From an uncultured Sulfitobacter sp. (GTDB lineage Bacteria; Pseudomonadota; Alphaproteobacteria; Rhodobacterales; Rhodobacteraceae): DNA of 64,000 nucleotides. The number at the start of each line of letters is the position of its first letter. Positions within the stretch are counted from its first letter, which is position 1. A model generated the notes under the pieces. It made no database searches, was not told the DNA's origin, and saw nothing but the letters and a program-made list of their open reading frames with translations. Location: NCBI RefSeq assembly GCF_947497275.1, contig NZ_CANMFS010000001.1, positions 124,001 through 188,000 of the forward strand, given 5' to 3'. This document shows, piece after piece, positions 1-64,000 of the stretch. The position numbers and the translations under genes are program-made.

Positions 1-1
1 C

Positions 2-832
2 GTTCCGCGCTCGCCCGAGCAGATCGCGAATTCCGCCCTTGCGGCGGCGCGGGCGGGGGCGGCGGTGGTCCATTGTCACGTACGCGATCCCGAAACCGGT
101 GCGCCCAGCCGTGATCTGAAACTCTACCGCGAAGTGACCGAGCGCATCCGTGACAGCGATACGGACGTGGTGCTGAACCTCACGGCGGGGATGGGCGGTG
201 ACATCGTGTTCGGTGACGTCGAAAACCCGATGCAACTGAACGAGACAGCGACCGATATGATCGGCGCAAGTGCACGGTTGGCGCATATTGCCGAATGTCG
301 GCCGGAAATTTGCACGCTGGATTGCGGTACGATGAACTTTGCCGAATCCGATTACGTGATGACCAACACGCCCGGTATGTTGGTGTCTATGGGACGCATG
401 ATGACCGATCTGGGCGTGAAGCCCGAGATAGAGGCCTTCGATACCGGCCATCTGTGGTACGCTAGGCAACTGGTAAAGGACGGCGTGCTCGACAGCCCTG
501 CGTTGGTGCAGTTGTGCATGGGCGTACCCTGGGGTGCCCCGGACGATCTGAATACCTTCATGGCGATGGTGAACAACGTGCCCGATGACTGGACGTTCTC
601 GGCCTTTGGTCTGGGGCGCAACCAGATGGCCTATGTCGCGGCATCGGTGCTGGCGGGGGGCCATGTGCGCGTCGGCCTCGAAGACAACCTGTGGCTCGAC
701 AAGGGGGTTCTGGCCGAAAACTGGCAACTGGTCGAACGCGCGCGGGGGATCATCGAAAGCATGGGAGCCAGATTGATCGGGCCTGCGCAGGTGCGCGAAA
801 ATCTTGGCCTGCAAAAGCGGGCGCCGAAATGA
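2..832 (+). CDS. Beta-keto acid cleavage enzyme (BKACE), probable dehydrocarnitine cleavage enzyme, 5' partial
   Basis: The reading frame is open from the first bases of the window, so the N-terminus lies outside. The protein has the BKACE (DUF849) hallmarks: a VVHCHVRDPETG metal-binding His motif near the start and a TIM-barrel-like continuation containing LNLTAGMGGD and GGHVRVGLEDN. The family condenses a beta-keto acid with acetyl-CoA using a divalent metal. The carnitine dehydrogenase/thioesterase encoded two genes downstream makes the likely substrate 3-dehydrocarnitine, giving betainyl-CoA and acetoacetate. The stop overlaps the next start as ATGA, so the genes are translationally coupled. 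The family assignment is strong; the substrate is inferred from context. Confidence 0.88.
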   Translation, partial: VPRSPEQIANSALAAARAGAAVVHCHVRDPETGAPSRDLKLYREVTERIRDSDTDVVLNLTAGMGGDIVFGDVENPMQLNETATDMIGASARLAHIAECRPEICTLDCGTMNFAESDYVMTNTPGMLVSMGRMMTDLGVKPEIEAFDTGHLWYARQLVKDGVLDSPALVQLCMGVPWGAPDDLNTFMAMVNNVPDDWTFSAFGLGRNQMAYVAASVLAGGHVRVGLEDNLWLDKGVLAENWQLVERARGIIESMGARLIGPAQVRENLGLQKRAPK

Positions 833-1359
833 AACGAACACTGGCCGCGCTTGCGCTGTGCGCGGTATCGGCCTGCGTGCCGCCGCCCCCCAAACCCATC
901 CCCGCGATCAGCTACCGCGACGCGGCGCAGCCGATCGGCGTGACTTCGCGGTTCAACGAGGAACGGTTTGCGGGGTTGTGGTACGTCCGCGCAGGATTTG
1001 ATCCGGATCTCGGGCGCATGGCGATCAAGCTGACGGGTACGCCCGCTGGCCTGCAAATGCGACTCGGTGCGTTCGTCTGTGATCCGGCGGGCGATTGCGG
1101 CGATTTCGCCGAAGATCTGCCGACCGAGCGTCTTGGCAAGGGGCGCTACAGGATCGTTATGCCGGACGGGGCAGAGCGGCAGTTCTGGGTGCTGTGGGTG
1201 GATGAGGGGTTTCGCACGGCGGTGGTCGGCAACCCGGAAGGTACGTTTGGCTGGATCCTCGACCGCGCCACAACCGGCGGCAGTGACCGGATCCGCGCGG
1301 CGCGCGAGATTCTCGATTTTAACGGCTACGACCTGCGCAACTTGAAGGTGATGGAATGA
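829..1359 (+). CDS. Lipocalin-like lipoprotein in the carnitine operon
   Basis: A 176-residue protein starting at the ATG that overlaps the upstream stop. The N-terminus is a lipoprotein signal: a short charged start, an Ala/Leu-rich core and a VSAC lipobox, followed by a proline-rich linker. The mature part contains FAGLWYVRAGF, which resembles the GxW motif of lipocalins, then alternating short strands consistent with a beta barrel. It sits between the cleavage enzyme and carnitine dehydrogenase with ATGA overlaps on both sides, so it belongs to that operon. A periplasmic or outer-membrane ligand-binding role is possible, but its connection to carnitine is unknown. The lipoprotein nature is clear; the lipocalin assignment is moderate. 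Confidence 0.75.
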   Translation: MKRTLAALALCAVSACVPPPPKPIPAISYRDAAQPIGVTSRFNEERFAGLWYVRAGFDPDLGRMAIKLTGTPAGLQMRLGAFVCDPAGDCGDFAEDLPTERLGKGRYRIVMPDGAERQFWVLWVDEGFRTAVVGNPEGTFGWILDRATTGGSDRIRAAREILDFNGYDLRNLKVME

Positions 1360-2825
1360 GCAAGACAGCGGCAATCATAGGCGGCGGTGTAATCGGTGGA
1401 GGATGGGCCGCGCGCTTTGCTCTCAATGGATGGGACGTGCAAATCTTCGATCCCGACGCGCAAGCCAAACGCAAGGTGAGCGAAGTAATGGCGAACGCGC
1501 GCCGGTCCCTTCCGGGTCTGACCGACGTGGCCTTGCCCGCCGAAGGAAGCATCAGCTTTCACGACACAATCGCGGAAGCCGTTGCGGATGCTGCATGGAT
1601 ACAGGAAAGCGTGCCGGAACGTCTTGACGTGAAACACGCCACATTCGCGGAAATCCAGAACGCCTGTAAGGCGGGCGCTGTCATCGGTTCGTCCACGTCC
1701 GGCTTCAAGCCCTCGGAGTTGCAACAAGGTGCCGCCCGCCCCGAGCAGATCATGGTCGCGCATCCGTTCAATCCCGTCTATCTGCTGCCGCTGGTGGAAC
1801 TGGTGACGACCGATGCATCGCCTGCATTGGTCGAGACCGCGAAAGATATTCTGACTTCGCTGGGGATGCACCCGCTGCACCTGAAAAAGGAAATCGACGC
1901 CCATGTTGCGGACCGGTTCCTCGAAGCGGTCTGGCGCGAGGCATTGTGGCTGGTCAAGGATGGTATCGCCACAACCGAAGAGATCGACAACGCGATCCGT
2001 TACGGTTTCGGTATCCGCTGGGCGCAGATGGGCCTGTTCGAGACGTACCGCGTGGCGGGCGGCGAGGCCGGAATGAAGCATTTCATGGCGCAGTTCGGAC
2101 CGGCGCTAAAATGGCCATGGACCAAGCTGATGGATGTTCCGGAGTTTACCGACGAGCTTGTCGATCTGATTGCAGGCCAGTCGGACGCGCAGTCGGGCGC
2201 TCATTCGATCCGCGAACTTGAGCGCATCCGCGATGCCAACCTCGTTACCATGATGCGCGGTCTCAAGGCACAGGACTGGGGCGCGGGTGCGCTGATCAAT
2301 GCGCAAGAGCGAAAAATGCGGGCAGGTACCGAACACGGCGCACGGGCCGCCGACTTGCCAGCCGATGCGCCGGTGATGACAGCGCACCGCACGGTGCCGC
2401 TCGATTGGACGGATTACAATGGGCACATGACAGAATCGCGGTATCTGCTTGCCTTTGCCGACGCGACTGACCGATTCATGGAGATCATCGGCTGTGATGC
2501 CGCCTATATCGCCTCAGGGGGCAGCTATTTTACGGCCGAAACCCACATCCGCCACATCGACGAGGTTCATGCCGGTGCTGTGATCACAATCCGCACCCGC
2601 GTCATTCTTGGGGAAGGCAAAAAAATGCATCTGTGGCACGAGATGTTTGAAGGCGACAGGCTTCTGGCTACGGGAGAACATTTCCTGCTGCACGTCAGCC
2701 TCGACACCCGGAAACCGGTACCGCCAAGCGCCGCGATCGAGCAAGCGCTGGCGCGTTTTGCGCAGGGGCATGCTGGCCTGCCGGTGCCCGAAGGGCTTGG
2801 CCGCGCGATCGGCGCTGCGCGGTAA
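1356..2825 (+). CDS. lcdH: L-carnitine dehydrogenase fused to a thioesterase
   Basis: A 489-residue two-domain protein. Residues 1-320 are a 3-hydroxyacyl-CoA dehydrogenase-type NAD enzyme with the GGGVIGGGWAARF dinucleotide-binding loop and the AHPFNPVYLLPLVE segment typical of the family. Residues about 340-489 are a hot-dog thioesterase with a DWTDYNGHM motif. The family oxidises L-carnitine to 3-dehydrocarnitine with NAD, and the fused thioesterase is thought to hydrolyse betainyl-CoA to glycine betaine, completing the route begun by the upstream cleavage enzyme. The start overlaps the lipoprotein stop (ATGA). The fused form is known from Rhodobacterales and Rhizobiales. Confidence 0.92.
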   Translation: MSKTAAIIGGGVIGGGWAARFALNGWDVQIFDPDAQAKRKVSEVMANARRSLPGLTDVALPAEGSISFHDTIAEAVADAAWIQESVPERLDVKHATFAEIQNACKAGAVIGSSTSGFKPSELQQGAARPEQIMVAHPFNPVYLLPLVELVTTDASPALVETAKDILTSLGMHPLHLKKEIDAHVADRFLEAVWREALWLVKDGIATTEEIDNAIRYGFGIRWAQMGLFETYRVAGGEAGMKHFMAQFGPALKWPWTKLMDVPEFTDELVDLIAGQSDAQSGAHSIRELERIRDANLVTMMRGLKAQDWGAGALINAQERKMRAGTEHGARAADLPADAPVMTAHRTVPLDWTDYNGHMTESRYLLAFADATDRFMEIIGCDAAYIASGGSYFTAETHIRHIDEVHAGAVITIRTRVILGEGKKMHLWHEMFEGDRLLATGEHFLLHVSLDTRKPVPPSAAIEQALARFAQGHAGLPVPEGLGRAIGAAR

Positions 2826-3136
2826 GCGATGATCCCATCGGGCGCTTCGGGTATCGGACATGCGATGCGCCTGGGATGGGCGCCGCATAGGGATGACCCG
2901 CAACCGGATCTGTGATGGATCCGCCGGCTGCACTATGGTAGGCAGCTTTCTAGAAGCCGCAGATGTGGCCAACATGGCGGTTGGTCCTTGGATCAAATCG
3001 CGCGCGGCTGGCATCCGGGCAGGTTATCGTGCTTGAACGGCCATACGGATAACCCTTATCAAAAACCCTCGGTGCGAGGGGCAGGCTTTCAAAAGAACAC
3101 TGGTTGTGCCGCGCACAATCGGGCATGTGAAACCCC
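2826..3136. other. Intergenic stretch without a convincing gene
   Basis: 311 bases between the carnitine operon and the EamA transporter. No open frame with family features is visible. A short inverted repeat, CCCTCG-gtg-CGAGGG at 3066-3080, lies about 55 bases before the next start; it has no T tract, so it is not an evident terminator. Confidence 0.5.
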
Positions 3137-4054
3137 ATGACATCGCCTCAGCCCGATCTTTGGATTCTCGTCACGCTTGCCGCCGCCGCGTTTCAAACGG
3201 TACGCTTCATGCTGCAAAAAGTGCTGGCGACCAGTACGTTGAGCGCGGCGGGCGCGACGTTTTCACGTTTTATCTATTCGGCGCCGTTCATCGCGCTGTT
3301 GCTCGTACTTTATCTTCGTGTGACCGATGCTGCAATTCCGGCGCTGAGCGTGCGGTTCTGGGGCTTTGGTCTGCTTGGCGCGGCCACACAGATTCTTGCG
3401 ACGGTCTGTGTCGTGGCTTTGTTCAAGCAGCGAAACTTTGCTGTTGGGATCACCTTCAAGAAAACCGAGGTGATTCAGACGGTTCTGGTCGGTTTTGTGC
3501 TTTTGGGCGAAGCCGTAAGCTGGCAGGGTTTCGGCGCGATCGCGCTTGGGTTGATTGGATTGCTGCTTTTGTCGGGGGACGAAGACGCGCGCGGATTTAG
3601 CCTGCGTGATCTCAGCAAACCCGCGGCAGTTCTGGGAATCGCGTCCGGCATCCTTTTTGCGTTTTCCGCAGTGAGCTACAGGGGCGCATCGCTGACACTT
3701 GCGACCGAAGATCCGTTGTTGCGCGCGGGCGTGACACTGGCGGCTGTGGTCGGAATGCAGACGGCGTTGATGGTTGTCTGGCTTCGGCTGCGTCAGCCGG
3801 GAGAGATCGCGCGGGTCTGGGCCGCGCGTCGCGTCGCGCTCTGGATCGGCCTGACGTCGATGGGTGGCTCATTGTGCTGGTTCATCGCCTTCACACTGCA
3901 GAATGCGGCCTACGTCAAGGCGCTGGGTCAGGTCGAACTCATCCTGAGTGTGCTCGCGGCCACCTTGTTTTTCCGCGAACGCATTACAGCGCGCGAGGCA
4001 CTGGGGATGGCGGTCCTTGTGGCCTCTATCGTGCTCCTGATCCTGGTGATCTAA
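3137..4054 (+). CDS. EamA-family (DMT superfamily) transporter
   Basis: A 305-residue integral membrane protein with about ten hydrophobic segments arranged as two similar halves, as expected for two EamA repeats. The second half contains ALGQVELILSVLAATLFFRE, the conserved EamA repeat end. It probably exports or exchanges a small metabolite across the inner membrane; the substrate cannot be read from sequence. The start has only a weak ribosome-binding site. It ends 4 bases inside the convergent NUDIX gene. Confidence 0.85.
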   Translation: MTSPQPDLWILVTLAAAAFQTVRFMLQKVLATSTLSAAGATFSRFIYSAPFIALLLVLYLRVTDAAIPALSVRFWGFGLLGAATQILATVCVVALFKQRNFAVGITFKKTEVIQTVLVGFVLLGEAVSWQGFGAIALGLIGLLLLSGDEDARGFSLRDLSKPAAVLGIASGILFAFSAVSYRGASLTLATEDPLLRAGVTLAAVVGMQTALMVVWLRLRQPGEIARVWAARRVALWIGLTSMGGSLCWFIAFTLQNAAYVKALGQVELILSVLAATLFFRERITAREALGMAVLVASIVLLILVI

Positions 4055-4758
4055 CCTTTTTCCGCGTACTTGTCGTGATGTCCCGTCAGTCGCAGAAAAC
4101 GACTTTCTTCATCATCGTTGCGAAAGAAAGGTACCGAAACGGGCGGCTCGAAATCCTTCGCACGGGCCTCGACCTCGGCCAATACGACCTCGGTAATGAA
4201 CGGCATATCGAATTTGCGGGCTTCGCTCAGCGGCACCCATTGCAGGTGAGAAAGCTCGTCGCAAGCGGCGTCGAAATTGTCGGGGTCGCTGGCAATATCC
4301 TCTACGTCGACGAGGAAGAAACGCGCGTCGAACCGGCGTGGGCGCCCGGGCGGGGTCAGAGCGCGAAAGACGAACTGCAAAGGGGCGGCATGGGGCAGGT
4401 GCCCCGTTTGCGCAAAGGTCTTCCAATCATCAGGCACCGCGTCGGGCCATTGACCGGGCAACCCCAGGACCAGGCCGGTTTCCTCCCACAATTCGCGAAT
4501 GGCGGCGACTGGGATCGCACTGGTGAGAGCGGGATCGGTGTCTTCCGCGATGCGTGCAGCGCAGACGTCGGTCAGCATCGAGGCAAGCGGGATGTTCGCA
4601 TCATCTTTGTCAACAGCGCCGCCCGGAAAGACGAATTTGTTTGGCATGAATGCAGCCTTGGCGCCGCGCTGACCCATCAGGATGGAGGGAGCGTCCATTC
4701 TGTCGCGGATCACGATGACGGTTGCCGCGTTTCGGACAGCGCTTTTATCGATGGTCAT
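4051..4758 (-). CDS. NUDIX hydrolase
   Basis: A 235-residue protein starting at the ATG at 4758, which has an AGAGG ribosome-binding site seven bases upstream; a GTG at 4794 would add 12 residues but has no such site. The Nudix box is visible as FPGGAVD and AAIRELWEETGLVLG. These enzymes hydrolyse nucleoside-diphosphate-linked compounds with Mg2+; the spread-out box resembles the NUDT19-like/CoA-diphosphatase-related group, though this is uncertain. It lies 25 bases downstream of the DUF983 gene on the same strand, suggesting a two-gene operon. Confidence 0.88.
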   Translation of the reverse strand: MTIDKSAVRNAATVIVIRDRMDAPSILMGQRGAKAAFMPNKFVFPGGAVDKDDANIPLASMLTDVCAARIAEDTDPALTSAIPVAAIRELWEETGLVLGLPGQWPDAVPDDWKTFAQTGHLPHAAPLQFVFRALTPPGRPRRFDARFFLVDVEDIASDPDNFDAACDELSHLQWVPLSEARKFDMPFITEVVLAEVEARAKDFEPPVSVPFFRNDDEESRFLRLTGHHDKYAEKG

Positions 4759-4783
4759 GAGGGGGCCTCTCGCTATGGCGGAC

Positions 4784-5197
4784 CTATCCGACACGGGCGA
4801 AACCGCCCATCTCCCTGGCCCATTGGAACCCGATTAGGGCACCTTTCAATCTTGGCAAAAGGTAGAGCGACAAACCAACGGTGCCAACAGCAAAAATCGT
4901 GAACAGTACAATCGGCTCCGGCCGCCATGTCACAAAGACGACGTGCAACAGCGGTGCCATCAGATGCCCGACCAGCAGAATCGTCAGATAGGCAGGGCCA
5001 TCGTCGGCACGGTGGTGGTGCAACTCCTGTTCGCAAACGGTGCAGTGATCATGCACTTTGAGATAGCCGAACAACAAGGGACCCGCGCCGCAGTTGGGAC
5101 ACCGACCACGCCACCCGCGCAGCATGGCTGGCAGGCGCATGCGCTCTTCGGGCTGCGACGTCTCGTTCTGGGCGGTGACAGCTGTATCGCGCATCAT
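4784..5197 (-). CDS. DUF983 family zinc-ribbon membrane protein
   Basis: 137 residues when started at the first of two adjacent ATGs (5197), preceded by an AGGAA site; an upstream in-frame extension has no site and no family similarity. The N-terminal part has CPNCGAG and CTVC pairs, a probable zinc ribbon, followed by two hydrophobic helices (ILLVGHLMAPLLHVVFV and a second near the C-terminus). The function of the family is unknown; in alphaproteobacteria it often neighbours the NUDIX gene, as here. Confidence 0.85.
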   Translation of the reverse strand: MMRDTAVTAQNETSQPEERMRLPAMLRGWRGRCPNCGAGPLLFGYLKVHDHCTVCEQELHHHRADDGPAYLTILLVGHLMAPLLHVVFVTWRPEPIVLFTIFAVGTVGLSLYLLPRLKGALIGFQWAREMGGFARVG

Positions 5198-5541
5198 GGT
5201 TTCCTGATTGGCTGGTCTTGCCCCTACATGGAGAAATTCAACGGGGATGAAAAGGTGGCGATTTGTCTCAAGGTTCGCGGGGTGGCGCGAATCGCGGTCG
5301 AGATGTTTATAAGGCACACTGGACAGCCATTGACCGGCGGTCCGGAAAGCATGCCTGATGTGTTGCGGTCTTGGCACGTGCGATCGCCTGTATGGTCAAC
5401 GAAAGCTGGATCCGAAGTTGGCAGCGGCCTCGCTGCGGAAGCGGGCCGGAGCCGCGGTACTTGGACCGGTTCGGAAAAGGCGGGGGGATCCGGCCGCGCG
5501 ACCGGATCAGCGGCGTGCGGTTCGGGCGTCGTGGGCCTGTA
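5198..5541. other. Intergenic stretch without a convincing gene
   Basis: 344 bases between the stop of the PleD-like gene and the start of the DUF983 gene, both on the minus strand. No coding frame with recognisable features was found. The region presumably holds the promoter of the DUF983-NUDIX pair; a ribosomal protein L33 gene, sometimes found near PleD in related genomes, is not present here. Confidence 0.45.
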
Positions 5542-6972
5542 TCAGGCAGCCGGTCGTTTTTCAGGCTGGCTCAGATCGAAACGGTTTCGGCCTTTCGTCT
5601 TCGCGGCATACAGCGCCTTGTCCGCACGGCAAAGCAGGTTCTGAACCGTTTCCGTGCGCCCGTGTTGCGGTCCTGCACGGGACGCGGTTGCGCTGCATCC
5701 GCCCAGTGCGAGACCGATGCTGACGGTGATGCCAACGGGGCGATCGACACCGGGAATGGCGAACGGTGTATCGCCGATTGTCTTGCAGAGTGTCCGAGCG
5801 TTGGATTGCGCCGTCTCCAGATCCGTGCCGGGCATCACGATCAGAAATTCCTCTCCACCCAGACGGGCAACCATATCGACACTGCGCACGGCACCACGCA
5901 ACCTGCGCGCCGCCTCGACAAGAACGGCATCGCCCGCAGCGTGGCCGTACAGGTCGTTGATCCGCTTGAAATGGTCCATGTCGGCGATGATTGCCGCATA
6001 GGGCCGGTGCGTCGTGGCAGCGCGGGCGACGACGTTTTCGAGGTGTGGCATCGCATAACGCCGGTTGTACAATCCCGTCAGGGGGTCGTTTATCGCGTCT
6101 CGCAGACCTGTGCGTACGCTTTGGTGCATCCGTTCGATCTGGCGCTTGCGGCGCAGCAGAACCCTGAGCCGCAACGCCAGTTCGGGTGCGTCGAAACCGC
6201 CGAGCATTAAATCATCCGCACCCAGATCAAGCGCCTGAGTCGCCCATAGAGGATCGGGCGTCTGCTGAATGACCAACAAACCGATCTGGCGGGTTTGCGC
6301 AGATGCGCGCAGCGTGGATATCAGCCGCAAGAACACTTCCGCCTCTTTGGGGGCTGTGGGCAGGGACAGAACGACCACATCGGCAGGGGAACCCGCGTGG
6401 AGGTTGGCCATGGCGTCTTTGAGCAGGGTCAGTGCGAATTTGCCGCGCAGGTGTGGCGTGAGGTTTTTGGCCCACCCGCGTAACTGGGTAGGGTCGTCAC
6501 CGACAAGCGTGATCCGACCGGGCGGCGCAAAATCCGCTACCGGCTCGGCCATCCCTTCCGGGCAGGGTGTCTCGTCACGCATCCGCCATTCTTCCAAAGC
6601 GTTGTGCGAACGGATCATCCCGCGCACCCGTCCGAGCAAAAGCAGATCGTCAAGGGGGCGATCCATGACATCGAACGCGCCAGCGGCCAGTGTCGCAAAG
6701 CGCGTCGCCGCTTCGGTGGCCTGGCCAATCGCGAGGACCGGAATGTTCGCGGTGTCCGGTCGCGTCCGCAAAGCGGCGCACAGGTCAGCAGCAGTCCCAT
6801 CCGGCAGGGAGACCGCGCTGATTATCAGATCGGGAAGTTCGCTTGCCAGAACTTTTGCGGCATCGCCGATGCTCGCCGCTTGCAACACCTCGTAGAACGC
6901 AGCCCCCAGTTTCACCTTGAGCACGATACGGTTGGTCGAAACGGCGTCGATGACGAGGATTTTTCCCTGCAC
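5542..6972 (-). CDS. pleD: PleD-type REC-REC-GGDEF diguanylate cyclase with degenerate receivers
   Basis: A 476-residue cytoplasmic protein with the PleD order: first receiver about residues 1-120, second about 150-275, GGDEF domain about 290-460. The cyclase domain has DPLTGLYNRRY, DMDHFKRINDLYGHAAGD and an intact GGEEF signature, so it should make c-di-GMP from two GTP. The first receiver starts ILVIDAVSTNR, with Ala at one acidic-pair position, and its expected phospho-acceptor region reads LIISAVSLPDG with no Asp at the acceptor position. The second has VVVLSLPTAPK at the equivalent place. Activation by phosphorylation therefore looks impaired or altered. It is transcribed divergently from DUF3572. 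Confidence 0.9.
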   Translation of the reverse strand: MQGKILVIDAVSTNRIVLKVKLGAAFYEVLQAASIGDAAKVLASELPDLIISAVSLPDGTAADLCAALRTRPDTANIPVLAIGQATEAATRFATLAAGAFDVMDRPLDDLLLLGRVRGMIRSHNALEEWRMRDETPCPEGMAEPVADFAPPGRITLVGDDPTQLRGWAKNLTPHLRGKFALTLLKDAMANLHAGSPADVVVLSLPTAPKEAEVFLRLISTLRASAQTRQIGLLVIQQTPDPLWATQALDLGADDLMLGGFDAPELALRLRVLLRRKRQIERMHQSVRTGLRDAINDPLTGLYNRRYAMPHLENVVARAATTHRPYAAIIADMDHFKRINDLYGHAAGDAVLVEAARRLRGAVRSVDMVARLGGEEFLIVMPGTDLETAQSNARTLCKTIGDTPFAIPGVDRPVGITVSIGLALGGCSATASRAGPQHGRTETVQNLLCRADKALYAAKTKGRNRFDLSQPEKRPAA

Positions 6973-7071
6973 GTACGATCCTTTCCTGCACTGGCCGTTA
7001 GTTCTGGCTTTAGTTTTATGAGTGATTGGTTAACAAAGCGTTGAAGAACTCTTAAACGAAAGGCCGCTTCC

Positions 7072-7356
7072 ATGAGCCTGACCCGAAATACCGCCGAAAC
7101 GACCGCCCTGCAGGCGTTGGGCTGGCTTGTTGGCAACGATGAGATGCTTCCGGTTTTTTTGGGGGCGACAGGGGCCAGCGAGGCAGATCTGCGGGCCGCC
7201 GCGGATGATCCGGCGTTTCTGGGTGGTGTGCTTGACTTTATCCTGATGGATGATGCCTGGGTCATCGCCTGCTGTGACGCGTTGGGGATTGCCTATGATC
7301 AGATGCAACAAGCCCGCGCCGCGCTGCCAGGCGGGGAGCAGATCAATTGGACGTGA
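7072..7356 (+). CDS. DUF3572 family protein
   Basis: A 94-residue alpha-helical, acidic protein matching the DUF3572 pattern (ALQALGWLVGNDEMLPVFLG near the N-terminus, FILMDDAWVIACCDALG in the second half). The family is restricted to alphaproteobacteria, has no known function and is often located beside PleD, as here. The stop overlaps the GTG start of the next gene (GTGA). Confidence 0.85.
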   Translation: MSLTRNTAETTALQALGWLVGNDEMLPVFLGATGASEADLRAAADDPAFLGGVLDFILMDDAWVIACCDALGIAYDQMQQARAALPGGEQINWT

Positions 7357-8060
7357 CCGCGCAGATCAAGGGCCTGTGTTTCGACAAGGACGGCACGTTG
7401 TTCGACTTCGCCGCCACCTGGGAGGTTTGGGCCGCGACGTTCATCGCGCGTGTGGCGCAAGGCGATAGTGCCGAACCAGAGCAGATCGCCGCGGCCATCG
7501 GGTTTGACCTTGCAAGGCAGCGATTCAGCCGCGACAGCATCGTGATCGCGGGCACGGCGCAAGAGGTGGCGCGCGCATTGTTTCCCGTACTATCGGATCT
7601 TTCTTCCGCGCAGGTGCTCGATATGATCGACGAAGAGGCGACCAGGGCGCCGCAGGTTCCGGCGGTGCCGCTGGTGCCGCTGCTTTCTGATCTGCGCGAC
7701 CGGGGTCTGCGGCTTGGCGTGGCAACGAACGACAGCGCGGGCCCCACTCGCGCGCATCTAGCCAGCGCCGGGATCACGCGCTTTTTCGATTTCATCGCCG
7801 GGTACGACAGCGGCTATGGGGGCAAACCCGCGCCGGGACAGCTTTTGGCCTTCGCACAGGCCATCGGTGCGGCACCTTCACAGGTTGTGATGGTCGGCGA
7901 CAGCACTCACGATCTGAACGCGGGCCGCGCGGCTGGTATGCGCACGGTTGCTGTCCTCACCGGGGCGGCAACTGCCGAGGAACTCAGCCCGTTGGCAAAC
8001 ACCGTTCTCGCCGATATTGGCGAAATCCCGGCCTGGCTCGACGCGCTAGCAATCGGCTGA
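7353..8060 (+). CDS. HAD-superfamily hydrolase, phosphoglycolate-phosphatase-like
   Basis: A 235-residue protein beginning at the GTG that overlaps the DUF3572 stop; a TTG two codons earlier is possible. All four HAD motifs are visible: FDKDGTLFDF (nucleophile Asp), ATNDSAG (motif II), GKPAPGQL (motif III Lys) and VMVGDSTHDLNAGRAAG (motif IV). A helical cap lies between motifs I and II. The layout is that of phosphoglycolate phosphatase-like enzymes; the exact substrate cannot be fixed. Confidence 0.88.
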   Translation: MTAQIKGLCFDKDGTLFDFAATWEVWAATFIARVAQGDSAEPEQIAAAIGFDLARQRFSRDSIVIAGTAQEVARALFPVLSDLSSAQVLDMIDEEATRAPQVPAVPLVPLLSDLRDRGLRLGVATNDSAGPTRAHLASAGITRFFDFIAGYDSGYGGKPAPGQLLAFAQAIGAAPSQVVMVGDSTHDLNAGRAAGMRTVAVLTGAATAEELSPLANTVLADIGEIPAWLDALAIG

Positions 8061-8184
8061 GCCAAAAAAACCGACCAGATACGTTGCGATCAGTGAGCTC
8101 GCGCGCACCTGTTTCGGACATTGCGGCAAGGGTGATGAGACCCGCAGTAACCACAGATTCCAAACGCCGCGAGCGGGCGCGCAG

Positions 8185-8865
8185 GTGCCGTTGACCCCGC
8201 CCGTCAATATCGACCTCAAAACGGAGCCGCTAACCCCCGAAGGGGTTGCCGCGAACCACGATGATGCCTTGGGTATTCTCCGAGAGATCGGGGTTGAGGT
8301 CCTAACCATGAGACGCCGGCAAAGCTGCGCGAGCTTGGCTGCACGATCAACCACGAAAATGTCCGGATGAACCGGGAGATGGTGATGGAGTACATCGCCA
8401 GCGCCCCGCCCGAGTTTGCGCCGCTGCCCCGGGATGCCGACCACAGGATCACCGGCAGGCTGGCTTGAGGGAGGGCAGATCGCCCTTCCGGAGTAGTTCC
8501 TTATGGGTCGTGAGACATTGCAGCAGATTCAAGGGCATATGGATCCACCCATCTGCGCGACCGGTCCGGACGAAACCGCACTCGACGCGGTCAAACCTGT
8601 CAGCATCTATGGTCACTTCTTCGGCATCCAGTACACCCAAGACCGTTAAAAGACAGCATTCTGCCGTCCGTCCCTCAGCGATCGGATGAATTATGAAGGC
8701 TGGGAGGCGGCCTGCGGGATCTGGCCCCGGGAACGCGCGCACCACTTGGCCAATAAGATCGTCGCCAGTTTCGAGCCGCCTCGGATGCACGATGCGATCC
8801 GCAAGGCGCTTGCCGTGTTCGTGGCACGGCGTAAGTTCGAAGGCGGCGCGCCAAGAGATTTTTAA
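8185..8865 (+). pseudogene. Decayed MttB-family (trimethylamine/glycine betaine methyltransferase-like) gene
   Basis: Fragments of an MttB-family protein follow in order. KTEPLTPEGVAANHDDALG and ILREIGVEVL (from about 8218) break by frameshift near 8303 into NHETPAKLRELGCTINHENV, MNREMVMEYIASAPPEFAPL and a stop at 8466. Then LDAVKPVSIYGHFFG and IQYTQDR end at a stop near 8649. Finally NYEGWEAACGIWPRERAHH and FVARRKFEGGAPRDF end at 8865. The family is normally about 500 residues; only the two ends remain, so most of the catalytic barrel is deleted. Intact members transfer a methyl group from trimethylamine or glycine betaine to a corrinoid protein. The family call rests on recalled conserved segments. 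Confidence 0.75.
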
Positions 8866-8952
8866 CCAATCCGACAGAAATCCAAAGTAATTAGCCGCCT
8901 GTTAATGCGACTGGGACATCACTGGGCACCAAGCAGATCGCAAGAGGCAGAC

Positions 8953-9540
8953 ATGCATGGGCTCATTCTCCGCAGTATCCAGAACTACATGACCGACAGC
9001 TACGGTCGCACTGCATGGCTGCAGGCGGTGGCGCAGGCGGTGCCGGACCATCCCGATTTCGAGGCGATGCTCAGTTATAACGATACGCTCGCACCCGCAG
9101 TGCTGGACGCGATGGGCGCGGTTCTGAACCGACCGCGGTCCGAGGTGATGGAGGACATCGGTACCTATCTGGTATCGCATCCCAATACCGAAGCGGTCCG
9201 GCGCCTTTTGCGGTTCGGTGGCATGAATTTCGAAGATTTCCTGCATTCATTGGACGATATGCCCGACCGTGCGCGAATGGCGGTGTCAGACCTGCACTTG
9301 CCCGCGATCGAGCTGCACGAACACGATGAAGGGCGCTACAGTCTCATTTGCGACAGCCCGCTTTCGGATTTCGGGTATCTGATGATGGGGGTCCTGCGGG
9401 TCATGGCGGACGATTACGGGGCGCTGGCGATGCTGGATCACGCCGGACACACAGGGGGCCGCGAAACCGTGAGTATTCAACTTATCGAACGGGACTACGC
9501 CGACGGTCGCTCCTTCAATCTTGGCGCATGGGCCTCATGA
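8953..9540 (+). CDS. H-NOX (heme NO-binding) domain protein lacking the usual proximal His
   Basis: 195 residues starting at the ATG preceded by AAGAGG. The N-terminal MHGLILRSIQNYMTDSYG and overall length match the H-NOX/HNOB family, which usually binds heme and senses NO or O2. At the place where family members have the SLDxLHxR heme-ligating His, this protein reads SLDDMPDRAR (Pro104), and the YxSxR propionate-binding motif is not evident. Heme binding may be lost or use another residue such as His98. It overlaps the diguanylate cyclase start (ATGA), the standard partner of bacterial H-NOX. Confidence 0.85.
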   Translation: MHGLILRSIQNYMTDSYGRTAWLQAVAQAVPDHPDFEAMLSYNDTLAPAVLDAMGAVLNRPRSEVMEDIGTYLVSHPNTEAVRRLLRFGGMNFEDFLHSLDDMPDRARMAVSDLHLPAIELHEHDEGRYSLICDSPLSDFGYLMMGVLRVMADDYGALAMLDHAGHTGGRETVSIQLIERDYADGRSFNLGAWAS

Positions 9541-10580
9541 TGGGAGTTGTGGCCCGAACGATGCCCAACCGCGATGTTCTGGACGTGCTGTGCCCGATGC
9601 ACCTGCGTATCGACGCGCGCGGCCTCATCATCGGCGCGGGTCCGACCATACAAAAGCTGCGGCCCGACGATCCACTAGAAGGGCGCGCCTTTCTCGACGT
9701 GTTTCGCGTCTCGCGTCCGCGCGGTATCCTCACAATAGACAACCTGTGGAAGGCTAGGGACATCAAGCTGCACCTCAGCATGGTTGGCGCGCCGCCGGCA
9801 CAGCTCAAGGGGGTGATGGTTGCCGACGCGCAGGGAGGGGCAATCGTCAATCTTTCGTTCGGCATTTCCATCCTCCAGGCCGTCAGCGATTATGCTCTGA
9901 CGAACGCCGATTTCGCGGCCACGGATCTGGCCATCGAAATGCTGTATCTGGTCGAAGCGAAGTCGGCGGCGATGGAAGCCTCGCGCAAGTTGAACCTGCG
10001 TCTTCAGGGCGCAAAGATTGCCGCCGAGGTGCAGGCCTTTACCGATACGTTGACAGGTCTGGGCAACAGGCGTGCGCTGGACCAGACACTGGAGCGAATG
10101 ATCACGTCTGGAGCGGCTTTCGCAGTAATGCACATCGACCTCGACTACTTCAAGACGGTCAATGATACGCTGGGGCACGCCGCAGGCGACCACGTGTTGC
10201 AGGTGGTCGCCCGCGCCATGGTCGAGGAAACCCGGGCGTCCGATACAGTTGCACGGGTGGGCGGAGATGAATTCACCGTGATCCTGCCCGACGTGCGCAA
10301 CATCGACGTGTTGGAACGGGTGGGGCAAAGGATCATCGACCGGATTGAGGTGCCGATCCCCTTCAACGGTACTGATTGCACGATCTCCGCAAGCATTGGG
10401 ACGGTCTGGATGCAGGCAAGCTCGGCCATCACCCGCGAGCTGGTTCTGGAGCACGCGGATATCGCCCTGTACGCTTCCAAACATAAAGGGCGCGCCTGCC
10501 AAACCTTCTATTCGCCCGACCTGCGGGAAAGCGCCAACAGCGGCACGCCGCCCTCCGGGCGCGAGGGGCGCAAAGTCTGA
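9537..10580 (+). CDS. Diguanylate cyclase with H-NOX-associated (HNOBA) sensor domain
   Basis: A 347-residue protein from the ATG overlapping the H-NOX stop; an ATG three codons earlier (9528) is also possible. Residues about 10-160 (PMHLRIDARGLIIGAGPTIQ, RGILTIDNLWKA) match the PAS-like HNOBA domain found in H-NOX partners. A short helical linker leads to a GGDEF domain (about 175-330) with DTLTGLGNRRALDQTLE, DLDYFKTVNDTLGHAAGDH and VARVGGDEF. The active-site signature is intact, so it should synthesise c-di-GMP. The pair is likely a signalling unit in which the H-NOX protein modulates cyclase activity. Confidence 0.88.
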   Translation: MMGVVARTMPNRDVLDVLCPMHLRIDARGLIIGAGPTIQKLRPDDPLEGRAFLDVFRVSRPRGILTIDNLWKARDIKLHLSMVGAPPAQLKGVMVADAQGGAIVNLSFGISILQAVSDYALTNADFAATDLAIEMLYLVEAKSAAMEASRKLNLRLQGAKIAAEVQAFTDTLTGLGNRRALDQTLERMITSGAAFAVMHIDLDYFKTVNDTLGHAAGDHVLQVVARAMVEETRASDTVARVGGDEFTVILPDVRNIDVLERVGQRIIDRIEVPIPFNGTDCTISASIGTVWMQASSAITRELVLEHADIALYASKHKGRACQTFYSPDLRESANSGTPPSGREGRKV

Positions 10581-10653
10581 TACCCATGGATCTGTGGCGG
10601 TTTGAGATAGGTTTCCGGGCGGCACGCTCCGCTGGAGTATAGACCGTCGGTCG

Positions 10654-11715
10654 GTGCTCGCGTATGCACCGGTAATGATGCACTCTTTTTCCCTTGTTAC
10701 CGCGATCCGACGAAGACTGGCGGAAAGTGCGCGACGGCGGCGCTTTGCGCGGGCATTGGTTCAGGTGCACGGCCACAAAGGTTTCGCGGTGCCTGAGGGT
10801 GCCGTGCTGGCCATCGTGCTGGTGCGCGACGGCGCCTATTATCTGGACGCTTTTCTCGAATACTATCGCGCGATGGGGATCTCGCATTTCGCGTTTATCG
10901 ACAATGGATCGCAAGACGCTACGCTGGACCGGCTCAAAACCGAACCGGGTGTCGTCGTCGATCAGGCCTGCCTGCCGCTGCCACAATACGAGGATCTGTT
11001 GCGATCGCATCCGGCGCAAACCTACGGGCGGAACCGCTGGTGTCTCTACGTCGATATGGACGAACAGTTCGATTTCGAGGGACGGAAGGCGCATGGGGTG
11101 CGGGCGCTCGTGCACTATCTCGAAAAGCGCGGGGATACGGGGATGCTGGCGCAAATGGTGGAGATGTTTCCCGATGTACCCTTGCGGGAAACCCGCGATT
11201 TGACGTTCGAAGAGGCGCTTGCAAGATTCCGTTTTTATGACGTGCGCAGCATCGAAAGCTTGCCCTACCATTCCGATACCATCGAATTTTCCGCGCTGCT
11301 GCGCGACAATCATGCGCCCACAGCTGCGGTATTCAAGTTCGGGGGTGTCCGAAAGAGGGTTTTCAACGAAGACTGCTGCCTGACCAAACATCCTCTGATA
11401 TTCAATGGTCCTTCGGTCACGCCCGCACCACACCCGCATCTGTCGTCAGGCGTGCGGGTATCGGATGTGCAGGGGGTGATACGGCACTATAAATTTGCCG
11501 GCAACACCGCTGCGCGAGATGGTGCCAGCGCAGGGTCCGGCGCTCTCGCCCACGGCGAGGATCGGGCACGTCTCGCGGTGATGAACGCGCAACCGGATGT
11601 GAGCCTTTTCAGCGACGGCGCGCAGCTCTGGTCGGGGATCGGGCCTTTGTATGCGGCAGGGTTTTTGCAGGTATCCGATGCCTACCGCGCCGATCTGGAA
11701 GAACCGCGCGGATGA
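10654..11715 (+). CDS. Glycosyltransferase family 2-like protein (Glyco_tranf_2_4 type)
   Basis: 353 residues from a GTG; in-frame ATGs at 10675 and 10678 are alternatives and no start has a clear ribosome-binding site. The protein has VLAIVLVRDGAYYLDAFLEY and FAFIDNGSQDATLD, the nucleotide-sugar-binding opening of this group, and YVDMDEQFDF as the metal-binding DxD-like motif. It probably transfers a sugar to a polysaccharide or surface glycoconjugate. It is the first gene of the polysaccharide locus and overlaps the next GT2 gene by ATGA. Confidence 0.8.
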   Translation: MLAYAPVMMHSFSLVTAIRRRLAESARRRRFARALVQVHGHKGFAVPEGAVLAIVLVRDGAYYLDAFLEYYRAMGISHFAFIDNGSQDATLDRLKTEPGVVVDQACLPLPQYEDLLRSHPAQTYGRNRWCLYVDMDEQFDFEGRKAHGVRALVHYLEKRGDTGMLAQMVEMFPDVPLRETRDLTFEEALARFRFYDVRSIESLPYHSDTIEFSALLRDNHAPTAAVFKFGGVRKRVFNEDCCLTKHPLIFNGPSVTPAPHPHLSSGVRVSDVQGVIRHYKFAGNTAARDGASAGSGALAHGEDRARLAVMNAQPDVSLFSDGAQLWSGIGPLYAAGFLQVSDAYRADLEEPRG

Positions 11716-12644
11716 GCGTCGCGGCAATCGTCATCGGGCGCAACGAAGGCGCGCGGCTGATTGCCTGTCTCGACGCGCTCGAAGAGGTAGCACCTGTGAT
11801 CTATGTCGACAGTGGCTCTACGGACGGGTCGGTGGCTGCGGCGCAGGCGCGCGGAGCGCGGGTCGTCACCCTCGACATGCAGCGCCCATTCACTGCCGCG
11901 CGCGCGCGCAACGCGGGGCTTGCCGCCTTGCCGGACGCGGCAGAATTCGTGCAGTTTCTGGATGGCGATTGTGTGATGCAGAAGGGCTGGGTGGAAGCGG
12001 CCCGCGCGCATCTGGCAGCGCATCCGGATACTGCCGTTGTGTGCGGACGTCGGCGCGAAATGCATCCGCAGGCCTCGGTCTACAACGCTTTGATCGATGC
12101 GGAGTGGGATACGCCGGTGGGCCAAACGCTGGCCTGCGGTGGCGACGCTTTGATGCGCGTCGATGCGGTGCGCAGTGTCGGCGGCTACCGCGACGATCTG
12201 ATCGCGGGGGAGGAACCGGAGCTGTGCGTCCGTCTGCGACGGGCGGGCTGGCACATCTGGCGGCTGGACGCGGAGATGACAGCCCACGACGCGCAAATCA
12301 CGCGGTTTCCGCAATGGTGGCGGCGCAGCATGCGCGCGGGTCATGCCTTTGCCGAAGGTGCCGCGCTGCACGGGGCCGCACCCGAGCGGCATTGGGTGGC
12401 GCAGACGCGGCGCGCCTTGCTGTGGGGGGCAGTCTTGCCCGCGCTGCTGATACCGGCCTCAATGATTGTCGGCGTCTGGGTCTGGCTGATCTATCCTGTG
12501 CAGGTGGCGCGCCTTGCGCGGCGCGGCGGAATCGCATGGGCGTTCTTTACCGTGCTGGGTAAATTCGCGGAGGCGTTTGGCGCGCTGGGCTATTACTGGC
12601 GGCGCCTGCGGGGTGGGCGCATCAGGCTGATCGAGTACAAATGA
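11712..12644 (+). CDS. Family 2 glycosyltransferase
   Basis: A 310-residue GT-A-fold enzyme: AAIVIGRNEGARLIACLDAL at the N-terminus, VIYVDSGSTDGSVAAAQARG, and VQFLDGDCVMQKGW as the DxD-type metal site. EEPELCVRLRRAGW is the acceptor-side motif. Two hydrophobic stretches near the C-terminus (around 240-285) suggest membrane attachment. The start overlaps the preceding glycosyltransferase. It likely adds one residue of the repeat unit of the polysaccharide. Confidence 0.88.
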   Translation: MSVAAIVIGRNEGARLIACLDALEEVAPVIYVDSGSTDGSVAAAQARGARVVTLDMQRPFTAARARNAGLAALPDAAEFVQFLDGDCVMQKGWVEAARAHLAAHPDTAVVCGRRREMHPQASVYNALIDAEWDTPVGQTLACGGDALMRVDAVRSVGGYRDDLIAGEEPELCVRLRRAGWHIWRLDAEMTAHDAQITRFPQWWRRSMRAGHAFAEGAALHGAAPERHWVAQTRRALLWGAVLPALLIPASMIVGVWVWLIYPVQVARLARRGGIAWAFFTVLGKFAEAFGALGYYWRRLRGGRIRLIEYK

Positions 12645-13391
12645 TCATCGCTGGCGCAGCGCCTGTACAGTCAGCCGGGGCAGCACGGCGAAACATTTTG
12701 CATAACGCGGGACCATGCGGCGCGGGCTTTGTGCCGCGCGCCACAGCCATTCCAACGCCAGAAGCCGCATGATTTTCGGCGCGCGGACCTGATGACCCGA
12801 CAGGAAATCCAAGCCCGCGCCGATCGAGGCGAAGCCGACAGCGGGGCATTGCGCGCGCGCGTAAGCCGCAAACAATTCCTGTTTCGGCGCACCGAGCGCG
12901 AGAAAGCACAGCCGGGCGCCGCTTTCGGCGAGCTTGTCACAAATTGCGGCGGCCTCGCCGCCGTGCGGATCGAAGCCGTAGGCGGGCGAGTGGCACAATA
13001 CGATGTCGAGGTTCGGCACACGGGCCTGCATTGCTACCTTGGCCCCGGCCAGCGCCGCGTCCGAGCTGCCGACAAGCGCGACCGATACCCCCGACTGTGC
13101 GGCAAGATCCGCTAGCGGCAGCACAAGATCCGAACCCGGCAAGACATCGAGCCGTTGATCCGCAAGCCGTGCGAGCCAGCCGACGGGACGCCCGTCCGCC
13201 ACGACCAGATCATGGGCACGGTAGGCGGCGGTGAATGCCGGATCGTCCGGCAGTTTGACCAGATGATCGAGGTTCAGCGTCGCCAGCGCGAATCCGCGGT
13301 TTTGCGCGAAGCGGTCTTTCACCGCCTGAAACAATGCCGCACGCGAGGCGATATTGATCTCGACTTCGGACTGTCCCTTGCCAAATTTCAT
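12645..13391 (-). CDS. WecG/TagA/CpsF family glycosyltransferase
   Basis: 248 residues from the ATG at 13391; a GTG at 13415 would add eight residues and neither start has a strong ribosome-binding site. Family motifs are clear: LNLDHLVKLPDDPAF, VVADGRPVGWLARL, LVGSS, and the C-terminal GAPKQELFAA and GAGLDFLSGHQVRAPKIMR. Members transfer N-acetylmannosaminuronic acid or related sugars to lipid-linked acceptors. It faces the neighbouring GT2 gene tail to tail, with stops adjacent. Confidence 0.88.
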   Translation of the reverse strand: MKFGKGQSEVEINIASRAALFQAVKDRFAQNRGFALATLNLDHLVKLPDDPAFTAAYRAHDLVVADGRPVGWLARLADQRLDVLPGSDLVLPLADLAAQSGVSVALVGSSDAALAGAKVAMQARVPNLDIVLCHSPAYGFDPHGGEAAAICDKLAESGARLCFLALGAPKQELFAAYARAQCPAVGFASIGAGLDFLSGHQVRAPKIMRLLALEWLWRAAQSPRRMVPRYAKCFAVLPRLTVQALRQR

Positions 13392-13579
13392 GGTTCTGTC
13401 TTGCGCATTGGCCACAGATCATGCGTGGGAGCAGGGTGGCGGGGAATAAGAATACAGTGGAATTTCATTATCTTGAGGCAGGGTTCTAATTTTCTCATGC
13501 GTATTGGCAGGAATCTACCGTGGTGACAGCAGGCTGCCTAGAGTGTATTTCTGTATATCGCCTCTCCCGAAGGAAGCCG

Positions 13580-15040
13580 ATGCCCAACGCGATTGCCTAT
13601 CTCATGCTGCTGATCTGGCCTGCGGTCTGCCTTGTGTTGTTCCGCACGCTCAAGGTCGAGCGGGCACTGATCTGGTCAATACTCGGTGGATATCTGGTGC
13701 TGCCACCGCTGGCGGAGTTCAATCTGCCGCTGGTGCCCGGCCTCGATAAGGTGTCGATCCCCAATCTTAGCGTGCTGGCGATCCTGATTTTCGGGACGAG
13801 ATACAAACTGCGCCTCTGGCCCGAAAGCCGGATCGTGCGGTTGTTGGTCGTGGGCCTGGTGCTCTGTGCGATTCCGACGGTGCTTACGAACCGCGAGCCG
13901 ATCCTGTTTCAGGTGTTGCGCGAAGCCGAGCCGATCATGTTCATCGTCGATGCGCTGCCCGGTCAATCGATCCGCGATATCGGATCGGTGCTCATCGCGC
14001 AAATGCTGACGATCGTGCCTTTCCTGCTTGCACGGCAATTTCTCGGCAGCGACGAAGGACTGCGCGAAATCCTGCTGGCGCTGACCGTCGGCGCGATTGT
14101 CTATTCGATCCCTTCGCTGGTCGAAATCCAAGTATCGCCGCAGATGAACATCTGGGTCTACGGCTTTTTCCAGCACAGCTTTGAGCAGACGATGCGCGCG
14201 GGCGGGTATCGGCCCATCATGTTCCTGCCACACGGCCTCTGGCTTGCCTTGTTCGTTTGCACAGCGGTTCTGGCGGCGGCCGCCCTTGCGCGGGCCCAGC
14301 CGGTGCAACACCGTTGGAAAGCTGTGCTGTGGACGCTTTATTTGCTGGGTTTTCTCGTGCTGTGCAAAAGTGCCGCGTCGATTGCCTATGGTTTTGCCTT
14401 GCTGCCGGTCGTCTTTTTCGCTCCGCGTCGCTGGCAGATCATGCTTGCGACGGCCTTTGCGCTTTTGGCAGTGACCTATCCGATGCTGCGCAATCTGGGC
14501 GCGATCCCCACGGACGCGATCATCACGCAGGTCGAACAGATCAATCCCGCGCGGGCGCAATCGCTTGAGTACCGTTTCGACAACGAGACGCAACTGCTTG
14601 CACGGGCGGCGGAAAAGCCTGCTTTTGGCTGGAGCGGTTGGGGCAGAAGCCTGATCCGCGACCCCGAGGATGGCAGGATCATATCGATTCCGGACGGGCG
14701 CTGGATCATTGTTTTCGGCACATTCGGCTGGCTTGGCTACCTCGCGGAGTTCGGGTTGCTCGCGCTGCCGTTGGTGCTCACGGCGCGCGGGGCGTGGGGG
14801 CGCAGCGATGCAGAGATATCGCCCTACATCGGTGCGGTCTCGCTGATCCTGGGGGTCACATTGGTCGACATGCTGCTCAACGCGACACTGACGCCGGTGA
14901 CCTGGCTGATCGCGGGCGCCGTGCTGGGGTACGCGGAGCGTCTCAATCCGCGTGTGCAGAAAGCGCCGCGCCACGCGTTGCGCCATGCGCCGGTCATGGG
15001 AACGCCTCCGGCGCGGCCGGTTCGTCATGCGTTGCGCTGA
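13580..15040 (+). CDS. O-antigen polymerase/ligase-like membrane protein (Wzy candidate)
   Basis: 486 residues from the ATG at 13580, preceded by AGGAAG; a longer in-frame start upstream lacks a site. There are about ten or more hydrophobic segments and a large periplasmic-type loop (about residues 310-400) with LEYRFDNETQLLARAAEKP and FGWSGWGRS, the pattern seen in O-antigen ligase/polymerase-like proteins of exopolysaccharide loci. It probably polymerises the repeat unit in the periplasm. Sequence alone does not separate polymerase from ligase. Confidence 0.75.
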   Translation: MPNAIAYLMLLIWPAVCLVLFRTLKVERALIWSILGGYLVLPPLAEFNLPLVPGLDKVSIPNLSVLAILIFGTRYKLRLWPESRIVRLLVVGLVLCAIPTVLTNREPILFQVLREAEPIMFIVDALPGQSIRDIGSVLIAQMLTIVPFLLARQFLGSDEGLREILLALTVGAIVYSIPSLVEIQVSPQMNIWVYGFFQHSFEQTMRAGGYRPIMFLPHGLWLALFVCTAVLAAAALARAQPVQHRWKAVLWTLYLLGFLVLCKSAASIAYGFALLPVVFFAPRRWQIMLATAFALLAVTYPMLRNLGAIPTDAIITQVEQINPARAQSLEYRFDNETQLLARAAEKPAFGWSGWGRSLIRDPEDGRIISIPDGRWIIVFGTFGWLGYLAEFGLLALPLVLTARGAWGRSDAEISPYIGAVSLILGVTLVDMLLNATLTPVTWLIAGAVLGYAERLNPRVQKAPRHALRHAPVMGTPPARPVRHALR

Positions 15041-15052
15041 GCGGCGGGCGAT

Positions 15053-15071
15053 ATGCCGCGTAATGCGGCAT
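15053..15071 (+). terminator. Hairpin after the Wzy-like gene
   Basis: A perfect inverted repeat, ATGCCGC-gtaat-GCGGCAT, lies 13 bases after the stop. There is no T run after it, so termination is uncertain. A second weaker repeat (GGCCTT ... AAGGCC, 15136-15156) follows before the PKS start. Confidence 0.4.
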
Positions 15072-15300
15072 CACTATTCACTTGATGGCTGTAATTCCGT
15101 TACGTTAGGATGATCCACCGGAAAAGTTCCCCGCTGGCCTTAATCTTGAAAAGGCCAATTGTTGTCACGAAATAAACAGCATTGGCGCGTAGAGCAAAGG
15201 CTGGGCAACCGCATTTGTCCGACAAGTTTGACTGATTTCGATTAAAATGCCGTGGGGGCGCCTGCTTGCACCGCGAAGGCAGGCCGAGGGGTAGAATGAG

Positions 15301-18300
15301 ATGACCAATCACAGCCGCCAAGACGGACCGGCACGTGAAGATATCGCAATTGTCGGAATGGCAGTGAACGTACCCGGGGCGGATACAGTGACGCAATACT
15401 GGCGAAACCTGCGCGACGGCATCTCCTCGATCCGCAAGCTGAGCGAAGAAGAACTGCTGGCCGCAGGGGAAACGCCGCAGAACATCGCGCGCAAGAACTA
15501 TGTGCGGGCCGCGGCTGTTCTTGACGGCTTCGAGACATTCGATGCAGAATTTTTCGGATTCTCCCCAAAGGACGCTGCGATCCTCGATCCGCAACACCGC
15601 AAGTTTCTTGAAGTCGCATGGGAAGCGATGGAACAGGCGGGGCACGTTCCTGAAACCGTTGCCGGACCCGTTGGCGTTTATGCCGGGTGCGGCATGGGCA
15701 GCTATTTCTATTTCAACATCTGCTCGAACCCGGACCTCGTCGACGAAGTGGGCATGTTTTTGCTGCGTCACACCGGCAACGACAAGGATTTCTTGTCGAC
15801 CCGGGTAAGCCATGTGTTCGATCTCAAGGGCCCGTCGATCAACCTGCAAACCGCCTGTTCAACGTCATTGGTTGCGATCCACTATGCCGCTGCCGCTTTG
15901 CGCGCGGGCGAAGTGGATATGGCGCTTGCCGGTGGTGTGACCATCGAATTGCCGCAGGGGCGGGGGTATATCTTCAGGGAAAACGAGATTCTGTCGCCAG
16001 ACGGGGAATGCCACGCCTTCGACCATCGCGCGCAAGGCACGGTCTTTGGATCGGGCGCGGGCTGTGTCGCGCTCAAGCGGTTGTCGGATGCGCAAGCGGA
16101 CGGGGACCACATCTGGGCCGTGATCAAAGGATCCGCAATCAACAACGACGGCGCGGCCAAGGCCGGATACCTCGCGCCATCGGTCGACGGACAGTCGGCA
16201 GCCATTGACAAGGCGCTGGAAGCCTCAGGTGTCCCGGCAGAGCAGATCGAGCTTGTCGAATGCCACGGCACCGGCACTTATCTGGGCGACCCGATCGAGG
16301 TTGCCGCGCTGACCGATGCCTATCGCGCTCAAACCGCGAAAGACGATTTCGCCCGCGTCGGGTCGGTGAAAACGAACATCGGCCATCTCGATACGGCCGC
16401 AGGCGTGGCTGGTCTGGTCAAGGCCAGCCTCGCGCTCCATCACGAGGCGATGCCGCCGTCGTTGGGATACGAGGCACCCAACCCCGCCATCGGGTTCGAC
16501 GGCAGCCCATTTCGGGTGAACGACACGCTGACCGCTTGGCCGCGCGGCACCCGTCCGCGCCATGCCGCCGTGAACGCGCTGGGCGTGGGGGGCACGAATG
16601 CGCATGTGGTCCTTGCCGAGGCGCCTTTGCGCGCGGCGTCCGAGGAAAGCGATTTCCCGTTCCAGCCATTATGCATTTCGGCAAGGTCCAAGGCCGCGCT
16701 CGAGGCGAATACGGCGGCACTTGCGGCGCATCTGCGCACGCATCCGGACCTTGATCTGGCCGATGTCGCACACACGTTGAAGAATGGGCGGCGGGGCTTC
16801 GAACATCGGCGCGTCGTCGTGGCCGAAACTACAACCGAGGCGGCGGATTTACTGGAGGCGAAAGACACCCGCCGGGTTTTCACCCACCAAAGATTGGCTG
16901 ACGCGCCCGGCGTGGTCTTCATGTTTCCGGGCGGCGGCGCGCAGTATCCCGACATGGCGCGCGATCTCTACGAGACCGAGCCGGTCTTTGCCGAGGCGAT
17001 GGATCGCGGGCTTGATCACCTCTCGCAACAGCTTGATTACGATATTCGCGCGCTCTGGTTGCCCAAAGCGCAGGACAGCGCGGCTGCTGCGCAAAGGTTC
17101 AAGACACCTTCCGTCCAGCTGCCGCTGATCGCCATCGTGGAGTATGCGCTGGCGCAGCTGTGGATCGGCTGGGGTGTGAAACCGGCAGCGATGGTCGGCC
17201 ACTCGATGGGCGAGAACGTCGCAGCCTGTCTGGCGGGCGTATTGAGCTTTGAAAGCCTGATTGACCTGGTGCTTCTGCGCGGCCGTCTGTTCGATACCGT
17301 TCCCGCAGGCGGTATGCTCAGCGTACCGCTCTCGCAGGCGGCGATCCGCCCGTATCTTACTGACGATCTGGACATCGCCAGCGTCAACGGCCCCGAATTG
17401 ACGGCGATCTCTGGACCCGTTGCCGCATTGGATGCGCTTGCTGCGCAGCTTGCCGCATCGGATATCGACAGCCATCGGATCGCCATCGACATCGCTGCGC
17501 ACAGCCGCATGTTGGACCCGATCTTGCCGGAATACCGTGCGTTCCTCGCAGGGCTGGACTTGCAGGCACCGAAGATACCGTTCCTGTCCAACCGCACCGG
17601 GGTTGAAATCACGGCGCAACAGGCCACCGATCCGGATTACTGGGTCGGGCAGCTGCGCAATACCGTGAATTTCGCCGATTGCATGGAAACGCTGGCCAGT
17701 GGCGCGCCGCGCGTATTTCTCGAAGTCGGGCCCGGAAAAGCCCTGTCGTCGTTGGCGCAATTGTGCGCGGCGGTAAAGCCCGCGCAGGTGCTCAGCTCAT
17801 TGCGCCATCCCGATCAGGCGCTGCCGGATGATCTGTATTTCATCGGTGTGATGGCGCGTCTGTGGGCCTGCGGAGTCGAGGCGGACTGGCAGCAGGTCTG
17901 GGGCGAGGCCCGGCGCAACCGGGTGATTTTACCGACCTACCAATTTCAGCGTAGCCCGTATTTCATCGAGCCGGGTCGACACACCGCCGAAGCGCCGACC
18001 GCCGCTATCGCGCGGTTGGACGAGATGTCCGACTGGGGCGCGGTGCCAAGCTGGCGGGCGCAGTTCGCGGATGTGGACGCCGATCTGGACGCCGCGCTGG
18101 CGACGGTGCGCGGGCAAAACTGGCTTGTTTTCGCGGATCAGGCTGGCGTCGCCGATGAGGTGATAGCGCGGCTGGAGCGCGCGGGTGCACGGGTCATTAC
18201 CGTACGGGCGGGTGACAGCTTTGCCGATCTGGGGCAGGGGCGCTATACGCTGGCGCCCGAACAGGGGCGCGAGGGGTATGAGGCGTTGATGACGGCGCTC

Positions 18301-21300
18301 AAGTCCGCCGATTGTTTGCCGGACCGCATTGCGCATTTCTGGCTGGTCACCCGGGGTGCGAGCTTTCGCGCGGGCAGCGATGAATTCAGCCGTAACATGG
18401 AGCAGGGCTTCTACAGCTTGCTGTGGCTCGGTCAGGTGTTGGCAGAATTGGAACCTGTCGCGGACCGGCATCTGACGGTGATCACCACCGGTGCCGCGTC
18501 CGTCGCGGCAGAGCCGCTGCCCCATCCCGAGAAAGCGATGATCAGTGGCCCCGCAGGCGTCATGCCGCGCGAAATTCCGGGCGTTACCTGCGCCACGCTT
18601 GACATCGAACTTGCGCCACAGCCCCGGCAGCGCGGGCGGTTTAGGCGCAGCGCGCCGGACGCACCATCGGATATGACCGACCGATTGCTTGAAGACCTGC
18701 TTGCAACCCCGGCCAACACCGTCGCCGCCCTGCGCGGGCCACGACGGCTGGTGCGCGGGCTTCGTACACAGCCGCTGCCCCAGCCGGAGGAACCCGCGTT
18801 CAAGCGGGGCGGTAGATATCTCATTACCGGCGGTTTCGGCGGCATCGGGCAAACCATCGCCGCAGATCTGTTGGCCCGTTACGATGCGCATGTGGTGTTG
18901 CTGAGCCGGACGGCCATCCCCGATCGCACGGCCTGGAAACGTGTCCTCGAGACAGTGCCGGCCAGCGATCCCGTGGCCCGCCGCATCCGCGCGGTCCAAC
19001 GTCTGGAAGCTGCCGGAGGGCGTATCGACGTGCGCACGGCGGATGTCGTCAACGTCGCGCAGATGCGCAGGGTCATAGACGCGCTGGAGACCGAGGGTCG
19101 GATTAACGGCGCCATTCACGCGGCGGGTGCGCTTGACGACGCGCCGCTGTTGGGAAAAACCCAGGCGCAGGTGGACGCGGTTCTGGCGCCCAAGGTAATG
19201 GGACTACGGGTTCTGGATCAGCTTTTGCCGGACGGGCGGGTGGATCTAATGGTGCTTTTCGCCTCGACCTCCACTGCAACGCGGGGCGCGGGGCAGGTCG
19301 ATTATGTGGCTGCCAACGAGTATTTGAATGCCTATGCGCTTGCCCGCAGGGGCGGACAGACGCGGGTTGTCGCGGTCAACTGGGGCGTCTGGGCCGATGT
19401 CGGTATGGCCGCCGAAGCTGTCGGCACCGCAACGGTGGACGTTCTACCGCCACGCCCGATCAAATTGCCGCTACTGGATTGCGTCGCAATGCATGAAGAC
19501 GAGACGCAGTTTCATGGCACGCTGGATGCGCGCAACGATTGGGTGCTGAACCAGCATCGTATGGCCGATGGCACACCGGTCATGCCCGGCACCGGCATCA
19601 TCGAAGCATTCGCCCAAGGCGCACGGGGTGCCGGGATCCACGGGCCGTTCAACCTGCGCGATCTGTATTTCCTGCGGGCCTTGACCATGGACGATACGTC
19701 GGCGCGTCCGATCCGGGTCAGTCTTGTCGCGCAAGACGACGGTTTGACCGCAACGCTGGCAAGCGCGTGCCGTTTCGAAGGACGCGACGGCTGGCAAACC
19801 CATGCAGAGGCCCGCATCGAGCGCGGCACACCGTCGTTGCGTTCAATCGATCTTAAAGAAATTTCTGCACGGCTTGGTTCGGTCGAGGAGGCGGAGGGTA
19901 CGTATCTGCGGATCCCGCAAGAAGCGCATCTGCGCTTCGGCGCGCAGTGGCATGTATTGCGCAGCCGCCAGATCGGCGTGGACGAAGGGCTTGCGCGGCT
20001 GGTCCTTGATGCACCGCTTGAGCAGGGGCAGGTCTTGCATCCGGGGCTCTTGGATCTGGCAACAGGATGGGCCGTCGGTCTTGCCCCCGATTACGATGCG
20101 ACAGACCTCTGGGTTCCGGTATCGTATGGCGCGCTGGAGGTGTATGCACCGCTGCAGCGCGAAATATACAGCCATATGCGCCGTGCGCAGGGGGCAGATG
20201 GCGCGGCGCGGTTCGATGTGACGATATGCGACGTCGAAGGCCGCGTATTGGTCGAAGTCCGTGATTTCGCAATGACGCGGCTGAGGGACGGTTTTTCGGC
20301 ACATACCGCACCGCTGACACCGGCAGAAGTACATTTCGATGCTGACCCCGATGCACCGGCGCGGCCGCTGAGCGAGGCCGAAGAACGTCTGGCCTATCTT
20401 GTTTCGCAGGGTATCGCTGCGGCGCAGGGCCCGCAGGCGCTATCGCGCGCGTTGGGCACCGGCGCGTCGCAGATCTATGTCTCATCGCTGCCCCTTAACG
20501 CGTTGATCGCACAGGCGGACATGCCGCCGCGCAGCCAGGCGCAGGGCCAGAGTTTTGAGCGTACCGATCTGGAAGGCTACACGGCGCCGCGCGGTCCGGT
20601 GGAGCAAAAGCTCGCCGGCATGTGGTCAAAATTGCTAGGCGTTTCACCGGTGGGGGTGGATGACAGTTTCTTCGATCTGGGTGGACACTCCTTGATCGCC
20701 GTGCGCTTGTTCGCGGCGGTAAAACGGGAATTCGGTGTCGAGTTCCCGATCTCTATCCTGTTTGAAGCCCCGACAATCGCCGAATGCGCGGCCCGGATCG
20801 TCGACCGGACGGGCGCGGATGGGACAGGCACGTCCCATGACCCGGCGCCGACACAGCATAGTTTTACCCACCTGGTACCGCTCAACGGCGTTGAGCCGTC
20901 GCGCGCAGCACCGTTGTTCGTGGTCGCGGGTATGTTCGGCAATGTATTGAACCTGCGCCATCTGGCATTGCAATTCGCGCAGGAGCGGGCGGTTTTCGGT
21001 CTTCAGGCGCGCGGCCTTATCGGCGATGCCGCGCCGCATGAAACGATCGAGGAAGCCGCCGCCGATTGTATCGCCGAAATGCGGCAGGTGCAGGCGCACG
21101 GCCCCTACCTGCTGTCCGGTTTTTCAGGCGGGGGGATCACCGCCTACGAGATGGCGCGTCAACTGAAGGAAGCGGGCGAGGAGGTGGCCGTGCTGGCGCT
21201 GCTGGATACGCCTTTGCCGGTGAGACCCGCACTTGGCCGTCGTGACAAGGCGCTGATCAAAATGGCCGAGTTGCAGCGCAAAGGCCCCCGATACCTGCTC

Positions 21301-21711
21301 GAATGGGGTCGTGACCGCCTTGCGTGGGAGCGTTCCAAGCGCGCGATCAAGGCGGCAGCGCCAGTCGAGGCGCAGTTCAACAATACCAAGATCGAAGCGG
21401 CGTTTCTGCGTGCGGTCAGCCGCTACCAAACGCCGGATTGGCAGGGGCAGATGATCCTGCTGCGGCCCGCATTGGACCGTCAATATAAGGTCAGTGATGG
21501 CAACTGGATCAGTGCCGCGCGCGAATATGTCTTTGCCGACAATGACTGGACCCGCTTTGCGCCCCATGTGCGGGTGATCGAGGTGCCCGGCGATCACGAC
21601 AGCATGGTGCTGTCACCGAATGTTGTCGTGCTGGCCGCCGAGCTGCGCGAAGCGATTGCGGACGCCTTGGTGCAAGAAGATACCGCGCCGCAAGCGACGG
21701 CGGCAGAGTAA
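15301..21711 (+). CDS. Single-module type I polyketide synthase, KS-AT-KR-DH-ACP-TE
   Basis: A 2136-residue multidomain enzyme with a GAGGGG site upstream. Ketosynthase at about 14-440 has active Cys in LQTACSTSLVAIHYA, and HGTGTYLGDPIEV and VKTNIGHLDTAAG. Acyltransferase at about 540-850 (FPGGGAQYPDMA, GHSMGENVAA). Ketoreductase structural plus catalytic parts at about 900-1380 (YLITGGFGGIGQ, FASTST, VDYVAANEYLNAYA). Double-hotdog dehydratase at about 1400-1670 (HRMADGTPVMPGTG, LHPGLLDLATG). Carrier with LGGHSLIAVRLF, Ser near 1796. Thioesterase at about 1870-2120 with GFSGGG. No enoylreductase or methyltransferase is seen. It would extend an acyl unit once, reduce and dehydrate it, then release or transfer it. 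The KS probably accepts a starter from the downstream NRPS carrier protein. Confidence 0.93.
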   Translation: MTNHSRQDGPAREDIAIVGMAVNVPGADTVTQYWRNLRDGISSIRKLSEEELLAAGETPQNIARKNYVRAAAVLDGFETFDAEFFGFSPKDAAILDPQHRKFLEVAWEAMEQAGHVPETVAGPVGVYAGCGMGSYFYFNICSNPDLVDEVGMFLLRHTGNDKDFLSTRVSHVFDLKGPSINLQTACSTSLVAIHYAAAALRAGEVDMALAGGVTIELPQGRGYIFRENEILSPDGECHAFDHRAQGTVFGSGAGCVALKRLSDAQADGDHIWAVIKGSAINNDGAAKAGYLAPSVDGQSAAIDKALEASGVPAEQIELVECHGTGTYLGDPIEVAALTDAYRAQTAKDDFARVGSVKTNIGHLDTAAGVAGLVKASLALHHEAMPPSLGYEAPNPAIGFDGSPFRVNDTLTAWPRGTRPRHAAVNALGVGGTNAHVVLAEAPLRAASEESDFPFQPLCISARSKAALEANTAALAAHLRTHPDLDLADVAHTLKNGRRGFEHRRVVVAETTTEAADLLEAKDTRRVFTHQRLADAPGVVFMFPGGGAQYPDMARDLYETEPVFAEAMDRGLDHLSQQLDYDIRALWLPKAQDSAAAAQRFKTPSVQLPLIAIVEYALAQLWIGWGVKPAAMVGHSMGENVAACLAGVLSFESLIDLVLLRGRLFDTVPAGGMLSVPLSQAAIRPYLTDDLDIASVNGPELTAISGPVAALDALAAQLAASDIDSHRIAIDIAAHSRMLDPILPEYRAFLAGLDLQAPKIPFLSNRTGVEITAQQATDPDYWVGQLRNTVNFADCMETLASGAPRVFLEVGPGKALSSLAQLCAAVKPAQVLSSLRHPDQALPDDLYFIGVMARLWACGVEADWQQVWGEARRNRVILPTYQFQRSPYFIEPGRHTAEAPTAAIARLDEMSDWGAVPSWRAQFADVDADLDAALATVRGQNWLVFADQAGVADEVIARLERAGARVITVRAGDSFADLGQGRYTLAPEQGREGYEALMTALKSADCLPDRIAHFWLVTRGASFRAGSDEFSRNMEQGFYSLLWLGQVLAELEPVADRHLTVITTGAASVAAEPLPHPEKAMISGPAGVMPREIPGVTCATLDIELAPQPRQRGRFRRSAPDAPSDMTDRLLEDLLATPANTVAALRGPRRLVRGLRTQPLPQPEEPAFKRGGRYLITGGFGGIGQTIAADLLARYDAHVVLLSRTAIPDRTAWKRVLETVPASDPVARRIRAVQRLEAAGGRIDVRTADVVNVAQMRRVIDALETEGRINGAIHAAGALDDAPLLGKTQAQVDAVLAPKVMGLRVLDQLLPDGRVDLMVLFASTSTATRGAGQVDYVAANEYLNAYALARRGGQTRVVAVNWGVWADVGMAAEAVGTATVDVLPPRPIKLPLLDCVAMHEDETQFHGTLDARNDWVLNQHRMADGTPVMPGTGIIEAFAQGARGAGIHGPFNLRDLYFLRALTMDDTSARPIRVSLVAQDDGLTATLASACRFEGRDGWQTHAEARIERGTPSLRSIDLKEISARLGSVEEAEGTYLRIPQEAHLRFGAQWHVLRSRQIGVDEGLARLVLDAPLEQGQVLHPGLLDLATGWAVGLAPDYDATDLWVPVSYGALEVYAPLQREIYSHMRRAQGADGAARFDVTICDVEGRVLVEVRDFAMTRLRDGFSAHTAPLTPAEVHFDADPDAPARPLSEAEERLAYLVSQGIAAAQGPQALSRALGTGASQIYVSSLPLNALIAQADMPPRSQAQGQSFERTDLEGYTAPRGPVEQKLAGMWSKLLGVSPVGVDDSFFDLGGHSLIAVRLFAAVKREFGVEFPISILFEAPTIAECAARIVDRTGADGTGTSHDPAPTQHSFTHLVPLNGVEPSRAAPLFVVAGMFGNVLNLRHLALQFAQERAVFGLQARGLIGDAAPHETIEEAAADCIAEMRQVQAHGPYLLSGFSGGGITAYEMARQLKEAGEEVAVLALLDTPLPVRPALGRRDKALIKMAELQRKGPRYLLEWGRDRLAWERSKRAIKAAAPVEAQFNNTKIEAAFLRAVSRYQTPDWQGQMILLRPALDRQYKVSDGNWISAAREYVFADNDWTRFAPHVRVIEVPGDHDSMVLSPNVVVLAAELREAIADALVQEDTAPQATAAE

Positions 21712-21716
21712 GCACG

Positions 21717-22691
21717 ATGGCGCGGCCCACACTCCTCTGTGTCCTGTTGAACTACCGCACGCCGGAGATGACGCTGCGCGCGGCCACGGCGGCTTTGGCC
21801 GACCTTGACGCGATGGGCGGTGAGCTGGTGATCGTGGACAATGCGTCGGGCGACGGATCAGAAGATATGTTGCGCCGCGAGGTCGACGTGCGGGGCTGGC
21901 ACGAAGGTGGACGCGTCCGCGTGATCGGCTCGCCAGTCAATGGCGGCTTTGGTGCAGGCAACAACATCGGCATACGGGCCATGCTGAGCGATGGCGGGGC
22001 ACCCGACTATGTCTACATCCTGAATTCCGATGCATTCCCGGACGCAGGGTCCATTCGTGCGCTGATCGACCATCTGGAGGCGACGCCGGACGCCGGCATC
22101 GCCTGTTCGCATGTGCGTGGAGAGGACGGGCAAACCCACACGACGGCCTTCCGCTTTCCGTCTATCGCGGGCGAATTCGAAGGAGCCGCCCGTCTGGGCG
22201 CGGTTTCACGGTTGTTGTCGCATGCTCGGGTTGTGCTGCCGCAGCCGGGCATCACCCAACAGGTGGATTGGAGCGCCGGCGCCAGCATGATGCTGCGTCG
22301 ATCGATGCTGGATGATATCGGCATCTTCGACGAGACTTTCTTTCTGTATTTCGAGGAGACGGACCTGTGTCTGCGGGCCGCGCGGGCGGGGTGGTGGTGT
22401 TGGTACGTGCCGCAAAGCCGTGTCGTACACATCGGATCCGTTTCGACCGGTATGAAAACCAAATCACGCATGCCGCAGTACTGGTACGATTCCCGCCGCC
22501 ACTATTTTATCAAGAATTACGGGCGTGTTTATGCTGCTTGCGCGCTGCTCGCCCATGTTGGGGGGGGGCTGCTGCACCGTTTGCGCATGGGGCTTGCGGG
22601 ACGCAAACCGCAGGATCCGCAGTGGTTTCTCAGCGACATGATGAGCCACGCCATCACCAGATACCGCCTGTCCCGGGAGGACCGACCATGA
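21717..22691 (+). CDS. Family 2 glycosyltransferase between PKS and NRPS
   Basis: A 324-residue rhamnosyltransferase-like GT2: LLNYRTPEMTLRAATAAL, LVIVDNASGDGSEDMLRR, NGGFGAGNNIGIRAM and YILNSDAFPDAGS (DxD-like), then DETFFLYFEETDLCLRAARA as the acceptor motif. It starts five bases after the PKS stop and overlaps the NRPS start by ATGA, so it is made together with both. This placement suggests it glycosylates the PKS/NRPS product or an intermediate of the polysaccharide carrying it. The enzyme class is certain; the acceptor is inference. Confidence 0.9.
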   Translation: MARPTLLCVLLNYRTPEMTLRAATAALADLDAMGGELVIVDNASGDGSEDMLRREVDVRGWHEGGRVRVIGSPVNGGFGAGNNIGIRAMLSDGGAPDYVYILNSDAFPDAGSIRALIDHLEATPDAGIACSHVRGEDGQTHTTAFRFPSIAGEFEGAARLGAVSRLLSHARVVLPQPGITQQVDWSAGASMMLRRSMLDDIGIFDETFFLYFEETDLCLRAARAGWWCWYVPQSRVVHIGSVSTGMKTKSRMPQYWYDSRRHYFIKNYGRVYAACALLAHVGGGLLHRLRMGLAGRKPQDPQWFLSDMMSHAITRYRLSREDRP

Positions 22692-25600
22692 CCGCACCGT
22701 TCAACCCATCCGCGTTTTCCTGTGTGATCCTCGGCGACCAGTCGCTGACGATTGCCTGCGCGGACATCATCCACGCTGGCGGACACAGGATCAGGGCGGT
22801 GGTGAGTGATGATGCGGATGTCGCGGCGTGGGCGCAGGCGCACGGCATCACGGTTTTCCACCGTGCCAACGATCTGTATGCTGCGGACCTGGGTCCATTC
22901 GACTGGCTTCTGAGCATTGCAAACCTGCGCATCTTGCCGGACGCTGTTCTGGCGCTCCCGGTCAAAGGCGCGGTGAATTTTCACGACGGCCCCCTGCCGC
23001 GCTATGCCGGGTTGAACACGCCTGCTTGGGCGGTGATCAACCGCGAGGTACGCCACGGAGTCAGCTGGCATCTGCTCGAAGGCGGAGTGGACGAAGGCGA
23101 TCTGTTGGCGCAGCAAATCATCGACATCGCCGATGATGAGACCGCCTTCAGCCTCAATTCAAAATGCTATGCAGCGGGTATGGAAAGCTTTGTGCGGGTG
23201 ATGGCGCAGCTGGAAAGCAGTACGCTGGCGCGGCAGCCGCAGGATTTGCGCGAGCGCAGCTATTTCGCCAAGGACCAACGCCCTACTGCTTTGGGTTTGC
23301 TGGATTTTGGTCAACCGACGGCTGATCTGCTCGCCTTGGTGCGCGGGCTGGATTTTGGTGGCTACTGGAACCCATTCGGTATTTCAAAGATCGCCCTTGC
23401 CGACGTTGTTTTTCTGGTCAAGCGGGCTGTGGCGGCGGTGGGACACGGGGTGGCCGGCACGGTGCTGGAAGCGGACGGGGATCGGCTGCTGGTCGCTACG
23501 GCGGACGGCGCCGTATCGCTGGAGGGGGTCGAGGCGCTGGGCGAAGGGGTGGCGTTGCCGGATGTCGGTGCGGTTTTGCTGCCGCCGGGGCCCCGTCATG
23601 CGGCCGCACAAACCTCTTTGGTCGCGGACGAGGCGCATTGGCGCCGGGCGCTGGCGCGTGCCGATGCGCTTGACTTGCCCCTCGCGCGGGGCCGCGTGAC
23701 GGGCGAGTGGATCGTGCGGACGGTTCCGGTTCCGACCGGCGTAACCGCTCCGGAAGCACGCGAGGCGGTTGCGGCGTTTCTGCGGCAAAGCGTGGGCAGA
23801 GCGGGCAGCGTCGGTCATGCCGTCACACCGGTGCTGCGCGGGTTTGCAGGCGATTGGGTGCCGCTGGATATCGGCGCCCCGATTAAGCCGCAGATGGCTC
23901 GAATCGGCGCAACAGGCGGCTTCGCGACGGATCTTGCCATGCGGGATCCGGCCCTTGCAGCGAACCGCCCGTCGATCATGGTCGGCGATGCGCCGGTTGC
24001 CGGCGCCGCGCTGACCGTGGTACTCGGCCATGGCGAAATCACACTGCACGCAGATGCGGGGGTGCTTTCGGTGGCGGCGCTTGATCTGCTCGCAGCGCGG
24101 CTTGCGCACGCTTTGCAGGGGAATACCGGCTTGCCGGAGATCGAGCGCAAGCTTCTGACCAACGACTGGAACGCCACGCAGACAGATTATGCCGCAGTAC
24201 CGATCCACGAGAGCTTTGAAGCGCAGGTGGCGCGCACACCCGACGCCACCGCGCTGGTTTTTGAGGATCAAAGCCTTACATTCGCGCAACTCAATGTAGC
24301 CGCGAACCGGCTGGCACATGCGTTGATCGCGCAAGGCGTGACCGTGGGCACACCCGTTGGCCTGTCGACGGGGCGTAACCCGGATCTGTTGATCGGGGCG
24401 CTGGGCATCCTCAAGGCGGGCGGGGCCTATGTACCGCTTGATCCAGCGTATCCCGCCGATCGTATCCGGCACTATATTACCGACAGCGGCGCGCCGGTTA
24501 TCGTGACGCAAAAGGCTCTCGCGCAGGGACTGCCGAATGGCGAGGCGAAGCTGGTGCTGCTCGACGATGGTACTCTTGACGGTTTTGCCGACACCAACCC
24601 GGCGGCGGGGGCGGGCGCGGATACGCTTGCTTACCTGATCTACACGTCCGGATCGACGGGCACGCCCAAGGGCGTAATGGTGGCGCACGGGAATGTCGCC
24701 AATTTCTTTGCGGGCATGGATGCGCGGATCGAACATGTGCAAGGCGATGCCTGGCTCGCCGTGACGAGCCTGTCATTCGATATCTCCGTGCTTGAACTGT
24801 TCTGGACCTTGTCGCGCGGTTTGAAGCTGGTACTGGCGGGCGACGACAGCCGCACGGAACTGTCGCGCGGGCCAATCGGGATTTCGGATCGCAAGATCGA
24901 TTTCAGCCTTTTCTACTGGGGCAATGATGACGGTATCGGGCGCGAAAAATACCGGCTGCTGCTCGACGGCGCCCGGTTTGCGGATGCTAACGGATTCAAC
25001 GCGGTCTGGACGCCGGAACGGCATTTTCACGCATTTGGCGGCCCATATCCCAACCCGTCGGTGACCGGTGCCGCCGTTGCGGCCGTCACGCAGAACCTCG
25101 CGGTACGGGCGGGATCGTGTGTCGCACCCCTACACCACCCCGCGCGGATCGCGGAGGAATGGGCGGTGATCGACAATCTGACCAATGGGCGCGTTGGCCT
25201 CGCCATCGCCAGCGGCTGGCAGCCCGATGACTTTGTTCTGCGCCCCGAAAACACGCCCCCCGACAACAAACCCGCAATGTATTCCGCCATCAAACAGCTA
25301 CGCAGCCTCTGGCGCGGCGATGCGGTGGACTTTGCCACGAAAGAAGGCACTCCGTTCCCCGTCGTCACCCAGCCACGCCCGGTGTCGACCGAATTGCCGA
25401 TCTGGGTCACGACCGCAGGCAACCCCGAGACATGGAAAGAAGCTGGTGAGATCGGCGCAAACGTGCTGACCCATCTGCTGGGCCAATCGGTTGCGGAAGT
25501 CGGCGACAAGATCAAGATCTACCACGCCGCCCTGCGCGGGGCGGGGCATGATCCGGCGAATTTCAAGGTGACGGTCATGCTGCACGCCTATCTGGCGGAT

Positions 25601-27166
25601 ACCCGTGCGCAGGCGGAGGAAGTCGCACGCGCCCCGATGAAGGACTATCTGCGCTCTGCGGCCGGACTGATCAAGCAATATGCCTGGGCCTTTCCCGCAT
25701 TCAAGAAGCCGAAGGGCGTGACCAACCCGTTTCACGTGGACCTTGCCGGACTTGATTCCGAAGAAATGGAAGCGATCCTCGAATTTGCATTCCAGCGGTA
25801 TTTCAACGACAGCGGACTGTTTGGTACGGTCGAGGATGGCATTGCGCGGACCGAAGAGCTGAAACGCATCGGGGTGGACGAAGTCGCCTGTCTGATCGAT
25901 TACGGCATCGACGTGGATACAGTGCTGGAAGGGTTGAAGCGACTTGCCGACGTCCTGGCGCGCGCCAATGCAGGGAGCGCCCTTGAAGCCGACGATTTCT
26001 CGCTGGCCGCGCAAATGGTGCGCCACAAGGTCAGTCATCTGCAATGCACACCCTCGATGGCGCAGATGATCGTCATGGATGACACCGCACGACACGCGCT
26101 TGGCGGGCTGAAAGAGCTCATGGTCGGCGGTGAAGCCTTGCCCGGTGCGTTGGCAACGGATTTGATGCGGGCGACATCCGCACGGCTTCAGAACATGTAC
26201 GGTCCGACGGAAACGACGATCTGGTCCACAACGCATGAAATGACGCAGGCCGAGAGTACCGCAGCTATCGGTACGCCCATCGCCAATACGCAGGCGTACG
26301 TTCTGGACGAGCGCCTCTCTCAGGTCGCTGCGGGTGTTCCGGGTGAGCTGTATATCGCTGGCGACGGGGTAACGCAGGGGTACTGGAACCGCGCGGCGAT
26401 GACTGCGGAACGGTTTGTCGACAATCCGTTCGGTGCGGGAAAGATGTACCGCACCGGTGATCTGGCAGCATGGCGCGAAGATGGCATCCTCGGCTTCATC
26501 GGGCGCGCCGACGATCAGGTAAAGATCCGTGGCCACCGGATCGAATTGGGTGAGATCGAAAACGCGCTGACCGCTGTTGCCGGGATCACGCAGGCGGTCG
26601 TGATCGCCCGTGAGGCGCCGGGCGGCACACAATTGGTCGGCTACGTAACGGGCAAGCTGGACGATGAGGAGGCGCTGCGCCGCGTACTTGCAACGCGACT
26701 TCCCGGTATCATGATACCTGCGCGCATCGTTGAAATAGCCCGGATGCCGTTGACACCGAATAAGAAAATAGACCGCAAAGCCTTGCCCGTGCCTGCATCA
26801 CCGGTCACTGCCAGCGCCCCGCTGGCACCCGCCGACGACATGCAAGAGGCCATCGCCGCAGTCTGGCGTACGGTCCTGGGTGTCACGCAGGTGCAGCCGA
26901 CGGATAGTTTTTTTGCGCTGGGTGGTCATTCGCTGCTGGCGGTGCAGGCCCACCGCGACATCAGGGCTGCGCTCGACACGGACCGGCTCAGTATCACCGA
27001 CATCTTCCGCTATCCCACGCTGGAGGCATTGGCGGCACACCTTCAGCAGGCGGGGAAACCCACGCCGGAGGAACCGACCGGTGCACAGCAGGAAACGCCG
27101 GTGAAATCGGAGACTATGTCAAAGCGGCGTGCGATGCGGGCAGGTAGGACCAGGGCCGGCACGTGA
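22688..27166 (+). CDS. NRPS-like protein: formyltransferase, C-like remnant, adenylation with embedded luciferase-like monooxygenase, PCP
   Basis: 1492 residues from the ATG with a GGGAGGA site. Residues 1-310 form a formyltransferase with N/H/D catalytic residues in VNFHDGPLPRYAGLN and GGVDEGDLLAQQI. Residues about 320-500 look like the end of a truncated condensation domain. Adenylation starts near 505 (TYTSG-type loop at YLIYTSGSTGTPKGVMVAHG, FDISVLELF). It is interrupted at about 738-1095 by a MupA/Atu3671-type luciferase-like flavin monooxygenase (FSLFYWGNDD, WTPERHFHAFGGPYPNPSV, GLAIASGWQPDDF). It resumes with NMYGPTETTIWST, YRTGDLAAW and KIDRKALP. A carrier follows with LGGHSLLAVQAH, Ser near 1413. 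There is no thioesterase, so the next step must occur elsewhere, probably on the PKS. Confidence 0.9.
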   Translation: MTAPFNPSAFSCVILGDQSLTIACADIIHAGGHRIRAVVSDDADVAAWAQAHGITVFHRANDLYAADLGPFDWLLSIANLRILPDAVLALPVKGAVNFHDGPLPRYAGLNTPAWAVINREVRHGVSWHLLEGGVDEGDLLAQQIIDIADDETAFSLNSKCYAAGMESFVRVMAQLESSTLARQPQDLRERSYFAKDQRPTALGLLDFGQPTADLLALVRGLDFGGYWNPFGISKIALADVVFLVKRAVAAVGHGVAGTVLEADGDRLLVATADGAVSLEGVEALGEGVALPDVGAVLLPPGPRHAAAQTSLVADEAHWRRALARADALDLPLARGRVTGEWIVRTVPVPTGVTAPEAREAVAAFLRQSVGRAGSVGHAVTPVLRGFAGDWVPLDIGAPIKPQMARIGATGGFATDLAMRDPALAANRPSIMVGDAPVAGAALTVVLGHGEITLHADAGVLSVAALDLLAARLAHALQGNTGLPEIERKLLTNDWNATQTDYAAVPIHESFEAQVARTPDATALVFEDQSLTFAQLNVAANRLAHALIAQGVTVGTPVGLSTGRNPDLLIGALGILKAGGAYVPLDPAYPADRIRHYITDSGAPVIVTQKALAQGLPNGEAKLVLLDDGTLDGFADTNPAAGAGADTLAYLIYTSGSTGTPKGVMVAHGNVANFFAGMDARIEHVQGDAWLAVTSLSFDISVLELFWTLSRGLKLVLAGDDSRTELSRGPIGISDRKIDFSLFYWGNDDGIGREKYRLLLDGARFADANGFNAVWTPERHFHAFGGPYPNPSVTGAAVAAVTQNLAVRAGSCVAPLHHPARIAEEWAVIDNLTNGRVGLAIASGWQPDDFVLRPENTPPDNKPAMYSAIKQLRSLWRGDAVDFATKEGTPFPVVTQPRPVSTELPIWVTTAGNPETWKEAGEIGANVLTHLLGQSVAEVGDKIKIYHAALRGAGHDPANFKVTVMLHAYLADTRAQAEEVARAPMKDYLRSAAGLIKQYAWAFPAFKKPKGVTNPFHVDLAGLDSEEMEAILEFAFQRYFNDSGLFGTVEDGIARTEELKRIGVDEVACLIDYGIDVDTVLEGLKRLADVLARANAGSALEADDFSLAAQMVRHKVSHLQCTPSMAQMIVMDDTARHALGGLKELMVGGEALPGALATDLMRATSARLQNMYGPTETTIWSTTHEMTQAESTAAIGTPIANTQAYVLDERLSQVAAGVPGELYIAGDGVTQGYWNRAAMTAERFVDNPFGAGKMYRTGDLAAWREDGILGFIGRADDQVKIRGHRIELGEIENALTAVAGITQAVVIAREAPGGTQLVGYVTGKLDDEEALRRVLATRLPGIMIPARIVEIARMPLTPNKKIDRKALPVPASPVTASAPLAPADDMQEAIAAVWRTVLGVTQVQPTDSFFALGGHSLLAVQAHRDIRAALDTDRLSITDIFRYPTLEALAAHLQQAGKPTPEEPTGAQQETPVKSETMSKRRAMRAGRTRAGT

Positions 27167-27864
27167 CGGCGCAGATCGACCTCATCGCGGATCTTACGCG
27201 CTCGGTGCTGCCGCTGGGTCTTGGCGTTGCGGCGCGCGATCCCCGACTGATGCCCGATCATGTGCACGCGTCCGAAGCGGCTCTCGTGGGCCGGGCGGTG
27301 CCAAAGCGGCAAGCGGAGTTTCATTCCGGCCGGGCAGCGGCGCGGGCGGCAATGGCGACACTCGGGCTGCCGCCCGCGCCGGTGCTGGCCGGGGCTGACC
27401 GTGCCCCGATCTGGCCCGAAGGACTCTTGGGGAGCATCTCACACACCGCAACGGCATGTGTCGCGACCGTCGGGCTTTGCACCGACTGGGCCGGCATCGG
27501 TGTGGACATCGAAGATGACGCGTCGCTGCCTGATGATCTTGTTGAGGAAATCTGCACCTGCCCAGAGCGCGACTGGCTTTCCAGCCTTCCCCATGCAGAG
27601 CAAGGCGTGATGGCGAAGCTCATTTTTTCCGCTAAGGAAGCGGCCTACAAGGCGCAGTATCCGATGAGCGGCGCCTTGTTCGGCTTCGACAGGCTGTGGG
27701 TAAAAATTGACCGCCGCCGGGCCCGGTTTGATGCACATTTCGTCGACCCACCACCGCCATTTCACCGCATGGAAAGTCTTGCCGGCGCATACGTCCATGC
27801 GGCGGGAATCCTTGTCACCGGCGTGGCAGTTGGGCAGTCTGAGGCAAAGCGGTTTGCGGGCTGA
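27163..27864 (+). CDS. 4'-phosphopantetheinyl transferase (EntD/Sfp type)
   Basis: 233 residues from the GTG overlapping the NRPS stop (GTGA). Family motifs are present: FHSGRAAARAAMATLG, GLLGSISHTATACVATVG, GIGVDIED (Mg-binding Asp/Glu) and FSAKEAAYKAQYP. It transfers the phosphopantetheine arm from CoA to the carrier-protein serines of the PKS and NRPS. A dedicated activator encoded inside the cluster supports the idea that the megasynthases are functional. Confidence 0.93.
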   Translation: MTAQIDLIADLTRSVLPLGLGVAARDPRLMPDHVHASEAALVGRAVPKRQAEFHSGRAAARAAMATLGLPPAPVLAGADRAPIWPEGLLGSISHTATACVATVGLCTDWAGIGVDIEDDASLPDDLVEEICTCPERDWLSSLPHAEQGVMAKLIFSAKEAAYKAQYPMSGALFGFDRLWVKIDRRRARFDAHFVDPPPPFHRMESLAGAYVHAAGILVTGVAVGQSEAKRFAG

Positions 27865-27868
27865 ACAG

Positions 27869-28831
27869 GTGACAGGCAAGACATACACTAGACGCGGCAT
27901 GGCGCGGGTCGCGGCGGGGGCCGTAATAGGTGTGGGAGTGGCATTGGCACTGCGTGCGGGGATGCGTCGCGCGCGCGAGACGCAGGCGCGCGCGCTCTAC
28001 ACCGCCCCGCTTGATCCGCCCCCGGGGGCGTTGAACGTGTTTCATCTGGGTCACTCTCTGGTCGGGCGCGACATGCCTGCCATGCTGGCGCAGCTTGCAC
28101 CTGCGGGGCACAGCTATGCCAGCCAATTAGGCTGGGGCGCGAGCTTGCGGGCGCACTGGCATCCGGACGTGCCGGTCGGCGGCTTCGACATCGAGAACGA
28201 TCATCCGCGTTTCGTCCCGGCGCGCGAAGCGTTGACTTCGGGGACGTTCAGCGCGGTGGTACTGACCGAAATGGTCGAACTGCGCGATGCACTGACCTAT
28301 CACGACAGCGCGCAATATCTCGCAAATTGGGCGCGGCTGGTCCGCGCAGGCGGTCCCGATGCCAAGCTGTATCTCTATGAGACATGGCATCATACGGATG
28401 ATCCTGCCGGTTGGCTTGACCGCATAGATGCCGATTACGAGGCGCTTTGGCTGCGGCAACTCGCCTTGCCTGCTGTCGCGGAACTGGGAACGCCGATCCA
28501 TCTGATCCCGGCGGGGCAGGTGTTGGCGGCGTTTGTGCGGGCGCTGGACGAGGCGGACGGCATCGGCAACGTCGATACCGGATCCGATCTGTTTGCGCGC
28601 ACGCCTGAAGGCGCTGTGGATACGATCCATCTGGGTGATCTGGGGGCCTATCTGGTCGCGCTGACCCACTATGCGGCCCTGTACCACCGGGACCCTGCCG
28701 GTCTGCCGCGAAGGTTGCTGCGGGCGGATGGCAGGCCGGCGCAGGCGCCTGATGCGCAGGCGGGCGCCGCGATGCAACGGATCGCCTGGAATGTCGTGCG
28801 GCGCACCCCGTTCAGCGGGGTCGCGGCATGA
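27869..28831 (+). CDS. SGNH-hydrolase-like protein with N-terminal membrane anchor
   Basis: 320 residues if started at the GTG five bases after the PPTase stop; an ATG at 27899 is an alternative and neither has a clear site. A hydrophobic stretch in the first 35 residues suggests a signal anchor. VFHLGHSLVGRDMP matches block I of SGNH hydrolases with Ser in GHSL, and DTIHLGDLGAYLV supplies the Asp-His pair of the catalytic end. It resembles the N-terminal half of the next protein, so the two are tandem paralogues. It may add or remove an ester group on the polysaccharide or lipid. The fold is probable; the substrate is unknown. Confidence 0.72.
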   Translation: MTGKTYTRRGMARVAAGAVIGVGVALALRAGMRRARETQARALYTAPLDPPPGALNVFHLGHSLVGRDMPAMLAQLAPAGHSYASQLGWGASLRAHWHPDVPVGGFDIENDHPRFVPAREALTSGTFSAVVLTEMVELRDALTYHDSAQYLANWARLVRAGGPDAKLYLYETWHHTDDPAGWLDRIDADYEALWLRQLALPAVAELGTPIHLIPAGQVLAAFVRALDEADGIGNVDTGSDLFARTPEGAVDTIHLGDLGAYLVALTHYAALYHRDPAGLPRRLLRADGRPAQAPDAQAGAAMQRIAWNVVRRTPFSGVAA

Positions 28832-31347
28832 GCGATCTTGCAAGCGCCCTCTTTTCGGTCGTCATGGTAGGTCACAGCCTGTTCGGGCAAACCAGTCCGG
28901 ACATGCTGCAAAATGCGTTGCAGGCGACAAGTCCGGGCGCACGCGTAGAGGCGCAGATTATCAACGGTGCGCCCCTCCAATACAATTGGGACAATTCGGA
29001 CAACGCTGAAGGGATCGACGCGCGTATGGTCTTGCCGCAGGGCACCACGACCGATCTGGTCCTGACCGAAGCGATCCCGCTGGCCAACCACCTGAAATGG
29101 AGTGACACGGGCGTTTACGCTGAGGCCTTCGCGGGCCTTGCGCTTGCCGCCAACCCCGATGTGCGCGTTTTCGTGCAGGAAACCTGGCACAGTCTGAATA
29201 GCGGGACGGGCGTGGCGATTGCCCATGACGCAAAATCCGATGTGGCTTGGCGCACGCGGATTCGTGACGATTTAGCGGCATGGGAGAACATCGTAGCGCT
29301 GCTGCGCGAAGGGCATCCCGATACCGCCAGCCAGATCGGCCTCATTCCCGCCGGACAGGCTTTGGCGCGGCTCGATGATGCTATTGCCGAGGGGACCGTG
29401 CCGGGCCTTGCGGGTATCGCGGAGGTGTTCGATGACGATATCCATCTGAACGCGCGCGGGCATTACTTTGTTTCCATGGTGCAATACGCGGTGTTAACCG
29501 GGAAGGACCCCACAGGATTGCCGCACGAGCTGACCGATCGTTATGGCACCCACATCGATGTTGTGAATGCGGCGATGGCGGCGGGTTTGCAGCGCGTCGC
29601 GCGCAATGCAGTCGATGCGTACCAGGGTGGTCAGTTCACGGCGGCACCCGCCGAAACCGCGCCGCCCGCGCCCATCGGCAGCCGCGCGCCGCCGGTCATC
29701 CCTGCTGTACGGACGACTGCACAGCCATCGGCAACAAGTGCTGGGATTCCCATGGCGGTGGGGCTGGCACCGGTAACGGACTGGAGCGCGCAACAGCCGT
29801 TTCTAGATGTAATGAAAACGGCGCGTCCGTGGCTGGGCCATTTGCCCGGAAGGTTCGGTGGTATCGAATACGATGCACTTGTCAGTGGTGGTTTCATCGA
29901 CGCCGACGGCTGGGTGACAGGATTGCCGCGCGAGGCCGGGTCTGTCGGTACGTTGATCCTGACGGACCAGCCCGAAGCTGCGGTATCGCTGGCGGGGCGC
30001 TATGTGTTGCGTTTCGAGGGATCGGGGGTGGTGGAGCCATTGGGGCGCGCGTCCAACATCCGTTACGGGCGGGGCGAGGTTCGCTTTGACTATACACCGG
30101 GTCCGGGCAGCGTCGAAATCCGCATCCAGCGTAGTTCGGCGTCGGATCCGGTCCGTCACATCAGCGTGGTGCACGAGGACCGACTGGCGATGTGGCAGAA
30201 TGGGGAAATTTTCAATCCCGACTGGCTGCGCCGGTTGGAACCGTTCGGGACACTTCGGTTTATGGATTGGATGGAGACCAACAACTCAGACGTGCAGAAG
30301 TGGGAGGGGAGCCCGAGGGTAAACGACGCAAGCTGGGCGCATCATGGTGTGCCGCTGGAAGTGATGTTGAAGCTTGCTAACACCCTTGGGGTGAATGCAT
30401 GGTTCAACATGCCCCATCTGGCCGATGACGCCTATGTCCGCGCCTTCGCCGCACAAGTGCATGACGGGTTGGATCCTGACGCACAGGCTTTTGTCGAGTA
30501 TTCCAACGAGGTTTGGAATTTTCAGTTTGCCCAGACCCGCTGGGCCGATTCGCAAGCGCAGGCGCGCTGGGGAAAGAAGGACGTCGGCACACAGTTCTAT
30601 GCGCTGCGGGCGTCACAGATCGCTCGGCTGTGGTCGATGGAATACGGGGATCACGAAGACCGGCTGGTCAATGTGATCTCAAGCCAGACCGGCTGGCTCG
30701 GACTTGAAAAGGACATCCTGAATGCGCCGCTGGTGGTGGCCGAAGGCGCGCCTGCACCCGTCGAGGCGTTCGACGCCTACGCGGTGACGGGCTATTTCGG
30801 CGGTATCCTCGGGCTGGAGGCGCGCCGGGACATGGTCCACGGCTGGCTCGACGAAAGCCTCGCGCAGGCAACCGAAACAGCGACGGCGCAGGGACTGACC
30901 GGCGACGCGCGCCAACAGGCGATCGAGTCGTCAAAGTATGACTACGCCACCGCCGTCGCCGCGCAGGAACTGACGGACGGCTCGGTGTCGGGTCAGCAGG
31001 CGGATACCGTGTTGGATCTGGGCAGCCGCGTGTGGCCGTATCACGCGGCGGTGGCGGCTAGGGCGGGCCTGGATCTGATCATGTACGAAGGTGGCACGCA
31101 TGTGGTGGGCATCGGCGCGCAGGTCGATGATGACCGATTGACCGCGTTTTTCCACCATCTGAACTATACGCCGCAAATGGGCGCGCTGTACGAGGCTCTG
31201 TTCGCGGAGTGGCGCGCGGCGGGGGGCGGCATGTTCAACGCTTATGCGGACGTCTATGTGCCGACGAAATGGGGCAGCTGGGGCGCTTTGCGGCACCTCG
31301 ACGATGACAATCCGCGCTGGGACGCGTTGGTGAAAGCGGCGCGATGA
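28828..31347 (+). CDS. SGNH-like domain fused to glycoside-hydrolase-like (clan GH-A type) domain
   Basis: 839 residues, overlapping the upstream paralogue by ATGA. Residues 1-260 repeat the SGNH pattern (VVMVGHSLFGQTSPDM, VRVFVQETWHS, DDDIHLNARGHYFVS). A Pro/Ala-rich linker (about 270-305) leads to about 530 residues with a clan GH-A look: VNAWFNMPHLADDAYVRAFA, VEYSNEVWNF with the NE acid/base signature, and LIMYEGGTHVVG as candidate nucleophile region. No signal peptide is evident. It might trim or transfer glycan chains during assembly. The two-domain architecture is clear; the glycosidase activity is inferred from motifs. Confidence 0.72.
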   Translation: MSDLASALFSVVMVGHSLFGQTSPDMLQNALQATSPGARVEAQIINGAPLQYNWDNSDNAEGIDARMVLPQGTTTDLVLTEAIPLANHLKWSDTGVYAEAFAGLALAANPDVRVFVQETWHSLNSGTGVAIAHDAKSDVAWRTRIRDDLAAWENIVALLREGHPDTASQIGLIPAGQALARLDDAIAEGTVPGLAGIAEVFDDDIHLNARGHYFVSMVQYAVLTGKDPTGLPHELTDRYGTHIDVVNAAMAAGLQRVARNAVDAYQGGQFTAAPAETAPPAPIGSRAPPVIPAVRTTAQPSATSAGIPMAVGLAPVTDWSAQQPFLDVMKTARPWLGHLPGRFGGIEYDALVSGGFIDADGWVTGLPREAGSVGTLILTDQPEAAVSLAGRYVLRFEGSGVVEPLGRASNIRYGRGEVRFDYTPGPGSVEIRIQRSSASDPVRHISVVHEDRLAMWQNGEIFNPDWLRRLEPFGTLRFMDWMETNNSDVQKWEGSPRVNDASWAHHGVPLEVMLKLANTLGVNAWFNMPHLADDAYVRAFAAQVHDGLDPDAQAFVEYSNEVWNFQFAQTRWADSQAQARWGKKDVGTQFYALRASQIARLWSMEYGDHEDRLVNVISSQTGWLGLEKDILNAPLVVAEGAPAPVEAFDAYAVTGYFGGILGLEARRDMVHGWLDESLAQATETATAQGLTGDARQQAIESSKYDYATAVAAQELTDGSVSGQQADTVLDLGSRVWPYHAAVAARAGLDLIMYEGGTHVVGIGAQVDDDRLTAFFHHLNYTPQMGALYEALFAEWRAAGGGMFNAYADVYVPTKWGSWGALRHLDDDNPRWDALVKAAR

Positions 31348-32180
31348 CCGTTGATCTGAGTGTCCTGATCCCCGCCCATGACGAGAGCGACTATATTGCG
31401 CAGTGCCTCGATGCGCTGTTGGGCAGTGACCCGTCGGGTGCTGCGGTCGAAGTGATCGTTATGGCCAACGGGTGCAGCGATGCAACCGCCGATATCGCAC
31501 GTGCGCACGCAGCACGTTTCGAGCGCAGGGGCTGGCCGCTGACGGTGCTCGATTTGCCTGAAGGTGACAAGATGAAGGCGCTTAACGCCGGGGATGCGGC
31601 GGCGTGCCACGGCGCAAGGGTGTATGTGGATGCGGATGTGGTCGTTGGCGCAGAGCTTTTAGCGCAACTGGCAGATGTGTTGGATGCAGATACACCACGC
31701 TACGCCAGCGGCAGCCCGATCGTGACGACGGACGCAAGCGCGTTCACCCGTGTCTACGCGCGGTTCTGGGCGAGCCTGCCGTTTTGCACGCACGGCGTGC
31801 CCGGATTTGGCGTGTTCGCCGTGAACGCGCAGGGTCGCAAACGGTGGGGACCCTTTCCCAACATCATCTCCGACGACACTTTCGTGCGGCTCAGCTTTCT
31901 ACCCAAGGAACGCTTTCGAGTGCCCGCGACCTATCGCTGGCCGATGATCGAGGGGTTCGGACCACTGGTTCGGGTGCGCCGACGCCAGGATATCGGGGTT
32001 GCGGAAGTAAGATCGCTCTATCCGGAACGCTGGGCGAACCACGATCCCACCCCGCCAGAGGCGCGCACCCTTGTGGGTTACGCCCTCCGGGACCCGGTGG
32101 GTTTCGTCGCCTTTGCCGCAGTCGGCGTGTCGGTGCGATTGCCGCACCGCGCGCAGCCCCGGTGGGCGCGCGGACGCTAG
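31344..32180 (+). CDS. Family 2 glycosyltransferase
   Basis: 278 residues starting at an ATG that overlaps the preceding stop. It opens with LSVLIPAHDESDYIAQCLDA, followed by VIVMANGCSDATADIARAH and YVDADVVVGAELLAQL (DxD). It is the last gene of the seven-gene unit that starts with the PKS. It probably adds one sugar of the polysaccharide or of the PKS/NRPS-derived decoration. Its end meets the convergent GT1 gene. Confidence 0.87.
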   Translation: MTVDLSVLIPAHDESDYIAQCLDALLGSDPSGAAVEVIVMANGCSDATADIARAHAARFERRGWPLTVLDLPEGDKMKALNAGDAAACHGARVYVDADVVVGAELLAQLADVLDADTPRYASGSPIVTTDASAFTRVYARFWASLPFCTHGVPGFGVFAVNAQGRKRWGPFPNIISDDTFVRLSFLPKERFRVPATYRWPMIEGFGPLVRVRRRQDIGVAEVRSLYPERWANHDPTPPEARTLVGYALRDPVGFVAFAAVGVSVRLPHRAQPRWARGR

Positions 32181-33403
32181 CCGGCAGCTATAAGAGTGGC
32201 AAGCTTTGCTGCTTCTAGCGCGGCATCGTGCCGGTCGAGTACACGCGCCCGCGCGGCTTGTGCCATTTCCGCTGTCTTCGTGTCCGGTGTCTCCGCTAGG
32301 GCGCGCATCGCACCCGCAAGCGACGCGACGTCGCCTGCCGGGACGAGCCAGCCGTTTGCACCGTCCTGCACAAGTTCGGGAATCCCCGCGATATAAGTGG
32401 CGATCACGAGACGCCCGGCGGCCATCGCTTCCATGATGACCATTGGCAGGCCTTCGGCAAAGCTGGGCATCAGCAGCGCATGGGCTGCATTGAGTTCTTC
32501 GAGGATCCGCGCCTCATCGACCCACCCCGTAAGCGTCACACGCGCTGCAAGATCAAGTGCGTCGATCCGATCTTCGATCTGAGTGCGCATTTCGCCATCG
32601 CCGATCAGCGTCAGGTGCGCATCCGGATGCGTTTCGCACAATTGCGCCAATGCGTCGAGCGCCAGAAGCTGGCCTTTCTGCTCGACGAAGCGGCCTATGA
32701 TGACGAAACGCGGGGGACCGGCAGGGAGAGGTTGGGGCGCAGGAAAGCGCGCCTTGTCGACCCCGCAGTGGACCACCCTGATCCGGTCCCATTGGTCCGG
32801 TCCCGCCCAGCGGGCAAGCTGGCTGCGGCCAAAGCTGGTGATCGCCACGGTGAATTTTGAACGCGCGATCTTTGTGCGGAGAGACAGGGCGCGCGGAGCA
32901 TCGAATTCTTCGGGACCGTGGACGGTAAAACTGTAGGCCGGACCGCCAAGCGCGTTCGACAGCATGGCCACGGCAGCCGCATTGGTGCCGAAATGCGCGT
33001 GGGCGTGGGAAGCTCGCGCCGCACGGCAAAGCTGTACGACATGGGCCGCCTCCGCAAGATAGATCAGGTGTTTGGCCACACCTGCCTCGGACCTTCGGCC
33101 ACACCGGATCGCCAGCCGCATGGCGGCCGCGAACCGGGCAGGTGCTGCAAGAAAGCTGCGCAGCGCGGCCATTCCCAGAGCACCCGCGCCGGCGCACAGC
33201 ACGTAAGTCGTCGCCGCTGCTTCCTCGACATCCTGCGCGTCGACCAGCGGCGCATCGCCCGCCCGCATCGCGATCCGGGTGACGTTGTGACCCTGGGCCT
33301 CAAGCGCCCGGATTTCGCGGCGAATGAAACTGTGCGACGGCTGTGGATAGCTGTTGAGAATATAGACGATGTTCAAAAGGGCTGTGTCCTGTCGTGGCTT
33401 CAT
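32177..33403 (-). CDS. Family 1 (GT-B) glycosyltransferase
   Basis: 408 residues with two Rossmann-like halves: NIVYILNSYPQPSHSFIRRE at the N-terminus, HAHFGTNAAAVAMLSNALGG, then the C-terminal nucleotide-sugar domain with FVIIGRFVEQKGQLLALDAL and LLMPSFAEGLPMVIMEAMAAGR (EX7E-type motif). A retaining enzyme adding a hexose to a lipid-linked oligosaccharide is the usual role of such genes in EPS loci. It is divergent from the flippase gene and overlaps the GT2 gene end by four bases. Confidence 0.9.
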   Translation of the reverse strand: MKPRQDTALLNIVYILNSYPQPSHSFIRREIRALEAQGHNVTRIAMRAGDAPLVDAQDVEEAAATTYVLCAGAGALGMAALRSFLAAPARFAAAMRLAIRCGRRSEAGVAKHLIYLAEAAHVVQLCRAARASHAHAHFGTNAAAVAMLSNALGGPAYSFTVHGPEEFDAPRALSLRTKIARSKFTVAITSFGRSQLARWAGPDQWDRIRVVHCGVDKARFPAPQPLPAGPPRFVIIGRFVEQKGQLLALDALAQLCETHPDAHLTLIGDGEMRTQIEDRIDALDLAARVTLTGWVDEARILEELNAAHALLMPSFAEGLPMVIMEAMAAGRLVIATYIAGIPELVQDGANGWLVPAGDVASLAGAMRALAETPDTKTAEMAQAARARVLDRHDAALEAAKLATLIAAG

Positions 33404-33493
33404 TGTCGTCCTACGCGCGCTCTTGGCACTGGCACAAGAGGGCTGTGCGCGATAGCAAGAGCATAGCAGGCAAAGCAGGGAATATTACGGCGA

Positions 33494-34837
33494 ATGGGTG
33501 GTCTTTTGCAGCATCTGGGCGACACCGGACTGATGGCGCGGGTGCTGCGCAGCACATCGTGGATCATGCTGGGATATGGTGCATCGCAGGGGCTTCGGCT
33601 TGGCTCGAACCTGATACTGACACGGATATTATACCCGGAAGCTTTTGGCCTGATGGCGTTGATCAGTCTTGTGACGGTCGGGTTGATGTTATTCTCGGAT
33701 GTCGGCATCGCCCCCTCAATCGCACAAAGCAAAAGGGGCGACGATCCCGATTTCCTGAATACCGCTTGGAGCATACAGGTGGTGCGCGGGCTCTGCCTGT
33801 GGCTCATTGCCAGCGGCCTCGCGGCGCCGCTGTCCGGGTTCTACAGCGCCCCCGAATTAAAGCTTTACCTGCCGATCGCCGCCTTGGCCCTGCTGGTGTC
33901 GGGGTTCAACCCGACGCGGATCGAGACGGCGCATCGGCACCTGTTGATGGGGCGGCTGACGCTGCTGGATCTCGCTTCGCAACTGATCGGAATCCTGGCC
34001 ATGATCGCGCTGGCGTGGTGGTGGCAGTCCGTAGCGGCGCTTGTGGTGGGCGGGGTCATCGCCGCGTTGGCCAAGCTGGCGCTGACGTGGACGGGATTGC
34101 CGGGCGCGTCCAACCGGTTCCGGTTCGAGCGCCGGGCGTTTGCCGAACTTGTCGGTTTTGGCAAATGGGTGTTTCTCAGCACGGTTTTCTGGTTCTTCGC
34201 CTCACAGGGCGACAAGGCGGTGCTTGGCAAATACCTCAGTCTCGAAACGCTTGGCGTTTATAACATCGGCTTTTTCCTTGCGAGTTTCCCATTGCTGCTG
34301 GGTGCCGGTGTTACGGGGCGTGTGATGATCCCGGTGTACCGCGATGCCAAACATCAAACACGCAAGATCGCCAGCTTGCGCTACGGCCTGAGCGGGGTGA
34401 TCCTCGTGCTCCTGCTTGGCATGGCGCTGGCCGGGCCTTGGCTGGTGGGGGTAATGTATGACGTGCGGTATGCGCAGGCAGGTGCGATGGTGACGCTGCT
34501 GGCGCTGGCTCTGGCGCCCCAGGTCATCGGCCTGACCTACGATCAGGCGGCGCTTGCGGCCGGGGATTCGCGGCGTTTCTTCATCGTGACCGCGACGCGT
34601 GCTGTTCTGCAGATCAGTTTTCTCGTGGTCGGCGTGATCGGTTTCGGCCTGATCGGTGCGCTGGTCGGAATGGGGCTCGCGCAGCTGTTGACCCACGCTG
34701 CGGTGGTCTGGTTGGCGCGGGTGCACGAGGTCTGGGACTTGCGTCACGACGTGTTGACGGGGGGAATCGCGGCGCTTGTTGCGTGTCTGGCGCTTTGGTT
34801 GCACCAGGACGTGCTGGTGGCGCTGGCCGCCGGGTGA
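33494..34837 (+). CDS. Oligosaccharide flippase (Wzx-like, MATE/MOP superfamily)
   Basis: 447 residues with about 12-14 hydrophobic segments. It starts TSWIMLGYGASQGLRLGSN and LILTRILYPEAFGLMALISL, the conserved opening of polysaccharide flippases, and has GDKAVLGKYLSLETLGVYNI in the middle. It should move the undecaprenyl-linked repeat unit across the inner membrane for polymerisation. The start could also be the ATG at 33533. It converges with the chain-length gene, two bases apart. Confidence 0.9.
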   Translation: MGGLLQHLGDTGLMARVLRSTSWIMLGYGASQGLRLGSNLILTRILYPEAFGLMALISLVTVGLMLFSDVGIAPSIAQSKRGDDPDFLNTAWSIQVVRGLCLWLIASGLAAPLSGFYSAPELKLYLPIAALALLVSGFNPTRIETAHRHLLMGRLTLLDLASQLIGILAMIALAWWWQSVAALVVGGVIAALAKLALTWTGLPGASNRFRFERRAFAELVGFGKWVFLSTVFWFFASQGDKAVLGKYLSLETLGVYNIGFFLASFPLLLGAGVTGRVMIPVYRDAKHQTRKIASLRYGLSGVILVLLLGMALAGPWLVGVMYDVRYAQAGAMVTLLALALAPQVIGLTYDQAALAAGDSRRFFIVTATRAVLQISFLVVGVIGFGLIGALVGMGLAQLLTHAAVVWLARVHEVWDLRHDVLTGGIAALVACLALWLHQDVLVALAAG

Positions 34838-34839
34838 TC

Positions 34840-36135
34840 TCAGGAGTGACGTGCGATGCGTGCAGCGCGGCCTGCCTGACCGTCGGCGCGCCTTTTTTCC
34901 CGCATCCTGCGCCAATTTGAGCTTTGATATTTCGGTGAAAGCTCCGGAATCGAGACCACAGGAACCACGCCGGTTTCGCGCTCCATCTGGCGGGCCGACC
35001 GTATGATCGGTCGGCGCAACTCCAATAGCCAAGCGAGAAGAAACGCGAGTGCAACAAAGGCTGCGGCCCCCAGGATCGCACGTTTCTTGCGGCTCATCGT
35101 GATGGGATAATCGGGTATCCGTGCCTCTTCGAGGATCGCCAGCCGCTCCCCTTGCGCCTCGCTTTCAAGCGAGAATCCGACCTGTGCCTCGTTGCGGCGG
35201 GTCGAGACCACCTCCAGCTGGGCTTGCAGCTGTTCCCGCCTGCGCTCAAAATTGTCCAGCGCGCGCTGGACCTCGGGTGAGCTTTGGATGGTTTCACGCA
35301 GCGCGGTGCGGCGCTGGTCAAGCAAGGCGCGTTGTTCCGTCAGGGTCTGAAGCTGTGCGTCGAGATCCTGCTCCTGCCGGGCGACGGTTGCGGCGCGGGC
35401 GCTGCGGTCGATCTGCGTGCGCGCGAGCTGTGCTGCGATGATGCCACGGTCCAGTTCCAGGATACTCACATTAAGCTGTGCAATCTCCGCGAGACGGAAT
35501 TCGACGCCGCCTTCTACGGTAATATCGTTCTGCTTGCGAAAAGTCGCCAGCTCCGCTTCAAGACCGGCAATCTCCTCGATCAGTGCATTTTCCTGTTGCT
35601 GAAAAAAGGCAAGTGTCTGAGCGGTTTGTTTCTGACGTTGCGCCGCCATCAGAGCACGGGTGCGCAGGCCGAATTCATGCGTCACATCGCGGGCAAGCCT
35701 TGCGCCTTCCATTTCGGCGGTGATCGTCAGAACCGAAATTGTGCCGTCGTCCGAGACACCTTCGCGCGCAGCAGCGACGCCGTTGATGCTGACCGAGCGG
35801 CGCAGCAGGTCCACTTTCTCGCTGGGTGTGAGTGCATCGAGATTTGTGTAGAGGCCGAATTTCTCGATCATCGACGCTAGGCTGTCACGGGCCATCAATT
35901 GCTGTTGGATCAACTGCAATCGCCGGGCCGAGGAACCTTCGACAGTCGAGCGCGCGAGATCATCGTTGATCATCGGCTGTTCCACCTGAATCACTTCGGA
36001 AGAGCGGTACACATGGACATAGCTCAGGGCCCAGAAATAGGAGCCGACGCAGCCAAGGATGATCACGGTCAGGATCAGCGGCAAACGCCGTCGTGTCATG
36101 TCCAGGAAATCCTGCAAGGTATAAATCGGACCCAT
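34840..36135 (-). CDS. Wzz/Wzc-type chain-length determinant protein (no kinase domain)
   Basis: 431 residues when started at the ATG at 36135, which has an AGGA site nine bases upstream; in-frame ATGs at 36156 and 36183 lack one. The layout is N-terminal helix (LPLILTVIILGCVGSYFWAL), a long periplasmic part with the coiled-coil stretch about 160-330 rich in Gln/Glu/Ala, a second membrane segment near 370-390 and a short basic cytoplasmic tail. The cytoplasmic kinase is encoded separately as the next gene on the same strand. It controls EPS chain length and export. Confidence 0.88.
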   Translation of the reverse strand: MGPIYTLQDFLDMTRRRLPLILTVIILGCVGSYFWALSYVHVYRSSEVIQVEQPMINDDLARSTVEGSSARRLQLIQQQLMARDSLASMIEKFGLYTNLDALTPSEKVDLLRRSVSINGVAAAREGVSDDGTISVLTITAEMEGARLARDVTHEFGLRTRALMAAQRQKQTAQTLAFFQQQENALIEEIAGLEAELATFRKQNDITVEGGVEFRLAEIAQLNVSILELDRGIIAAQLARTQIDRSARAATVARQEQDLDAQLQTLTEQRALLDQRRTALRETIQSSPEVQRALDNFERRREQLQAQLEVVSTRRNEAQVGFSLESEAQGERLAILEEARIPDYPITMSRKKRAILGAAAFVALAFLLAWLLELRRPIIRSARQMERETGVVPVVSIPELSPKYQSSNWRRMREKRRADGQAGRAARIARHS

Positions 36136-36285
36136 TCTGTTCCTGTCCCTTGTCATGCCGTCCGGCCGTTGGCGTGGCATCATGCCGAAATGCCGTTGAA
36201 CCGGTACCGGACGCTGTTATCGGGGAATCTTGGCTATAGTATGACAGCCCCTATCGGAAGCAAAGCGATGCCGGAAGGGTTTGGT

Positions 36286-37287
36286 TCAATACCGCGGGAT
36301 GCTGGAGGCGCGGGCCCGGTTCAGGATCACGCCGAGAAGCGGAACCTGGCCGTCGAGCATCCGCTCGCATTCGGCAAGGTGCTTTGCCATTGTCTGGGTG
36401 CCATCGGAAACCAGCAGAACACCGTCAAGCTGCGGCAGAAAAGCGGAGGTGTCGTCGTAACCGAGCAGGGGAGGCATATCGTAGAGCACGATATCGGGGC
36501 GCAGTGCCTCGCGCATCGCGGCAAGGCTGCGCGCGGTTGCGGGATTCTGCAATATCTCTGCCGCGTCGTGTTCCATGGCGTCGTTCAGGCCAAGTGCCAG
36601 CGTCTCGCCGATGCGCACGAAAAAGTCGCTGATGGCGATGTCACCTTCGAGAAAGTCACGCGTGTTACCACCCGACGCCGGTACGGAGATGTCCAGCGCT
36701 GTGGCAAGGCCGGGTGCGCGCATGTTCAGATCCATCAAGACAGTGCGCGAAGAGGGGACGCGGGCCAGACTGGCTGCGAGGTTGGCGGCGGTGAATGTAT
36801 TGCCGCACCCGGCGGTCGGTGACGCGACGGCGATGTTGGTCCAGCCGTGTTGCCCGACGGTCTGGCGCAGGCGCGTCCGCAAGAGATCAAAGGCCCGCGA
36901 TACGTCGGTTGCGCGGAAATCTTCCGCCGCCTGGCTGCCTTCGAGAATGTGCTGATCAGTGCCCGGCGACTGCACATGTAGCAGATCCCAGAGATCGCGG
37001 TGGTGAGAGATGCGCGACGTCCCCGTGTCAGAGGGGATGTCCACGACCCTTCCACGCGGATCGACGATCATGGAAATATCCTCTGGCCGTATCACGTCTT
37101 CTGGTGAGACGTATTGCGGTGTCGCGTCCTCGCGTGTCGCAAAGAAGCGGCGGGGACGTGTAAAGCTGCCACCCGCAGGCACCATGCGGTCATTTTCCGA
37201 GGCCGCATCGCATTCGGATTTGGGCGTGTAAGTATCCTTCATTGGATTGGACTTTCGGGTTACAGACATGGTCTGAAGATAAGACAT
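36286..37287 (-). CDS. CpsD/CapB-like tyrosine kinase-family protein with mutated P-loop
   Basis: 333 residues; the ATG at 37242 or 37269 could also be the start and none has a strong site. The C-terminal 200 residues match the BY-kinase/ParA-like fold. The Walker A loop reads SPTAGCGNTFTAANLA, with Asn where the family has Lys (AAT codon, verified on the plus strand), and the Walker A' motif reads VLMDLNMRAPG with Asn for the second Asp. Walker B (IVLYDMPPLLG) is intact. The C-terminus ends SSIPRY without a tyrosine cluster. The protein may be a pseudokinase that only acts as a Wzz partner. It lies between the chain-length gene and the sugar transferase gene. Confidence 0.87.
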   Translation of the reverse strand: MSYLQTMSVTRKSNPMKDTYTPKSECDAASENDRMVPAGGSFTRPRRFFATREDATPQYVSPEDVIRPEDISMIVDPRGRVVDIPSDTGTSRISHHRDLWDLLHVQSPGTDQHILEGSQAAEDFRATDVSRAFDLLRTRLRQTVGQHGWTNIAVASPTAGCGNTFTAANLAASLARVPSSRTVLMDLNMRAPGLATALDISVPASGGNTRDFLEGDIAISDFFVRIGETLALGLNDAMEHDAAEILQNPATARSLAAMREALRPDIVLYDMPPLLGYDDTSAFLPQLDGVLLVSDGTQTMAKHLAECERMLDGQVPLLGVILNRARASSIPRY

Positions 37288-37322
37288 GCAAGATTTATTT
37301 CAAAGTATACGATCTGCACAGA

Positions 37323-38069
37323 TCAACATCCCGTACGGCGTAACATCACGCCCACGGTCTTGAAGATAATCGATACATCGGACTTGAGTGACAGGCTGAG
37401 GTCGTATTCTGCATCCACTTCATTGCGGAATGAAAAACGGTTCTCGTTGCGGGCCGAGACTTGCCAAAGACCCGTAATACCGGGACGCAGTGCAAAGTAA
37501 TGCGCCGGTGCGCCGTACATTGCCAGCTGCTCGGGCATCATCGGGCGCGGGCCGATCAAGCTCATTTCGCCGGTCAACACGTTCCAAAGTTGCGGTAGTT
37601 CGTCCAGTGATGTGGACCGTAGAATTGCACCGATGGGCGTGACGCGGGGATCGTCGTGCAGTTTCTGCTTTTCGTCCCATTCCCGGCGCAACTCTGGATC
37701 AATAGACAGATAGGTTTCCAGAACGTCATCGGCATCGCGTGTCATCGTGCGCAGCTTGAGAATCGAAAATCGTGTACCGTCGCGTCCAAGCCGGGCCTGG
37801 CGATAGAACGGGTTGCCGCCCTCGATCCATAGCGCCAGCGCGGCGACCACCACTATAGGCAGGAAAAACGGAAGGCCCATTACAATAAGCAGCACTTCAA
37901 GGGCCCGCTTGCCGCCATTGCGGTAGATGGAACGCGGCACATCGGATGCGACCGGCGAGTGTCCCAACTCGGCCGCCCGAACGAGTGTCAGATGTGCGCC
38001 CAGATCACCGCCGGCCGCCGCGAGACGTGCTAGACCGTATCCCGGCTGGTCGGCATCAAATTTCTTCAT
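37323..38069 (-). CDS. ExoY/WcaJ-type initiating sugar transferase
   Basis: 248 residues from the ATG at 38069; an upstream in-frame extension has no site. One membrane helix (VLLIVMGLPFFLPIVVVAAL) is followed by the polyprenyl-phosphate sugar-1-phosphate transferase domain: FYRQARLGRDGTRFSILKLR, STSLDELPQLWNVLTGEMSL and IGPRPMMPEQL, FALRPGITGLWQVSARNEN. It loads the first sugar phosphate on undecaprenyl phosphate and so starts the repeat unit. It is probably the first gene of a three-gene minus-strand unit with the kinase-like and chain-length genes. Confidence 0.92.
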   Translation of the reverse strand: MKKFDADQPGYGLARLAAAGGDLGAHLTLVRAAELGHSPVASDVPRSIYRNGGKRALEVLLIVMGLPFFLPIVVVAALALWIEGGNPFYRQARLGRDGTRFSILKLRTMTRDADDVLETYLSIDPELRREWDEKQKLHDDPRVTPIGAILRSTSLDELPQLWNVLTGEMSLIGPRPMMPEQLAMYGAPAHYFALRPGITGLWQVSARNENRFSFRNEVDAEYDLSLSLKSDVSIIFKTVGVMLRRTGC

Positions 38070-38203
38070 GGTCCAAACCCCCCCAGGGTTCATACTCTCA
38101 AATGGCAAGGCACACGGCAGACTATATATTGCCGTTTTTTGTGCAGTCTGTTCGGCGGACGGATCGAGTGGCAGCATCGACGCATCTTTTCGGTCGTCAT
38201 CGG

Positions 38204-38227
38204 CATAGAGCCGTTACCGGCTCTATG
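38204..38227. promoter_or_regulatory. Perfect 10-bp inverted repeat upstream of the sugar transferase gene
   Basis: CATAGAGCCG-ttac-CGGCTCTATG, ten matching pairs with a four-base loop, lies 135 bases upstream of the ExoY-type start. No T run follows on either strand. It could be an operator for the EPS genes or an RNA hairpin in their leader. From 38228 to about 38866 I see no gene; the stretch is richer in A/T than its neighbours and probably holds the EPS promoter. Confidence 0.5.
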
Positions 38228-38866
38228 TCACTTCACACCCGCGTGTAATGGTACATCGGGTTCAGATCGCATGACGAACAAAATGCTGCCTGCGTATTGC
38301 CTATTAGATAACAGATTTTCGACACATTTTACGGGGAATTTTCGAAACAATCTGTTTCTGCGCTAATACGTTAGCCTGCAAAAACGCTGAATGGTCAAAC
38401 GCGATACTGCCATATGGTAAGGAAAATAAGGTGGCAGCACGGGAGGACGAAGTATGTGCTGCTATTATACTTGAATTATGATCAAACCATCGCACTGTCA
38501 ACGGGCGAGATTTGACCGGTTCGCCAGACGTGTTCGGCGTTTAAGGATGGTCTGTTCTTGAACCGAAGAAACAGACGATTAAGCGATCAAGATGCACGGA
38601 AGAACAAAATTGCGGGATTTCAATAATGCACCAGTGTGGGTTTCGTGCGAAGAGGACTATGACGCCAGAATAGTTCAGGCGATGTGAACATCTATGAATG
38701 GTGTGCGACTTTTAGCCGCATAGAGGTGTCCGATGCCAAAAAGCCGAAAGACTAATATTCGGGATGTCGGCTGTTCGGACAATCGCTGACCGGTAGGATC
38801 GCGCGAAGCATGATCCCCAAAAGGACGCTTGCAGCTTTCGCTCCGGTGCAAAGGCTGGTCTTTGGA

Positions 38867-39349
38867 TTGCGGGGGTCTTACCCGGATTTATCGTGAAGAA
38901 TGGACAACTGTACGCAAACGTGGGCCCGGACGCCGATGGGATTTCTAGGGCCAAGCCCATAGGCGGAAGCTGTCAGGTGCGTGCCGTCCAAGAACTGGAT
39001 CGCTTCGCCGAATTGCGTGGATATCCCTGCATACTAGTTCGCGGTTGCGGGGTAGAACTGGCTTCGAATGCGGTCTGGAAATGGCAGGGAAAAGCCAAGA
39101 TCGACTGACACTACAACGCGCCGGGCAAGCCATTCCGAACGAATCAGCGCAAAGCTAACTGGTAAGATGCGCGATGGATTCCTGAACGAGCTTTCGTTCG
39201 ACAGCCATCCCCATATCCGCAATCTTGTGGCCACATGACGTCCCGATTTCAACCGCCACCAACCGCATACAAGTCTTTTTGGCATGACCCCGACGGACTA
39301 TGCCAAACGGACGAAAGAGGGCCGAAACCTGAACGAAGCTGATCCAATT
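38867..39349 (+). mobile_element. Remnant of IS3-family transposase (orfB)
   Basis: Broken pieces of an IS3-type integrase appear in order. LTRIYREEWTTVRKRG (from about 38878) resembles the REExLTVRKR segment. VQELDRFAELRGYPCILV and ASNAVWKWQGKAKID-WHYNAPGKP follow. After a gap come GFLNELSF, HPHIRNLVAT and the terminal MTPTDYAKRTKEGRNLNEAD up to a TAG at 39347. Frames change several times and part of the catalytic core is missing, so it is inactive. It lies just left of the HlyD/ABC exporter operon. Confidence 0.72.
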
Positions 39350-39508
39350 TAGCGGATTCGATCGGAAGCAAATTAATCCTGGACCGGTTGCGAACCGGCG
39401 GAAATAGTAGGACCGCTTCTTTACAAGACCGTGAGCAGAAAGTTTATTGGTGGCGTCATCGGTCGAAGATCTAACGAAATTCGACCCGCAACAGTAATCG
39501 AGCAATAC

Positions 39509-40576
39509 ATGACAAATACCAGAAATCTTCTTTTTATCGCGGTTGCCGTGGTCGGCGCCGTATTGGGTTTCCTGTTCTGGAAGGGAAACGGCAATGGCGA
39601 GGTTCCCGAGGGTTTCGCGCGCGGCAACGGGCGTGTCGAAGCGGTTGAGATCGATTTGGCCTCGAAGCTTCCCGGACGAATTGAAACGATCCTGGTGCGG
39701 GAGGGCGAGCTTGTCGAGGCTGGGCAACCGCTGGCCGCGCTTGACGTTCGTCAGCTGAAAGCCAACCGGCACCAGGCAGAGGCGGAACTGCGCCGTTCAG
39801 AGATCGCGGTCGAGAACGCCCGACTGATGATCCAGCAGCGTCAGGCGGAAGTACGTGCAGCCGAGGCGGTTCTGTCACAGCAGCAATCCGCCCTTGATGC
39901 CGCAGAGCGCCAGTTTGCCCGCTCTGAGGCGCTGGCGGGAAGCAGTGTCGCGTCCGAGCGGCAACTCGACATCGACCGATCGAACGCGCTGGGTGCCGAG
40001 GCCGCTGTCGCCTCTGCCGAGGCGAAATTTACGGCGGCGCAGATCGGAGTGTCCGCAGCCGAAGCGGCAGTGGTCGGGGCCGAGGCGGCGGTGGCAGCGG
40101 CAACTGCGACGATCGAAGCGATCGATGTCCAGATCGAGGACAGCACGCTGAAAGCGCCCCGCCCGGGACGGGTGCAATACATCGTAGCACAAGCAGGTGA
40201 AGTCATAGGCGCAGGCGGACGCGTGATCAACATGATCGATCTCAACGACGTGTACATGACGTTCTTTCTGCAGACCGCCGCGGCGGGGCGGGCCGGATCG
40301 GGGACCGAGGTGCGCCTGATCCTGGACGCGGCACCTGACATTATCATTCCGGCCAAGGTCTCATTCGTGTCGGACGTGGCACAATTCACCCCGAAAACGG
40401 TCGAGACCGAAGTCGAACGCCAAAAGCTGATGTTCCGGGTCCGCGCGCGGATCGCGCCGGAACTGCTGGCAAAATACCTTGATTACATAAAGACCGGTCT
40501 GCCCGGCGTCGCTTGGGTGCGCCTTGATCCCGCGCTGCCCTGGCCGGAGGTCACCGACGGCAGGGTGCTGGAATGA
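39509..40576 (+). CDS. HlyD-family membrane fusion protein of an ABC exporter (YhiI-like)
   Basis: 355 residues from the ATG at 39509 followed by a membrane helix ([18 protein letters not shown]). After it come a biotinyl/lipoyl-like half ([37 protein letters not shown]), a long Ala/Glu/Gln-rich coiled coil (about 85-215) and the second half ([20 protein letters not shown]). It links the inner-membrane ABC transporter encoded next to an outer-membrane channel. It overlaps the ABC gene start by ATGA. The ribosome-binding site is weak. Confidence 0.9.
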
Positions 40577-43314
40577 CGGCCGCCGGACCTGTGGTGCGGA
40601 CAGAGGGGCTTTCGCTTCTCTACGGCAAGGTCCGGGCACTTGACGCGGTTTCAATCGACCTGCCGGCGGGCTGCATCGTCGGTCTGATCGGGCCTGACGG
40701 GGTGGGAAAATCCAGCCTCCTGGCGCTGATTGCCGGGGCGCGAAAGATGCAGGCAGGGCGGCTTGACGTACTTGGCGGCGACATGAGCCGCGCAGGCCAC
40801 CGCGCCCGTATTTGTCCCCGGATCGCCTATATGCCGCAGGGGCTGGGGCGTAATCTTTATCCGACGCTTTCAGTACGCGAGAATGTGGACTTCTTCGGCC
40901 GGCTTTTCGGCGAGAGCCGAGGCGAGCGCGACAGGCGGATCGCCGATCTGCTGGATGCGACTGATCTTGCACCCTTTGCCGATCGCCCGGCGGCCAAGCT
41001 CTCGGGCGGCATGAAGCAAAAGCTGGGCCTGTGCTGCGCGTTGATCCATGACCCCGATCTGCTGATCCTGGACGAGCCTACAACGGGCGTCGATCCGCTG
41101 TCGCGGCGTGAATTCTGGGCCCTGATCGCGCGCATCCGCCTGACGCGTCCCGGCATGAGCGTGATTGTCTCCAGTGCCTATCTGGAGGAGGCCGCCGAGT
41201 TCGATCACCTTGTTGCGATGGACGAGGGCAAGGTGCTTGCCACCGGCAGCCCCGCCGAGATCCTGAACCGGACCGGTGCCGCCGATCTTGACGAGGCTTT
41301 CATAGCCCTTCTTCCCGCAGAAATGCGCGACCGTCACCACGATCTGACCGTTCCCCCGCGTGACCCCACAGGGCACGACGGCTACGTCGTAGAGGCCGAA
41401 AACCTGACCGTCCGGTTCGGTGACTTCGCAGCGGTCAAGAACGTGAGCTTTCGCATCGGGAAGGGTGAGATATTCGGCTTTCTGGGGTCAAACGGTTGCG
41501 GCAAGACGACGACGATGAAGGCGCTGACCGGGCTTGTGGAACCTGCCGAGGGAACCACGCGGATCGACGGCCGAACGGTTGATGCACGCGACATGGCCAC
41601 GCGCAAGCGCATCGGCTACATGACACAGTCCTTCTCGCTGTACTCCGAGTTGACGGTTCGTCAAAACCTCGATCTTCACGCGCGGCTATTCGACATGGAG
41701 CCCGACGAGATCGTGCCGCGGATCGCCGAGCTTGCGGAGCGGTTCGATCTTGAGGCGGTTCTCGACAGCCTTCCACTGCGGTTGCCGCTTGGGATCCGTC
41801 AAAGATTGTCGCTGGCCGTGGCGCTGATCCACCGCCCGGAGGTGCTGATCCTGGATGAGCCGACTTCGGGCGTCGATCCGGTGGCGCGCGACATCTTCTG
41901 GCAGGCGCTGGTGGATCTGTCCCGAAAAGACGGTGTGACGATCTTTATCTCCACGCACTACATGTCCGAGGCCTCGCGATGCGACCGGATTTCGCTGATG
42001 CATGAAGGCCGCGTGCTTGTCAGCGACACGCCCGAAGCCATTCGCGAAGGCGCCGGGGCGGCGACGCTGAACGATGCCTTCATCCACCATCTGGAACGCG
42101 CGCAAGGCGAGGGCGGCAAGCCTGAGGCTACCGATGAATTGGATCTGGACGCCGAGGTGCCAGCCGCACCACGGCGGCGGCGCGGACGGTTCAGCCTTGC
42201 CCGACTCCTGAGCTTTTCGTGGCGCGAGTCGCTGGAGTTGCGCCGCGATCCGATCCGCCTGACGCTCGCAAGCGTTGGCAGTGTGATCCTCATGATCGTA
42301 CTGGGATACGGCATTTCGATGGATGTCGAGGATCTCAAGTTTGCGGTGCTCGATTTCGACCAGACCATTGCCAGCCAGTCCTATGTCAACGATCTGGCCG
42401 GGTCGCGTTACTTCGACGAACAGCCACCGCTGATTGATCATGCCGACATCGACCAGCGAATGCGCGCGGGCGAGATCAGTTTGGCGCTGGAAATTCCGCC
42501 GGGGTTTGCCGCAGATGTCGAACGCGGCCGGCCCGTCGAGATTGGTGCCTGGTTCGATGGCGCCATGCCGATGCGTGCGGACACGGTGCGCGGCTATGTC
42601 CAGGGGATGCACCTTCACTGGCTGACCGATCAACTGCGTCAGGTCTATGGCGACGACGCGGTCGCCGGCAGCTATAGCCTGGAAATGCGCTATCGCTACA
42701 ACCCCGATGTCGAAAGCCTGTCTGCGATGGTGCCTGCGGTGATCCCGCTCTTGCTGATGCTGATCCCGGCGATGCTTGCCGTACTGTCCGTCGCGCGCGA
42801 AAAAGAAACAGGCTCCATCGTGAACCTCTATGTCACCCCGGCCCTGCGGCTGGAATTTCTGCTCGGCAAGCAGGTACCCTATGTTGTGCTGGGGTTTCTC
42901 AACTTCCTGTTGCTGCTGGCGCTGGCGGTGTTCGTCTTCGGGGTACCGGTCAAGGGCAGTCTTTTGGCGCTTTCGGCGGGGGCGCTGATCTATGTCATCC
43001 TGGCGACAGGGCTGGGCCTGCTGATTTCGGCCTTCACCCGCAGCCAGGTCACGGCGCTGTTCTTTACCGCGTTGGCGACACTGATCCCGGCCACGCAGTA
43101 TGGCGGTATCATTGATCCGGTCTCATCGCTGGAAGGCATGGGTCGCATCATTGGCGAAGTGTTCCCGACCAGCCATTTCGTCACCATATCGCGCGGGGTT
43201 TTCGGCAAGGCACTGGATTTCGGTGATCTGGCCGGATCCTTCCTGCCGATGCTCCTGTTGGTGCCGGTGCTTGTGGCGCTCGGGTCGTTTTTCGTGCGCA
43301 AGCAGGAGGCCTGA
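40573..43314 (+). CDS. RbbA/YhiH-like ABC transporter: two ATPase domains fused to a permease
   Basis: 913 residues. The first ATPase domain (about 10-250) has [36 protein letters not shown] and [20 protein letters not shown]. The second (about 270-500) has [16 protein letters not shown], a signature region reading [16 protein letters not shown] and [17 protein letters not shown]. The C-terminal 380 residues form an ABC-2-type permease with a large periplasmic loop and about six membrane segments. The architecture is that of E. coli RbbA/YhiH, which works with YhiI and YhhJ. It probably exports a drug-like or lipid substrate. The downstream permease starts three bases after the stop. Confidence 0.92.
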
Positions 43315-43317
43315 ACG

Positions 43318-44421
43318 ATGCGCCCCCGCCATGTGCTGTCCCTTGCGGTCAAGGAGCTTCGCGGGCTGATGCGCGATCCGCTGCTTCTGGCGTTGGTGTT
43401 GTATGCCTTTACCCTGGACATCTATTCCCACGCCACCGCCATGCCCGAAACGCTGAACCGCGCGACGATCGGTATCGTTGACGAGGATGCCTCGCCCCTG
43501 TCGCGGCGCGTGGCAGACGCATTCCTGCCCCCTTATTTCGTGACGCCCGACCAGATTGATGTGGCCGAGATGGATGCGCGCATGGATGCGGGCATAGATA
43601 CGTTCTCGCTGGTCATTCCGCTGGATTTCCAGAGTGACCTTGTGGCGGGCGCACGGCCCGAATTGCAACTTAACGTCGATGCGACACGGATCAGCCAAGC
43701 CTTCACCGGCGCGGGCTATGTTCAGGCGATCGTCAATCAGGAAATTGCCGGCTGGACAGGGCAGGAGGCCGTTGTGCCCGTCGATCTTGCGTTGCGTGCG
43801 CGATTCAACCCCGCCCTGGACCCAGGCTGGTTCGGCGCGCTGACGGCGGTGATCAGCGCCGTGACAATGCTGTCGATCATCCTGTCGGGTGCCGCGCTTA
43901 TCCGGGAGCGTGAGCACGGCACGGTCGAGCACCTGCTGGTCATGCCGGTCAGCGCGGCCGAGATCATGACTAGCAAGGTGCTCAGCATGGGCGGCGTGGT
44001 GCTGGTGGCGGCGGGGTTGTCGCTGACTTTCATGGTGCAGGGGGTTTTGGGGGTCCCGGTGGCGGGGTCGGTGACGCTGTTCCTCATAGGCGTGGCGCTG
44101 CATCTGTTCGCCACCACCTCGCTGGGAATCCTTTTGGCAACGATCTCGGGGTCGATGCCGCAATTCGCCATGCTGCTGCTTCTGGTGCTGCTTCCGCTGG
44201 AAATCCTATCCGGGGGGATGACGCCGCGGGAATCAATGCCCGAGATGGTGCAATACGTCATGCTGGCGGCGCCCAACACCCATTTCATCGCGCTCGCACA
44301 GGCCGTGTTGTTCCGCGGTGCGGGACTCGCAGTGGTCTGGCCGCAGCTGCTGGCGCTGGCAGTGATCGGATCCGCGATGTTCGCCTTCGCCTTGCGACGG
44401 TTCCGCGGCTTCCTGCGATAA
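43318..44421 (+). CDS. ABC-2 type transporter permease (YhhJ-like)
   Basis: 367 residues: one N-terminal membrane segment, a periplasmic domain (about 40-175) and five or so C-terminal segments, with IREREHGTVEHLLVMPVSAA as the conserved cytoplasmic motif and EILSGGMTPRESMPEMVQY near the end. It is the usual partner permease of RbbA-type proteins and completes the three-gene exporter operon. Confidence 0.92.
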   Translation: MRPRHVLSLAVKELRGLMRDPLLLALVLYAFTLDIYSHATAMPETLNRATIGIVDEDASPLSRRVADAFLPPYFVTPDQIDVAEMDARMDAGIDTFSLVIPLDFQSDLVAGARPELQLNVDATRISQAFTGAGYVQAIVNQEIAGWTGQEAVVPVDLALRARFNPALDPGWFGALTAVISAVTMLSIILSGAALIREREHGTVEHLLVMPVSAAEIMTSKVLSMGGVVLVAAGLSLTFMVQGVLGVPVAGSVTLFLIGVALHLFATTSLGILLATISGSMPQFAMLLLLVLLPLEILSGGMTPRESMPEMVQYVMLAAPNTHFIALAQAVLFRGAGLAVVWPQLLALAVIGSAMFAFALRRFRGFLR

Positions 44422-44552
44422 CGCAGTCTATCCGCCCCCTCGACTGTTGTGGAGAGACCTTCTCACTAATAGTCTTCTGTGCCGGAAGAAAACTGCATTC
44501 CAGCGCGGTGCCTGACCCGGCAGCGGCCGACCGGCGCATCTGGAGGCCTTGC

Positions 44553-44690
44553 TGATGATGTCTTCCGACGACCGGATGCGGCAAGCGTGTTTGAACGAAC
44601 ACCTGTTCGGAAACCTACGTCATACCCGCTTTATCATTGCGGCGTGGCGTACCGACCTTAATCACTACCGGCCACATCCAAGCCTCGCTG
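44553..44690 (+). mobile_element. Second IS3-family transposase remnant
   Basis: DDRMRQACLNEHLFGNLRHT and RFIIAAWRTDLNHYRPHPSL match the C-terminal catalytic region of IS3-type integrases (RLRDECLNEHLF ... WRxDYNxxRPHSSL). Only about 45 codons remain. The remnant ends exactly where homology to a response regulator begins on the other strand, so the insertion probably truncated that gene. The 130 bases between the permease stop and this remnant contain nothing recognisable. Confidence 0.72.
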
Positions 44691-45095
44691 AGGCGCCGAT
44701 TTTCGGCGGTGGTCAGCTCGGCGGTCTGACCATTGTTGCTGTGCAGTTTCATGAGGTCCGGGTCCTGCGTCCAACCGGCGAAGGCACGCCGCCCTCTTAG
44801 GGGGCTTAAGGATTCCGGCGATGTGCGCCGCAGGTTCGCACGCACCGGCGCAACAACTCTCTCAGATTGAACAGTTTGACGAGGTAATCTACGGCCTCCA
44901 GTTCCATCCCCGTCCTCCCCCGGCATCAGTACGCCGAGAATGACAAGGTGAACGGTAGCCTCGGCCCACACCTCGGACGGCACGAGAGGCGGGGCGGATG
45001 CGAAACCCTTGCATTCGGAGATACTGCCCGAGGGGGCGCGCGAATATAGCGCGCGTCGTCGACGACCAATATCTGCGGCGCGATGGGTCTGTCAT
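44690..45095 (-). pseudogene. Truncated, frameshifted OmpR-family response regulator
   Basis: Read on the minus strand from an ATG at 45095, homology jumps between frames: MTDP, then IAPQILVVDDARYIRA (receiver acidic pair), then PLGQYLRMQGF, then PSEVWAEATVHLVILGVLM and PGEDG (acceptor region, Asp replaced by Gly). The DNA-binding domain follows as LRGRRAFAGWTQDPD and NGQTAELTTAENRRLSEAW. It stops at the IS3 remnant, losing the recognition helix. At least two or three frameshifts are needed, so it is dead. The intact gene would have been divergent from the EF-hand/RND operon. Confidence 0.72.
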
Positions 45096-45192
45096 TGCGT
45101 GGATCGTCTGGCGCATTCTGCGCCTCTAGCTTCCTGAAATGCGCCCGTTTCTCTTAACTAATCAGCCGGATGACAGGCTGTTTTCGACCTGA

Positions 45193-45261
45193 ATTGTCGC
45201 GAGATGTATCAGACTGCGGCCCTGCGACAAACGGCGACAAAGCGGCAGTGGTGCTGACAAA
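45193..45261 (+). promoter_or_regulatory. Phased direct repeats upstream of the EF-hand/efflux operon
   Basis: GCGACAAA occurs at 45224-45231 and 45234-45241, exactly ten bases apart. CTGACAAA at 45254-45261 lies a further twenty bases on, and the inverted form ATTGTCGC is at 45193-45200. Ten-base-phased direct repeats are typical of OmpR-family regulator sites. They lie 84-150 bases before the EF-hand start and next to the response-regulator pseudogene. Confidence 0.55.
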
Positions 45262-45344
45262 CCTTCTGACCGAATACCCGCTAGATGAAGGGCACCAAGG
45301 CAACGCACGCTTTGCCGAAAACCTGAACCTGACAAGGAAACAAC

Positions 45345-45875
45345 ATGACGAATTCCAGACTTCTCCCGGGTAGCTTCATCGCCGTGGCCGCCCTTCTTTC
45401 AGGGCTGACAGTTGCGACTGCGCAGACTGCGTCTGAAACGACACCCGTTCAGAGAGAGGCCGCGACACAGGCAGCGGATGCCACAGACGTGGCTTCTCGC
45501 AAGGGTCAAGGTCATCGCGGCGGCCGCGGGATCATGGGCCAGATCATGAAAAAGGCCGACGCCGATGGCGACGGCGCTGTGACGCAGGCCGAAATCGATA
45601 CGTTCCGTGCGGCCCTTGTCGAGAGTGCCGATACATCTGGCGAGGGTGACATCTCGTTGGATGAATTCGAATCGATCAATCTCGACCTGACGCGCAACCG
45701 GATGGTGAACGCCTTCCAGAGGCTTGACGAGGATGGCGACGGTGTCATCACCCAGGCCGAAATGGATGCCCGGTTCGGCAATGTTGTCGAGCGTATGGAC
45801 CGCAATAACGATGGCAAGCTGGATCATGATGACAGGGGCCGCCGTGACAACAAAGGCGAGGGCCGCCGCGGCTGA
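45345..45875 (+). CDS. Secreted EF-hand calcium-binding protein
   Basis: 176 residues. A signal peptide (about 1-26, cleaved after ATA or nearby) is followed by a low-complexity segment and four EF-hand-like loops: DADGDGAVTQAE, DTSGEGDISLDE, DEDGDGVITQAE and DRNNDGKLDHDD. The protein should bind Ca2+ in the periplasm. It is the first gene before the RND adaptor, an arrangement seen in related genomes; its link to the pump is not known. Confidence 0.88.
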   Translation: MTNSRLLPGSFIAVAALLSGLTVATAQTASETTPVQREAATQAADATDVASRKGQGHRGGRGIMGQIMKKADADGDGAVTQAEIDTFRAALVESADTSGEGDISLDEFESINLDLTRNRMVNAFQRLDEDGDGVITQAEMDARFGNVVERMDRNNDGKLDHDDRGRRDNKGEGRRG

Positions 45876-45884
45876 CGTGGATAT

Positions 45885-45908
45885 GGCGGAGCTATGTCAG
45901 TCTCCGCC
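45885..45908 (+). terminator. Hairpin between EF-hand and RND genes
   Basis: GGCGGAG-ctatgtcagt-CTCCGCC, a perfect 7-bp stem, begins nine bases after the EF-hand stop. No T tract follows, so it may only lower read-through or protect the EF-hand mRNA. Confidence 0.35.
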
Positions 45909-46018
45909 GTGACCCGGCATCTTGCAGGCCATCGTCTGTGGCGCGCCACACACGCCGGATGATCGACCGACCCCGTATCGAGCAGGGTTGCTGAAAATAC
46001 CTTAGGGAGCTTTTCCAG

Positions 46019-47302
46019 ATGCGCAAATTTCTGACGCTGATTGTCGCAACCGTAATCCTCGGCGGATCCTATGCGGTGACCTATGGCCTTCCCGCCTCGG
46101 TTTCCGCCGTGATCGGAGATCAGACGTCCGGGGATGCGACGAGTACGCGTGAAGCGCCAGCCGGAGCCGCGCCCGAACGCGGACCGCGGGCGGGCGGGCG
46201 TCGCGGTTCGGGTGGTGGTTCCGCAGGGACAACCGTCGTGTCCGAGCCGCTGGAACTGCAACCGTATGAAAGCGTTCTGAACGCAATCGGCACCGCATCC
46301 GCCTTGCGCAGCGTTGAAGTCGTGTCCGACGCGGCAGGTGAAGTGGTAGAGGCGGACCTAGTGGCGAACCGTGACGTGGTGGCAGGCGAAGTTCTGCTGC
46401 GGCTTGACGCGCGCACCCAGACCCTGAACCTTGAAATCGCACAGGCCGAGTTGGATCAGGCCAACGAGACGATGTCCCGTTACGAGCGGCTTCAGGCCGG
46501 CGGGAATTCGACAATCACGGATGTCGCCCTCAGCGAGGCCCGTGTGAACCAGCGGCTGGCCGAGGCTGCGGTCGGGCTGGCGCGGGTCGCGTTGGATGAC
46601 CGTACCATTCGCGCGCCGATCGAAGGGCGGCTGAGCCTGAGCGATGTCGAAATCGGCGATATGCTGCCCGCCAACAGCGTTATCGCGAGTATTGATCAAT
46701 CCGATGCGCTGATAATCGAATTCGAGCTTCCCGAGCGCGCCATTGGTCTGCTGGCAAAGGCGAAAAGCGTTCTTGCGAGCACTTCCACCTTCACTGGGCG
46801 GGTTTTTAAGGGCGAAATCGTATCCTATGATAGCCGGATCGACAGCGTCACTCGTAGCGTGACCGTCAAGGCCCGGATCGACAACTCCGACGGGCTGTTG
46901 TGGCCTGGCATGACCTTTGCCGTGCGCCTGACGCAAGAAAGCGATCCATTGCCATCCTTGCCCGCGACCGCAATCACGTGGTCGCGTGCGGGGTCCGCCA
47001 TCTGGATCGACGCGGACGGCACTGCCGAACAGCTGCCTGTCACAATTCTGTTCCGCCAAGGCGACATGGTCTGGATCGACGCCGAGATCGCCCAAGGCAC
47101 AATGGTCGTGACAGAAGGCGCACAAAAACTTCGCCCCGGCGCACAGATTTCCACACCCGGCGGCGCAAGAGACAAGCAGGAACGACCCGCTGCAGGCGAG
47201 CAAGCACCCGCCGCCCGATCAAGCAGACGTCAAACCGATGAAAACGTGCAGAGCACGGGTTCCGGCCAGCGCACACAACCCAGCTCGGAGGAGCCGACAT
47301 GA
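46019..47302 (+). CDS. RND efflux periplasmic adaptor subunit
   Basis: 427 residues from an ATG with a TTAGGGAGC site. An N-terminal hydrophobic anchor is followed by a Gly/Arg-rich linker. Then come the lipoyl half-motifs (VEVVSDAAGEVVEADLVANR, RTIRAPIEGRLSLSDVEIGD) around a short helical hairpin (about 145-200), the beta-barrel and the membrane-proximal domain. A long polar C-terminal tail (about 380-427) rich in Gln/Ser/Arg is unusual. It overlaps the RND pump start by ATGA. Confidence 0.9.
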   Translation: MRKFLTLIVATVILGGSYAVTYGLPASVSAVIGDQTSGDATSTREAPAGAAPERGPRAGGRRGSGGGSAGTTVVSEPLELQPYESVLNAIGTASALRSVEVVSDAAGEVVEADLVANRDVVAGEVLLRLDARTQTLNLEIAQAELDQANETMSRYERLQAGGNSTITDVALSEARVNQRLAEAAVGLARVALDDRTIRAPIEGRLSLSDVEIGDMLPANSVIASIDQSDALIIEFELPERAIGLLAKAKSVLASTSTFTGRVFKGEIVSYDSRIDSVTRSVTVKARIDNSDGLLWPGMTFAVRLTQESDPLPSLPATAITWSRAGSAIWIDADGTAEQLPVTILFRQGDMVWIDAEIAQGTMVVTEGAQKLRPGAQISTPGGARDKQERPAAGEQAPAARSSRRQTDENVQSTGSGQRTQPSSEEPT

Positions 47303-50300
47303 GTACGCCCTTGCCCAAAGGAAAATCAGGCCTGGCTGGGCTGTTCGTCTCGCGCCCGATTCTTGGCATTGTCATCAATTTGCTGATCCTCATCGCAGGT
47401 CTGGCCGCGTTGGTTTCGGTCGATGTCCGGGAGATGCCCGACGTCGATCGCCCAGTCTTGTCGGTTCGCACCAGCTATGAGGGAGCCGTGCCCTCGACGG
47501 TCGACCGCGAGGTGACGCAAGTCCTTGAGGATGCATTGAGCGCGCTTGAGGGGCTGTCCTACATTGAATCGTCCTCTTCCACCGGCTCAAGCAGCATCAC
47601 CATCGACCTGTCCGACGGCACCGATGTGAACGTCGCCGCCAACGAGGCACGCGAAATCGTGTCCGGCACGCTGTCGCGGCTTCCCGATGATCTGGACGAG
47701 GACCCGACGGTATCAAAAAGCGACAGCAATGCGGATGCGATCATTCGCCTGGCCATTCTGGGCGATGCCAGCTTGGACGAGTTGACGGCACTGGCCGAAG
47801 GTCAGATCTATGACCGCCTGTCGACCATCGACGGCATCGCCGAGGTGTCGGTGCGCGGCAACCGGGCCAATGAATTCCGCGTGACGCTGGATATGCCTGC
47901 GCTGCTCAGTCGGGGCTTGACGATTTTCGATGTCTCGACCGCGCTGTCCGCGCTGCGCGACGATACGCCGCTCGGCAAGCTGGAGTCGGCATCGCAAACC
48001 CTCGCGCTGCGCGTAGGTAATGCGGCTGTAACAGTGGATACTGTGGGCCAGGTTCCCATTGACGCTAATACGCGTGTATCAGACGTGGCTTTTGTACGCG
48101 TCGTTCCCGAGGAAAGCGCCGTGCTGACCCGTGTCAACGGGCAGATGGCTGTCGGACTTGATATCACCCGTCAATCGGTCGGCAACACGCTGTCTATTTC
48201 GAAACAGGTCGGCGCCGCAGTCGAAGATCTGCGCACGAACTTGCCGGACGGTGTGCAGTTGATTGTCGCATCGGATGACGGGACCTTCATCGAAGGGTCG
48301 ATAGACGAGGTGGTCAAATCCATCGGGCTGGCCACCATAATCGTCATCGCGGTGATCTTTGCCTTCCTGCGCTCTCCTCGTGCGACCATCATTCCTGCCG
48401 TCACGATCCCCATCGCACTGGTGGGCACCATCGCGGCGATCTGGCTGACCGGGTTTTCCGTCAACACCATCAGCCTTCTGGCGCTGGTGCTGGCGACGGG
48501 CATGGTTGTCGATGACGCCATCGTCGTAATCGAGAACATCGTACGCAAGCGCCAGCAGGGGATGGGGGCCTTTGCCGCTGCTGCCGCCGGCACGAACGAG
48601 GTGTTCTTTGCCGTCATATCCACGACCGCGACGCTGGCGGCCGTGTTCATCCCGATCTCGTTCCTGCCGGGTCAGGCGGGGGGCGTGTTCAGTGAGTTCG
48701 GTTTCGTGCTGGCCTTCGCCGTCACCCTGTCGTCGATCACTGCGCTGACGCTGGCACCGGTGATGGCCGCGTTTTTCGACCCCGGCAAACCGAACCCGAA
48801 GACAAATGCGCTGGACAGACCCGGTTGGGCAGTGCGGACCTTCGACAAGGTCATGGACCATGCCATCCGCGCGCCGCTGCTCGTACTGGCCGTCGCGGGC
48901 GGTTTTGCCATCATTGCGGCGGGCGCCGCCAATACCCTGTCCTCCAGCATTACGCCGGACGAGGATCGCGGGTTTTTCCTGATCCAGGCCCGTGGCGCCC
49001 CCGATACGACGCTGGACTACCTCGATACCCAAGTCGCGCAGGTGGAGGACATCCTGCAGCCCTACCGCGAGAACGGGCAGATCGCCGCAGTGCAAAGCAT
49101 CATCGGCGTCCGCGGCGGCACCAATGCGTTCATCATCGTGCGCCTGCCTGACTGGGCTGACCGCGACTGGTCGCAATCCGAACTCATCGCGGAAATCACC
49201 GTTCGGCTCGGCTCGGTTCCCGGCGTTCAGGTCAGCGCCCGGTCGACCAACAGCCTGAACATCCGCGGGGCCGGAAATGGCCTGCAATTCGCCGTCACCG
49301 GCAAGGATGTCGATGCGATGACCGATGCCGCGGACGATCTGGTGGCGTTGATGGCGCAGGACGACACGTTCCTTAACCCTCAACTGTCGGGCGATTCTGT
49401 GCAGGCCCAGTTCGAGGTGCGTGTCGATCCCGACATGGCCAGTGTGTTCGGCCTGACCGAAGCCGAGATCACGCGGACCGTGAGCGCGATGGTGCAGGGC
49501 GATATCGCGGTCACAGTGTTCCAGGACGATACCGAAATCAACGTGAACGTCTTGCCAGGCGGCCCTCCCATCAACGATCCCTCAGACCTTGAATCCATTT
49601 CCTTGCGGTTGCCCGGCGGGGCCTATGTTCCGCTGTCGTCAGCGGCAACGCTGATGCCGATCGTCAGTCAGTCTTCGATCGAGCGCCAGGGCGGATCACT
49701 GGCCGTCTCGGCGCAGGCCAACCTTGGCGAAGGGGTCGATCTTGGTACCGCCATGATCCGGCTCTCGGCCATTGCAGCCGATGCGCTTCCGGATGGTATG
49801 GGCATTACTTTCACCGGCGAAGCGGCCAGTCTGAGCGATAGCCAGGCGAGCATGTATCTGGTGTTCGGCGTGGCCTTCATCGTCGTGTTTCTGGTCCTCG
49901 CGGCGCAGTTCGAAAGCATCGCCAGCGCCATCGTGATCATGCTAACCGTGCCCTTCGGGCTGGCGGCGGCCCTTATGGCGATCTCGCTGACCGGTGGATC
50001 GCTGAATTATTACAGCCAGATCGGCCTTGTCATGCTGATTGGCGTCATGGCCAAGAACGGCATCCTGATCGTCGAATTCGCCAATCAGTTGCGCGAGGCG
50101 GGGCAGGACATCGACAGCGCTATTCGTGACGCTCTTCGGTTGCGGATCAGACCGGTGATGATGACGATGGTCTCGACTGTGTTCGGCGGCCTGCCTCTGA
50201 TCCTGACCTCCGGCGCGGGCGCAGAAGCGCGTATCGCCGTAGGCTGGGTGATTGTCGGTGGCCTTGGTTTTGCCACCGTGTTCACCCTGTTCCTGACGCC

Positions 50301-50415
50301 CGTTTTCTATCGCTGGATCACCGTCTGGGGTGCGCAACCCGGCATGGCGTCCAAGCGTTTGGAACGCGAAAATGCGGAGGCGATGGAGCCACACGCCGGG
50401 GCAGAACCTGTTTGA
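47299..50415 (+). CDS. RND-family efflux pump permease (AcrB/MexF-like)
   Basis: 1038 residues, the usual length of HAE1-type pumps, with 12 membrane segments in two halves. LATGMVVDDAIVVIENIVRK contains the paired Asp residues of the proton relay in TM4, and GVMAKNGILIVEFANQLREA is the matching region in the second half. It exports hydrophobic or toxic compounds with proton antiport together with the adaptor. No outer-membrane TolC-type gene is adjacent. Confidence 0.93.
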   Translation: MSTPLPKGKSGLAGLFVSRPILGIVINLLILIAGLAALVSVDVREMPDVDRPVLSVRTSYEGAVPSTVDREVTQVLEDALSALEGLSYIESSSSTGSSSITIDLSDGTDVNVAANEAREIVSGTLSRLPDDLDEDPTVSKSDSNADAIIRLAILGDASLDELTALAEGQIYDRLSTIDGIAEVSVRGNRANEFRVTLDMPALLSRGLTIFDVSTALSALRDDTPLGKLESASQTLALRVGNAAVTVDTVGQVPIDANTRVSDVAFVRVVPEESAVLTRVNGQMAVGLDITRQSVGNTLSISKQVGAAVEDLRTNLPDGVQLIVASDDGTFIEGSIDEVVKSIGLATIIVIAVIFAFLRSPRATIIPAVTIPIALVGTIAAIWLTGFSVNTISLLALVLATGMVVDDAIVVIENIVRKRQQGMGAFAAAAAGTNEVFFAVISTTATLAAVFIPISFLPGQAGGVFSEFGFVLAFAVTLSSITALTLAPVMAAFFDPGKPNPKTNALDRPGWAVRTFDKVMDHAIRAPLLVLAVAGGFAIIAAGAANTLSSSITPDEDRGFFLIQARGAPDTTLDYLDTQVAQVEDILQPYRENGQIAAVQSIIGVRGGTNAFIIVRLPDWADRDWSQSELIAEITVRLGSVPGVQVSARSTNSLNIRGAGNGLQFAVTGKDVDAMTDAADDLVALMAQDDTFLNPQLSGDSVQAQFEVRVDPDMASVFGLTEAEITRTVSAMVQGDIAVTVFQDDTEINVNVLPGGPPINDPSDLESISLRLPGGAYVPLSSAATLMPIVSQSSIERQGGSLAVSAQANLGEGVDLGTAMIRLSAIAADALPDGMGITFTGEAASLSDSQASMYLVFGVAFIVVFLVLAAQFESIASAIVIMLTVPFGLAAALMAISLTGGSLNYYSQIGLVMLIGVMAKNGILIVEFANQLREAGQDIDSAIRDALRLRIRPVMMTMVSTVFGGLPLILTSGAGAEARIAVGWVIVGGLGFATVFTLFLTPVFYRWITVWGAQPGMASKRLERENAEAMEPHAGAEPV

Positions 50416-50510
50416 TCTGCGACCGAAATGTTCGACGGAAACACGCGGTTCGCGCGTGAAACTTAAAATTCGGGCCGATCAGCCCGATGGAACAAACCTA
50501 CGAGAGACAT

Positions 50511-50816
50511 ATGAAAAATCTAATCGGTAGCGGATTGATCGCCCTCATCGCCCTGACGAGTGCCGCACCTCTCGCGGCCGAGCCGTCGCGGGTCCATCAC
50601 GGTCGCGCCCATGGCAAGGTCATCAAGGTCCCTGCAAAGCAGCATCATCGGCACAGGGTCGGACACCGCTTGGAGCGCAACAAGGTTGTAATCGTGAAGG
50701 ACTGGAAAAGGCACGGCCTGCGGCGTCCCGGTCGCGACGAGGTTTACGTCATTGACGGGCGCGATATCTATTTGGCCGCGGTCACTTCATTGATTGTCAG
50801 GGCGGTGATGAACTGA
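50511..50816 (+). CDS. RcnB-like small periplasmic protein
   Basis: 101 residues from the ATG at 50511 with a GAGAG site; an in-frame ATG at 50487 lacks one. A signal peptide (LIALIALTSAAPLAAEP) is followed by a His/Arg/Lys-rich region and the RcnB-type ending WKRHGLRRPGRDEVYVIDGR with a final hydrophobic stretch. RcnB of E. coli affects nickel/cobalt homeostasis; a metal role here is only a suggestion. It follows the RND pump by 95 bases. Confidence 0.72.
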   Translation: MKNLIGSGLIALIALTSAAPLAAEPSRVHHGRAHGKVIKVPAKQHHRHRVGHRLERNKVVIVKDWKRHGLRRPGRDEVYVIDGRDIYLAAVTSLIVRAVMN

Positions 50817-51133
50817 CAACCGAAAAGGCTCGTTGTGAAAGAACAATTGGTCGCGACGATCATCCCGGCTCGCGGACCATAGGTATCGCGTGAGCCGAGG
50901 CCGCTTGACGGTGAGCCTACCCGTGATCACCTCTGGTGTCCTTGGTCGCATAGTCCCTCGATCAGGATACCTAGAGGTATCCGGTAACTGATGGTAACAG
51001 GTTTTTCATTAATAGCGTCTTACGCGTGTGCATGGGGTTTGATCCTGTCACGGTTTGATGCCGCTCCTTTAATGGCATTTTCACAGCCGAGGGGGTCTGA
51101 CGTCGGTCATGGGAGATACGGCGGCAGACCGGG
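50817..51133. other. Gene-free stretch before the tRNA-associated debris
   Basis: 317 bases without a recognisable frame or clear regulatory structure. It begins a roughly 900-base region between the RcnB-like gene and tRNA-Glu that contains only fragments of mobile genes. Confidence 0.45.
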
Positions 51134-51196
51134 ATGGCAGCCTTCGAATATATAGACTGCCTCCATAGCCTGCGACGCCACCACTCACTCAGTGCC
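51134..51196 (+). mobile_element. Short transposase fragment (IS3-like C-terminus)
   Basis: AFEYIDCLHSLRRHHSLSA resembles the FEYIExFYNxxRRHSxLG motif near the C-terminus of IS3-type transposases. Only about 20 codons are recognisable, so the call is tentative. Confidence 0.45.
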
Positions 51197-51439
51197 GGGC
51201 TTGAAGGGCCCGGTCACCTTGGGGTGGAACGGGGCTTATAGATTGGGCAGATATCACTGATCGGACCATCTGGTATGCGCATGGAAAGACTGACGTAACG
51301 ACGAGTTTGCCGATCCTTCCAAGGCTGGCGGCAGGGCTCTGTCACCTGCCCAAGTACCGGTTTCTGTTGGCACCCATTCTGGCGGTTTGGCCTTCAAGAC
51401 AACAACGTGCGGAAATTAACTCACAGCCGCGCATTGGAA

Positions 51440-51571
51440 GCGAGCGTGACCGCACATGGCGGATTCAGGAAGGCTGGTGCCACGCGCCTCGCCAACCGCG
51501 GGGCCACTGAATGTGAAATCGCAGCATACCTTGCACACGATGCCATCAAGTTGAGGGCGAAATACGTCTAA
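51440..51571 (+). mobile_element. C-terminal fragment of a tyrosine recombinase (integrase)
   Basis: A 43-residue open stretch reads SVTAHGGFRKAGATRLANRG, then ATECEIAAYLAHDAIKLRAK and YV before a TAA. It resembles the HxLR ... GH ... Y end of phage/ICE integrases (HGLRKAAATRLAEAG...). The catalytic His-x-x-Arg is replaced by HGGFRK and the fragment has no N-terminal part. It lies 140 bases from the 3' end of tRNA-Glu, the common integration site of such elements. Confidence 0.6.
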
Positions 51572-51642
51572 AGGCGAACCGTTCGATATTCGGTGCTAGT
51601 GGAATATTACGTTTGAGCGACACGAGAACGGAACAAAACTAT

Positions 51643-51665
51643 TCCAACCTTGCCGTCGGGTTGGA
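51643..51665 (-). terminator. Probable terminator downstream of tRNA-Glu
   Basis: On the minus strand the sequence TCCAACC-cgacggcaa-GGTTGGA is followed by ATAGTTTTG. It begins 48 bases after the tRNA 3' end. Confidence 0.5.
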
Positions 51666-51712
51666 CATCAACACTAAAAAAGTGAGTAATACCAGCATGG
51701 TACATAAAAAAG

Positions 51713-51787
51713 TGGCAGCCCGTAGGGGAGTCGAACCCCTCTTTTCAGGTTGAAAACCTGACGTCCTAACCGATAGACGAACGGGCC
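51713..51787 (-). tRNA. tRNA-Glu (anticodon TTC)
   Basis: On the minus strand the 75 bases form a full cloverleaf. The acceptor stem is GGCCCGT/ACGGGCT with a G-U closing pair, the D arm has TCGGTTAGGAC, and the anticodon stem TCAGG/CCTGA encloses TTTTCAA (anticodon TTC). The T arm is GAGGGGTTCGACTCCCC, and the 3' CCA is encoded. Confidence 0.96.
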
Positions 51788-51863
51788 ACTGTTTGTGAGC
51801 GCCTATCTAGGCAATAGCCGGGATCGGTGCAAGATGAAATTTCGGCTTTTACAGTTTTTTATC

Positions 51864-53609
51864 TCAGGCGGGTGCTGCGTCTTCGAGACGCAGTTGAACG
51901 GACTGTCGGCCTTGCCACGTGTTGATGTCGAGACGGCCGGCCAGGTGGAAATGGGCGCCGTTGTGACGTTCAAGTGCCGGGCCCAGTGCTGAATCGAAAG
52001 CACCAAAGCAAATCGCTTCGAGACGTGCGCCCAGACCGTCGCCAAAGGCGAGCTTGAGGTGCTGTTCGCCGACACGGCGGGCGGAGAAAATGCGCATATC
52101 CGCGAAGACATAGCGAGGCGCGGGGGCCCCTGCACCGAAGGGGCCGGCCGATTCGACCTGTTCGGTCAGCTCCACGTTCGCGGCATCCGGCATCAGCAAA
52201 CCGTCCAGCCGCAGATCGGAAGGCCCCATGAGATGCGCGCCCTGCTTTTCCAACAGATCAGCCAACGCCTGCATGGCCGCGTCAAGATTGTCTTGCGCCA
52301 CCGTCAGGCCGGCAGCCATCTTGTGTCCGCCGCCCTTTATCAACACCCCGTCGCGCGCCAGCCGCTGGATCGGTGCGCCCAGATCAATGCCTGAGACAGA
52401 GCGGCCCGAGCCTTTGCCAATGCCGTCTTCCAGTCCGATCACGACGGCGGGGCGGCCTGTGGCTTCTTTCAGGCGGGCCGCAACGATGCCGACGACGCCA
52501 GGATGCCATCCCTGTCCCGCAGCCCAGACCAGTGGCCCGTCGGTACCGCGATCTTCGGCTTGGGCAAGCGCGGCTGCGCGCACGGCGTTCTCGACCTCGC
52601 GCCGCTCAGTGTTGAGCTGATCAAGCCGCTCGGCCAGCGCCGCGGCCTCGTGCGGATCGTCCGTCGCAAGCAACCGCGCGCCCAGATCGGCCTTGCCCAC
52701 GCGCCCGCCCGCGTTGATGCGCGGACCCAGCATGAAGCCCAGATGATAAGCAGCGGGCGTGGTGTCCATGCGCGCGACGTCCGACAGGGCGACAAGTCCC
52801 GGACGCTCACGCCGCGCCATGACGCGCAATCCTTGGCGCACAAAGGCGCGGTTCACGCCGATCAGCGGTGCGACATCCGCGACCGTTGCAAGGGCAACAA
52901 GATCGAGAAGCGCCATCAGGTCGGGGCCCTTTACCTGTGCCTCGCGCAATTGCCGGCCTGCTTCCACCAACATCAGGAAAACCACACCCGCGGCACAAAG
53001 ATGCGCCAGCGCGCCGTCTTCGTCCTGCCGGTTCGGGTTCACGACCGCCATACAGTCGGGCAAGGTTTCACCGCCGAGGTGGTGATCCAGTACGATGACA
53101 TCCGCGCCCTGCGCCGCCGCGATCGGTCCATGAGACAGGGTGCCGCAATCGACGCAGATGATCAGATCGTGATCTCGGGCGAGGGTGGCCATCGCTTCGT
53201 CGTTGGGGCCGTACCCCTCGTCGATACGGTCCGGAACGTACAACGTCGCTTCGCGGCCCATCTGCCGCAGCCAGACCAGCAGCAGCGCGGCGGAGCTGCC
53301 GCCGTCGACGTCGTAATCCGCAAAAACCGCGATCCGCTGCCTTTCCCGCACGGCGGTCAGAAAGCGGGTCGACGCTTTCTCCATATCCCGTAGGCTGCGT
53401 GGATCTGGCAAGAGATCACGCAGCGACGGGGCAAGAAACGCTTCGGCCTCCTGCGCCGCGACGCCGCGCCGTGCCAAGACCTGACACACAGCCATCGGCA
53501 GGCGGGTCTGCTGGTGGAGCGATTCGGACGCCCGTGTCACCTCTACCCCGGGACCGACCCAACAGCGCCCGGTGAGCGACTGCGCGACGCCGAGAAAGGC
53601 GGCAGGCAT
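51864..53609 (-). CDS. recJ: Single-stranded-DNA-specific exonuclease RecJ
   Basis: 581 residues from the ATG at 53609, which overlaps the hom stop by one base (TGATG); a TTG one codon earlier is possible. DHH-family motifs are present: AVFADYDVDGGSSAALLLVW, LIICVDCGT, VIVLDHHLGGETLPD, and the DHHA1 region with GKGSGRSVSGIDLGAPI and KGGGHKMAAGLTV. It degrades single-stranded DNA 5' to 3' in recombination and mismatch repair. It is coupled to hom, a common arrangement in Rhodobacterales. Confidence 0.95.
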   Translation of the reverse strand: MPAAFLGVAQSLTGRCWVGPGVEVTRASESLHQQTRLPMAVCQVLARRGVAAQEAEAFLAPSLRDLLPDPRSLRDMEKASTRFLTAVRERQRIAVFADYDVDGGSSAALLLVWLRQMGREATLYVPDRIDEGYGPNDEAMATLARDHDLIICVDCGTLSHGPIAAAQGADVIVLDHHLGGETLPDCMAVVNPNRQDEDGALAHLCAAGVVFLMLVEAGRQLREAQVKGPDLMALLDLVALATVADVAPLIGVNRAFVRQGLRVMARRERPGLVALSDVARMDTTPAAYHLGFMLGPRINAGGRVGKADLGARLLATDDPHEAAALAERLDQLNTERREVENAVRAAALAQAEDRGTDGPLVWAAGQGWHPGVVGIVAARLKEATGRPAVVIGLEDGIGKGSGRSVSGIDLGAPIQRLARDGVLIKGGGHKMAAGLTVAQDNLDAAMQALADLLEKQGAHLMGPSDLRLDGLLMPDAANVELTEQVESAGPFGAGAPAPRYVFADMRIFSARRVGEQHLKLAFGDGLGARLEAICFGAFDSALGPALERHNGAHFHLAGRLDINTWQGRQSVQLRLEDAAPA

Positions 53610-54895
53610 CAAACCTCTTCGATCCGCAAGGCAACGGGATCACCAGCGACGACGGATGTCGTCTTCATCGCCGAAAGCGCGTGACCGATGTCTACCCGTG
53701 TCGTCTTGTGCGTCACGATCAGTACCGGGGCCTGGTCGTTTTCGTGGCCATACTGGCGCATCCGGTCGATCGACACGCCTGCTTCGCCCAGCACGGCAGC
53801 AACCTTGGCAAGCGCACCCGGCTTGTCCTTGAGTGTCATGCGCAGGTAATAGGCGGCGGGTCGTTTGCTGAGCGCCGCTATGGGCGTGTCCAGCGTTGCG
53901 GCGGGTTGGCCAAAGACCGGGCCGCGATGGCCCCGCGCGATATCGCAGATATCGGAGAGCACGGCACTGGCTGTAGGGCCCGCACCCGCACCGGCACCGC
54001 GCAGCACGATCTGACCTACCGCGTCGCCTTCCAGCACAATCATGTTCGTCCCGCCCTGCAGCTGTCCCAAAGGTGAGGTATCGGGAACGAGGCACGGCTG
54101 CATCCGCTGCTCCAACCCGCGCCCTGTCATCTGCGCGACACCCAGCAACTTGATCTTATAGCCCATGTCCGCCGCCGCCCGAATGTCTTCGAGGGTGACG
54201 CGCTGAATGCCTTCCAACTCGATACCCTCAAAGTTCACCTGCGTCCCGAAGGCGAGCGAGGACAGGATCGCCAGCTTGTGACCCGCGTCAATGCCGCCGA
54301 CGTCCAGGTTTGGATCGGCTTCAAGATAGCCGAGTTTCTCGGCCTCCGCGAACAGTGCATTGTAGCCTTGTCCCGTCGCCTCCATGTGCGTCAGGATATA
54401 ATTGCAGGTGCCGTTCATCACCCCCATCACGCGGGTGATTTCGTTACCGGCAAGCCCTTCACCCAGCACTTTGACCACCGGAATGCCGCCCGCGACGGCA
54501 GCCTCGTATTTGATTACACATCCCCTGGCTTCCGCCGCTACGGCCAACGCCTGTCCGTGCATGGCCAGCATCGCCTTGTTGGCTGTCACCACGTCCTTGC
54601 CCAGCGCAAGGGCCGCTTCGGTCGCCGCCTTGGCGGGGCCATCCTCACCGCCCATCAACTCCACGAACACGTCGACATCTTCACGTTTCGCCAGCGCGAC
54701 AGGGTCTGATTCCCAGTCATAAGAGGACAGGTTCACGCCGCGATCCTTGTCACGGCTGCGCGCGCTTACCGCGCTTATGACCACGGCGCGACCGGTCCGC
54801 GCCTCGAGCAGGGCGGCCTGACGACGGATGATCTGCACAACACCTGCGCCGACCGTTCCCAAACCTGCAATCCCGAGACGAAGTGGTTGTGACAT
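53609..54895 (-). CDS. hom: Homoserine dehydrogenase
   Basis: 428 residues: NAD(P)-binding LRLGIAGLGTVGAGVVQIIR at the N-terminus and KDVVTANKAMLAMHG. The catalytic region has AAVAGGIPVVKVLGEGL, NGTCNYILTHME and GYLEADPNLDVGGIDAGHKL. A C-terminal ACT domain (YYLRMTLKDKPGALAKVAAV) suggests allosteric control by threonine. It reduces aspartate semialdehyde to homoserine for Thr/Met synthesis. Confidence 0.96.
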   Translation of the reverse strand: MSQPLRLGIAGLGTVGAGVVQIIRRQAALLEARTGRAVVISAVSARSRDKDRGVNLSSYDWESDPVALAKREDVDVFVELMGGEDGPAKAATEAALALGKDVVTANKAMLAMHGQALAVAAEARGCVIKYEAAVAGGIPVVKVLGEGLAGNEITRVMGVMNGTCNYILTHMEATGQGYNALFAEAEKLGYLEADPNLDVGGIDAGHKLAILSSLAFGTQVNFEGIELEGIQRVTLEDIRAAADMGYKIKLLGVAQMTGRGLEQRMQPCLVPDTSPLGQLQGGTNMIVLEGDAVGQIVLRGAGAGAGPTASAVLSDICDIARGHRGPVFGQPAATLDTPIAALSKRPAAYYLRMTLKDKPGALAKVAAVLGEAGVSIDRMRQYGHENDQAPVLIVTHKTTRVDIGHALSAMKTTSVVAGDPVALRIEEV

Positions 54896-54979
54896 GGGGC
54901 GGTTCCTTCTTGGATGATCTGATTGGTTCTTGCGCGATGTAGCTCTTTACGCAGCAGCGTGCAACGCGGGCAGGCGCGC

Positions 54980-55270
54980 TTAGTGCAGGCCTTGCGCCAA
55001 CCGCTGGCTTTCGCGCCCGGTCAGGACCGATCCGCGCAACCGTGCCGCGCGCGCCCTGAGCGCCGCCACCCGCGCATCCAACACGGCGTTGCCGCGCACC
55101 GGATCGACTCCGGTGGCTTGCGCGCGCGCCAGAACCGGGCCCAGCGGTACCAGATCGGGATAGGGCGCCGCTTCGAGCGCGGGCGTGATCGTGCGGTCCA
55201 GCTGGGGAAACTGGGCACATCCCGCGAGGGCGGCGGTGGCGAGGCAAAAGAACAAGAGCGCGCGTGTCAT
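54980..55270 (-). CDS. Small lipoprotein of unknown function
   Basis: 96 residues from the ATG at 55270. The signal is lipoprotein-like (LLFFCLATAALAGC, lipobox LAGC), followed by a proline-containing stretch and an Arg/Ala-rich helix (VLDARVAALRARAARLRG). I do not recognise the family. It precedes hom on the same strand by 84 bases and is divergent from the TetR gene. Confidence 0.75.
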   Translation of the reverse strand: MTRALLFFCLATAALAGCAQFPQLDRTITPALEAAPYPDLVPLGPVLARAQATGVDPVRGNAVLDARVAALRARAARLRGSVLTGRESQRLAQGLH

Positions 55271-55342
55271 GGCGATGGTTGTGCACCAGCGTACCCGCTC
55301 CATGCAAGCGGCTTGCGCGCCCGCGTGCCGATCGGTGCGGGG

Positions 55343-55370
55343 TTTACTTTTGAACGCCCGTTCAGATAAT
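55343..55370 (+). promoter_or_regulatory. TetR promoter with palindromic operator between -35 and -10
   Basis: TTTACT (55343-55348) and GATAAT (55365-55370) are 16 bases apart, and the spacer carries TGAACG-cc-CGTTCA (55351-55364). The start codon follows six bases later, giving a very short or leaderless message. The operator placement fits autorepression by the regulator. The divergent lipoprotein promoter may also be affected. Confidence 0.65.
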
Positions 55371-55376
55371 TCGCCC

Positions 55377-55967
55377 ATGGCCCGAACCGCAGGATCACAT
55401 TCCGACATCACCGGCCCGCGTGTGCGCGCAGCGGCCCTGCGGCTTTTTGCACAGGGCGGATACGCTGCGGTATCAATGCGCGCCATCGCGGCGGAGGTGG
55501 GCGTTCAGGCGGGGGCGCTTTACAACTACACGCCCGACAAGCAAAGTCTGCTGTTCGATCTGATGCAAAGCCATCTGACCGAGCTGTTGGCCGCCGTTCC
55601 CGACACCCGCGATGCCGAACCGCGCACCCGCCTGCGCAAGCTGGTCGAGTTCCACATCCGGTTCCATGATGCGCGCCGCGAAGCGGTGTTCATTGCCTAT
55701 ATGGAGTTGCGCAATCTCACGGACGTAAACTTTGCCCGCATCGAGGAGCTGCGCCGCCGTTACGAAGACCATCTGGAGCAGATCTTGCGCGACGGTGTCG
55801 CGTCTGGTGATTTCAGGGTTCAGGACACCAAGATCGCGACACTTGCAATCATTGCCATGCTGACAGGCGTAAACACCTGGTTTCGAGCGGGTGGCCGGCT
55901 GTCGCTGGACGAGATAACGGGGCAATATTGGGACCTTGTCCGCAACGGGGTGGCGGCGGACGGCTGA
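55377..55967 (+). CDS. TetR/AcrR-family transcriptional regulator
   Basis: 196 residues. The N-terminal helix-turn-helix is clear (VRAAALRLFAQGGYAAVSMR, AIAAEVGVQAGALYNYTPDK), followed by an all-helical ligand-binding region. The ligand and targets are unknown. The palindrome in its own promoter points to self-repression. The pirin gene converges with it, 34 bases beyond the stop. Confidence 0.9.
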   Translation: MARTAGSHSDITGPRVRAAALRLFAQGGYAAVSMRAIAAEVGVQAGALYNYTPDKQSLLFDLMQSHLTELLAAVPDTRDAEPRTRLRKLVEFHIRFHDARREAVFIAYMELRNLTDVNFARIEELRRRYEDHLEQILRDGVASGDFRVQDTKIATLAIIAMLTGVNTWFRAGGRLSLDEITGQYWDLVRNGVAADG

Positions 55968-56001
55968 GCGGCCGCCGCTCGAAATGGGCAAGACCTGCGG
56001 A

Positions 56002-56913
56002 TCAGTGGGCCGGCTTGATAAAAGTGCCGTTTTTGAGATCCTGAACCGCCTGGCTGATTTCGGCGCGGGTGTTCATCACGATCGGACCATGCCACGCGAC
56101 CGGCTCGTCTATGGGCGCGCCGGAGATCAGCAGAAATCGCAGGCCTTCCGGCCCCGCCTGAACCGTCACTTCATCACCGCTGCCAAAGCGCACGAGGGTG
56201 CGGTCGCCCGACATGTCGCGGATATTGAGCTCTTCACCTCCGATTTCTTTTTCCAGCAAGACACCGGACGGGCGGCTGGCATCGACAAAGGCACCTGCAC
56301 CCTGAAAGATATAGGCGAAGGCACGGCGGTAGGTGTCGATGCGGAACGTCTTGCGCACACCTGCGGGCACCGTCACGTCAAGATACTGCGGATCGGCGGC
56401 GATGCCGTCGATCGGACCTGTCTTGCCCCAGAATTCACCGGTGATCACCCGAACGCGGGTACCGTCATCGTCGATGACCTCGGGAATGGCGTCGCAGGTC
56501 ACATCCTGATAGCGCGGCGCGGTCATCTTCTGGTGCGACGGCAGATTGCCCCACAGCTGAAATCCGTGCATCTGCCCGGCGCCGTTTCCGTGCGGCATTT
56601 CCTGATGCAGGATACCGGATCCGGCTGTCATCCACTGAACGTCGCCCGCGCCCAGTGTGCCGGTATTGCCCAGACTGTCGCTATGCGCCACCGTCCCTTC
56701 GAGAACGTAGGTGATGGTTTCGATGCCGCGATGCGGATGCCACGGAAAACCCTTCTCGAAATCGGCGGGGTTGTTGTTGCGAAAGTCGTCGAACAGCAGG
56801 AAGGGGTCAAGCTCGCTTGGGTCCTGAAAACCGAAGGCACGGTGCAGCTTTACGCCCGCACCTTCGAGCGTGGGTACGGCAGCGCGGGTTTCCAGTGTGG
56901 GTCTGAGGGACAT
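56002..56913 (-). CDS. Pirin family protein
   Basis: 303 residues from the ATG at 56913 with a strong AGGAGG site. The N-terminal cupin shows the pirin metal motif WHPHRGIETITYVLEGTVAH with further ligands in GSGILHQEMPH, and the C-terminal cupin carries LRFLLISGAPIDEPVAWHGP. Pirins bind a metal such as Fe; some have quercetinase activity and others act as co-regulators. The function here is undetermined. Between its start and about 57039 nothing is recognisable. Confidence 0.92.
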   Translation of the reverse strand: MSLRPTLETRAAVPTLEGAGVKLHRAFGFQDPSELDPFLLFDDFRNNNPADFEKGFPWHPHRGIETITYVLEGTVAHSDSLGNTGTLGAGDVQWMTAGSGILHQEMPHGNGAGQMHGFQLWGNLPSHQKMTAPRYQDVTCDAIPEVIDDDGTRVRVITGEFWGKTGPIDGIAADPQYLDVTVPAGVRKTFRIDTYRRAFAYIFQGAGAFVDASRPSGVLLEKEIGGEELNIRDMSGDRTLVRFGSGDEVTVQAGPEGLRFLLISGAPIDEPVAWHGPIVMNTRAEISQAVQDLKNGTFIKPAH

Positions 56914-57039
56914 GGGTGTCCTCCTGTTTTTGTGGATATTGGAAACGTAAGAGCGCCAGTGGTGGGCTGCAATGTCAGGTACCGCACCACGCATGTGCAA
57001 AGATGCAGAAGGCGCGGGTTTGACGATGCTGCCGCACGT

Positions 57040-57626
57040 TACGGAAGGCAAGATACGGATCGAGATGTCGACGACTGACGCGACCGCGATTTGTATGCGC
57101 GGCACTGGTGATCGGTGCGTGCGGTGCGGCGGTGGTTTGTCTGGTGTCTGGCGGATGCCGGAACCGTCAGCGTATTCTCCAGTTGCAACCGCGCGACGTT
57201 CGAGCGCGTGCTGCCGGCGTTCACCTACATGGGCCGCTGGATCACGCATGTCGGACTTGGGAACCGCCAGTGTTCCCAAGGCGATGACAAATCACCTCGC
57301 CACAGACAACCTGCTGACGCTGACAGTGATGAAGGCGCAGGGCGCACGATGTGAACTTGACGGTGGATCTGATCCAGAAGAACATTGGCCTGTTCCAGAG
57401 ATGTGCGGACGGTGTGGCCGTTCCGCCGGAAACCTCCCCGTTGATGATCGCAACGATGACCGATGGGCAGAACCGCTTTGGCTTGTGCGCGCAAACCGAC
57501 CGAATGATCGAACGCCGCGAAGAAGCGACCGGCCTGCGCGTTCTGGAAGACGGTTTCCCGCAGGAGCTTATCGGCGTTGAGCCGGAAGAGCGCGGTTACG
57601 AGGTGAAGCCGCGCCGCCTTGCGTGA
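57040..57626 (+). pseudogene. Degraded beta-hydroxyacid dehydrogenase-like gene (GarR/3-HIBDH family)
   Basis: Family-like blocks occur in changing frames: RIEMSTTDATAI, then DAGTVSVFSSCNRATFERVL and PAFTYMGRWITHVG, then SVPKAMTNHLATDNLLTLTV and MKAQGARCELD, then VDLIQKNIGLFQRCADGV. The order (EMST, AGTLTVMVGG-like, MGxxxxHVG, AKxxxN, GARxGLD) matches NAD-dependent beta-hydroxyacid dehydrogenases. The N-terminal Rossmann motif is missing. The last 60 codons (up to the TGA at 57626) are open but I do not recognise them. The assignment is tentative. Confidence 0.5.
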
Positions 57627-57691
57627 GGCCTGGGTCTTGTGAGCGGACCGGACAGCGGCTAGGGGAGGCAGGCAACAGGAGCCTTGCCCCC

Positions 57692-58219
57692 ATGACCCAT
57701 TCACCTCGACAGCCGACTGCCGCTGATCCGAACGAAGAAGTTCTCGCCACGGTTTACGCCTCCGGCGGGCGGCGCATGTTAGGCTTGGGATCGCTACTCG
57801 TTCTCGGCGTGATGATGCTGTATTTGGCTCTGACACAGTCGCCCAACATCGAGTGGCGGGTGTTCATGCTCTTGCTCGGTGCGGTCTCCTTGTGGATGGC
57901 CCAGCGGATGCGTGTGGCGACGGCCAACAGGATCGAGCTGACCGAGACGGTACTGCGCGACAGTGATGGCACGGTGATCGCCCGGACCTCCGACATTGAT
58001 GGCATCGACCGCGGCTTTTTCGCCTTCAAGCCCTCGAACGGCTTTTTGCTGCGGACCGCGACCGCGCAGCGACGGGAATGGCGGCCGGGGCTGTGGTGGC
58101 GCATGGGGCGCCGGATTGGGGTCGGGGGCATGACGCCGGGCAGTCAGACCAAATTCATGTCGGAAATCATCGCCGCCATGATGGCACAGCGCGAACTGGA
58201 TGACGACGCGCAGCTTTGA
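57692..58219 (+). CDS. Small membrane protein of unknown function
   Basis: 175 residues with two adjacent hydrophobic helices (MLGLGSLLVLGVMMLYLAL and FMLLLGAVSLWMAQRM), then a soluble part with short strands (NRIELTETVLRDSDGTVIAR) resembling a PH-like membrane-associated domain. AGGAG precedes the ATG by about 12 bases. No function can be assigned. Confidence 0.75.
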   Translation: MTHSPRQPTAADPNEEVLATVYASGGRRMLGLGSLLVLGVMMLYLALTQSPNIEWRVFMLLLGAVSLWMAQRMRVATANRIELTETVLRDSDGTVIARTSDIDGIDRGFFAFKPSNGFLLRTATAQRREWRPGLWWRMGRRIGVGGMTPGSQTKFMSEIIAAMMAQRELDDDAQL

Positions 58220-58241
58220 TGCCAGCGCGGTTCAAAATGCG

Positions 58242-58280
58242 AAATCCCCGAAGGGCCAGCGCCTTTCGGGGATTTGTTTT
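58242..58280. terminator. Strong bidirectional terminator
   Basis: AAATCCCCGAAGG / CCTTTCGGGGATTT forms a long GC-rich stem with a single bulge and a short loop, followed by GTTTT on the plus strand and by a T-rich stretch on the minus strand. It separates the convergent membrane protein gene and the Tad-like operon. Confidence 0.85.
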
Positions 58281-58301
58281 GTTGGCTTTCGATCAGATTG
58301 T

Positions 58302-58859
58302 CTACGCGTCGGTCCAGAGGATCTGGGGCGCATAACGTGGACGGGTAAAGATGAAGTTCTTGATCTCGCGCTGCTCCAGCCCGGTGTTGAAGGGCGGATC
58401 GTAGGATGCGGCGGTCTCCACGATGATGATCCGTTCGCCATTCACCAACTTCGGCAGGCGGTCCGTCCAAGCGCGGATGCTCTGCTCTTCGAGCGCAGCA
58501 GACGATCCGCGCGTCTTCGACCAGTCAAGCTTCATCCGGTTGTTCTGACCATCGTACTGCAGGATGGAGACGCGGATGCTGCTGTCTTGCGGTGTCCGGG
58601 TCAGCGCATCGAATAGCGTATGCGCGCCATCGAGATAGGCACCGTCTATGGGCAACGTCTCGCGGGAGATCATGTCGCTGATGGTATAGGCGGCCTTCTG
58701 GTGCATCGAATACTGACGGTAGGCGTCAAAGGTCGAGAACATGGCCATGAAGCCCCAGAACAACACCGGAAAGATGATGATCGTTTCGATTGCGATGGCA
58801 CCGTCTTCCTTGCGCAGGAAATCCGCGCGGAGAATGGATTTGAGTTTCAGTTTCGACAT
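58302..58859 (-). CDS. TadE/TadG-like pilus assembly protein
   Basis: 185 residues from the ATG at 58859 (AGGAG site). The N-terminus has the TadE-type pattern: a basic segment, KEDGAIAIETIIIFPVLFWG with Glu after the processing region, then a mostly periplasmic part. The start overlaps the preceding gene's stop (TAATG). It is the last gene of the three-gene unit. Confidence 0.82.
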   Translation of the reverse strand: MSKLKLKSILRADFLRKEDGAIAIETIIIFPVLFWGFMAMFSTFDAYRQYSMHQKAAYTISDMISRETLPIDGAYLDGAHTLFDALTRTPQDSSIRVSILQYDGQNNRMKLDWSKTRGSSAALEEQSIRAWTDRLPKLVNGERIIIVETAASYDPPFNTGLEQREIKNFIFTRPRYAPQILWTDA

Positions 58860-59398
58860 TAGCTTGGCTCCTGTACGAAGGCGCTGATGGTAGACATGGC
58901 CACTTCGCCGTTGCCATCCTTGCTGAAGGACGCGCCCAGACCGGTGGTCGGGAAGATCGGTTTGAACTTGTAGCAGGCGCGCAGGATCATCAGATCGTGC
59001 TGCTTGCCCAAGGCCCAGCCGCGCACCGGTGTAACGGGTTGTGAGGTGTCCACGCAATCCACGGTAGCGGGAAGGCCGGTAAAGGCGCGCGGGTTCGTAG
59101 GCACCATTTCGAGGCGCAGGTTGTCCATGCAGCCGGGCAGGTTGCCCGCGTTCTGGCAGATGGCGCGCTTGAGGTCGTCATGTTCAAAGTACATGTCGGT
59201 GTTCAGGCGCACTTCGCGGGTGGTGACCTCAAGCCCGCGGTCCAGGAGCATCTGGCGGATCGAGTAGAGCCCCATTTCAACGCCCATGAAGAAGGCGGAG
59301 AAGATCAGCGGCGCCATGATCATGAATTCCAGGGCGATGATGGCGCCGTCATCTTCTTTGCGAAAAAGGCGCAGGCGGTTTTTCAGACGGGTAATCAT
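58859..59398 (-). CDS. TadE/TadG-like pilus assembly protein
   Basis: 179 residues with an N-terminal KEDDGAIIALEFMIMAPLIF segment, the TadE-type leader and membrane helix, then a Cys-containing periplasmic region (ICQNAGNLPGCMDN, VDCVD). It overlaps both neighbours by 1-4 bases. It is probably a minor component of a tight-adherence (Flp) system whose core genes lie elsewhere. Confidence 0.82.
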   Translation of the reverse strand: MITRLKNRLRLFRKEDDGAIIALEFMIMAPLIFSAFFMGVEMGLYSIRQMLLDRGLEVTTREVRLNTDMYFEHDDLKRAICQNAGNLPGCMDNLRLEMVPTNPRAFTGLPATVDCVDTSQPVTPVRGWALGKQHDLMILRACYKFKPIFPTTGLGASFSKDGNGEVAMSTISAFVQEPS

Positions 59399-60819
59399 TG
59401 TGTGAGCCTCAACTGGTTGATCTGGCGTGCGATCGCTCTGAACGCCTCGGTAATTTCAACACCCTCGACCCGGAAGAAGTGGCTCGGCGAGGACGCGCAG
59501 TTTTTCATGACGTTGGCACCGTTTTCTTCGACTTCAAAACCAATGGACCAGATTACAATGTTCTTTTCCTTGGCGGCGTCGCAGACGCTGTGAAGCAGCT
59601 GGTTGCCGTAGGATGGCCAATATTTCATGTACTTGAAATCATCGTGGTAATACCGGTTCACGTAATTCGCGAGGTACCAGTTGAGGTTGTAGCGGTTCCA
59701 GTGCGACGCATGGCTGTAGTTGGCGTAATACTGATCCGCGATCCGGTAGGAATAGTGGTTCTCACCGTCTGTCATCAGGATGATCGTCTTGAGCGTTTCC
59801 CTGTCCGTGTAGGATTCAGGGCGGTTGGCAAAGATCGCGTCGACCTCGTCGTCGTTCACGAGCGATTGGGTGATCGTGTTGAAATCGGGGTCGAGCATGC
59901 CTGTCGCCCATTTCATACCCGCAAATATCGACGTGCTTCCGCGCGCTTGAAGCCGGTTGATCTGGTATTTCAAAGCGGTTGCATTCTGGCTGAAGGCGGT
60001 AATGCTCTCGTAGGTGCCGTTCGGACAGACAGGGTTCGACACGTCGTTATGATAGCCATTATAGCCCCACTGGAAATGCGGCACCTGCCTATAGGTCTTG
60101 TCGCGCCGCATCCGTGCAACGTCGAAGTCGCTTTCGGAAAACTCCAGACAATAGCTGTAGCTCTGGTCGTAATCGACGTTGAACTTGCTCATCAGGTTTT
60201 GACCGGCGCTGACATGCTCGGAATAGGGGATAAGAGAGATCGACACCAAGTCCTGTGTTTCTGGACGAAGCACAGTATCGACAAAGACCTTCGCGGCCTG
60301 CTGAAGGTTGGGCATCTTGTCGCCCGATCCCATCGATCCCGAGATGTCGAGCACCATGGAGATTTCGACGTTGGTCACGCGCTCCTCGGCGGTGGCCTTG
60401 CTGCGCAGCGGCAATTCGTCGACGCCGACCAGCCGCATGAAGTTCGTTGGCGTCACGGAGTCCGAGTTCACCGAAACGGTGCGGAAGTTCAGGCCCTCGT
60501 CCACCGTTACGTTGTTGATACGGTCCGGGATACCGGCCTTCGTGAAATAGTCTGCGACAACTTCGGCGGGCACAAGTTCCTGGTCCAGATCGGCTGCGGC
60601 CAGCACCGCCCGGTCGGCGGTGTTCTGGATGCGCACCCGCTCCATTTCGTTACGCATGAGGTCGACGGCAATACCACCGACCATGAACATCATGAGCAAG
60701 ACGCAAATCGCGATAATTGTGATCATACCATCTTCTTCACGCGCAAATCGGCGCAGAAACGGTGTTTTGATCCGACCGGCAGAATCGGGAATGCGGGTCG
60801 TCGGAAATAGCTTTGACAT
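59395..60819 (-). CDS. TadG-like protein with von Willebrand factor A domain
   Basis: 474 residues from the ATG at 60819, eight bases after GAGAGG; an ATG at 60828 is too close to that site. The TadG-type N-terminus is EEDGMITIIAICVLLMMFMV, followed by a Flp-like region and a vWA domain with the MIDAS motif VLDISGSMGSGDKM and later IILMTDGENHYSYR. The protein is rich in Tyr/Asn/His in the middle (about 225-370). It is the first gene of the three and probably an adhesion-related surface protein. Confidence 0.87.
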   Translation of the reverse strand: MSKLFPTTRIPDSAGRIKTPFLRRFAREEDGMITIIAICVLLMMFMVGGIAVDLMRNEMERVRIQNTADRAVLAAADLDQELVPAEVVADYFTKAGIPDRINNVTVDEGLNFRTVSVNSDSVTPTNFMRLVGVDELPLRSKATAEERVTNVEISMVLDISGSMGSGDKMPNLQQAAKVFVDTVLRPETQDLVSISLIPYSEHVSAGQNLMSKFNVDYDQSYSYCLEFSESDFDVARMRRDKTYRQVPHFQWGYNGYHNDVSNPVCPNGTYESITAFSQNATALKYQINRLQARGSTSIFAGMKWATGMLDPDFNTITQSLVNDDEVDAIFANRPESYTDRETLKTIILMTDGENHYSYRIADQYYANYSHASHWNRYNLNWYLANYVNRYYHDDFKYMKYWPSYGNQLLHSVCDAAKEKNIVIWSIGFEVEENGANVMKNCASSPSHFFRVEGVEITEAFRAIARQINQLRLTQ

Positions 60820-61339
60820 TATCATCACCTCTCAGGCCGCAGGCATGTCGGAAAGACACGTTTGGCGCTTATCTGTGCAAGATATTTGGCAGAAAAAGGT
60901 GGCAAAAATTGGGCGGATATACGCCAAAATGTCATATTTTACAGGGTTTTATGGATCAATCCCGCCGTTTCGCCGAGAGTGTTGCTTCACGCAGAACAAT
61001 CAATCGAATAGTCGGTAAAACCGAGCCGAATTCGTTAACCGAGTCGCAGGCCGCCGGATGGCACCCTACCGCCGTGCCATCAGTCTCGGACTCAATTGTG
61101 TCCAAACATTGACAGGAATGTACCATCGGCGCCCTTCCGCCTGCGCCGATGGAAAGGGCGGCGCGAGTACGGCCAGATGACAATTTAGTCTTGGCCCGGA
61201 TGGGGTGCTCTATCAGTCCTGATTATAAAATGATCGAAAAAGTGGCAGTGTTGCAGGGACCGCTCTACGTTCAAGACCTGTTACCGGATTCGCCGGACCC
61301 GCCCCGCGCGGCCCCCTGACCCAGAAGGCAGCCATTTCA
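60820..61339. other. Divergent intergenic region of the Tad-like and GDH genes
   Basis: 520 bases without a gene. It holds the divergent promoters. An imperfect palindrome TTGGGCGGATATACGCCAA at 60909-60927 lies about 90 bases upstream of the vWA gene. AGAAGG lies 11 bases before the GDH start. Confidence 0.5.
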
Positions 61340-62773
61340 ATGATCCATTCCTCCCCCGAGCCGAGTTTCCGAGAAAGCGTCGATATGATGTTTAACCGCG
61401 CGGTCAGCCTGATGGACCTGCGTCCGGGTCTCGAAGAGAAAATCCGCGTGTGCAACGCCACGTATACCGTGCGGTTCGGCGTGCGCCTGCGCGGCGAAAT
61501 CAGGACGTTCACCGGTTACCGGTCGGTCCATTCGGAACATATGGAGCCGGTGAAAGGGGGGATCCGCTTCTCCATGGGGGTGAATCAGGACGAGGTAGAG
61601 GCGCTGGCAGCCTTGATGACGTATAAATGCGCTCTGGTTGAAGCGCCATTCGGCGGGTCGAAGGGTGGGCTTTGTGTCGACCCGCGTGAATACGAAGAGC
61701 ATGAAATGGAGATGATCACGCGCCGTTTTGCCTATGAGTTGATCAAGCGCGACCTGATCAATCCGGCCCAGAACGTACCGGCGCCAGACATGGGCACGGG
61801 CGAGCGTGAGATGGCCTGGATTGCGGACCAGTACAAGCGGATGCACACCACCGACATCAATGGCGCCGCCTGTGTGACCGGCAAGCCGATCAATGCCGGC
61901 GGTATCCAGGGCCGCACCGAAGCGACGGGCCGAGGCGTGCAATATGCATTGCGCGCATTTTTCCGCGACGACGAAGGGGTCAAGAAGGCGGGCTTGAAGG
62001 GTGGTCTCAATGGCAAGCGGGTGATCGTGCAGGGCCTCGGCAACGTGGGCTATCACGCCGCCAATCTCCTCAGTGAAGAAGACGGCTGTAACGTGGTGGC
62101 CGTGATCGAATACAACGGCGCGATCTGCAACGACGACGGCATAGATATTCACGCGCTTAAACGGCACATCATCGAAGAAGGATCGCCGAGGGGCTTCGCG
62201 GGAGGCATCTTCGTCGAGGACGGCGATAGCGTTCTCGAGAACGACTGCGATATCCTGATCCCGGCGGCGCTGGAAGGGGTGATCAACCTAAAGAATGTGC
62301 GCCAGATCAAGGCGCAGCTTATCATCGAGGCAGCAAACGGGCCCGTGACCGCTGGCGCGGACGATGTGCTGCGCGAGATGGGGGTGGTGATCATCCCAGA
62401 CATGTACGCAAACGCGGGGGGCGTTACGGTGTCGTATTTTGAATGGGTCAAGAACCTCGGCCACATCCGGTTTGGCCGGATGGGACGGCGGCAGGAGGAA
62501 TCGCGCCACCAGCTTGTCGTGGACGAGCTTGATCGGATCAGCCGCGATACATCGATCAACTGGACGCTCAGCCCCGATTTCAAGGACAAATATCTGCGCG
62601 GCGCGGGTGAGCTGGAATTGGTGCGCTCCGGCCTCGACGATACGATGCGCACCGCGTACCAATCAATGTCCGACATCTGGCACGGGCGCGAGGATGTCAC
62701 GGATCTGCGCACCGCTGCCTATCTCGTTGCGATCGGCAAAGTCGCCGCAAGCTACCACGCCAAGGGGTTGTAG
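61340..62773 (+). CDS. Glu/Leu/Phe/Val-type glutamate dehydrogenase
   Basis: 477 residues with the family signature: MEPVKGGIRFSMGVNQDEVE, ALAALMTYKCALVEAPFGGS and KGGL with the catalytic Lys, NVPAPDMGTGEREMAWIADQ, and the cofactor-binding loop VIVQGLGNVGYHAANLLSEE. Length and motifs fit glutamate dehydrogenase, interconverting glutamate and 2-oxoglutarate with NAD(P). Leucine dehydrogenases are much shorter, so that reading is unlikely. Confidence 0.93.
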   Translation: MIHSSPEPSFRESVDMMFNRAVSLMDLRPGLEEKIRVCNATYTVRFGVRLRGEIRTFTGYRSVHSEHMEPVKGGIRFSMGVNQDEVEALAALMTYKCALVEAPFGGSKGGLCVDPREYEEHEMEMITRRFAYELIKRDLINPAQNVPAPDMGTGEREMAWIADQYKRMHTTDINGAACVTGKPINAGGIQGRTEATGRGVQYALRAFFRDDEGVKKAGLKGGLNGKRVIVQGLGNVGYHAANLLSEEDGCNVVAVIEYNGAICNDDGIDIHALKRHIIEEGSPRGFAGGIFVEDGDSVLENDCDILIPAALEGVINLKNVRQIKAQLIIEAANGPVTAGADDVLREMGVVIIPDMYANAGGVTVSYFEWVKNLGHIRFGRMGRRQEESRHQLVVDELDRISRDTSINWTLSPDFKDKYLRGAGELELVRSGLDDTMRTAYQSMSDIWHGREDVTDLRTAAYLVAIGKVAASYHAKGL

Positions 62774-62924
62774 GACGCCGGCCAAGCGCGCAACATCCTC
62801 AACGTCGGGAGAGTGCAGCGTCCGGGGTGGCCCGCGCCAGAACAGCCCGCGACGCGAATGCAGCATTGCTGCCCTACTGGGGAATTTGTCCGGTAAGCCA
62901 GCTTCAGAGATCGCGGAACCAGCG

Positions 62925-64000
62925 ATGCGTCTTTCAGGATGGCGCGTGCTGCGCGAAGGACACATCGGCAACAAGGGCGGGCAACCGCACTGGCAGGACA
63001 CGACGTCTAGGGCGGAATACGACGCGGTCATCATTGGTGGTGACGGTCACGGTTTGTCTACGGCGTATTACCTTGCCAAGAAGCGTGGCCTGACGGATAT
63101 CGCGGTTCTGGAAGGATACCCCGGCGGCGGAACAGTGGGGCGGAACACGACCATCGTGCACGGAAATAATTTCCTCGATGGTAATACGCAGTTCTATTCT
63201 CACTTTCTCAAGCTCTGGGAGGGGCTTGAAGAGGACCTCAACTACAGCCTGATGCATTTGCCCGGAGCGGCCGGCGGCCATGATGCCGTGGCCTTGGGCT
63301 ATGTTCCCGTCGCGTCGCCGCGCGGTGTCGATCTGATTCAGCAGTGCGAAGTGACCGACATCGACATCGAGAACGAACAGGTACGCGGGGTCTGTAACAC
63401 ACGCAGGCAGACCAGCGCGAAGTAGGTGGGCATCGTGGTCGCGGGCCGCTCGGGGCAGGTGGCGGAATTGGCAGGCATGCGCCTGCGCAAGGCACGGCAT
63501 AAGGATCACGGGAGTAGGCGGGCGGCGATCCTGTTCATTTCCAGTACAGCGGCATCCGCTATGAAGGGCGGTCCGGTAAGACGGTCGCGGCGGCGTTGTC
63601 GGCCCAATGGCGTGCGCCTCATGGCGCGGTCGTTCAAATATCACCGTCCGCGCGGCGTGGTGACCGCCGGATCGGAGGAGCCGAACGCCCTCGTCATGGC
63701 CGGACGCGGGATCTGCCGGACTTATGGCGGCAAAAACGGCGGCCAGGTCCGGACTAGGCGTGATCCTGTGCGACGACGACGCGCGCCCGGGGGACGATTG
63801 TTGTGCGAAGAGGAACGTGTGGGCATTGCAAATGGCCGACACGCCCGGCGCCTACGACGGCGGAGTTTTCAGCGCGTTGGAACGGGTGGACCAGCACCAC
63901 CGGAAAGACGGTCGACCGCCTGAGTGTTTCTGGCGGATCCCGGCGGAGCGCACGATCCTGTGCGCCCGTGTGCTGGAACGTCCGGTGGCGTTTCGCAACA
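62925..64000 (+). pseudogene. Collapsed sarcosine oxidase locus (soxB fragments joined to soxA fragments), 3' partial
   Basis: The first frame reads like the N-terminus of the sarcosine oxidase beta subunit: YDAVIIGGDGHGLSTAYYLA, GGGTVGRNTTIVHGNNF and FLKLWEGLEEDLNYSLM. It then jumps to VDLIQQCEVTDIDIENEQVR, a TAG at 63423, and VGIVVAGRSGQVAELAGMRL. Alpha-subunit pieces follow: FQYSGIRYEGRSGKTVAAAL, a one-base frameshift near 63604, then NGVRLMARSFKYHRPRGVVT and AGSEEPNALV, and later GAYDGGVFSALERVDQHHRK up to the window edge. The delta subunit gene is missing. Intact SoxBDAG oxidises sarcosine to glycine with tetrahydrofolate. The remnant continues beyond the window. Confidence 0.78.

What the first reader, a model, noticed from the sequence alone, without database searches (positions are those of the whole stretch)
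15301..32180. PKS-NRPS assembly line embedded as one coupled unit inside an exopolysaccharide locus
Seven genes on one strand (PKS, GT2, NRPS, PPTase, SGNH, SGNH-glycosidase, GT2) are joined by overlaps of 4 bases or gaps of 4-5 bases. They sit between EPS genes (Wzy-like on the left; GT1, Wzx, Wzz, kinase-like and ExoY on the right). The PKS alone has the thioesterase and the NRPS lacks one, so the logical flow is NRPS carrier to PKS ketosynthase to release. A tailored acyl unit linked to a sugar polymer or glycolipid is the simplest inference.
Basis: partly seen in the sequence, partly recalled or inferred. Interest (0 to 1): 0.87.

Follow-up and report, generated by a model that had tools for sequence, protein, structure and literature searches.

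The report
PKS–NRPS line built into sugar-polymer locus
A small chemical assembly line that is widespread in one family of mostly marine bacteria, and was described as an orphan secondary-metabolite cluster, sits in a fixed order inside the genes for a secreted sugar polymer, so it most likely makes a decoration for that polymer rather than a free drug-like molecule.

Summary
Observation confirmed: seven same-strand genes (15301-32180), joined by 4-base overlaps or 4-5-base gaps, lie inside a Wzx/Wzy-type exopolysaccharide locus. The "NRPS" has no condensation domain (none was found in the whole genome). It is one loading module: formyltransferase, unnamed domain, adenylation domain with a glycine-type code, split between A4 and A5 by a luciferase-like monooxygenase, carrier protein. 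The PKS is KS-AT-KR-DH-ACP-TE. The loading module occurs in 109 of 295 genomes sampled from the family; 55 of 68 untruncated named loci (the 80 best matches only) keep all seven genes in order. Two or more core polysaccharide families flank it in 38 of 40 hand-picked genomes (0 of 20 control stretches). Its presence tracks the Wzy-like protein (phi 0.86; H-NOX control 0.12). The four-gene core is known as a roseobacter PKS/NRPS cluster of unidentified product. Best explanation: N-formyl-(alpha-hydroxy)glycine is loaded, extended by a malonyl-type unit, and placed on a sugar of the polymer. The polysaccharide link is well supported; starter chemistry, number of extensions and attachment point are inferred. 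No product or mutant was found.

The parts
10654..12644 (+). two GT2-type glycosyltransferase genes (10654-11715, 11712-12644), left end of the polysaccharide locus
   Evidence: Pfam PF13704 and PF00535
12645..13415 (-). WecG/TagA/CpsF glycosyltransferase
   Evidence: PF03808 over cut-off, TIGR00696 over cut-off; found in 59 of 80 named loci
13520..15040 (+). Wzy-like polymerase (inferred): about 9 hydrophobic segments, no Pfam hit itself
   Evidence: presence tracks the NRPS-like gene, phi 0.86
15301..21711 (+). type I PKS, one module: KS-AT-KR-DH-ACP-TE (DH after KR)
   Evidence: Pfam/NCBIfam; active-site residues conserved in 29 aligned sequences apart from the split L138 reading frame
21717..22691 (+). 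GT2 glycosyltransferase between PKS and NRPS-like gene
   Evidence: PF00535; 79 of 80 named loci
22688..27166 (+). loading module: formyltransferase (about aa 7-298), unnamed folded domain (about 300-500), adenylation domain split by LLM monooxygenase (739-1089), carrier protein (1388-1452); conserved basic C-terminal tail
27163..27864 (+). Sfp/EntD-type 4'-phosphopantetheinyl transferase
   Evidence: PF17837, PF01648; 77 of 80 named loci; one of two ACPS-family genes in the genome
27869..28831 (+). SGNH-type protein with N-terminal hydrophobic anchor (start GTG 27869 or ATG 27899)
   Evidence: GHS motif by eye and anchor segment; related to the N-terminal domain of the next gene; 72 of 80 named loci
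28828..31347 (+). SGNH domain plus C-terminal glycosidase-like barrel (GH10-like fold by weak Foldseek matches), no signal peptide seen
   Evidence: 68 of 80 named loci
31344..32180 (+). GT2 glycosyltransferase, end of the coupled unit
   Evidence: PF00535; 65 of 80 named loci
32177..33403 (-). GT1/GT4-type glycosyltransferase, convergent
   Evidence: PF00534
33494..34837 (+). Wzx-type flippase
   Evidence: PF13440, PF01943
34840..36183 (-). Wzz-like chain-length protein (two hydrophobic segments)
   Evidence: TIGR03007 72 bits, below cut-off
36286..37287 (-). CpsD/autokinase-like protein with P-loop Lys replaced by Asn
   Evidence: TIGR03018 below cut-off; alignment
37323..38177 (-). ExoY/WbaP-type initiating sugar-phosphate transferase
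   Evidence: PF02397 over cut-off

Best explanation
The seven genes make and attach a formyl-amino-acyl/polyketide substituent of a Wzx/Wzy-dependent exopolysaccharide. Shown here: domain content, conserved catalytic residues, conserved order inside a polysaccharide locus, co-occurrence with the Wzy-like protein, no condensation domain in the genome. Inferred steps: (1) the PPTase charges both carriers; (2) the A domain loads glycine on the PCP; (3) the formyltransferase domain N-formylates it with formyl-folate; (4) the LLM hydroxylates the alpha carbon, giving an N-formyl-alpha-hydroxyglycyl thioester, or after carbinolamide loss a glyoxyl thioester as in myxothiazol; (5) the PKS KS takes this starter, adds one malonyl-type unit, KR reduces and DH dehydrates, giving a short enoyl unit such as 4-formamido-4-hydroxybut-2-enoyl-ACP; (6) the TE hands it to water or directly to a sugar; (7) the glycosyltransferases build the lipid-linked repeat, Wzx flips it, the Wzy-like protein polymerises it, and the SGNH proteins move, trim or remove the acyl group.
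Against: No chemistry, mutant or expression data. AT specificity unclear (IAAHS in place of HAFH; recalled motif). The PKS could act iteratively. The SGNH-glycosidase has no visible signal peptide, which fits poorly with periplasmic trimming. SGNH, SGNH_GH and the second GT2 are missing in some loci (8, 12 and 15 of 80, partly truncated contigs). One genome (G217) has the module without the polysaccharide genes. The 8 NRPS-only and 11 Wzy-only genomes break the profile, and species are not independent, so the Fisher p of 1e-55 overstates it. The Wzy and Wzz assignments rest on weak family matches. Related loading modules occur in unrelated NRPS/PKS clusters (L140, L141).
Confidence: 0.6

Rival explanations
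1. The product is a diffusible, perhaps glycosylated, small molecule; its genes share the locus with exopolysaccharide genes because both serve surface-attached life and are co-regulated.
For: The core genes were classed as a secondary-metabolite cluster by earlier authors (PMC5014874 passage; PMC4062626 passages). The TE triad is intact, so free release is possible. A similar loading module feeds stand-alone assembly lines elsewhere.
Against: Near-obligate co-occurrence with the Wzy-like protein, also when unlinked; glycosyltransferase gene inside the operon between PKS and NRPS-like gene in 79 of 80 loci; no drug exporter or regulator inside the seven-gene block.
Confidence: 0.2
2. The product is the lipid or acyl part of a glycolipid made by this locus rather than a substituent along the polymer.
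For: NCBIfam hits of the PKS to lipid-type PKS models (Pks2, Pks13, PfaA, all below cut-off); iterative action cannot be excluded.
Against: No enoylreductase domain, so saturated chains are unlikely; glycine starter and formylation are odd for a lipid; complete initiating transferase, flippase and polymerase-like set.
Confidence: 0.12
3. An iron-binding or pigment molecule is held in the polymer matrix without a covalent bond.
For: Formyl plus oxygenated amino acid could in principle give a metal ligand if the LLM acted on nitrogen.
Against: No siderophore transporter among the genes identified in or next to the block; the A4-A5 LLM of glycine modules is reported as alpha-carbon hydroxylase.
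Confidence: 0.05

Closest known systems
Roseobacter hybrid PKS/NRPS cluster (Martens et al. 2007, cited in PMC5014874; only the citing passage was seen)
   Same: Same gene set PKS, glycosyl transferase, NRPS, PPTase; Leisingera sp. JC1, the strain of PMC5014874, is in my set as L169 with PKS-GT2-NRPS-PPTase-SGNH-SGNH_GH
   Different: In the passages seen it is treated as a secondary-metabolite cluster with unidentified product; the formyltransferase/glycine/LLM chemistry and the fixed polysaccharide locus are not mentioned there
Myxothiazol MtaG / melithiazol MelG glycine module with FMO between A4 and A5 (PMC10204066 passages)
   Same: Glycine-type A domain with flavin monooxygenase inserted between A4 and A5
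   Different: Those are terminal modules with condensation and thioesterase parts; here it is a loading module with formyltransferase and no condensation domain
Linear gramicidin LgrA initiation module (F-A-T; PDB hits 5es5-5es9, 6mfy, 6mfz)
   Same: Formyltransferase before an A domain and carrier; sequence and fold matches
   Different: Here there is a longer ArnA/Fmt-type formyltransferase (to about aa 298), a further domain of about 200 aa, an LLM insertion, and handover to a PKS
Dlt D-alanylation of teichoic acids (recalled)
   Same: Carrier-protein-activated amino acid placed on a surface polymer
   Different: No polyketide extension, no formylation, other envelope type

Membership tests
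Formylating NRPS initiation module (LgrA type) | Formyltransferase with N-x-H and D catalytic residues before A and carrier domains | tested here: met
   PF00551, alignment 38 of 39, fold matches
Formylating NRPS initiation module (LgrA type) | No condensation domain upstream of the A domain | tested here: met
   No Condensation match in the protein or genome; aa 300-500 has no family match
Formylating NRPS initiation module (LgrA type) | Formylates the loaded amino acid | not testable with these tools
   needs enzyme assay
MupA/Atu3671 (TIGR04020) LLM monooxygenase domain | Score above curated cut-off | tested here: met
   469.6 bits vs 244.45
MtaG-type glycine module with LLM between A4 and A5 | Insertion between A4 and A5 and glycine-type specificity code | tested here: met
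   A4 at aa 696-705, LLM 739-1089, A5 at 1167-1181; code; reference Gly code recalled
MtaG-type glycine module with LLM between A4 and A5 | Hydroxylates the glycine alpha carbon | not testable with these tools
   needs enzyme assay
Wzx/Wzy-dependent exopolysaccharide locus | Initiating polyprenyl sugar-phosphate transferase and flippase | tested here: met
   PF02397, PF13440 over cut-off
Wzx/Wzy-dependent exopolysaccharide locus | Wzy polymerase | tested here: inconclusive
   Window protein has no Pfam hit; homologue L033 hits Wzy_C at 1.1e-4 below cut-off; about 9 hydrophobic segments
Wzx/Wzy-dependent exopolysaccharide locus | Wza outer-membrane exporter | tested here: inconclusive
   None of the genome's three PF02563 matches lies in the window; nearest about 11 kb beyond its right end
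Roseobacter PKS/NRPS cluster (as described in PMC5014874) | PKS, glycosyl transferase, NRPS, PPTase together | tested here: met
Free-standing secondary-metabolite cluster | Located apart from polysaccharide genes in relatives | tested here: not met
   exception G217

The most novel reading that the evidence does not exclude
More than a third of the Rhodobacteraceae-type genomes sampled make an exopolysaccharide whose repeat unit carries a polyketide-extended N-formyl-alpha-hydroxyglycyl (or derived aldehyde/enoyl) group, a reactive substituent that could cross-link or anchor the polymer: a polymer class in which a PKS assembly line is an obligate part of Wzx/Wzy polysaccharide synthesis.
Probability: 0.3. 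Interest if true: 0.88.

Novelty: new variant of a known kind. Interest (0 to 1): 0.72.

Why it matters
An orphan PKS/NRPS cluster that occurs across a large bacterial family has had no identified product, and in the papers seen it was discussed as a secondary-metabolite cluster. If it is part of polysaccharide synthesis, the place to look for its product is the polymer, not the culture extract; a single gene deletion and polymer NMR would then answer the question. It would also give a route by which bacteria install non-sugar, possibly reactive groups on surface polymers.

Tried and rejected
Peptide-making NRPS: rejected, no condensation domain in protein or genome. Identity of aa 300-500 of the loading module: the model is confident, but the sequence profile matched no PDB chain at E 10 and the only Pfam match among 27 members was a chance one; the fold searches tested this part barely, so its fold is undetermined; a condensation-type C-lobe is my guess only. 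H-NOX/GGDEF genes beside the locus as part of the module: not supported, phi 0.12. Search outside the family: 9 of 337 genomes of the class had a formyltransferase-region match at E 1e-60, 5 of them in the same family; the 4 others sit in other NRPS/PKS settings or on short contigs without core polysaccharide labels apart from a weak Wzz match. Plasmid search: 452 records matched at 1e-50, 4 with one place covering 80% of the query; nine regions were opened: six annotated ones are polysaccharide loci, the unannotated Rhizobium BG6 one has Wzx, WecG and PPTase matches and a PKS split over two frames, two are not polysaccharide loci. Literature: ten full-text searches, most of whose listed papers I did not open; passages of seven papers were seen (PMC4062626, PMC5014874, PMC3777966, PMC8739492, PMC10204066, PMC11225332, PMC9769649). 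None of what I saw links this cluster to an exopolysaccharide; Martens et al. 2007 itself was not seen.

Limits: the profile used E 1e-100 for the NRPS and 1e-10 for the Wzy-like protein. The flank test used 40 of those 80, picked by hand; 21 of the 40 had no sugar transferase listed within 30 kb. The second-round family profiles were built partly from the flanks themselves. The 80 named loci are the best matches of a capped list of 556, so they over-represent close relatives. In one search the tenth code letter was read one column off; Lys1360 is the right residue.

Full report
1. What is there. Pfam and NCBIfam give: PKS with KS (aa 13-390), AT (539-817), KR (941-1366), DH (1391-1663), ACP (1769-1833) and TE (from 1871), so DH follows KR; GT2; NRPS-like; Sfp-type PPTase; two SGNH-type proteins without family match; GT2. 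On the left lie two GT2 genes, WecG and a Wzy-like protein; on the right GT1, Wzx, Wzz-like, autokinase-like and an ExoY/WbaP-type transferase.

2. The 'NRPS' is a loading module. Its parts are a formyltransferase, an A domain whose AMP-binding match is split by a luciferase-like monooxygenase (TIGR04020, 469.6 bits, cut-off 244.45), and a carrier protein. There is no condensation domain, and the whole genome gives no PF00668 match (the family rang in 4 of 14 control genomes). A model of aa 1-504 (mean pLDDT 93.7) matches Fmt/ArnA formyltransferases over aa 7-298. In 39 aligned proteins the formyltransferase N-x-H and D residues are kept in 38 (Nostoc L141 has no such domain), and the A-domain code reads D-I-L-Q-x-G-M-[IV]-W in all 39. 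This is close to the glycine code as I recall it. The LLM lies between A4 and A5. The solanimycin paper (PMC10204066, passages) reports that position for the glycine modules of myxothiazol and melithiazol and describes alpha-hydroxylation of glycine there.

3. The PKS is intact across relatives. In 29 aligned sequences KS, AT, KR, DH, ACP and TE residues are kept; the exceptions are gaps in L138, whose reading frame is split in that record. KR carries an LDD-like motif in most. The AT motif IAAHS leaves the extender unit open.

4. The unit is widespread and fixed. 109 of 295 genomes sampled from the family have the NRPS-like protein at E 1e-100. Of the first 80 of these, 80 have the PKS; in 74 it is on the same contig, and in 71 of 74 within 1.5 kb, mostly about 1,050 bases, the length of the GT2 gene. 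Among the 80 best named loci: PKS 79, GT2 79, PPTase 77, SGNH 72, SGNH_GH 68, second GT2 65, GT1 65, Wzy-like 63, Wzx 60, WecG 59; 61 of 80, or 55 of 68 untruncated, have the seven genes in order, and 44 of 68 also WecG, Wzy, GT1 and Wzx. Outside the family it is rare: 4 other-family hits among 337 genomes of the class.

5. It belongs with polysaccharide genes. In 40 hand-picked genomes the 20-kb flanks hold at least two of seven core families (sugar transferase, Wzx, WecG, Wzz, CpsD, Wza, Wzy) in 38 and at least four in 34; two genomes (G185, G217) had none. None of 20 control stretches held any (two had only GT4 or Rml matches). A listed sugar transferase lies within 20 kb in 37 of 80, against about 1.7 expected (the list was cut, so a lower bound). 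The Wzy-like protein is in 112 of 295 genomes: both 101, NRPS-like only 8, Wzy-like only 11, neither 175, phi 0.86. In 74 of the 101 they lie within 30 kb, in 6 further apart on one contig, in 21 on different contigs, some because of fragmented assemblies. H-NOX, whose gene lies near by in the window, gives phi 0.12 (89, 20, 131, 55). Nine odd genomes were followed up: 8 have a Wzy-like homologue.

6. How it may work. The PPTase charges the carriers; glycine is loaded, formylated and oxygenated; the KS accepts it, since no condensation domain was found in the genome; one extension with reduction and dehydration gives a short unsaturated acyl unit; the TE releases or transfers it. The GT2 gene between the two synthase genes, the glycosyltransferases, flippase and Wzy-like protein would build the decorated polymer. 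The SGNH protein has an N-terminal anchor; the SGNH-glycosidase has none, and its model resembles SGNH esterases (DUF4886, PatB) and, weakly, GH10-type barrels. Steps after loading are inferred.

7. What was known. A passage in PMC5014874 describes a PKS/glycosyl transferase/NRPS/PPTase cluster conserved among roseobacters (citing Martens et al. 2007), product unidentified; that strain is my L169. PMC4062626 names a PKS Inhi_1972 and NRPS Inhi_1974 in Phaeobacter inhibens, probably the same pair (my inference). PMC9769649 mentions uncharacterised NRPS-like LLM genes in two roseobacters. I saw no link to an exopolysaccharide in the passages read.

8. Verdict.

Noticed in passing
window 22688-27166, last about 15 residues of the protein: Conserved basic C-terminal tail after the carrier protein (like ETMSKRRAMRA; a crude pattern matched 31 of 39 aligned sequences), possibly a docking helix for the PKS.
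   Followed up: partly
window 36286-37287, minus strand: Autokinase-like protein whose P-loop lysine is replaced by Asn; among 40 aligned homologues Lys is kept in 25 and replaced by Ala, Thr, Ser or Asn in 15.
   Followed up: partly
window 28828-31347: SGNH plus glycosidase-like protein lacks a signal peptide although its partner SGNH protein has an anchor; the start close to the SGNH motif was seen in the relatives printed.
   Followed up: partly
window 22688-27166, aa 300-500: Confidently modelled region of about 200 residues without Pfam or PDB sequence match.
   Followed up: partly
window 8905-10580: H-NOX gene followed by a GGDEF (diguanylate cyclase) gene next to the polysaccharide locus.
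   Followed up: partly
window 38178-39430: Stretch between the ExoY-type gene and an HlyD/ABC exporter operon without a likely gene, in the lowest-GC 2-kb bin of the window (0.54).
   Followed up: no
L140 (Aliiroseovarius sp. M344 plasmid) 13435-27174: Related formyltransferase-A-LLM-carrier module beside a large NRPS/PKS gene near nitrous-oxide reductase genes, not in a polysaccharide locus.
   Followed up: partly
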